Under the pieces are notes generated by a model. That model was not told the DNA's origin and ran no database searches. It worked only from the letters and a program-made list of their open reading frames with translations. The position numbers and the translations under genes are program-made. From a virus, in the IMG/VR virus record IMGVR_UViG_3300025674_000224, positions 1-31,144 of that record: a DNA stretch of 31,144 nt. The stretch is one strand, 5' to 3'. This document shows positions 1 to 31,144 of this stretch, piece by piece. How positions within the stretch are numbered: position 1 is the stretch's first letter; each line of letters opens with the position of its first letter.

Positions 1-25
1 TTAATAATGTTTGGAGAAGGATAAG

Positions 26-199
26 ATGAGTGGTTTATTTTATTTTTTGATTGGATGGTTTTTTGCTATTATGTTCAAAAAGGTTGTATATACTCAACGC
101 GATAAGAATAAGCAGTTTAGTAAATGGAAGATGGTAAACAATTGGGGTGAAGGTGGAAACTCCGTAAGAAGAAATGTAAGTGGTTTATTTAAGAAATAA
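26..199 (+). CDS. Small single-pass membrane protein of unknown function
   Basis: This encodes a 57-residue protein that I do not recognise. Its first ~17 residues (SGLFYFLIGWFFAIMF) form one hydrophobic, aromatic-rich helix. A basic tail rich in Lys and Arg follows, so an N-terminal membrane anchor with a cytoplasmic tail fits best. A TTG at 11 is in frame but lies against the purine-rich Shine-Dalgarno GGAGAAGG (13-20). The ATG at 26 has the correct spacing and is the start chosen here. Its TAA shares the A at 199 with the ATG of the next gene (TAATG), which implies translational coupling to the RNA-ligase-like gene. Coding is supported by the RBS and coupling, not by homology. Confidence 0.6.
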   Translation: MSGLFYFLIGWFFAIMFKKVVYTQRDKNKQFSKWKMVNNWGEGGNSVRRNVSGLFKK

Positions 200-924
200 T
201 GTTTATTCCAGATAAGACATATTGTGATGCCTTAGTAGAAGAGTGCTCGGATGTTATAAAACAAGATTTTATTATAGATGGTTATAATATATCTTGTTAT
301 TTTCATAATAACATAGATCATGCTTCAATGCTTTATTATCAAGCGTTTGAGTTAGATGGTCTAACTTTTGTGAAGAATAGTAGTTTTGTTTGGGATAGAT
401 ATTTGATGACGCATAAATTATATTATCTCAACGAAAATGATTTAGTAAATGCAAATGATTTATCAGATGGTCAAATAGTAAACGCAACAGAGATAGTAGA
501 GGGTGAAACATTTATTTTTATAAAGTTACCTAATGGTAGAATAATACCTAAAACTAAGATGAGTTTTGATGATGATGTCTGTAGTGAAGTAAAAAGAATA
601 TCAAAAGAAAATAGAGATTTAAGAATATTAGTTAGTGGTTGTATGAAGAATAACCTACAACCCATATTTAAGTATCATAATAATAATATAACTTTAATAG
701 CGGTTAGAACAGCTACAGGTGAATACGCTGATTTAAAAAATGTTGATTTTAATATAATGAAGTCAATAACATATGAAATAGATGATGATCAATCTGATGT
801 ACAATATTGGATTGAGTATTCTAAACAAAAAGAAAACATTATAGGTTGGGTTTTATACTTTAATGATAGGATGATAAAACTAAACACCAGATGGTTTAAA
901 ATAAAACAAAAAAAATCTTCATAA
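199..924 (+). CDS. T4 RNA ligase 1 (gp63)-like protein lacking the catalytic lysine
   Basis: The 241-residue protein aligns by eye along its length with the nucleotidyltransferase domain of T4 Rnl1/gp63 (374 aa). Matching landmarks are FELDG (50-54), LYYLNEN (74-80), the stretch NNITLIAVRTATGEY (162-176, like T4 NVRENETGEY), YEID (192-195) and ENIIGWV (212-218, like T4 ENIEGYV). The active site is destroyed. The motif I KEDGS becomes IVEGE (99-103), and there is no Lys between 73 and 109. The motif IV Glu is Ile215, and the motif V KIKSDWY becomes KLNTRWF (227-233), losing one Lys. The C-terminal tRNA-specificity domain is missing. Ligation is therefore unlikely. T4 gp63 also promotes tail-fibre attachment, independently of ligase activity, and the position beside tail genes and fibres makes such a role a reasonable inference. 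The gene is followed by a strong terminator hairpin. Confidence 0.75.
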   Translation: MFIPDKTYCDALVEECSDVIKQDFIIDGYNISCYFHNNIDHASMLYYQAFELDGLTFVKNSSFVWDRYLMTHKLYYLNENDLVNANDLSDGQIVNATEIVEGETFIFIKLPNGRIIPKTKMSFDDDVCSEVKRISKENRDLRILVSGCMKNNLQPIFKYHNNNITLIAVRTATGEYADLKNVDFNIMKSITYEIDDDQSDVQYWIEYSKQKENIIGWVLYFNDRMIKLNTRWFKIKQKKSS

Positions 925-928
925 CAAT

Positions 929-965
929 TCCCTTTAATATATTTATATTAGAGGGATTTTATTTT
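929..965 (+). terminator. Rho-independent terminator after the ligase-like gene
   Basis: A 12-bp stem pairs 929-940 with 945-956 (one G-U pair), closes on a 4-nt loop, and is followed by a T-rich tract at 957-965. It begins 5 nt after the stop codon of the ligase-like gene and ends 13 nt before the gp13 ATG, separating the two transcription units. The apex carries TATTTATA (940-947), which is TATAAATA on the minus strand. Confidence 0.8.
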
Positions 966-978
966 ATGGAGATTATAC

Positions 979-2214
979 ATGGCTTTTGATAACTTCTTCA
1001 CAGAGTTGACTCAACCTGCTGTAGATACTGATTTTTCTGGTGTTTTTGGAACGCTGGCTCAGGAATTTGCCTTAAGTGCTGATTTGCGTTCTTTATCTGC
1101 AGAGAGTACTGAGATTGTTAAATGGGTTAGATATCGTTTAGGTGAACCTAAAATACCCGTTGAATTAGATAACAATCAGATTTTCGCAGCTTTTGAAGAA
1201 TCTAATATAGAATACGGTGCAATTGTTAATAAATCACAAGCATCTAATTGGTTAAGTACACTATATGGCTTAAACAACGATTTTTCCTCTCAGAATTTAA
1301 CCAACAAACTTCCATATCCCACATTAGACTACTTAATGAGACTAGCTAATCCTTATGCTAGTGAAGCTGGTGTTGGTGGAGTTCAAAATCAAAGACTGGC
1401 TAAGGTTACTATAACTGCTGGTAACGATAGAACTGACTATAATCTACTAACAGACTTCATAGATAAAGATACTAACGACACAATAGAAAATTATGTAAAA
1501 AGTGTTAATGGTGGTAAAATAGATGTTAGAAATGTAATGCATAATGAACCTTCATCTATTTATCGTTATTATGATCCATATTCAAGCGTAAACCTTATGC
1601 AACAAGAGTTTGGATACGAAAGTTTTAATATGGAAACTGCTTTTTATATGTTACCTATCTATGCTGATGTTTTAAGAGGTGGTTTATTAGAAACAAATGA
1701 TAGAGTTAGAAGAAGTAATCACAGTTATCATATAGCTGGTGATAGGATAAGATTTTTACCTCAACCAAATGTAAATACTAATGTTTGGATTGAATATACA
1801 GTAGCAATGGATCCATTTAATCCAGATTTTGCGGTTGACACTGGAGACCCTAGTGTTAATGGTATTACTAGCATACATAATATTCCTTTTACAGACATTA
1901 AATATGAAGATTGTAATGCTTCTGGTAAGTCTTGGATAAGGCAATATTGTTTGGCTGTTTCTATGGAAATGTTAGGTAGAATTAGACGTAAATTTTCTTC
2001 TATACCTATTCCTAATGGTGAAATACAATTAGATGGTGATGCTTTGATACAAGAAGCTATAGAAAAACAACAACAACTAAAAGAAAACTTAAAAGAAGAA
2101 TTAAAGGAATTAAATAATGTTGAGTTAATGCAGCGTCAAGCTGATATGGCGGAAGCTATGGAAAGACAATTGCAGCTTGTTCCACAACACTCACCAATAC
2201 TCATGTTAGGATAA
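979..2214 (+). CDS. gp13: Neck protein, T4 gp13-like (head-tail connector)
   Basis: This encodes a 411-residue soluble protein with GGAG (968-971) upstream of the ATG. The N-terminal half has a connector-like segment (VKWVRYRLGEPKIPVEL at ~47-63, then FAAFEESNIEYG). A central region contains RVRRSNHSYHI and RIRFLPQPNVNTNVWIEY. The C-terminal ~60 residues are Gln/Glu/Lys-rich and predicted helical or coiled coil. It is longer than T4 gp13 (309 aa). I assign it from remembered marine T4-like neck proteins together with its place directly before gp14- and gp15-like genes, as in T4. In T4, gp13 and gp14 form the collar that closes the filled head and accepts the tail. It is the first gene after a terminator. 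The exact identity is moderately certain; a head-tail connector is likely. Confidence 0.6.
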   Translation: MAFDNFFTELTQPAVDTDFSGVFGTLAQEFALSADLRSLSAESTEIVKWVRYRLGEPKIPVELDNNQIFAAFEESNIEYGAIVNKSQASNWLSTLYGLNNDFSSQNLTNKLPYPTLDYLMRLANPYASEAGVGGVQNQRLAKVTITAGNDRTDYNLLTDFIDKDTNDTIENYVKSVNGGKIDVRNVMHNEPSSIYRYYDPYSSVNLMQQEFGYESFNMETAFYMLPIYADVLRGGLLETNDRVRRSNHSYHIAGDRIRFLPQPNVNTNVWIEYTVAMDPFNPDFAVDTGDPSVNGITSIHNIPFTDIKYEDCNASGKSWIRQYCLAVSMEMLGRIRRKFSSIPIPNGEIQLDGDALIQEAIEKQQQLKENLKEELKELNNVELMQRQADMAEAMERQLQLVPQHSPILMLG

Positions 2215-2217
2215 TAG

Positions 2218-2757
2218 ATGGCAGGAAGAGATTTACCTAATAGCGCAACAGCAGATACTAATTATGGATTATTTTTTACTCCTAGAGATATGTCGTTATT
2301 TAATGACTATTCTACGGAATTATTGGAAATCATTGCTAAAACGAAGGTAAAATATTGGAGGGTAGAAAAAGATTTCTCAGACCCTAATGATATATATGGA
2401 GAGAGTGATAAAAAAGTAACAAGAGAGCCTATAGAAGTTTTTTGTTGGATTATGTTAGACGATCCTGTTACTCAAACAGGTCAATATACAACTGAGGTAA
2501 AAAGAAATATTGAATGTTATATGCATAAAGATAGACTTAATGAAGTTGGTCTTGTTCCAAGAATAGGTGATTTTATTGAATATGATAATCAATATTTTGA
2601 AATTACTACAGCTGATGTTCCAAGAAATGTTTTTTCTTATGAACAAACAAAGTTAGGCGTGATAGTGAGATGTATATCTGTTCGCGAAGATGTTTTTTCT
2701 GGTAATCGTGATAGCACTAATACTGAAATAGAACACGATTCAGCCAACCCATATTAA
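2218..2757 (+). CDS. gp14: Neck protein, T4 gp14-like
   Basis: This encodes a 179-residue protein starting 3 nt after the gp13 stop, with AGGATAA as a weak ribosome site. The stretch GLVPRIGDFIEYDNQYFEIT (residues ~117-136) resembles the T4 gp14 segment in which the protein is read as EGDLIYFPMDNSLFEI. An aromatic-rich segment precedes it (KYWRVEKDFSDPNDIYGE). This 'GD.I.Y...YFEI' pattern is typical of neck and head-completion proteins. T4 gp14 is larger (256 aa), so this would be a compact version lacking the C-terminal extension. Position between gp13- and gp15-like genes supports the call. A generic head-tail adaptor is the main alternative. Confidence 0.55.
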   Translation: MAGRDLPNSATADTNYGLFFTPRDMSLFNDYSTELLEIIAKTKVKYWRVEKDFSDPNDIYGESDKKVTREPIEVFCWIMLDDPVTQTGQYTTEVKRNIECYMHKDRLNEVGLVPRIGDFIEYDNQYFEITTADVPRNVFSYEQTKLGVIVRCISVREDVFSGNRDSTNTEIEHDSANPY

Positions 2758-2768
2758 GAGATTTTAAA

Positions 2769-3590
2769 ATGGCAGAAGCAAAAAGTGAATTATCAACAAT
2801 TATTGAGATTGATGAAGTAAACATACTTTCTATTGATAAAGCTGTTTACGATTGGTTTGATAAAAAACATCCAACAATAATAAAAGGACGTAAGGTTCCT
2901 GTTTTATTTGGTGGTTGGGAACGTTTTGCTCAGATGCAAGGTAATAAAGAAGATGAAACATTAAATAATCTTCGTGACCATAATGGTATGTTGAAATTAC
3001 CTATAATATCTATCCGTAGGGGTGATATAGAACCTAATAACAACAGATTTAGAAAACTAACTGTTGATGGTGAACCTAGTATTACGATTAGTAAAAAAAT
3101 TGCTCCTAGTAAATTTGAAAAAGGTAGAAGAATACCATTTCATCAATTAGAAAATAATGGGTTAAAAGCAACAAATGAAGAACCATCTTATGAAGTTCAT
3201 AGAGTTCCATTCCCAGATTTTATAAATGTTCCTTACACTATAACATTTTGGTCATCTTATGTAAAAGACTCTAACTACTTTAGTGATAAAATTTGGAGTG
3301 AATACTTTTTGGATGATATGGAATATAAAGGTTATTTCTTTTATTCATATTTCAATACATCAACTAATGATAGTAATACACAAGACTTCTCTGGTGAGGA
3401 GAGAATTATTAGAACTACTTATGAACTTCAGTTAGAGGCATATTTAATTTCAAAATCGGAAATAAAAGTTGATAGAACACCATCTAAGATAGTTATGGAA
3501 GAAAACATTATTGATTCTGATGAAGTTGAATTTGAAGGAAAAACAATAGATGAAATTGTAAGTATATTTAATACAACTTATCCATTATAA
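2769..3590 (+). CDS. gp15: Tail completion and sheath stabiliser protein, T4 gp15-like
   Basis: The 273-residue length matches T4 gp15 (272 aa). The segment VPYTITFWSSYVKDSNYFSD followed by KIWSEYF (~155-182) aligns by pattern with the T4 stretch MIYELSIFTRYEDDMFQIVE. An upstream FGGWERFAQMQ and RKLTVDGEPSITIS fit the N-terminal domain. In T4, gp15 forms a hexameric ring terminating the tail tube and sheath and linking to the neck. Gene order gp13-gp14-gp15 matches T4. The C-terminal tail (ESEVEFEGKT-like, acidic) is variable in the family. After it the T4 order breaks: gp16 and gp17 do not follow; fibre genes do. Confidence 0.65.
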   Translation: MAEAKSELSTIIEIDEVNILSIDKAVYDWFDKKHPTIIKGRKVPVLFGGWERFAQMQGNKEDETLNNLRDHNGMLKLPIISIRRGDIEPNNNRFRKLTVDGEPSITISKKIAPSKFEKGRRIPFHQLENNGLKATNEEPSYEVHRVPFPDFINVPYTITFWSSYVKDSNYFSDKIWSEYFLDDMEYKGYFFYSYFNTSTNDSNTQDFSGEERIIRTTYELQLEAYLISKSEIKVDRTPSKIVMEENIIDSDEVEFEGKTIDEIVSIFNTTYPL

Positions 3591-3593
3591 GTT
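3575..3593 (+). terminator. Weak hairpin spanning the gp15 stop codon
   Basis: AACTTAT (3575-3581) and ATAAGTT (3587-3593) form a 7-bp AT-rich stem with a 5-nt loop across the TAA. An AT-rich, T-biased stretch follows but there is no clean T-run. It could attenuate transcription into the fibre genes, or it may be chance in AT-rich DNA. Confidence 0.25.
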
Positions 3594-3626
3594 ATATTTA
3601 TTTTATATAAGTGGAGAAATATATAA

Positions 3627-6197
3627 ATGGCATTAGTAGCAGATATTCAATTACAGAATGGTTCGGTTGTACCAGAGAAACTTGACACAACACAAAATTA
3701 TTCAACTGCCGGTCTTACAGCTACCACAGCTTTAGCGGCAGGTGAAGGACTGCCTATAACAACCAGTGGATTAACTACTTTTGTTACTGCAAATAATTTA
3801 CAAAGTTGGTTTACCTCTACAGCAACAAACGGTGACTCAAGCATTGTATTAAATAATGATAGTAATCAAAAATGGGGCATAAGACTTAAAGGATCAGACA
3901 GTGATAAGTTTATTATAGATGGAGGTGATAACGTAAGTGCTCCATCTATTGAAACAACTTATATGTCAATAAAAACAGCAGGACATTTTGGCTTTGGAAC
4001 AGCTGATCCATCAACAACAACCATTGCTGATTTTGCCGCTTATACTTCAGCATCTGCCGCAATAAACTTAGATAATATAACAGAAGGAACAACAATAAGA
4101 ATAGCTGCTGAAAGTACTAGTGGATCTTTTGGTACTATATCTAATAATAATGTTGGTTTAAGAGTTAATGGAAATACAATTGCTACTGTAAATAGTAATG
4201 GTATTGATTTAGAGGCAGGCAAATTATATACTGTTAATGGACAACAAGTTTTAGGTGGAGCTATAGAAACAACAAAAGGTTGGCCTAATTATGTTTCAAC
4301 GACTAATGATGCTGTAAAAATAACTTTTGTTGATATTAAGGATAGTAGATTTGTTTGGGATTGGGAATATGCAAAAAAATATACAAGATTAACTTCTTGG
4401 TATTCTGTTTTGGGTGAAGTACCTAGATATGGTATACTTTTAATAGACGCTAGTCAAAACGCACTAACTTGGGTTGATAGAGATGATGATGTGTTAACTG
4501 CGTATATGACATTTAATGTTGGTGCAAATAATATTATATCAGGCACAACTATAAAAGATTATAGTTTCTTAGACTTTAAACTATATGTAGCCACTGATGA
4601 TAGCGGACTTATAATAATTGACTTTTTGGAAGATAGAGCCTATCGTGTAACTAATATTGGTGTTGATTCATATAATGGAACCATATCAGAAAGAAATGAT
4701 GGTAATGGATGGACAACTATTTCCACAGCTGCTGTTGTTCACGACATAGTATTAGCTAATCTTAATGTTAACTCAGTTAGTGTAGCGAGAGATCCTGCTG
4801 GCGAAGAGGATAGTTTTATTAGACCACTTCACTTCTGGGCAGCTGCATGTGGAACAGGCTCAGATGCTACTTCTACTGGTGGGTTATCTATATTTAACCC
4901 CGAAACTAATAAAGTTTATGATGATGATACTGTAACTCCAAGAAATGTTAAAGATGTTAAAATATTGGAGGATGGTAAGGTTTGGTGGATAAAAGATGAT
5001 AACACAGATGATATTATTAGATATGCAACAAGTATTAGATCTATTTTAAGTGATAATTATGGTTCTCATAGTTTTAGTCCTTCTCTAACTGATGGTCAAA
5101 AATTAGTAAGTGTAACAACAGATGACTTAAATTCAATAGACGCATACCCACAAGGTTATTTGAACGGAAGTTTAGCTATTCATACATATGACCAAGCAAA
5201 AGGTATTCACTTTATACACAATGATGAGACTAATCCTAATTTATCAGCTTTTTATGTTATAACATCTGGATATACTACTCCTTATATGAGAGGTGGGCGA
5301 GTTGGTGGTTGGCCTTTGGGTGATGTTTTAGATAAGAGTGGAATAGGTAATAATTTTACAAACAATAATACTGTAACTTTTTCAACAACTAATGCTCCTT
5401 ATAGTAACAAAGCTATTTTTAATGGAACAAACCAGTATTTGTCATTAACAACAAGTGATTTTGCTTTTGGAACTAATTCAGCTTATTTTTCTGGGTGGAT
5501 TAGGAGTTCTTCTTCTATTAACCCTTCCGGAACAGAAATGGTTATTAACGCTTTTGACTCCGTTGGCCCAGATAACGCATTTCAAATATATTATGATACA
5601 TCTGGTTTTTTAAATTTCGCAGTACAAGATGATGTAGGTTCTACTGTAACGGTTACTTCGCCGGGTGATTTATATGATACAGAATGGCACTTTGTAGTAG
5701 CACAGAGAAATGCTACTGATGATGTTATAGAACTTTGGGTTGATGGTTTTCTTGTAAAGTCAGCAGCTTTTTCTGATACTGGTGTTAACAATACCACTAC
5801 AATTCATGTTGGTGCAAACAACGCAGTAGCTGAGTTTTTTGCTGGGGAAGTATCAAATATAACATTTAGTAATGATGTTCACTTATCAAGAAAAGAGATA
5901 ATTGGTGAGTATACAAGAGGTAAAGTTACTATTTCTCAAGTAACAACTCAGATAACATCGGACACTATAACATCTATTAATGTAGATATAGATAGTGCAT
6001 ATGCTATAGTAGCTGCAAATAACACAGCTAATATAATTGACTTACTAAAAGGTCATTTGTATAGTAGTGATGCTGTTACTAGCGGAACATTAAATGATGT
6101 TGATATAAAAACTATGATTGGTTCTTATACACCTCATTATTTATTAGGAGGTTCATTAAGTATAGAACAAGTAGCAGCTAACACAATAATTGACTAA
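3627..6197 (+). CDS. Tail fibre 1 with propeller-like and LamG-type domains
   Basis: The 856-residue protein starts with GVALV-type fibre sequence (ADIQLQNGSVVPEKLD at ~5-20), a common phage fibre N-terminus. Residues ~40-210 are Asn/Ser/Thr/Gly-rich shaft with one FGFGTADPS module. Residues ~215-560 contain repeated short beta segments such as YGILLIDASQNALTWVDRD, KLYVATDDSGLIIIDFL and KVWWIKDD, suggesting a beta-propeller. Residues ~572-766 look like a concanavalin/LamG-type jelly roll (AIFNGTNQYLSL, FSGWIRSS, EWHFVVAQRN, IELWVDGFLVKSAAF), which usually binds glycans. No S74 domain is present. The RBS is GGAG at 3612-3615. It is the first gene of the fibre block and probably a receptor-binding fibre or spike. 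Confidence 0.75.
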   Translation: MALVADIQLQNGSVVPEKLDTTQNYSTAGLTATTALAAGEGLPITTSGLTTFVTANNLQSWFTSTATNGDSSIVLNNDSNQKWGIRLKGSDSDKFIIDGGDNVSAPSIETTYMSIKTAGHFGFGTADPSTTTIADFAAYTSASAAINLDNITEGTTIRIAAESTSGSFGTISNNNVGLRVNGNTIATVNSNGIDLEAGKLYTVNGQQVLGGAIETTKGWPNYVSTTNDAVKITFVDIKDSRFVWDWEYAKKYTRLTSWYSVLGEVPRYGILLIDASQNALTWVDRDDDVLTAYMTFNVGANNIISGTTIKDYSFLDFKLYVATDDSGLIIIDFLEDRAYRVTNIGVDSYNGTISERNDGNGWTTISTAAVVHDIVLANLNVNSVSVARDPAGEEDSFIRPLHFWAAACGTGSDATSTGGLSIFNPETNKVYDDDTVTPRNVKDVKILEDGKVWWIKDDNTDDIIRYATSIRSILSDNYGSHSFSPSLTDGQKLVSVTTDDLNSIDAYPQGYLNGSLAIHTYDQAKGIHFIHNDETNPNLSAFYVITSGYTTPYMRGGRVGGWPLGDVLDKSGIGNNFTNNNTVTFSTTNAPYSNKAIFNGTNQYLSLTTSDFAFGTNSAYFSGWIRSSSSINPSGTEMVINAFDSVGPDNAFQIYYDTSGFLNFAVQDDVGSTVTVTSPGDLYDTEWHFVVAQRNATDDVIELWVDGFLVKSAAFSDTGVNNTTTIHVGANNAVAEFFAGEVSNITFSNDVHLSRKEIIGEYTRGKVTISQVTTQITSDTITSINVDIDSAYAIVAANNTANIIDLLKGHLYSSDAVTSGTLNDVDIKTMIGSYTPHYLLGGSLSIEQVAANTIID

Positions 6198-6211
6198 ATA
6201 GAGTAATAAAC

Positions 6212-7018
6212 ATGGCACTAAAATTTTCTGAAAGACAAGAAATAACGAGACAACTTAAAGAGTTTTTTGAAGTATCTGGTGGTGGTATTCAAATAACAAA
6301 TGATGTTGCTAATAGATTGTTAACTGCTGGTGGTGATGGGCAATCAGTTGTTGGTCAAGCAAATCTTACTTTTAATGGAACACAATTAGATTTAACAGCT
6401 AATGCAGTAATAACCACAAATGCTGCGAGTAATGCTCCTATTTTGGATGTTTTTAATTCCAATACAACATCCAGTGCTAAACCTATGTTTAGATTAGGTG
6501 TTGACGCTACGTCATCATTGGAAATTTACAGAAACGGTAATGATCCAACTATATATCTAAATGCTAATCAAAGTGGAAATGGCGCAATGGCTCTTCAAAC
6601 TAGAGGAGCTACAAGAATATTAATGGATGCAGATATAGGATTCTATGATAACACTGTTTCTTCATTAGATTTTTATTGGGATACAACAAACTCTGCGTTA
6701 AGTATCGTAAGTGATGGTGGATCTTCTATAACTTCTCCAAAATCTGCGTTGGATGTTCGTGGTAGTTTGACTTTGGGAGAAGCTACTTCCAATGCTATTT
6801 TAAATACTAATGAATTCGGTAAGATAGAATTTTATAGTTATGATAATAGTGTTAATTCATCTGGTGTAACCTCAAAAATAGTAAATATAGCAACAGCTGA
6901 TTTTTCGGCATCAAATAATAATCACCGTTTAGGATTTTTTATTAACGATGGACTAACTAACACCGGTACACTTCAAGAGCGTTTGAGTATACTACAAAAT
7001 GGCAATATCGGCATCGGT
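6212..7018 (+). repeat. N-terminal fibre anchor duplication, copy 1
   Basis: The first ~270 codons of fibre 2 correspond residue for residue with those of fibre 5 (copy 2 at about 13934-14743). Differences are largely synonymous at DNA level or conservative at protein level, with a less conserved window around residues 95-145. Similarity collapses right after the first GN[VI]G[IV]G module. Confidence 0.85.
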
Positions 7019-8689
7019 AAAATAGACCCTTCTTACTCTTTGCAAGTTAATTCTCAAACAGCAACCGATGCAAACTATATAGTAGCTGGAGATACAACTT
7101 TTGTTGCGGCTTTAGGAAGTCAAGATAGTCCGGGTATAGCTCAAGAAGCATTTGTTGGTACATTAACTAATCACGATTTTAAATTAAAAACTAATGACAC
7201 TGAACAAATGCGTATCACAAGCGCAGGTAATGTTTTAGTTAACACAACAGCCCTTAATTCCTCACCTCTTAATGTTAATAATGAAATATCTTTAGGTGAT
7301 TCTGCTGATGAAAGAGGAATTGTTAATTTCTCATCCAGTGAATTAACACTTGGAACAAGAACTTCTTCTATAAATTATTTTAACACACTTAGAGTTAAGG
7401 AAGGAACAGTTGCTGTAGGAGCATCAAATACCAATGCATTAGGAAATGGTGGAACACCAATTATATTACAAGTAGGTGGGGATGGTTCAGCTGACTTACA
7501 ACTTTATACAACTTGTGTTAATGGTGGAGCTGGTAACACTATTAGTTTTGGAACATCTGGTGCATCAAGCACAAAACAAAGTGCTACTATATCATCATTA
7601 TTAGAATCAGCTGTAACAACTCATGCAACTGGTAATTTAGTATTTGGCACTAATGGTGGTGCTGGGATAACTGAAAGAGCCAGATTTAGAAGTGGTGGTT
7701 GTTTGTTTTTATTAGGTGGTAATGGAGTTTTAAGTGGTTATACATCACAAGAGCCATTAAATGTTTTTGGTAATGGTGGTGGTATAATGATTTTTAGAAA
7801 TGATACAGCTGCACCTACAAACACACAAGTATTGGGTAGTTTGGGATTTAAGGGGATAGATAGTGCAAACTCTAATGCAGCTGCTGAAGCAAAAATAGAA
7901 GCTGTAGCTACAGAAAATCACAGTGGTTCCACGGCACAAACAGAATTACAGTTTTACACTAAACCTACTGGAACTGGTCCGGGTAGTGCTCCAAGAAAAG
8001 CTATGACTATTGATGCAGCTGGTAGTATAGATCAAGATGGTCCTTATCTGTATTTGGGTGGTAGAGCAGGAACATATAATGGTGTAATAAACAACCCAGC
8101 TTCTATTAGAATAAATTTTGACTCTAATAATAATTCTACAACAGAATCTTTTGATATAGGTCATAATCAATGCGCTATAGACTCAAATAACAAATTATTT
8201 GGTGTTTGTGAAAATGGTAATGTATGTATTTATTCTGGTAATTTATATATTAATAAGGGAAGTTCTACTTCTGGTTTTATAACCACAGTTGAGTGTCAAG
8301 TTAGTTGTTCTACAACAATGGATATTTTAATACTTGCGTCAGAATTTAAAGTATTAGAAGTTTTTGGATCCGTTAATCCTAATGTTAATGGTTCAGCTGA
8401 ATATCGAGATATCATACATATGTATATATACAATGGTATAGGGTATAGCGCTCCAAATGTTAGTAATTTTATTTATACACAACAAATATCACCTATAGCA
8501 AGAACCATCTATCCTTCTGGAAGTAGTTGTTCTGCAGATACTCCAATTGTTGCTAATTGGTATAATGGAGTTACTTTAACTGATAATATTGCAACTACTG
8601 ATCACAACAGTTATTGTATAAGGTTGTGTATGGATTCAGCTCTCGTTGGATCAAGTGAATTCTGTGTTTCAATAACAAAAAGATATTAG
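6212..8689 (+). CDS. Tail fibre 2, shared anchor with unique C-terminal head
   Basis: This encodes 825 residues. Residues 1 to ~270 are a near-copy of the N-terminus of the fibre at 13934 (MALKFSERQEITRQLKEFFE at 1-20), probably the attachment and shaft-start region. A shaft follows with modules such as GNIGIGKIDPSYSLQV (~264-279) and AGNVLVNTTALNSSPLNV. Gly/Ser/Thr/Asn-rich beta-helical shaft continues to ~685. The last ~135 residues are a compact, aromatic, Cys-containing region (SCSTTMDILILASEFKVLEV, then HMYIYNGIGY and the end SSEFCVSITKRY) that is not S74 and that I do not recognise; a TNF/C1q-like jelly roll is one possibility. The ATG is 15 nt after the previous stop. Confidence 0.75.
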   Translation: MALKFSERQEITRQLKEFFEVSGGGIQITNDVANRLLTAGGDGQSVVGQANLTFNGTQLDLTANAVITTNAASNAPILDVFNSNTTSSAKPMFRLGVDATSSLEIYRNGNDPTIYLNANQSGNGAMALQTRGATRILMDADIGFYDNTVSSLDFYWDTTNSALSIVSDGGSSITSPKSALDVRGSLTLGEATSNAILNTNEFGKIEFYSYDNSVNSSGVTSKIVNIATADFSASNNNHRLGFFINDGLTNTGTLQERLSILQNGNIGIGKIDPSYSLQVNSQTATDANYIVAGDTTFVAALGSQDSPGIAQEAFVGTLTNHDFKLKTNDTEQMRITSAGNVLVNTTALNSSPLNVNNEISLGDSADERGIVNFSSSELTLGTRTSSINYFNTLRVKEGTVAVGASNTNALGNGGTPIILQVGGDGSADLQLYTTCVNGGAGNTISFGTSGASSTKQSATISSLLESAVTTHATGNLVFGTNGGAGITERARFRSGGCLFLLGGNGVLSGYTSQEPLNVFGNGGGIMIFRNDTAAPTNTQVLGSLGFKGIDSANSNAAAEAKIEAVATENHSGSTAQTELQFYTKPTGTGPGSAPRKAMTIDAAGSIDQDGPYLYLGGRAGTYNGVINNPASIRINFDSNNNSTTESFDIGHNQCAIDSNNKLFGVCENGNVCIYSGNLYINKGSSTSGFITTVECQVSCSTTMDILILASEFKVLEVFGSVNPNVNGSAEYRDIIHMYIYNGIGYSAPNVSNFIYTQQISPIARTIYPSGSSCSADTPIVANWYNGVTLTDNIATTDHNSYCIRLCMDSALVGSSEFCVSITKRY

Positions 8690-8698
8690 AGGTATTAA

Positions 8699-11446
8699 AT
8701 GGCTTATTGTAATAATATAGTATATAGTAACTGTATTGGTAGAGTAGGTATTGGATTAGGGAATGCTAAACCTACTGAAATACTTGAAATAAATGGAGCC
8801 TTAAAATCTAATACTTTTGCACAGAATTGGGCTTACTGTTCAACATTTATTGATCGTAATGTGGATGCAACTCGTATTGTTGCAGGTGCAGCAGGAAGTC
8901 AAAGCAGTTGTATAACATTTCACACATACAATGCTGGCTCTCATCATTGTCATATGGTTATCACAAATGAAGGTAAGGTTGGCATAGGCTGTATCAATCC
9001 CCTTTCTCAATTACACGTAACTGACAGTGGGTTACAAAACGGAACTTTGCGTGTTGGCGGAAACCTGGCTTCTTTAGGTTTAGAAATTTCTTACGATCAA
9101 GCTGCAGCCACTGTGGCCACAATATATAACAATCCAACATACACAAACAATGCTCAGTTATTAAAAATTGGTACTGATGGTGACGCTAACCCTAATCAGT
9201 TGGTCCTAAAGGGGGATGGAAACATCGGCATCGGAACGGATGTGCCAGATGGCACTCTGCACGTACATACTGCCTCGGCTGGGTCAGTTACTGCAAATGG
9301 CTCAGCAGACGATTTAGTCGTCGAATCATCGGGCGATGCAGGACTGTCAATTCTAACTCCAGCAGCAAATAATGGTCGAATTTATTTCGGATCGCCCACC
9401 AATAATGCATACGGCCAGATTGATTACGATCACGCAACGAACGACATGGTGTTTGCTACCGCTGGAGCTGGTAGGCTAACGATTGACACGAGCGGCAACG
9501 TCGGCATTGGCGTAACCGATCCGGACTATGATTTGCACGTCCAAGATGATGTTGAAGCTAATATAAAAATAGAAACAAACAATAATGGTTCTGGTAATTT
9601 TGCTGGGCTTAGAATGTTTAAAAGTCGTGGAACATACGCAGCACCCACTTCGGTAGCTAACGGAGATACAGTAGCTCAAATTTTGATTTATCCTCGCGAT
9701 GCATCGGGTTGGAATAACACTGCTAGAATGTACGCTAAAATTTGTGGAACAGTTACCTCTACTGATACACCAACTGATTTGATTTTCTCAACTGGAACAA
9801 CAGGATTAAGTGATAGACTATGGATAAAATCAGATGGTAAAATTGGTATAGGCAGTTCTGATCCCAGCTATCTTTTAGAAGTAAAAGATGCAAACACTAC
9901 TTCTACTGCTATTCAAGCTAAAAACACAACTGGATCCCAAGCAGCATTACAAATTGCAGCAACTTCAAGTTCATATAATGCACATGGGGTGGGAAATAGT
10001 GAATCTTGGTTAGTTGATGAAGTTGGTAATGCATTAAATATCGGACCTCCAAGTAGTAAAAACACACCTATAAAATTCGTCCAGAATGGTGGAGTTATAG
10101 GTAAGTGGGACGCTGGAGGTGCTTTTGGTATTGGAGCTTATGGAACAAACAGTTTAAGAGCCAACGAGTTTTTTATTAGTAACACTTGTTCAAAGGCACA
10201 AATAGAAGGGACAGATTCGGGAACTTCTTCTTTGCAAATAATATCTAACTCTACAACGGAAGGTCCGATCTTAGGTTTGTCAAGAAGTCGTGGCACAACC
10301 ATAGGAAGTCACACATTAGTTACCAATAATGATAATCTTGGAAGTGTTTTGTTTTTTGCTTCAGATGGTTCATCTGGATTTACACAAGGAGCCGGAGTAA
10401 CTGGTAAAATAAATAATGCAAATCCTACAGTAACCATAGCTTCTAATCAAATACCTGTTGATTTGGTTTTTTCAATAAATGATGGTGGAACAGGTTGTGG
10501 AGTATCAAATGTAGGACGTTTTTCTCATGCTGGTAATTTTTTGGTTGGGTGTAACTTAGCGTGTGGTAATGGAATGATTACTGCATTGGAGAAAAGTGGA
10601 TATGGGGTTCTTGAGGCAAGAGCTACTACTGACTTTGGTGATGGAGGCGGTGGAGTTATTGTTACACGAGCTGTTGATTGTAACTCTACTAATTGGGCTA
10701 TTGGTTGTCATACAGCACATAGTCATAAATTTCACACAAATGGAACAACCATTGCAATGTGTTTAAATGAATCCGCTAAGCTTTGTGTTGCTGGGGAAAT
10801 ATGTTCATCAACTTGTATTAGAGCTAATAACTGTGTTGTTGCTCCTACAGTTTGTGGTAGCACTCTTATGAAGGGTTGTGTAATATGTGGGTATAGAACT
10901 GGAACTGGTCTTGTTGGTGGTTTGCGAATTGAGAGGTGTGATACAGTAGGAGGTAAAACAACCTGTTTTCTTGTTCAAATAAACCCAGATAATAATTGTG
11001 TTGTTTTAGTTGCTGGCTGCGCCAGTCAATCTGGTATCTTATGTTCTACTCAAACATTTAGAGCACCTGTAATGTACACCAACGATTGTTTTTGCACTCC
11101 GGGTTGCGTGCATGCTTCGTTTTATTGTTCTACTGGTGATATAACTGCTGCCGGTGACATAACATCTTCATCTGATTGTAGGTTAAAATCGGAAATAGAA
11201 GTAATAGATTGTGCTATACTTATAGTAAATAATTTATGTGGTAGAAGATATGTAAAAGATAATAAAAGAACTATTGGTGTTATTGCTCAAGAGGTGGAAA
11301 AAGTATTACCGGAAGTTGTATTTACTAATGAAAGTAAAGATGAGTATAAATCAGTATCTTACGGCAATATAGTAGCTGTTTTAATAGAGGCTATAAAAGA
11401 ACAAGACAAAAGAATTAATGAACTTGAAAAATTGATAGGTAAATAG
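8699..11446 (+). CDS. Tail fibre 3 with C-terminal Peptidase_S74 chaperone
   Basis: This encodes 915 residues. Shaft modules of the G-x-[VI]-G-I-G type recur at ~13-36, 93-108, 174-190, 265-281 and ~380-395. A Cys-rich region (~690-800, e.g. CVVAPTVCGS) precedes the S74 domain at ~823-915. S74 domains are intramolecular chaperones that trimerise fibre tips and then cleave themselves off. The hallmark SSSDCRLKS (823-831) holds the candidate nucleophile Ser825 next to Asp826 and the Lys of RLK. GVIAQEVEKVLPEVV and SVSYGNIVAVLIEAIKEQ follow, then a short coiled coil at the end. A patch of higher GC (about 9176-9545) marks a transferred segment. It differs at the N-terminus from fibres 2 and 5, so it may attach differently. 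Confidence 0.8.
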   Translation: MAYCNNIVYSNCIGRVGIGLGNAKPTEILEINGALKSNTFAQNWAYCSTFIDRNVDATRIVAGAAGSQSSCITFHTYNAGSHHCHMVITNEGKVGIGCINPLSQLHVTDSGLQNGTLRVGGNLASLGLEISYDQAAATVATIYNNPTYTNNAQLLKIGTDGDANPNQLVLKGDGNIGIGTDVPDGTLHVHTASAGSVTANGSADDLVVESSGDAGLSILTPAANNGRIYFGSPTNNAYGQIDYDHATNDMVFATAGAGRLTIDTSGNVGIGVTDPDYDLHVQDDVEANIKIETNNNGSGNFAGLRMFKSRGTYAAPTSVANGDTVAQILIYPRDASGWNNTARMYAKICGTVTSTDTPTDLIFSTGTTGLSDRLWIKSDGKIGIGSSDPSYLLEVKDANTTSTAIQAKNTTGSQAALQIAATSSSYNAHGVGNSESWLVDEVGNALNIGPPSSKNTPIKFVQNGGVIGKWDAGGAFGIGAYGTNSLRANEFFISNTCSKAQIEGTDSGTSSLQIISNSTTEGPILGLSRSRGTTIGSHTLVTNNDNLGSVLFFASDGSSGFTQGAGVTGKINNANPTVTIASNQIPVDLVFSINDGGTGCGVSNVGRFSHAGNFLVGCNLACGNGMITALEKSGYGVLEARATTDFGDGGGGVIVTRAVDCNSTNWAIGCHTAHSHKFHTNGTTIAMCLNESAKLCVAGEICSSTCIRANNCVVAPTVCGSTLMKGCVICGYRTGTGLVGGLRIERCDTVGGKTTCFLVQINPDNNCVVLVAGCASQSGILCSTQTFRAPVMYTNDCFCTPGCVHASFYCSTGDITAAGDITSSSDCRLKSEIEVIDCAILIVNNLCGRRYVKDNKRTIGVIAQEVEKVLPEVVFTNESKDEYKSVSYGNIVAVLIEAIKEQDKRINELEKLIGK
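9176..9545 (+). other. GC-rich mosaic patch inside fibre 3
   Basis: The 60-base row at 9481-9540 has 33 G/C by hand count (55%) and 9181-9240 has 31 (52%), whereas the rows on either side, 9121-9180 and 9541-9600, have 17 and 16 (about 27%). Codons switch to GTC, ATC, GGC, CCG and GCC forms rare elsewhere in the gene. The reading frame is intact. It spans two consecutive GN[VI]GIG shaft modules, consistent with import of a shaft segment from a higher-GC phage. Confidence 0.7.
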
Positions 11447-11448
11447 AT

Positions 11449-13932
11449 ATGTCTATATGTAATCGCGTTGTAAATATAACTTCGGCTGGTGCAGCAATTA
11501 TATCAGATAATCCAACTGAAACTGCTACAGGGACGTTAAAAGTCCATAGATGCAGTTCAGCAGGTAATACTTGTCTTACTATATCTCACGCAAATAGTAC
11601 AAAATATTCATATGTTCAATTACAAAACGATGATAACAGCCACCAATATCACTTGGGAATAGGTAATACAGCAGTTCCGAATGCAGCTGTTAGAGGCAAG
11701 TTTTATTTATTTGCAAATGCTTCAAGTAAATCTTTACTTGAAATAGATTCTTCTGGTAGAGCAAAGTTTCAGACTTCTGTAGGTAGTGGTGGTGCAAACG
11801 CTAGTGCCACATGGCATACGGAAACCTCTGGTCTTCAACTTGTTGGTCCGTGTGCTTGCACCTTATCTAGATTTATGATTACAGCAGTTGATCCATCTTC
11901 TTCACCAAATGCTTGTGCAGTATATTCTCAGTTGACAATGGGCCATTGGGATAACAGCAGAGTTCTTTTAGAGTCAACCGGAAAACAATTGATGATTACT
12001 TCTTACGATGAAGGTATAGCTTTAGGTAATGATGGTAGTGCAGAACTTTGTATTGGGACTTCAGGTGATGTAATTATTAAACCTACAACAGCAAAAAATG
12101 TTGATCCTCTTGGAACTTTGTGTTTGGATATTACGGGTAGTACAAACCCACAAAATGGTGGTATAGTTATGAACTCTACCTCTCAAACACACATAAGATT
12201 TCTATCTAGTGGAAATCTTTGTTGGCAATGGAGACATCACAATCCTACTACTGAAGATAAGTTTTCTGCTTATAGTTGGACAAGAGCGTGTGATATGTTT
12301 AACATACAAGGTTCCAATACATATTTTGGAAGTTATGGACATATAACTTCTTGTGCGCCGATATATATAGCAAACTCATTAGATCCTTATTTTATAAATA
12401 CTGGTGGTAATAAATGTATGAATTTTTATTATTTTGCATGGCCTGGCTGTTCTTGTTTTGGTCAAACACACCTTATGGCTAGATTTGATAGTTCTCTGAC
12501 TAATGTATGTCAAGTATACCCAACAGCAACATTATATAACGCAAATGAAACAGAAGGAACATCTTCGACATTGGCTTTTGCTGGTAAAGAGACTGGTGGA
12601 GGTAATTCAGTTGGATTGGCGTATATTAGTGGAAGAAAAGAGGGTTCTACTACTGGTAGCTGGGGCAAGGGTTCTTTAAATTTTCTTGTGAATTGTGCTG
12701 GTGTTCAATGTTGGACAATGTGTATGACCATGCATGGTGGTGTTTGTGTAATAAAATGTCTTGTAGCTCCAAGTATACAGATGGCTAACAGCAATTGTAT
12801 TCTTTGTTTAGCTGCAACAGGATCTGGAGGTCCATATATTCAAGGTTCTGCAGATTGCACTATTTCTTATTGGGGAATAGATAGTAGTTGGAAAGCACAA
12901 ATAAATTCTGATGGTGGTTTTTGTGCGGCTAATTGTGTTGTGGCTCCTGTTTTTTGTGCAAATAGTACTACTGTTCCGTTATCTTTAGTGCATTCTGGTG
13001 TAGCTACGTATAATTGGTGCTTCATTGATACTAATAATTTATCCTTTCACCCTAATACAACATCTACAAAAACCCTTTATTTCTGTAACGCTGGAACTGG
13101 AGTTATGAATGTTTGTGCTGACGGGTGTTTTAAATCTCCTATTGTTTGTGGAACTACATGCCTTAGCGGTAGTTTTCTATTGATCGGTTGCAATGCTGCT
13201 GGATTAGGTTGTGGTGTAACTGCTTGCTTTTCAAGAATAAATGACACAGGTCCAGATGGACATAGGTTAGCAATTGTTGTTGATCCAGCAGCTAATGTTG
13301 TTCTTTATTGTTCAACAGGCACTAGTTTGGGTGGACATTGTTTTTACAACTGTGCTTTTTCTCCTTACATATACGCAACTTGTTTTTGTGGCACAGAATG
13401 TGTAAAATCTCCTGTTATTTGCGCTACCACAACAATGCAAGTAGGAGGAAATAATGTCCTGACCACAGCAAGCCAAGTTGGAGCTAACTTTTGTGCCGGA
13501 ACAGATGTAAATAATAGAGTGGTGACAGCAAATGGCGATTCTGGCTCATTATGTGGCGAAGCCAATATGACTTTTGACGGAAGTACATTAAACGTTACAG
13601 GAGCTATAACTGCTTCGGGAGATATTACCTCTACATCTGATGAAAGAGTAAAACGTGAAATAGCAGCAATTTGTGGAGCTATACAAATAGTAAACAATCT
13701 TTGTGGAAGAATATTTATAAAAGATAATCGCCAGCAAGTAGGCGTCATTGCTCAAGAAGTAGAAAAAGTTTTACCACAAGTTGTTTTTGAACATAGTGAC
13801 AATGATTTAAAATCTGTTTCATACGGAAACATTGTAGGAGTTTTGATAGAAGCTATAAAAGACCAAAACAAAAGAATAGATAATCAACAAGAAGAAATAG
13901 ATTGTTTAAAAGAAATAATAAAGAGTAAATAA
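11449..13932 (+). CDS. Tail fibre 4, Cys-rich, with C-terminal Peptidase_S74
   Basis: The ATG is 2 nt after the previous stop. This 827-residue protein is Ser/Thr/Gly/Asn-rich with few GNVGIG modules, unlike its neighbours. Residues ~490-680 are strongly Cys-rich, with repeated units such as CVVAPVFCANST, CFKSPIVCGTTC (~559-570) and CVKSPVICATT (~651-661). After CAGTDVNNRVVTANGDSG, a small TFDGSTLNVTGAITASGDI element leads to the S74 domain (~728-827): STSDERVKRE with Ser730-Asp731, then GVIAQEVEKVLPQVV, then SVSYGNIVGVLIEAIKDQ. A coiled coil ends the protein. S74 should release after trimer folding. Why a cytoplasmically folded fibre carries so many cysteines is unclear; metal binding or post-lysis disulphides are options. 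Confidence 0.8.
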   Translation: MSICNRVVNITSAGAAIISDNPTETATGTLKVHRCSSAGNTCLTISHANSTKYSYVQLQNDDNSHQYHLGIGNTAVPNAAVRGKFYLFANASSKSLLEIDSSGRAKFQTSVGSGGANASATWHTETSGLQLVGPCACTLSRFMITAVDPSSSPNACAVYSQLTMGHWDNSRVLLESTGKQLMITSYDEGIALGNDGSAELCIGTSGDVIIKPTTAKNVDPLGTLCLDITGSTNPQNGGIVMNSTSQTHIRFLSSGNLCWQWRHHNPTTEDKFSAYSWTRACDMFNIQGSNTYFGSYGHITSCAPIYIANSLDPYFINTGGNKCMNFYYFAWPGCSCFGQTHLMARFDSSLTNVCQVYPTATLYNANETEGTSSTLAFAGKETGGGNSVGLAYISGRKEGSTTGSWGKGSLNFLVNCAGVQCWTMCMTMHGGVCVIKCLVAPSIQMANSNCILCLAATGSGGPYIQGSADCTISYWGIDSSWKAQINSDGGFCAANCVVAPVFCANSTTVPLSLVHSGVATYNWCFIDTNNLSFHPNTTSTKTLYFCNAGTGVMNVCADGCFKSPIVCGTTCLSGSFLLIGCNAAGLGCGVTACFSRINDTGPDGHRLAIVVDPAANVVLYCSTGTSLGGHCFYNCAFSPYIYATCFCGTECVKSPVICATTTMQVGGNNVLTTASQVGANFCAGTDVNNRVVTANGDSGSLCGEANMTFDGSTLNVTGAITASGDITSTSDERVKREIAAICGAIQIVNNLCGRIFIKDNRQQVGVIAQEVEKVLPQVVFEHSDNDLKSVSYGNIVGVLIEAIKDQNKRIDNQQEEIDCLKEIIKSK

Positions 13933-13933
13933 T

Positions 13934-14743
13934 ATGGCATTGAAATTTTCTGAAAGACAAGAAATAACTAGACAGTTAAAAGAATTCTTTGAAGTATCTG
14001 GTGGTGGCATATCTATAACAAATGATGTTGCCAACCGATTATTGACTGCTGGTGGTGACGGACAATCAGTTATTGGACAAGTTAACTTAACTTTTAACGG
14101 AACACAATTAGATTTAACGGGCAATGCTGTTGTTACTACAAATGCTGCAAGTAATGCTCCTATTTTAGATGTTTTTAACTCAAGCACAAGTTCTTCTGCT
14201 AAACCTATGATTAGAGTAGGTAATAACGCTCTTGCTGCATTAGAATTATATAGAGTAGGTGATTCATCTACAACATATATAAATGCTAATCAAAGTGGTA
14301 ATGGCGTATTAACTCTACAAACAGATACTTCTTCTCGTTTAACTATTGAATCAAGTGGAAATATTGGTATATATGATTCAACATCAACTACTACAGATTT
14401 TTATTGGGATGCTGCGAATTCTAAGTTAGGTATCGTTGGTGATGGTGGTTCTGTCTTAACCTCTCCAAAATCCGCGGTGGATGTTCGTGGTAGTTTAACT
14501 CTTGGCGAAGCTCCTTCTAATAGTATTTTAAACACTAATGAGTTTGGCAAAATAGAGTTTTACAGTTATGATAATAGTTTGAATTCATCGGGTGTTACAT
14601 CCAAGGTAGTAAACATTGCAACATCTGACTTTTCGGCATCAAATAATAATCATCGACTTGGTTTTTTTATTAATGATGGTTTAACCACTACTGGAACTCT
14701 TCAAGAGCGATTGAGTATATTACAAAATGGAAATGTTGGCGTA
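13934..14743 (+). repeat. N-terminal fibre anchor duplication, copy 2
   Basis: This is the partner of 6212-7018. Shared landmarks are SERQEITRQLKEFFEVSGGG, LTAGGDGQSV, FNGTQLDLT, SPKSA[LV]DVRGSLTLGEA, NTNEFGKIEFYSYDNS and LQERLSILQNGN. Abundant third-position changes indicate an old duplication kept by selection, not a recent copy. Confidence 0.85.
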
Positions 14744-17700
14744 GGAACGGAATCGCCATCAGCCGCATTGTCTGTGCAATACAACCCTGCTACAACTAAC
14801 GGATTTGAGTTAATCGACAGTAGAGACATAAACTGCAGAGTGGGATTTTTGGCATCGGGTGGCGCACTCGGAATCTATACGTCCACAATCGGCAGCTTTT
14901 CGTCTTCAAATTTAGCTATCGCTGTTGATACATCCCAGCGCGTCGGCATCAATACGGGTTCACCAACACACACGCTTGACGTAAACGGTAGTGTACAGAT
15001 AGAGCGAAATGGTGCGTCTCCGTTGTTGCGATTTACAGACACCTCGTCGTCCTCGCGTTGGATCGGCATACCCGACGGCTCCAGTAGATTCGCAATTTAC
15101 GGCACTAATGGGTTGACCGAGGAATTTGTGCTTTCTGGCGGTAACGTTGGCATAGGAACGACCTCGCCATCTTCATATTCTGCATACGCTCGCAATTTAG
15201 TCGTTGCTTCAAGTGGTAATGGTGGGGTGACGATAAAATCTGGAACAACTTCTACGGGTAATATCTTTTTTGCGAACGCTGAAGCATCTACCTCAAACAA
15301 TGGCGTAATCCAGTATAACCACAACACTAATGAGTTTAGATTTGACAATTACGGAACCAATCAGTTTTACAGTTTTAATATACAGAACAGTGAAAAAATG
15401 ATAATAACTAGTGCTGGCCATGTTTTAATAGGGTTAACATCAAATGTTGGTTTTGGAGGGTCAGATAAACAGTTATTAATAAATGGAACCACTAACTCAA
15501 GATTAGAATTTGGTGTCGGTGGCGCTCAGTTAGGTGGATTATATGCTAATGCTGATAAAATGGTTGTTTACACTTCTGGACAAGATTATCTTGAATTTGA
15601 TACAAATAGTATTGAAAGAATGAGAATAGATAGCGCTGGCTCAATATTTATGGGAGGAAATCATTTATCATCAACACCCGGAAATGCAATTGTAGCTGCT
15701 CCTTATGGATCTGGAACTGATATTGATGGTGGGGATTTTAATATATACGCTGGTCGCTCTACAGGAACAGGAGCTGGTGGTGATATAATCTTATACACAT
15801 CTCCTGCAGGTGTCTCAACAGGAAGCGGTATAAATGCTCATATTGAAAGGATGAGAATAACTAGTGATGGTAAGGTTGGCATTAATGTGGACCCAGCCCG
15901 TCAATTATCAGTTTTGGGTGAGGGAAATGCTACTGTCGCAACTATTATAACTCCATCTACAAGTGGAGGTAATTTCGGCATATTAGATTTAAAAAGACAA
16001 GACAATGCAGTTAATTCTTCTATAGGTGTTCGTTTTAGTCACGGAAACAGTGCGAATGTAACTAACGATATAGAATATGGTTTCATAGGTGGTGGTATAG
16101 AATGTCCCGCTGCCGGTTCAGAAAAGGGGTTTTTAAATTTTGCAGTTGGGCCTGGGCGAGCAGAACATATGAGAATAACTGGTGATGGTAACGTTGGCAT
16201 TGGCACTGATATGCCCGGTTCTGTTTTGGATGTAAGAGGCGGAAATGTTCGTATTGATGGCGGTAGTGTTACCGATAGACAGTTATACTTTAGAAATCAA
16301 TCCACAGGCACAGTGGGTGGTAGTATTAGAAGTGATCAAACATTAAGTTTATTTGCTGGTGTTGGCGGTTCACCAAACCAAGCGGTAACAATAGAAAGAG
16401 AAACATTATATACTGGTATCGGTATTGATAACCCCACACATAGATTGCATGTAAATGAATCTACAGGAGAATTACTTAGATTACAGGGTTGTTTAAATTA
16501 TAATTACGACATTACAACAAAAAGTACTGGTTATCATTTTGATCACGAAATAGGGTCAGGCAATGCTACATTTTCTTGGTCTAGTAGTTCTAATGGTGAG
16601 ATGATGAGAATTGACCAAACTGGATTGGGTGTGGGTACTAATGATATAAACACTAAGTTGCACATTAGTGGAGATTTTGACGGTTCTTCTAATTATGGAG
16701 GAAACAACCCAAACAAAGGTATACTAATAGAAAAAAGAAGTGGTATAGGAAGTGATTATAGTATTAATGACGCATTCGGAATAGATTTTACTTCTTCATC
16801 AAATGCTGCACTGACATATCCAGTTGCTGGAATATATGCTGTAACTAAAGATGTTGCTTCTTATAACGGTGGTGAATTACATTTATTGACAAAGTGTAAT
16901 ACTGATGCTACTTTACAATCAAGAATGATGATAAATAGGGGTGGTAATGTCGGCATAGGCACGAATGTGCCAGATACTTTACTTCATATTTCTGGAAGTG
17001 GCAATATTGTAGGTAAGGTTGTTTCTACGAACGCAGCGGCTGTTTTGCAAGCTGATTCTGTATCTACCGAATCTTCAATATTATATTTTACTACAGCCGG
17101 ATCTCAAGCTTGGAAAATTCAAAAAGCTCCTACTACTGGTAATTTAGAAATAAGAAACTCAACTGACTTAACAAAATTTGCTATGTTGGATAATGGTAAT
17201 GTCGGCATCGGCCAAAATTCTCCGGAAGTTCTTCTTGATGTTAGAAAAGATGAAACTGTAAGTTTTGCACCTAATAGTGACCAAAGAATAAGAGCACAAA
17301 TTGTTGCTAGAAACAATAATGAAACTGCAGAAAATTTCTCTAGTATTAGCCTTGTTACAGGAGGTGGCAATCAATCTGAGTGGTCTATCAATAATGTTTA
17401 TAAATCTGCTTATAATGGCGATTTAGCTTTTAAAACAAGAGCTGGTGGGGGTGTATCCGATTGGCGTGAAAGAATGAGAATAACCAATGCTGGTTATGTC
17501 GGCATAGGTGTTGTTCCTACATCTAAACTTACTGTATATTCTCAATGTGGTTCTAATACTACCGGAAATAGCCTAGCTACAGATTTTGCTCAACCAGCAG
17601 CTAGTGGTGCTGTAACTTGTTACTGTAGGAATTTATGGTTTGGCTCAAATATAGTTTGTATGCCAGCAGCAGTTACAGATAGTGGATATAGAATAGGAAC

Positions 17701-19147
17701 TCAAATAGAACACTTTATAAATACTTCAGCATTTGCGGGTGTATTAAAATCAAGTAAAGCTATCTGGTCAAGAGTTGGAACATATACTGGAGCTACTGGT
17801 AGAATATGTTGTGCGGTTGGAGTTCACGCTGAAGTTCTAATTTCTGGTAATACTACTATTAATAAACCTTATGGCTTCTTTCAAACGATTAATTTGGTAG
17901 ATGGAGCAACAGAAAGCACAGCAAATGTTAAAAACTATTTTCAAAGTAGAATAGTTCAAGGCCCAACTTGTGATGCACCTGCAGCATGTCTTTATGTAGC
18001 TGGAACTTCATCTCCTACAACTGATGGGTGGATAGCTAGATTTGACGGAGGGACAACGACTCCTTATTGCAATAGATATATGCTTCTTAATAACACTTAT
18101 ACTGGTAGTAGTTATGATGCATTACCAATAGTTTGGCAAACAAACTCTAATGGAAGTAATTGTAAATCTCATGCTGCAATTTATGTTTCTTCAGATGGAA
18201 CTATGCAATTTAGAAACGCTTCTTCTAATCCTGCAGAACTTGGAACATCATCTTCAATAATAAGTTGCACTGCTGAGAGAATGAAAATAAGTGCTGTTGG
18301 TAATGTTTCTGTAAATGACACATATACCACCTCCTTTATGAACACCGCTACTGCAGGAAAATATATTGGTGTGGCTTCTAATAACAACGATGCTTTGTTT
18401 ATAGCTCACTCTTCTGGTCAAGGTGTTGGTTATTTTGGTTATGATTATAGTGCTGATAGATTGATTATAGCTACTGATAACGGTGGTGGTAATAACTCTA
18501 TACAATTTTCAGTTAACGCAGGCGCTACAAGTGATGGAACTGCCGATAATCTTGCGAGCGCAACCGCCGCTATGACAATAGATGCATCTAGTAATGTTAG
18601 TATAAGTTCGGGCTATCTTCAAGTTTCTGGAAACCCAAGTGCAGGTGTAATTTCCACAAATGGAAACGGATCTATTGGGGGTTTAACCGTTAATGGGTTA
18701 TTTATGTATGGTAAAGGATCTGCTTATGATGTAGCATTGGCTAATGCTGGAACTAACGTTGCATTAGCTATACCAACAGGAACAACAAACATTTGTATAA
18801 CCAACACGCTTAATGTTGGTAGTAATATAACAGCAGCTGGTGATATTACTTCATCATCTGATTGTAGGTTAAAAAGTAATATCACTTCTATAGATTGTGC
18901 TATATTTATTGTAAATAGTCTTTGTGGTAGAAGATACATAAAAGACGATAAACCTTCTATTGGTGTGGTTGCTCAAGAGGTAGAGAGTGTTTTACCAGAG
19001 GTTGTTCATGGTGGTGATAAAGAAGATGACTTTAAATCTGTATCGTATGGTAATATAACCGCGGTATTAATAGAAGCCATAAAAGAACAACAAAAACAAA
19101 TAGATTATTTAAAAGAAGAAATTAATATATTAAAATCTAACATATAA
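13934..19147 (+). CDS. Giant tail fibre 5 with Peptidase_S74 C-terminus
   Basis: At 1737 residues this is the longest protein in the window. Residues 1 to ~270 repeat the N-terminus of fibre 2, with mostly conservative and synonymous differences. The shaft carries about a dozen repeats of the form 'E-x-M-R-I-T-x-x-G-N-V-G-I-G-x-x-x-P-x-x-x-L-x-V', e.g. GNVGIGTTSPS, KVGINVDPARQLSV, GNVGIGTDMPGSVLDV, GNVGIGTNVPDTLLHI and GNVGIGQNSPEVLLDV, typical of trimeric beta-helical shafts. A GC-rich patch (~14750-15300) lies near the start of the shaft. The S74 chaperone is at ~1640-1737: SSSDCRLKS with Ser1642-Asp1643, GVVAQEVESVLPEVV, SVSYGNITAVLIEAIKEQ, then a coiled coil. It is probably a long tail fibre sharing its anchor with fibre 2. 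Confidence 0.82.
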   Translation: MALKFSERQEITRQLKEFFEVSGGGISITNDVANRLLTAGGDGQSVIGQVNLTFNGTQLDLTGNAVVTTNAASNAPILDVFNSSTSSSAKPMIRVGNNALAALELYRVGDSSTTYINANQSGNGVLTLQTDTSSRLTIESSGNIGIYDSTSTTTDFYWDAANSKLGIVGDGGSVLTSPKSAVDVRGSLTLGEAPSNSILNTNEFGKIEFYSYDNSLNSSGVTSKVVNIATSDFSASNNNHRLGFFINDGLTTTGTLQERLSILQNGNVGVGTESPSAALSVQYNPATTNGFELIDSRDINCRVGFLASGGALGIYTSTIGSFSSSNLAIAVDTSQRVGINTGSPTHTLDVNGSVQIERNGASPLLRFTDTSSSSRWIGIPDGSSRFAIYGTNGLTEEFVLSGGNVGIGTTSPSSYSAYARNLVVASSGNGGVTIKSGTTSTGNIFFANAEASTSNNGVIQYNHNTNEFRFDNYGTNQFYSFNIQNSEKMIITSAGHVLIGLTSNVGFGGSDKQLLINGTTNSRLEFGVGGAQLGGLYANADKMVVYTSGQDYLEFDTNSIERMRIDSAGSIFMGGNHLSSTPGNAIVAAPYGSGTDIDGGDFNIYAGRSTGTGAGGDIILYTSPAGVSTGSGINAHIERMRITSDGKVGINVDPARQLSVLGEGNATVATIITPSTSGGNFGILDLKRQDNAVNSSIGVRFSHGNSANVTNDIEYGFIGGGIECPAAGSEKGFLNFAVGPGRAEHMRITGDGNVGIGTDMPGSVLDVRGGNVRIDGGSVTDRQLYFRNQSTGTVGGSIRSDQTLSLFAGVGGSPNQAVTIERETLYTGIGIDNPTHRLHVNESTGELLRLQGCLNYNYDITTKSTGYHFDHEIGSGNATFSWSSSSNGEMMRIDQTGLGVGTNDINTKLHISGDFDGSSNYGGNNPNKGILIEKRSGIGSDYSINDAFGIDFTSSSNAALTYPVAGIYAVTKDVASYNGGELHLLTKCNTDATLQSRMMINRGGNVGIGTNVPDTLLHISGSGNIVGKVVSTNAAAVLQADSVSTESSILYFTTAGSQAWKIQKAPTTGNLEIRNSTDLTKFAMLDNGNVGIGQNSPEVLLDVRKDETVSFAPNSDQRIRAQIVARNNNETAENFSSISLVTGGGNQSEWSINNVYKSAYNGDLAFKTRAGGGVSDWRERMRITNAGYVGIGVVPTSKLTVYSQCGSNTTGNSLATDFAQPAASGAVTCYCRNLWFGSNIVCMPAAVTDSGYRIGTQIEHFINTSAFAGVLKSSKAIWSRVGTYTGATGRICCAVGVHAEVLISGNTTINKPYGFFQTINLVDGATESTANVKNYFQSRIVQGPTCDAPAACLYVAGTSSPTTDGWIARFDGGTTTPYCNRYMLLNNTYTGSSYDALPIVWQTNSNGSNCKSHAAIYVSSDGTMQFRNASSNPAELGTSSSIISCTAERMKISAVGNVSVNDTYTTSFMNTATAGKYIGVASNNNDALFIAHSSGQGVGYFGYDYSADRLIIATDNGGGNNSIQFSVNAGATSDGTADNLASATAAMTIDASSNVSISSGYLQVSGNPSAGVISTNGNGSIGGLTVNGLFMYGKGSAYDVALANAGTNVALAIPTGTTNICITNTLNVGSNITAAGDITSSSDCRLKSNITSIDCAIFIVNSLCGRRYIKDDKPSIGVVAQEVESVLPEVVHGGDKEDDFKSVSYGNITAVLIEAIKEQQKQIDYLKEEINILKSNI
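14750..15300 (+). other. GC-rich mosaic patch inside fibre 5
   Basis: By hand count the row 15001-15060 has 33 G/C of 60 and 15061-15120 has 32, against 18 of 60 at 15361-15420. Codons such as GTC, ATC, TCG, CCG and CGC cluster here and are scarce elsewhere in this gene. The frame stays open and the shaft repeats continue, so this looks like a recombined shaft segment from a donor with different composition. The edges are gradual and approximate. Confidence 0.65.
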
Positions 19148-19170
19148 AGGTTTAGTAGGAGATTTAAAAT

Positions 19171-20154
19171 ATGGCTGGTAAAGTTGAAGGAATAACAGTA
19201 TGTGCTAGCAGTTGTATGGTTAGCGGCAAAACCACTCCAGTTAACGCAAACGATGTTGCAACAAAATCATATGTAGATAGTTCTGCCGCTGCCGCTGGAT
19301 CAACATCTCCTCAAATACATTTTTTAGTTGTTGGTGGTGGTGGTGGTGGCGGTAACAATCTCAATTCCGGCGGAGGTGGAGGTGGAGGAATATGGCAGAG
19401 TTCGGATTTTTTAACCCCTGGTTCATCTAATGAAATGTATATATCTATTGGCGCTGGTGGTGGAGCTGGTGCTGGCACTTTTGGTAGAGGTGGATATGGA
19501 GGAAATACTTTTTTTTGGAAGGGGACTGTATCAGGTGGTGGTGGTGGCGCTACTGAGACTTGTTTTATAGGAACACCAGGAGCTTACGCTGGAGGAACTC
19601 GATGTAATGCAGGTTGGCGACAATCTTCAGGTCCATTTGGGACAGCAGCTTTTAGCCACGACGCTATAGAGAATATTTACACTCAGCCAAGAAGAACCAA
19701 CCGATATGAAATAAATGCGCCGACACTTGCCTGGACAAATCCAGATGGTAGTTATACTATTAGTTCAACTTCTTGGGCTAACCAAAATGGACCTCAGGGT
19801 ATGTCGGGATTTCAGGATACTATTGGTTCTGGTGCTGGACCATCTTCTACTGGTCTTAACTACAGCAATCCAGATAATCCACTCAGAGCTAGTATTAATG
19901 GATTATTTTATTCTGGTGGTGGCGGTGGCTACGGTGGGGTTACGGTATCTGCAAACACTGGCAATGGGGGGTATGGCTGCGGCGCAGGTGGAGCTCCCGG
20001 AAATGGTGGATCTGGAATTGTTATAATAAAATTTGATTCTTCTATTACAGTTAGTGTTGGAGGTGGATTAACTAGTTCTAGTATTTCTAGTGGCGGATAC
20101 TGCACTTATTGCTTTACAGCTGGTGCTGATGATATATCATTTTCTGGCGTTTAA
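19171..20154 (+). CDS. Gly-rich adhesin-like protein A
   Basis: This encodes 327 residues with RBS TAGGAG 14 nt upstream of the ATG. The conserved N-terminus (MAGKVEGITVC, then NDVATKSYVD at ~28-37) is followed by SPQIHFLVVGGGGGGG and several polyglycine blocks interspersed with unique loops. It then has GGSGIVIIKFDSS and a conserved ending (TVSVGGGLTSSSISSGG, CTYCFTAGAD). The pattern matches the Gly-rich tail-tip domains of phages, and its organisation resembles T2-type gp38 adhesins, whose polyglycine helices display host-range loops. It sits directly after the S74 fibres. It is probably a receptor-binding tip protein; attachment to a particular fibre is not shown. It is paralogous to the next gene. 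Confidence 0.65.
   Translation: MAGKVEGITVCASSCMVSGKTTPVNANDVATKSYVDSSAAAAGSTSPQIHFLVVGGGGGGGNNLNSGGGGGGGIWQSSDFLTPGSSNEMYISIGAGGGAGAGTFGRGGYGGNTFFWKGTVSGGGGGATETCFIGTPGAYAGGTRCNAGWRQSSGPFGTAAFSHDAIENIYTQPRRTNRYEINAPTLAWTNPDGSYTISSTSWANQNGPQGMSGFQDTIGSGAGPSSTGLNYSNPDNPLRASINGLFYSGGGGGYGGVTVSANTGNGGYGCGAGGAPGNGGSGIVIIKFDSSITVSVGGGLTSSSISSGGYCTYCFTAGADDISFSGV
20032..20130 (+). repeat. Near-identical direct repeat, copy 1 (adhesin 3' end)
   Basis: This 99-nt segment matches 21078-21176 at 97 of 99 positions by direct reading, at the 3' ends of the two Gly-rich adhesin genes. The identity is far higher than in the gene middles. Confidence 0.9.
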
Positions 20155-20155
20155 A

Positions 20156-20163
20156 TATAAAAA
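20156..20163 (+). promoter_or_regulatory. Near-consensus late-promoter motif TATAAAAA
   Basis: It differs by one base from T4 late consensus TATAAATA and lies 35 nt before the ATG of adhesin B in a 44-nt AT-rich gap. The gap is so AT-rich that chance is quite possible. Confidence 0.2.
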
Positions 20164-20198
20164 TAAAAGTATATTATTTTAAAAAATGGGGATTAAAT

Positions 20199-21200
20199 AT
20201 GGCTGGTAAAGTTGAAGGAACAACAGTATGTGGTAGCAGTTGTATGGTTAGTGGTAAAACAACTGCGACTAATACAAATGATGTTGCAACAAAATCATAT
20301 ACTGACACTGTTTTAGCATCTGCTGGATCAACATCTCCTCAAATACATTTTATAGTTGTTGGTGGTGGTGGCGGCGGTGGCAGTGACCAGGAATTCGGGG
20401 TAGCGAAGTGGACTGGAGCAGGTGGTGGTGGAGGAATATGGATGAGCTCAGATTATCTTGTTCCAGATTCTCCTAATTGGATGTTTATATGTATAGGGGC
20501 TGGTGGAGCTGCTGGAAACAATAGCAAAGGGTTTAGAGGTGGTCAAACATTTTTTTGGAAAGGATTAGTAGCGGGTGGTGGTGGAGGTGGTGCGTTATAT
20601 TGGGGGAACGGACTTGGCATAAGTGGGGCTTATGGTGGTGGTAGTTCATGCAATTGCGCATACAGAGGCGCAAGCGGCTTACAAGGGTCGCGATATATTG
20701 GTATGGAAAACGTAGATGATAATCAGAATGCCAATAGATTTTCCGACCAATATGACTCGGCCTCTACAGTACATAGTTGGGTTAATCCCGATGGTAGTTA
20801 TATTTATGGACCAACCTCTGTTAATATGGTAGGTGGTGCATATCTTACTAATGAGAACTCTATAATGGGTGGTGGCCCTGGTCCAGTAAGAGGTACATGG
20901 AACACTAATACTTGTAATGGAATTAAGGGATGGAATGGTGTTTGGTATTCTAGTGGCGGTGCTCATCGCACAACAGGAACGTCCGTTCCTGCAAACACTG
21001 GTTGTGGTGGATATGCACGAGGAGATACCTCTTCAGATACTCCAACTGCAGGTTCATCTGGGGTTGTTATAATAAGATTTGATTCTTCTATTACAGTTAG
21101 TGTTGGAGGTGGATTAACTAGTTCTAGTATTTCTAGTGGCGGACAATGCACTTATTGCTTTACAGCTGGTGCTGATTGTATAAGTTTTTCTGGTGTTTAA
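20199..21200 (+). CDS. Gly-rich adhesin-like protein B
   Basis: This 333-residue paralogue of the preceding gene has RBS GGGGA in a 44-nt gap. The N-terminus (MAGKVEGTTVCGSSCMVSGK, then NDVATKSYTD and AGSTSPQIHFIVVGGGGGGG) and the C-terminus (GSSGVVIIRFDSS to the end) match protein A closely. The central ~200 residues diverge strongly in sequence and loop length while keeping the polyglycine rhythm. NPDGSY is shared in the middle. It most likely presents an alternative receptor-binding tip or forms a mixed assembly with A. Cys residues are conserved at both ends (C11, C15 and CTYC). Confidence 0.65.
   Translation: MAGKVEGTTVCGSSCMVSGKTTATNTNDVATKSYTDTVLASAGSTSPQIHFIVVGGGGGGGSDQEFGVAKWTGAGGGGGIWMSSDYLVPDSPNWMFICIGAGGAAGNNSKGFRGGQTFFWKGLVAGGGGGGALYWGNGLGISGAYGGGSSCNCAYRGASGLQGSRYIGMENVDDNQNANRFSDQYDSASTVHSWVNPDGSYIYGPTSVNMVGGAYLTNENSIMGGGPGPVRGTWNTNTCNGIKGWNGVWYSSGGAHRTTGTSVPANTGCGGYARGDTSSDTPTAGSSGVVIIRFDSSITVSVGGGLTSSSISSGGQCTYCFTAGADCISFSGV
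21078..21176 (+). repeat. Near-identical direct repeat, copy 2 (adhesin 3' end)
   Basis: This is the partner of 20032-20130, with 97 of 99 bases identical and both mismatches in one codon neighbourhood (GATAC versus GACAA). The repeats are about 1.05 kb apart in direct orientation, so recombination between them would swap or delete one adhesin. Confidence 0.9.
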
Positions 21201-21225
21201 ATTTAAATATGAAGGAGTATATAAA

Positions 21226-21747
21226 ATGGCACATTATGCTTTATTAGATAACAAGAATATGGTTGTTAATGTAATAGTTGGAAAAGATGATGAAAGTGAA
21301 GATTTATATAGTGAGAAAACAGGTCATGTAGCTAAGAGAACATCTATTAATACATATGGAGGAGAACACATTTTTGGTGGCGAACCATTTAGAAAAAATT
21401 ATGCCAGTATAGGTTATTTTTACGACCCTACTCGCGATGCTTTTATTCCTCCACCAGAATATAAAGATTTAACACTTAATGAAGAAACTTGTCGATGGAA
21501 TAATATTGCTATGCCATCAGAATTTGTAAATAATGAGAATATCTTGTCTTGGTTATGGTTAATAGAAACTAATACGTTCTTAGTTTATTTAAGAGAAGAC
21601 GAATTTGATATAATCGGTTCTTACCGTGAATGGGATGGAAGTAATTGGATTGATACTGATAAAATTTACAGTATTGAAGATGCAAAAAGAAGAGCTCAGG
21701 CTGCAAGATATTTTAACGATTTTATAAGAAATATTATAACAACTTAA
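21226..21747 (+). CDS. Conserved fibre-adjacent phage protein of unknown function
   Basis: This encodes 173 residues. An in-frame ATG at 21193 overlaps the previous gene and has no RBS, whereas AAGGAG (21212-21217) lies correctly before the ATG at 21226, so that start is used. The N-terminus (MAHYALLDNKNMVVNVIVGK) and the block YGGEHIFGGEPFRKNYASIG, continuing YFYDPTRDAFIPP, resemble a small protein I remember beside fibre genes in cyanophages and pelagiphages, with no known function. The second half (~100-173) is less familiar: WLIETNTFLVYLREDEFD, then a helical tail. Position right after the adhesins suggests a fibre accessory, assembly or capping factor, but this is inference only. Confidence 0.65.
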   Translation: MAHYALLDNKNMVVNVIVGKDDESEDLYSEKTGHVAKRTSINTYGGEHIFGGEPFRKNYASIGYFYDPTRDAFIPPPEYKDLTLNEETCRWNNIAMPSEFVNNENILSWLWLIETNTFLVYLREDEFDIIGSYREWDGSNWIDTDKIYSIEDAKRRAQAARYFNDFIRNIITT

Positions 21748-21751
21748 TATA

Positions 21752-22120
21752 TTGAAAAATAATAAATATGTTTTAATAGAAACTTATGGTAATTGTTTAT
21801 ATAAAACAATAAAAAAAGATAAAAAAATAATAGGGTTAAAGATATTTAAAAAGGAAGATATAGATTATGAAGATCTTGTTGTTTTTCAAATAGGAAGTAA
21901 TTTAAAATATAATATAAAGAAAATAACGAGAAAGGAAAATGAAAGTTTTTATGACTTAAGATATAAAATACCAAAAAAAATTATACCACTGATGGAAATG
22001 TATGACTATAAAGTCCCAGAAAATAACTTTTTAGTAACTTCTGATTTTGAATATGATAAAAATATAAAAATAATTCATTTTGATTACATAAAATTTTTGG
22101 TAAAAAAAGATAGTTTATAA
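21752..22120 (+). CDS. Small Lys-rich protein, possible S26-like fold
   Basis: This 122-residue ORF begins with TTG 4 nt after the previous stop, and no Shine-Dalgarno is visible. Termination-reinitiation from the upstream gene is likely, and the exact start is uncertain. It is very Lys- and Ile-rich. Three stretches resemble type I signal peptidase boxes in order: GNCLYKTI (13-20) like the catalytic G-x-S-M-x-P-T-I with Cys for Ser; DLVVF...YNIKKI (41-58) like 'GDIVVF...IKRV' with a Lys at 56; and VPENNFLVTSDFEYDKN (88-104) like 'VPxGxYFVxGDNxxNS'. No membrane segment is seen. The similarity is by eye and weak. It could equally be an unrelated phage protein. A late-promoter motif overlaps its stop codon. 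Confidence 0.5.
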   Translation: MKNNKYVLIETYGNCLYKTIKKDKKIIGLKIFKKEDIDYEDLVVFQIGSNLKYNIKKITRKENESFYDLRYKIPKKIIPLMEMYDYKVPENNFLVTSDFEYDKNIKIIHFDYIKFLVKKDSL

Positions 22121-22123
22121 ATA
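22116..22123 (+). promoter_or_regulatory. T4-type late promoter TATAAATA upstream of sugar cassette
   Basis: This is an exact match to the T4 late-promoter -10 consensus, overlapping the stop codon of the preceding gene and 48 nt before the ATG of the glycosyltransferase gene. In T4 such promoters need gp55 and the gp45 clamp and fire late. AT-rich DNA makes chance matches possible, but position upstream of an operon supports it. Confidence 0.5.
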
Positions 22124-22128
22124 AAAAA

Positions 22129-22162
22129 GCTTTTATTAATATATTATATATACTATAAAAGC
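22129..22162. repeat. Inverted repeat in the cassette leader
   Basis: GCTTTTAT (22129-22136) and ATAAAAGC (22155-22162) form an 8-bp stem with an 18-nt AT-only-rich loop, between the late-promoter motif and the glycosyltransferase ATG at 22172. No T-run follows, so it is not a clear terminator. It may be a leader structure or protein-binding site. Confidence 0.4.
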
Positions 22163-22171
22163 AGGCTATTT

Positions 22172-23341
22172 ATGAACCAAAATAATCAAGTAAGAATAAC
22201 TGAAACTGATAAAGTTTATATGTTAATACTAGCTGGTGGTATGGGAGCTAGAATAATACAAACAACATTTATCAGATCTTTAATTAATTTAAGAAAAAAA
22301 GAAAAGAATAACTATCCTATATTAGTGATAGATAATAGTATTATAGGACACATGGTATCAGCTGCAATGTCTGGCCAGAATGTATATGGTGTACAAATAC
22401 CAGAGTCACCAAATCAATGGCCACACGATCCGGGTGTTATACCTATAGAAGATGGATTTGAACACGGAATATATTTAGATAGTTGGCGTGCACAAAATCA
22501 ATTCTTTAATCGTGATGAAAACATAATTCCAAAACTTATAAAAAATAATATTGATAGAGTATATTCTATAGAGTATGGATTTAGTTTAACTAAGTTAATT
22601 ACTCAGCATAGATATAAGAATGATCCTAATTCATTTATATGTAATTTATACTCTAAATCTATGGCTACACCATTAGATTATGATGGAGGTTTTCCTCTAT
22701 TAAAAATAAATCAACAACATCCAGAAGTTTCTAAGATTATAAATGGTTGTAATAAACCAATAGTATTAGTGCACTTAGGAGTAGATAGAAATCCTCATGA
22801 GTTAATGTCTGGTATAAATTATAGAACTCATAAAGTGTGGTCACTAAAACAATGGGGTGATTTAGCAACTAAGTTAAAAAACAAATATTCATTTGTACAA
22901 GTTTATGCAAATGAATATAATCCAGAGATACCAAATATTCAAAGTATTAGAGTAGATAATTTAAATCCAGTATTACAAATATTACAATCTCCAAAATGTA
23001 GGATGTTTTTAAGTATTGATAATTATCTACCACATTTAGCAGCTACATTGTTTCCTTCTATAAAGAGAAGAGGTGTTGTATTATGGGGTAGTGTTTCACC
23101 TTATGTTTGGGGTTGGAAACATAATATTAATATATGGAATAAGAACTCTTGTGATCAAAATGATTTAGGTTGTTGGAGGCCAAATATGTTTGATCAAGAT
23201 CGGAATGGAAAACTATGGGTTTGTCCATCTTATAGTTGTATGAAATCAATAACAACAGAACAAGTTATTAATAATATGAAAAAATTAGAAGAAATAATTT
23301 CAAAAGATAAATCTAAACAAACTAACACGGTGATGTTATAA
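22172..23341 (+). CDS. GT9-type (heptosyltransferase-like) glycosyltransferase
   Basis: This encodes 389 residues with a GT-B two-domain look. The N-terminal Rossmann start is MLILAGGMGARIIQTTFIRS (~17-36), like the GT9 'GGIGD...TTPLIRAL' pattern but with Ala-Arg for the usual Asp. In the C-terminal domain, VLVHLG (~202-207) is followed by VWSLKQWGDLATKL (222-235), the counterpart of the 'K.W....W..L...L' heptosyltransferase motif. FLSIDNYLPHLAA (279-291) replaces the family's 'FVGNDSGPMHLAA' nucleotide-sugar loop, keeping Asp283 and His288. The family transfers heptose or related sugars from nucleotide-sugars. It is the first gene of a four-gene overlapping set; its stop shares one base with the carbamoyltransferase ATG. 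The acceptor is unknown. Confidence 0.65.
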   Translation: MNQNNQVRITETDKVYMLILAGGMGARIIQTTFIRSLINLRKKEKNNYPILVIDNSIIGHMVSAAMSGQNVYGVQIPESPNQWPHDPGVIPIEDGFEHGIYLDSWRAQNQFFNRDENIIPKLIKNNIDRVYSIEYGFSLTKLITQHRYKNDPNSFICNLYSKSMATPLDYDGGFPLLKINQQHPEVSKIINGCNKPIVLVHLGVDRNPHELMSGINYRTHKVWSLKQWGDLATKLKNKYSFVQVYANEYNPEIPNIQSIRVDNLNPVLQILQSPKCRMFLSIDNYLPHLAATLFPSIKRRGVVLWGSVSPYVWGWKHNINIWNKNSCDQNDLGCWRPNMFDQDRNGKLWVCPSYSCMKSITTEQVINNMKKLEEIISKDKSKQTNTVML

Positions 23342-25143
23342 TGAAAAATGTTTATGTATTAGGAATGAATTGTGGGCATGATGGTAGTGTTTCATTAGTT
23401 AAGAATAACAGACTTGTTGGCTTTATAGCTATTGAAAGACTTACCAGAAATAAGAAAGAACGCGGCGTTACTAAAAATGCTATCAAGTATCTTTTGAATA
23501 AAGAAGGAATTAAATTAAAAGATATTAGTGTAGCAGCAATAACAAATTGGTTTTGGGATAGAAATATGGAAGGTAATGAATTATGGGATAAATCAGTTGA
23601 AGATTTTTCTGTTGTAAATGAAAATGGTGTAGAGTATACATTTGAAGATTGGCAACAGTTTTATCAAAACACTGGTATGGTTGCTATGGGTATGCATACA
23701 TTACAGATAGGTGAACAATCATTACCATGTTTATTTGTTGATCATCATTTTTCACATTGTGCGTCATCTTTTTATCTTTCACCTTTCAAAGATGCAGTTT
23801 CTTTATCTGTTGATTTTGCAGATAATATGGGTACATCACACTCAGTATATTACTTCAATCATTCACAACGTGAATACAGATTAATCCGTAGAGGGGGTGA
23901 TTTTGACATAGGTAGCTTTTATGGTTCTATGTGTGATTACTTAGGTTTTTATCCATCTTTGACGGATGCTGGCAAGGTTATGGCTTTGTCAGCATTTGGT
24001 GAGGTAGATAATGAAATTGTTGATGGATTATCCTGGCCAGATGTAAAGAGAATTGGTCAATTATATCATGGAGATATATATGCGTCACTAATACATAGGG
24101 GTGGTGCAAAAATAACTCCAGAAAGAAGAGTTTTTTATCCTCAACTAAAAGGAGAAGGCGGTATACCAGATAAAAATTGGTTGGATAAAAAGGATTGGAA
24201 TAAAAAAAATAATAAGACTATTGCAGCAAACACACAATATATTTTAGAAAAATCAATGATTAATATGATTAGAGAGATAACATCTAATTTTAGGGCTACA
24301 AAAAACATATGTCTTTCTGGTGGAACTACTTTAAATTGTGTTTGTAATGGTGTTTTGCAAAAAGAATTTCCAGATTATAATTTTTATATTTTACCTGCAC
24401 CCGGTGATGATGGATTAGCAATTGGAGGAGCTTTATTTATTTCTCATCAAATCAAATTTAATAAACAAGATGAAGTTTATTTTGAATATACAAAGAAACC
24501 AAAAATTGTTTATTCTACTATTGATACTTTTGAAGGTGGAAGAAAATATAGTAATGAAGAAATAGAAGAATCATTATCTAATACTAAATTGAAGTATGAA
24601 AAATTAGATGATATTGATATTGTTAATAAAATAGCTAAAGACATATCAGATGGTAAGATTGTTGCTTATTTTGAAGGTGGTTCAGAGATAGGACCAAGAG
24701 CTTTAGGACATCGTAGTATTCTTGCAGATGCTCGTAATAAAGATATGAAGGATAAACTAAATAAGAACGTAAAACATAGAGAAGAGTTTAGGCCTTTTGC
24801 TCCTATGGTATTAAAAGAAAAAGTGCATGAGTGGTTTGATGTAGAAGAAGGATATGAGTCACCATTCATGTTATTTAGTCACAAATCAATTAGGGGTAGT
24901 GATATACCTTCTGGTGTTCATATTGACGATTCTGGAAGACTACAGACCATTACAAAGGACAATGGTAAGTTATATGATATCATCAAAAGTTTTGATGAGT
25001 TAACCGGAGTACCTGTGATTATAAATACATCATTTAATGATAAGGGTGAACCTATTGTTGAAACACCAGAAGATGCTGTTAAGTGTTTTTCTAATACTCA
25101 AATTGATGTGTTGGTTATGGAAGGATTTTATGTTACTAAATAG
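23341..25143 (+). CDS. NodU/TobZ-type carbamoyltransferase
   Basis: This 600-residue protein has the normal two-domain family layout (Carbam_trans_N and Carbam_trans_C). Seen motifs: LGMNCGHDGSVSLV (7-20); DHHFSHCAS (134-142), the metal-binding HHxxH type; LSGGTTLNCVCN and PAPGDDGLAIGGALF in the middle; GPRALGHRSI (451-460); FRPFAPMV; and NTSFNDKGEPIVETPEDA (562-579). The family uses carbamoyl phosphate and ATP through a carbamoyl-adenylate to carbamoylate hydroxyls of sugars or other small molecules. All major motifs are present, so it should be active. It shares the A at 23341 with the upstream stop and overlaps the next gene by 14 nt. Together with a GT9 enzyme and a sugar kinase it implies a carbamoylated sugar product. 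Confidence 0.9.
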   Translation: MKNVYVLGMNCGHDGSVSLVKNNRLVGFIAIERLTRNKKERGVTKNAIKYLLNKEGIKLKDISVAAITNWFWDRNMEGNELWDKSVEDFSVVNENGVEYTFEDWQQFYQNTGMVAMGMHTLQIGEQSLPCLFVDHHFSHCASSFYLSPFKDAVSLSVDFADNMGTSHSVYYFNHSQREYRLIRRGGDFDIGSFYGSMCDYLGFYPSLTDAGKVMALSAFGEVDNEIVDGLSWPDVKRIGQLYHGDIYASLIHRGGAKITPERRVFYPQLKGEGGIPDKNWLDKKDWNKKNNKTIAANTQYILEKSMINMIREITSNFRATKNICLSGGTTLNCVCNGVLQKEFPDYNFYILPAPGDDGLAIGGALFISHQIKFNKQDEVYFEYTKKPKIVYSTIDTFEGGRKYSNEEIEESLSNTKLKYEKLDDIDIVNKIAKDISDGKIVAYFEGGSEIGPRALGHRSILADARNKDMKDKLNKNVKHREEFRPFAPMVLKEKVHEWFDVEEGYESPFMLFSHKSIRGSDIPSGVHIDDSGRLQTITKDNGKLYDIIKSFDELTGVPVIINTSFNDKGEPIVETPEDAVKCFSNTQIDVLVMEGFYVTK

Positions 25144-25924
25144 CATTGATCAATATGATACAATTATAATTGGTTTTGGTGCTCACACAATAAAGAATAG
25201 GTGTGTTGAACAACTAAAACCATTATTTGAAACTGGTAGGATAGATGCGTTTGTAACCAATGGAGCCTCTGTATTACATGATACAGAAATTGCTCTTAAT
25301 GATGATACTAGTGAAGATGTTAGATCTTCTATCAAAGAAGGTAACTTTGGTTGGGGAAGAAGTTCTTGTTCTGAGTTAAATAATTTTATAAATGATGTAA
25401 GTAGTGATTCTCTTGGTTTGTTGATTTCTAACTTTATAGGTTGGAAGGGTAAATATAGAGATAAATCTGTTTTTTGGCATGCTCACCAAAACAATGTTCA
25501 GCCTATTGTATCTATAGGTATAGGACATGATATATTTCAAATGTATGGAAATTTTGATGCGGCAGCTTGGGCTGCAGCTTCATACAATGATTTTATGAGA
25601 TTATATAAAATAATATCAAAAGCTAAGAGGGGTTTGTTTGTTTGTGTTGGTAGTAAAGTTTTTGTTCCTATGGTTGTAGAAAAAGCTTATTCAATTGCTA
25701 AACATGAAAATAGCACATGTGTTTTTGATAGTTTAGTTTGCGATTTATTTGATTTGGAAAATGTCGATGGTTCAGAGTATACTAATAAAGATGTAAATAA
25801 AGTAGGTTATTACGAACGTCAACTAAAAACTTTTGGTAGAATATCCGAAAACATAGAGTATCTAAGAATAGATAATAGAAATATATATCAGAGGATGTAT
25901 GAAGAGATTACACATAATAGGTGA
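25130..25924 (+). CDS. Deoxyhypusine-synthase-like protein of unknown role
   Basis: This encodes 264 residues. The open frame extends upstream, but GGAAGG (25119-25124) precedes the ATG at 25130, giving a 14-nt overlap with the carbamoyltransferase. Visible blocks are IIIGFGAHTIKN (12-23), TNGASVLHDTEIA (43-55), TSEDVR (60-65), SIGIGHDIFQMYGNFDAAAW (128-147), SYNDF (151-155) and VCVGSKVFVPMVVEKA (161-176). This resembles an uncharacterised bacterial family with a distant deoxyhypusine-synthase look (NAD-binding Rossmann type); I rely on memory for this. I cannot find the DEAVSWGK motif with the catalytic Lys of true DHS, and a bacterial virus has no eIF5A substrate, so another reaction is expected. 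It overlaps the kinase gene by 26 nt, so co-production is likely. Confidence 0.5.
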   Translation: MLLNSIDQYDTIIIGFGAHTIKNRCVEQLKPLFETGRIDAFVTNGASVLHDTEIALNDDTSEDVRSSIKEGNFGWGRSSCSELNNFINDVSSDSLGLLISNFIGWKGKYRDKSVFWHAHQNNVQPIVSIGIGHDIFQMYGNFDAAAWAAASYNDFMRLYKIISKAKRGLFVCVGSKVFVPMVVEKAYSIAKHENSTCVFDSLVCDLFDLENVDGSEYTNKDVNKVGYYERQLKTFGRISENIEYLRIDNRNIYQRMYEEITHNR

Positions 25925-26699
25925 ATCATTTATAGATAGATATACTTTTATGCAATCAAATAGGGTTGATCCTGCAACAAAAGTACCTGTTATATCAGAT
26001 AAAGAAAAAGTTGATGTAGATGGCGGAGCTGCTAATCTTGTTTCTCATTTAAAGAGTATATTTTTTAAAAATAATTTTATAAATAACAGTAGTTATTATC
26101 ACATAGAATTTTACACTAATGAAAAGAAACCTATAAAAGAAAGGTTTTATATAGACCATAAGCCAATGTATAGGTTTGATCATGGTGATAAAGTAAAACA
26201 TGATCGAAATATGATTAGTAATATGATAGATGAAATAAGAGAAGGTGATTATGTTATTATATCAAACTATCATAAGGGATTACTAAGTGATTATGACATA
26301 TATGATATATTAGATGTGTGTAAATTACGTAAAGTTATTACATTCGTAGATACAAACATAGTTAGTGAAGAATATTATGGTTGTGATTATCTTAAGATAA
26401 ATGAAAAAACGTTAATTGAATACGAAAATAATTTTAATCAAGATATAAAAAATCATTTTGGCAATGTTATTGTTACTATGGGTATAAACGGATACAAATA
26501 TTATGGAGATAACTTTATTTTGCAAAATGGAGATAATCACAACAAATATGATTTTATAGATAGTATTGGTGCTGGCGATGCATTTTTTGCTTCATTAATA
26601 TACAATATTATTACTGAAACCAATATTTATGAGAGTTTAAATAAAGCTGACAATTATGCGGCTGAAAGTTGTAAAAAATTAGGTACAATTAATATTTAA
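25899..26699 (+). CDS. PfkB-family sugar kinase, HldE/RfaE N-domain-like
   Basis: This encodes 266 residues. GESFIDRYTFMQSNRVDPAT (~7-26) and DGGAANLVSHL (~41-51) are the HldE-type 'GDSxLDRY...RxSPEAPVP...GGAANV' signature. KERFYIDHKPMYRFDHGD (~86-103), VIISNYHKGLLSD, and the catalytic SIGAGDAFFASL with GAGD at 224-227 (Asp227 the expected base) complete the ribokinase fold. HldE N-domains phosphorylate heptose-7-phosphate at C1 toward ADP-heptose. Only the kinase is present; the nucleotidyltransferase domain of bifunctional HldE is missing and must come from the host or elsewhere in the phage. It is shorter than usual (~310-320 aa). GAGG (25891-25894) lies close to the ATG, inside the upstream gene. 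Confidence 0.75.
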   Translation: MKRLHIIGESFIDRYTFMQSNRVDPATKVPVISDKEKVDVDGGAANLVSHLKSIFFKNNFINNSSYYHIEFYTNEKKPIKERFYIDHKPMYRFDHGDKVKHDRNMISNMIDEIREGDYVIISNYHKGLLSDYDIYDILDVCKLRKVITFVDTNIVSEEYYGCDYLKINEKTLIEYENNFNQDIKNHFGNVIVTMGINGYKYYGDNFILQNGDNHNKYDFIDSIGAGDAFFASLIYNIITETNIYESLNKADNYAAESCKKLGTINI

Positions 26700-26720
26700 C
26701 ATTAAACAAGGAGTTATATT

Positions 26721-26990
26721 ATGTCAATAAGTAAGGAAAATTTAATTGAAAAGAGAGAAGAAGCTCTTAGGACAGTAACAGAGATTAATAGATTATTAAG
26801 TCAAAAGCAACAAGAAGTTTCTAATCTTTCTCAATCTCTAACATTAAATCAAGGTGCATTATATCAAATTAATGCATTGTTAGAAGAGTTAGGTGTTGAT
26901 TTGACACAATTGGATCAAGAAGCGTCTATTGAAGAAGAAACTCAATTTGTTGAAGCAGAACAAGGTGTTGAACAAGTCGATGACCTTTAA
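26721..26990 (+). CDS. Small coiled-coil protein with acidic tail
   Basis: This encodes 89 residues with a clear AAGGAG RBS (26709-26714). Residues ~4-60 have a strong heptad-like pattern (EEALRTVTEINRLLSQKQQE, then LSQSLTLNQGALYQINALL), predicting a helical hairpin or coiled coil. Residues ~60-89 are Glu/Asp/Gln-rich. It is the last gene before the sheath promoter region, 21 nt after the kinase. I do not recognise it. A scaffold, chaperone or spacer protein is possible, but no function can be assigned. Confidence 0.6.
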   Translation: MSISKENLIEKREEALRTVTEINRLLSQKQQEVSNLSQSLTLNQGALYQINALLEELGVDLTQLDQEASIEEETQFVEAEQGVEQVDDL

Positions 26991-27020
26991 AAAATAATTT
27001 ATCAAATATTATTTTGCTGA

Positions 27021-27092
27021 AAAAAGAAGTATATTTATATTAGAAGTATAAGGTTTTTTTGTATAGCTATAAATATACTTCTTTTTATTTTT
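27021..27092 (+). terminator. Terminator hairpin with a perfect 19-bp stem
   Basis: Positions 27021-27039 are the exact reverse complement of 27068-27086, with a 28-nt loop holding a T7 run. The right arm ends in TTTTT and continues ATTTTTA, giving a U-tract. It closes the transcript of the fibre/cassette operon. Because the stem begins with A's and ends with T's it could work on both strands. Confidence 0.7.
27068..27075 (+). promoter_or_regulatory. T4-type late promoter TATAAATA for gp18
   Basis: This exact T4 late consensus lies on the + strand, 112 nt before the gp18 ATG, within the right arm of the terminator stem. The left arm therefore carries TATTTATA (27032-27039), the same motif on the opposite strand. 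Transcripts starting just downstream would omit the hairpin. Confidence 0.55.
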
Positions 27093-27102
27093 AGAGCAAA
27101 AC

Positions 27103-27150
27103 TTGTATATCTTACATAATATTTGTCATTCAGACAATAAAAATATACAA
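27103..27150. repeat. Nested inverted repeat in the gp18 leader
   Basis: TTGTATAT (27103-27110) pairs with ATATACAA (27143-27150), and inside it TTGTC (27123-27127) pairs with GACAA (27133-27137) around a 5-nt loop. It would fold in the leader of a transcript starting at the 27068 promoter, 25 nt before the gp18 RBS. Confidence 0.35.
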
Positions 27151-27187
27151 TTGAATATTAATTAACATTATTTCTTGGAGAGTATTA

Positions 27188-29638
27188 ATGGCTCAAGTAT
27201 TTGTATCTCCTGGCGTATATACACAAGAAATTGATGATACATTTCGTGCTCCTGGCGCGGGTGCTATTGGTGCAGCTGTTATTGGGTTAACTGATAAGGG
27301 TGAAGCTTTTAGGCCTATTAATGTAAATAACTTTAGTCAATTTCAAGAAAAGTTTGGTGGATTATCACCAACTAAATATACACCATATGCCGCTCAAAAT
27401 TATTTGAGAAATGGTTCAAATTTGAAAGTTGTTAGAGTGTTGGGTAGAGGAACTACCAACGTTGGTAATGTAGTTGTTGCTGCATTTAATCTTGCGGATG
27501 GTGCACAAACCATCGGTTTCTCAGAAACAGCAGGCGCAGCTAGAATAGGTGCTATATTTAGACAAAGAGTTACTAATGTAAGTGACGATTGGCAGATAAG
27601 TGGTTCTTATGATAATTTTAGTCTTGTTAAAGCTAATGGCACTGAAGACGCTGTTACAAACGCAGGTGTTTCTGGTAATATTATAGCTCAATATGCTGTA
27701 AGTGGACTATCACTTATAAAATCATCACCTAATTATGTTAAGAAAGTTATGGGAACTGATCCACAGCAATCATATGCTGGTGAATTGCTTCCCGATCTTT
27801 ATGTTGATGCTGTTTTTGATTATGATGTTTCTTCTTTGGAAGGTGATATTAGTGGTTACACATCAGCTACTGCAGATGATACAGGAACAGCTGGGTTGAG
27901 TGATGATGTAGAGGGTGGTTTTTCAGTTTCTCAAACACCTTGGATAATCTCACAGAACTATCTTGCAAGTACTTATAAACTTTTTAAGATTTATAGTATT
28001 GGACATGGAACAAACGAAAATAGTAATTTAAAGATTTCTATTACTAAGGTAGATACATCAGCTACAGCATATCCTACATTTAATCTTGTTGTTAGAGATT
28101 TTGGTGACAGCGATAAAGAAGCTGTTGTAAGAGCTTCCTATGATTCTCTTACATTAGATCCATCCAGTAAGAATTATATTGGTAAGGTTATTGGAACAAC
28201 TTCACCTTCTTATGATTTTTCAACAAACCCACCAACAATTACATTTGATGGTGAATATCCTGTATCTAATAATTCTTATATTAGAGTTGAAATTGGTGGT
28301 GGATTTCCAATCGACGCAAGACCACAAGGTTTTGAAGGTATTCCTAAACTATCAGTTAGTGGTATTGAAAGCGCTTCTGTATTAACAACAGTGGATGAAA
28401 TACCATATAAGTCAGATCACTTGTTTGATAGCTCAGTTGACGCTGAAGTATATATGGGTGTTGATTTTGCTCAAGACGGCGTAGCAGATAGACTTAAAAA
28501 GACAGTTACTTCACCTAAAGGATATACTGATACAGATAATGGATTCTTGATTTTTTCAAATCCAAATACTGATTATGGTGGATCTACTGCTACTATGACG
28601 TTTACAAAAGTTGATATGAATGCTGCTGGAGTATCTCCTAACGTTGATAATACAACTAACCCAATCAGATTTAGTGTTCCTATGTTTGGTGGTTGGGATG
28701 GATTTGATCCAAGAGTTGATTTAAGATTAGCAGCTAATGAAAGTGGCACTAACAGTTTAAGTGCAGAATTCATTCAAGCTATTAATATTATGTCTAACCC
28801 AGATCAAGTTGATTTTAATCTATTGGCTCTTCCCGATGTTCATAGTTCAAGTGAAGGTAATATACCACAGAGAGCAATGGATATGGCTAAGTCAAGAGGT
28901 GACGCTTTTGTTCTTGTTGATCTAGCCTCTGGTAACAGTACTACAGCTGATGGTATTAACACAACTGTAGATCAAGCTGTAGCAGAAGCTAACACATATG
29001 ATAATAGCTATGGTGCTACTTATTATCCTTGGGTTAAAATACCTGATGGAACAACACAAGGCGGATTACTAAATGTTCCCCCATCAGTTGTTATGATGGG
29101 AGTATATGCTTTTAGTGATAAAGTTGGTGATCCTTGGTTTGCTCCCGCTGGATTTAACCGCGGTGGTGCTTTTCCTCCTGGTACAGTACCATACAGAGTT
29201 CTAACACAAACACAGAGAGATCAGCTTTATCAAGCAAATGTTAACCCAATTGCTTCTTTTGCTAATCAAGGTGTTGTAGCTTTCGGACAGAAAACACTAC
29301 AATCAAAAGCATCTGTTTTGGATAGAGTTAATGTAAGACGTATGTTGATTGAGGTTAGAAAAACAATTTCTGGTCTTTCAAGACTATTCTTGTTTGAGCC
29401 AAACACAGTTACAGTTAGAAGAAATCTTCTAACACAAGTTAACGCTTATCTATCATTGGTTCAAAGCCGTCAAGGATTAACAGAGTTCAGAGCTGTGTTG
29501 GATGAAACAACAACAACACCAGATCTAATTGATAGAAACATTATGAAGGGTAAGATTTTCTTGAAACCCACAAGTGCTGCAGAAGTTATTCTTTTTGACT
29601 TTACTGTAACACCTCAAGGTGCAACATTTGAAGAGTAA
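27188..29638 (+). CDS. gp18: Contractile tail sheath protein, T4 gp18-like
   Basis: This encodes 816 residues. The N-terminal FVSPGVYTQEID (~4-15), followed by GLTDKGEAFRPI and FGGLSPTKYTPYAAQNYL, is the typical sheath start. The C-terminus (RRNLLTQVNAYLSLVQSRQG, then FRAVLDETTTTPDLIDRNIM and GKIFLKPTSAAEVILFDFTV) is the conserved sheath domain that makes the inter-subunit handshake. T4 gp18 has 659 residues; the ~150 extra lie in the central beta-rich part (~100-420), likely protruding surface domains. The sheath contracts to drive the tube through the envelope. It has its own late-type promoter and TTGGAG RBS, fitting high late expression, and a hairpin follows it. Confidence 0.93.
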   Translation: MAQVFVSPGVYTQEIDDTFRAPGAGAIGAAVIGLTDKGEAFRPINVNNFSQFQEKFGGLSPTKYTPYAAQNYLRNGSNLKVVRVLGRGTTNVGNVVVAAFNLADGAQTIGFSETAGAARIGAIFRQRVTNVSDDWQISGSYDNFSLVKANGTEDAVTNAGVSGNIIAQYAVSGLSLIKSSPNYVKKVMGTDPQQSYAGELLPDLYVDAVFDYDVSSLEGDISGYTSATADDTGTAGLSDDVEGGFSVSQTPWIISQNYLASTYKLFKIYSIGHGTNENSNLKISITKVDTSATAYPTFNLVVRDFGDSDKEAVVRASYDSLTLDPSSKNYIGKVIGTTSPSYDFSTNPPTITFDGEYPVSNNSYIRVEIGGGFPIDARPQGFEGIPKLSVSGIESASVLTTVDEIPYKSDHLFDSSVDAEVYMGVDFAQDGVADRLKKTVTSPKGYTDTDNGFLIFSNPNTDYGGSTATMTFTKVDMNAAGVSPNVDNTTNPIRFSVPMFGGWDGFDPRVDLRLAANESGTNSLSAEFIQAINIMSNPDQVDFNLLALPDVHSSSEGNIPQRAMDMAKSRGDAFVLVDLASGNSTTADGINTTVDQAVAEANTYDNSYGATYYPWVKIPDGTTQGGLLNVPPSVVMMGVYAFSDKVGDPWFAPAGFNRGGAFPPGTVPYRVLTQTQRDQLYQANVNPIASFANQGVVAFGQKTLQSKASVLDRVNVRRMLIEVRKTISGLSRLFLFEPNTVTVRRNLLTQVNAYLSLVQSRQGLTEFRAVLDETTTTPDLIDRNIMKGKIFLKPTSAAEVILFDFTVTPQGATFEE

Positions 29639-29646
29639 TTTTGTTT

Positions 29647-29672
29647 TGGTGGCGATTTAATTATTGCCACCA
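29647..29672 (+). terminator. Hairpin between gp18 and gp19
   Basis: TGGTGGCGAT (29647-29656) pairs with ATTGCCACCA (29663-29672), 10 bp with one G-U pair and a 6-nt loop, 8 nt after the gp18 stop. No real T-run follows, so it is more likely a partial terminator or an mRNA-stabilising hairpin that sets the sheath:tube ratio. Confidence 0.5.
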
Positions 29673-29726
29673 TTCAAAAATTATTGTTGTGTTGTATTTA
29701 TTATATAACAACTTGATTTTGAATGG
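29670..29726. repeat. Inverted repeat overlapping the gp19 ribosome site
   Basis: CCATTCAAAA (29670-29679) is the exact reverse complement of TTTTGAATGG (29717-29726). The left arm reuses the last bases of the preceding hairpin, and the right arm covers the first two G's of the gp19 Shine-Dalgarno GGAGA (29725-29729). The two structures cannot form together. Confidence 0.5.
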
Positions 29727-29735
29727 AGAATACTA

Positions 29736-30230
29736 ATGCCGCAGCCTTTTGAAGTTAATACAATGTTAGCGGATACCTACGAACCTAAAAGGCAAAATAG
29801 ATTTTTGTTTAGTTTTGCAGATCAGACTCTTCCTGCTTTTACAGCAAGAACAGCATCTCGTCCAACATACACAACAACTCCTATCGTTATTGATTATCTC
29901 AATTCTAAGAGATATCTAGCTGGTAAGAGTGAGTGGGGAACAATTGCAATGTCTCTTTATGACCCAATTGCTCCTTCTTCTTCACAGAAGGTTATGGAGT
30001 GGGTGAGACTACAACACGAAACTATTTCTGGTCGTGATGGTTACGCCGCTTTCTATAAGAAGGATATTGAACTTATCGCTCTTGATCCTGTTGGTGCTGA
30101 GATTGAAAAATGGGAACTAAGAGGTTGCTTCTGCCAAGAAGTATCTTTTGGAGAGTATGATATGGCTTCTGGTGAGGCTATGATGGTTAACATCACAGTT
30201 CGTCCAGATGATTGTATCTTGAAGTTCTAA
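29736..30230 (+). CDS. gp19: Tail tube protein, T4 gp19-like
   Basis: The 164-residue length equals T4 gp19 (163 aa). Conserved features include KRQNRFLFSF (~18-27), the beta-rich centre with YLAGKSEWGTIAMSLYDPIA (~58-77), WELRGCFCQEVSFGEYDMAS (~125-144) and the MMVNITVRPDDC ending. Hexameric rings of this protein stack into the inner tube of the contractile tail. It follows gp18 directly as in T4. Codon use is slightly richer in C-ending codons than its neighbours, as is common for very highly expressed genes. The RBS GGAGA may be partly masked by an inverted repeat. Confidence 0.92.
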   Translation: MPQPFEVNTMLADTYEPKRQNRFLFSFADQTLPAFTARTASRPTYTTTPIVIDYLNSKRYLAGKSEWGTIAMSLYDPIAPSSSQKVMEWVRLQHETISGRDGYAAFYKKDIELIALDPVGAEIEKWELRGCFCQEVSFGEYDMASGEAMMVNITVRPDDCILKF

Positions 30231-30255
30231 TAATTTCTTTACTTTTTTACAACTT

Positions 30256-30289
30256 AAATACCTCTTGTTTTTTTACAAGGGGTATTTTT
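30256..30289 (+). terminator. Rho-independent terminator after gp19
   Basis: A 13-bp stem pairs 30256-30268 with 30275-30287 (one G-U pair), with a loop of six T's and a T5 run (30285-30289). It lies 25 nt after the gp19 stop and 68 nt before the next ATG. Confidence 0.85.
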
Positions 30290-30357
30290 GTATATAAAAC
30301 TTTATATTGTTATTAAAATATAATAGTTAATTGTAAAATTTTACGAAAGGAAATAAA

Positions 30358-31144
30358 ATGGTTGAAAAGGTTGATGATATAACACCAAAATCTGCCAGCC
30401 AAGGACCACCTTTAGAAAAGAGTGGAGAGGATTCAAATAATAAATCTGGTTTTGTTACACCAAGAGATTTTGTTCCTCTGCCATCAGAAGGTAGAATTTA
30501 TCCACCAACAAGTGCCTTACATATGAAAAAAGAAGTAGAGGTTAGATTTCTTACAGCTGCTGACGAAGATATTCTAACATCACGTTCTCTTTTAAGAAGT
30601 GGAAAGGCATTAGATTACTTATTAGATAATTGTATTATAGATAAAAATATTAAATCTTCTGAGTTAATATCTGGTGATAAAAATGCCATTCTAACTTTTC
30701 TAAGAGTTACAGGTTATGGGGCAGATTATAAAACTAATATTAGTTGTCCTTCATGTGGTACAGAAATAGATCATACATTTGATTTAAGTAAGTTAGACAT
30801 GAAAAAGTTAAGTATTGCTCCTGTTTTAGAGGGAGAAAATAGATTTGAATTTAAAACTCCTACAGGTGTAAGATTAGAATTTAAATTTCTTACTACTGAA
30901 GAAGATAGGGTTATTAGTGAAGCTCAAGAAAAGATTAAGAAAGCCACTAAATCACCCATTGACCAAAATGTTACAACAAGATTGAAACATCAAATTATTA
31001 GTGTTAATGGAAACGCTGATGGAACCATTATTAATCAATATGTTGACAACATGCCAGTGAGAGATTCTAGAGCTTTAAGGAAGTATATGGAAGACAACAA
31101 TCCTGATCTTGTAATGGAACAGGGTTATGATTGTGCGCACTGTG
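30358..31144 (+). CDS. gp26: Baseplate hub protein, T4 gp26-like (partial, runs off the end)
   Basis: The reading frame opens at ATG 30358 behind GAAAGGAA (30344-30351) and stays open for 262 codons to the window end, so the C-terminus is missing. The first ~35 residues are polar and disordered. FVPLPSEGRIYPPTSALHMK (~40-59), FLTAADEDILTSRSLLRSGK and FLRVTGYGADY follow, a pattern of the T4 baseplate protein family that includes gp26. CPSCG (~134-138) and a second CAHC at the very end give two CxxC pairs, a likely zinc site. In T4, gp26 belongs to hub assembly. Family membership is from memory; the baseplate role is supported by the neighbouring tail genes. Confidence 0.65.
   Translation, partial: MVEKVDDITPKSASQGPPLEKSGEDSNNKSGFVTPRDFVPLPSEGRIYPPTSALHMKKEVEVRFLTAADEDILTSRSLLRSGKALDYLLDNCIIDKNIKSSELISGDKNAILTFLRVTGYGADYKTNISCPSCGTEIDHTFDLSKLDMKKLSIAPVLEGENRFEFKTPTGVRLEFKFLTTEEDRVISEAQEKIKKATKSPIDQNVTTRLKHQIISVNGNADGTIINQYVDNMPVRDSRALRKYMEDNNPDLVMEQGYDCAHC

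Follow-up and report, generated by a model that had tools for sequence, protein, structure and literature searches.

The locus and its flanking genes

The window, that is, the whole stretch of 31,144 nucleotides that was analysed (IMG/VR virus record IMGVR_UViG_3300025674_000224), is a 31-kb fragment that begins 198 bp before an open reading frame encoding a protein of 241 amino acids, referred to here as the pseudo-ligase (Table 1). The TAA stop codon of the small gene in front of it overlaps the ATG of the pseudo-ligase gene (TAATG), and this overlap is common to the window and to the only close relative found, L001 (IMGVR_UViG_3300006802_015624). Behind the gene stands a terminator-like hairpin (-13.7 kcal/mol, z -3.3), every letter of which is identical in L001, and equivalents of which lie directly before the same neck gene in L090, L091 and L093. 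Because the hairpin separates the pseudo-ligase from the neck genes, the pseudo-ligase gene probably closes an upstream transcript rather than opening the neck operon. Sigma-70-type promoters showed no excess over chance, and the count of the T4-type late-promoter motif TATAAATA in the window is as chance predicts. One copy of TATAAATA lies at 940-947 on the minus strand, within the hairpin.

Elsewhere in the window, five long fibre-like proteins form an array at 3627-19147, and several of them end in S74 chaperone domains; the proteins at 8699-13932 appear by eye unusually rich in cysteine. Sugar-type genes lie in the tail region as well (22172-26699), among them those for a carbamoyltransferase (23341-25143) and for a PfkB-type kinase (25899-26699); unassigned open reading frames stand alongside. 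In L001, a GIY-YIG-like open reading frame (2145-2765) is found between the gp13-like and gp14-like genes, and the window has no such frame at 2214-2218.

Table 1. Features of the pseudo-ligase gene and its surroundings (window coordinates; residue numbers are those of the pseudo-ligase unless T4 is named).
Feature	Position	Strand	Remarks
Small protein, 57 aa, hydrophobic N-terminus, likely single-pass membrane	26..199	+	Preceded by GGAG
Putative dead Rnl1 nucleotidyltransferase domain (pseudo-ligase)	199..924	+	PHROG 562, fold, dN/dS
D53 in place of T4 Rnl1 R54 (motif Ia)	355..357	+	82 of 83 homologues have Arg, the remaining one Lys (conservation partly by construction)
K73, equivalent to T4 K75, basic cleft residue kept	415..417	+	Lys in 83 of 83 homologues (partly by construction) and in both pseudo-ligases
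Motif I replaced: TEIVEGET (residues 97-104), KxDGS in homologues	487..510	+	Lys in 83 of 83 homologues; L001 as the window
K118-T-K120, equivalent to T4 K117/K119, basic residues kept	550..558	+	Lys at the T4 K119 position in all 83 homologues; L001 has R at 120
Motif III remnant FKY; T4 E159 to K158, next 11 residues deleted	667..675	+	Glu in 83 of 83 homologues
Motif IV: T4 E227 to I215	841..843	+	Glu in 83 of 83 homologues; Ile also in L001
Motif V KLNTRWF: K227 (T4 K240) kept, T4 K242 to N229	877..897	+	Lys at 229 in L001
Terminator-like hairpin, 12-bp stem, 4-nt loop, T-rich tail	929..956	+	Between pseudo-ligase and neck gene
Neck/head-tail adaptor protein (gp13-like)	979..2214	+	PHROG 211 'head-tail adaptor Ad2', E 6.3e-12

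Family and fold of the pseudo-ligase

A preliminary description of this DNA, made from the letters and translations, had reported an extended similarity to the nucleotidyltransferase domain of T4 gp63 (RNA ligase 1, Rnl1 or RnlA). The similarity goes beyond chance when profile, tblastn and fold are taken together. Among the profiles, PHROG 562, 'RNA ligase and tail fiber protein attachment catalyst', matched (E 1.9e-9), whereas searches of Pfam (RNA_lig_T4_1, PF09511) and NCBIfam (TIGR02308) did not recognise the protein. By tblastn, intact relatives were found in phage genomes of 634-735 kb and in Xanthomonas phage X1, with E values down to 6e-17 in the huge phages. A weak Pfam match (GPR128 GAIN subdomain) and sequence matches to Rpo3 and Vivid in the PDB were rejected, as their scores were low and the structure does not back them.

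An AlphaFold2 model of the pseudo-ligase, built with 40 window and IMG/VR sequences as input, has a mean pLDDT of 93.4. Its best match among solved structures is T4 Rnl1 (5tt6; Z 24.8, rmsd 2.7 over 230 residues), residues 4-241 of the pseudo-ligase superposing on residues 3-265 of the T4 enzyme, and this comparison, which had been proposed as a check, thus returned the same fold. The model therefore identifies the open reading frame as an Rnl1-type nucleotidyltransferase domain by its predicted fold. The next family is fungal tRNA ligase (Z 18.4); the adenylyltransferase domain of Trl1 is alike in fold but, unlike the pseudo-ligase, active, and is 13% identical to it. Identity to T4 Rnl1 is about 20%, and identity to the intact Rnl1 proteins encoded by huge phages and by IMG/VR relatives (L002-L006, L011-L089 and L096), with which the pseudo-ligase has the IKLPNGRI-K-K region in common, is about 23-34%. 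Unlike the pseudo-ligase, these relatives possess the full catalytic set and nearly all of them the C-terminal domain, L005 being without it.

Lost and retained active-site residues

Motif positions were scored on 80 loci from a profile scan of IMG/VR together with five phage records, and the scoring was repeated after T4 gp63 (NC_000866) had been added to the alignment. The comparison set comprises 83 homologues, many of them close kin (72 different rows among 85). Ten T4 positions are invariant in the 83 relatives, namely K75, K99, D101, G102, K119, E159, E227, G228, K240 and K242; the search patterns took in the K75 and R54 regions, so that conservation there is partly by construction, whereas K99, E159 and E227 lay outside the patterns.

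T4 K99 aligns to I99 of the pseudo-ligase, within 'NATEIVEGET', and there is no lysine between K73 and K109. The motif I lysine, present in all 83 homologues, is thus missing as the preliminary description had stated, and its reading of motif IV (Ile215) and motif V (KLNTRWF) likewise agrees with the alignment. Four changes come in addition to those it had listed: R54 to D53, Y37 to H36, E159 to K158 and the 11-residue deletion behind motif III. What has been kept from the T4 enzyme is the whole nucleotidyltransferase fold with the equivalents of K75, K117, K119, K240, G102 and G228. As regards its sequence, then, the pseudo-ligase is catalytically dead, nearly all motif residues of self-adenylation and of nucleotide and metal chemistry being replaced or deleted, and sealing, judged from these losses, cannot be its job.

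The C-terminal domain (Pfam T4_Rnl1_C) is also absent, as had been noted: the protein ends at the domain boundary, residue 241, and the hairpin and gp13 gene come next. This absence is not decisive alone, because L005 is also without the domain while its motifs are intact. The L005 protein (5914-6720 of LR756501, a 735-kb phage) is an Rnl1 of 268 aa whose active site is intact, and can be described as a natural minimal Rnl1.

A second copy and selection on the gene

The protein of L001 is 83% identical to the window's pseudo-ligase and shows the same losses, except that lysine is kept at 229. The catalytic losses are therefore no sequencing error, and a sequencing error or frameshift as the source of the lost C-terminal domain is ruled out, since L001 ends identically. 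Against the 83 homologues, K99, E159 and E227 are lost in just these two proteins. IMG/VR was searched for further dead copies with the protein, with an alignment and with a pair of degenerate motif patterns, and 84,980 prokaryote genomes were searched as well; only L001 came up.

Between the two copies, dN is 0.097 and dS 0.54 (dN/dS 0.18), and the excess of synonymous change is significant (p 5e-15). The neighbouring gp14-like and gp15-like genes have comparable ratios (0.17 and 0.19), and both pseudo-ligase frames are intact and of identical length. The gene is thus under purifying selection and is not decaying. Its dS is lower than that of its neighbours (0.54 vs 0.8-1.15), which hints at exchange of the gene between phages, though little weight attaches to this with one pair and near-saturated sites. 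Amino-acid changes are fewer in the motif-bearing segments (residues 41-119 and 205-232; 9 of 107 sites) than elsewhere (33 of 134; p 0.001), and the deficit is also seen when measured against synonymous changes (p 0.012); the borders of these segments were drawn with the alignment already seen, and the effect is partly ordinary core conservation.

The site in related phages

In the sister phages L090 and L091, which have a gp13-like protein 82% identical to that of the window, the order is small membrane-protein gene, hairpin and gp13, with no ligase between them and with stop codons that align exactly. The small protein is 91% identical to the window's in these two phages, where the ligase is absent, and 89% identical in L001; the neck genes of L091 are 75-82% identical to those of the window. 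A ligase directly before gp13 is also absent from L042, L093, L094, L095 and L096. The pseudo-ligase is thus not kept with the neck and tail genes across the lineage, and, because the sister phages have an exact empty site, the simplest reading of the gene orders is that it is an accessory gene gained on the branch of the window and L001, a small sub-lineage. Neither Rnl1 nor HD-kinase nor RlaP was detected in the 109-kb L091 record, which may be incomplete. That record does hold a 409-aa open reading frame (7793-9022), roughly 1 kb ahead of the neck gene, with the ligase-like motifs KVDGS, NAEVLYE and HEGIVV; it belongs to no Pfam, PHROG or NCBIfam family and has weak relatives in PA5oct-like Pseudomonas phages.

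Intact repair ligases occur near the same neck genes in other relatives. L042 encodes an intact Rnl1 (5692-6858), followed by an HD/AAA_33 kinase (6845-7897), RlaP (7899-8831; Pfam PF10127, E 3.5e-22), a sigma factor and then gp13 at 10502. In L096, the genes upstream of gp13 (10001) are an HD-kinase (61-1128), a truncated rnl1 (1415-1651), a GIY-YIG-like open reading frame and an intact Rnl1 (2632-3780). The stretch 1415-3780 of L096 reads as an RNA ligase duplicated or split by a homing element. The intact Rnl1 of both records stands about 3.6-6.2 kb upstream of the neck genes, whereas the dead copy of the window lies directly before the neck gene. In L030, a member of the same adaptor family and an intact Rnl1 are both present but widely separated. 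Since RNA-repair genes share the proximity to neck genes in this lineage, that proximity is no argument for virion assembly.

The ligases of L030, L042 and L096 form a supported clade (98/92). The stem of the dead pair is 2.2-2.4 changes per column, too long to be placed in the tree. Joining the pair to L030, L042 and L096 is not rejected (p-AU 0.37), and joining it to L042 and L096 alone is borderline (p-AU 0.069); these trees thus do not reject an origin of the dead pair in the repair ligase of its own lineage.

Proposed function

In phages, Rnl1 is known for the sealing step by which tRNA cut by host anticodon nucleases is repaired; in T4 it also has a second, puzzling part in the attachment of fibres. 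The reading favoured here, at a probability of roughly 0.45, is that the pseudo-ligase descends from Rnl1 as a single, catalytically dead domain and works by non-catalytic binding in the old active-site cleft. It corresponds to an alternative named in the preliminary description, a protein that does not seal but binds tRNA or else an inhibitor. A non-enzymatic job is suggested because the sealing machinery is gone yet the gene has been preserved by evolution. A binding role is favoured because K73, K118, K120 and K227 are kept while catalytic residues are lost, and because the segments of the old motifs changed least between the two known copies; however, the kept lysines may be structural, and the dead clade consists of two sequences.

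Under the binding model, the protein would hold an anionic ligand that it could not activate or seal, and the ligand would most likely be a nucleic-acid end, a nucleotide, or the protein by which such ends are made or repaired. Cleaved tRNA, or a nuclease or repair protein, is a natural candidate because T4 Rnl1 together with Pnk repairs tRNA cut by the host PrrC (PMC3014915). The pseudo-ligase may thereby act in the sphere of RNA repair and anti-defence, by sequestering its ligand, as a decoy or as a regulator. The C-terminal domain of Rnl1 is associated with tRNA specificity in T4, and its absence from the pseudo-ligase is a counterpoint to tRNA binding, although L005, with its intact active site, is also without it. 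A more particular proposal, that a repair ligase was turned into a decoy or sensor, either for broken tRNA or to block a host RNA-targeting defence factor, and was coupled to the small membrane protein, is possible but distinctly tentative.

Alternative explanations

Unlikely, though worth considering, is that the protein partners or inhibits an intact RNA ligase, or a complex for RNA repair, encoded elsewhere in the same phage or in the host, as in a heteromer with one dead subunit. The repair cassettes of L042 and L096 agree with this, as does the presence in L096 of adjacent truncated and intact rnl1 copies, by which duplication is seen to occur in related phages. On the other hand, no Rnl1 was found in L091, and T4 Rnl1 is not known to depend on a partner subunit.

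The preliminary description had proposed that the ligase chemistry was lost and that the protein was kept as a fibre-attachment factor. The first half of this proposal stands, as the protein appears dead and is under selection; the second is not supported, because of the empty site in L091, the conserved terminator and the RNA-repair genes near the same neck genes. The idea goes back to T4, in which gp63 promotes attachment of the long tail fibres and mutants separate attachment from ligation (PMC3004832). The PHROG 562 match and the several tail-fibre genes within the window are also in its favour. The fibres of L091 and the window differ (43% identity), which leaves room for a fibre-specific helper. 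Yet L091, with its highly similar neck genes and a related fibre, does without the pseudo-ligase, and its 109-kb record yielded no Rnl1; a conserved terminator stands between the pseudo-ligase and the neck genes; the window fibres carry S74 chaperone domains; and no gp9 or fibritin match was obtained among the ten window proteins scanned, though one could be missed. We know of no residues assigned to the fibre-attachment activity of gp63. A fibre-attachment specialist is, on balance, improbable.

More improbable still is a structural protein of the virion or neck, expressed with the late genes and serving as a protein scaffold. The gene adjoins the neck genes on the same strand and its dN/dS equals that of the gp14-like and gp15-like genes, but a terminator intervenes and sister phages with highly similar neck genes lack it. 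An enzyme still active through another lysine or a different chemistry is very unlikely: other lysines do lie in the cleft region (K73, K118, K120 and K227), but the equivalents of E159, E227 and R54 are lost as well and the motif III segment is deleted. Least credible is a decaying relic of a repair ligase, for which the patchy presence and long stem branch would speak, but which is contradicted by two intact frames of identical length, by the dN/dS of 0.18 and by a start overlap and terminator that are identical in both copies.

Significance

By its sequence, the pseudo-ligase is a naturally occurring pseudoenzyme of the phage Rnl1 family, and a rare one, with two copies found. A search of the open-access literature, which leaves out most subscription journals, turned up no earlier description of a catalytically dead Rnl1 from a phage. 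A naturally dead yet conserved Rnl1 domain separates sealing from the other roles of the family and offers a natural test protein for non-catalytic functions of the Rnl1 fold. If the proposal of a decoy or sensor is true, the pseudo-ligase would belong to a new class of phage proteins, derived from a repair enzyme and serving counter-defence (or assembly).
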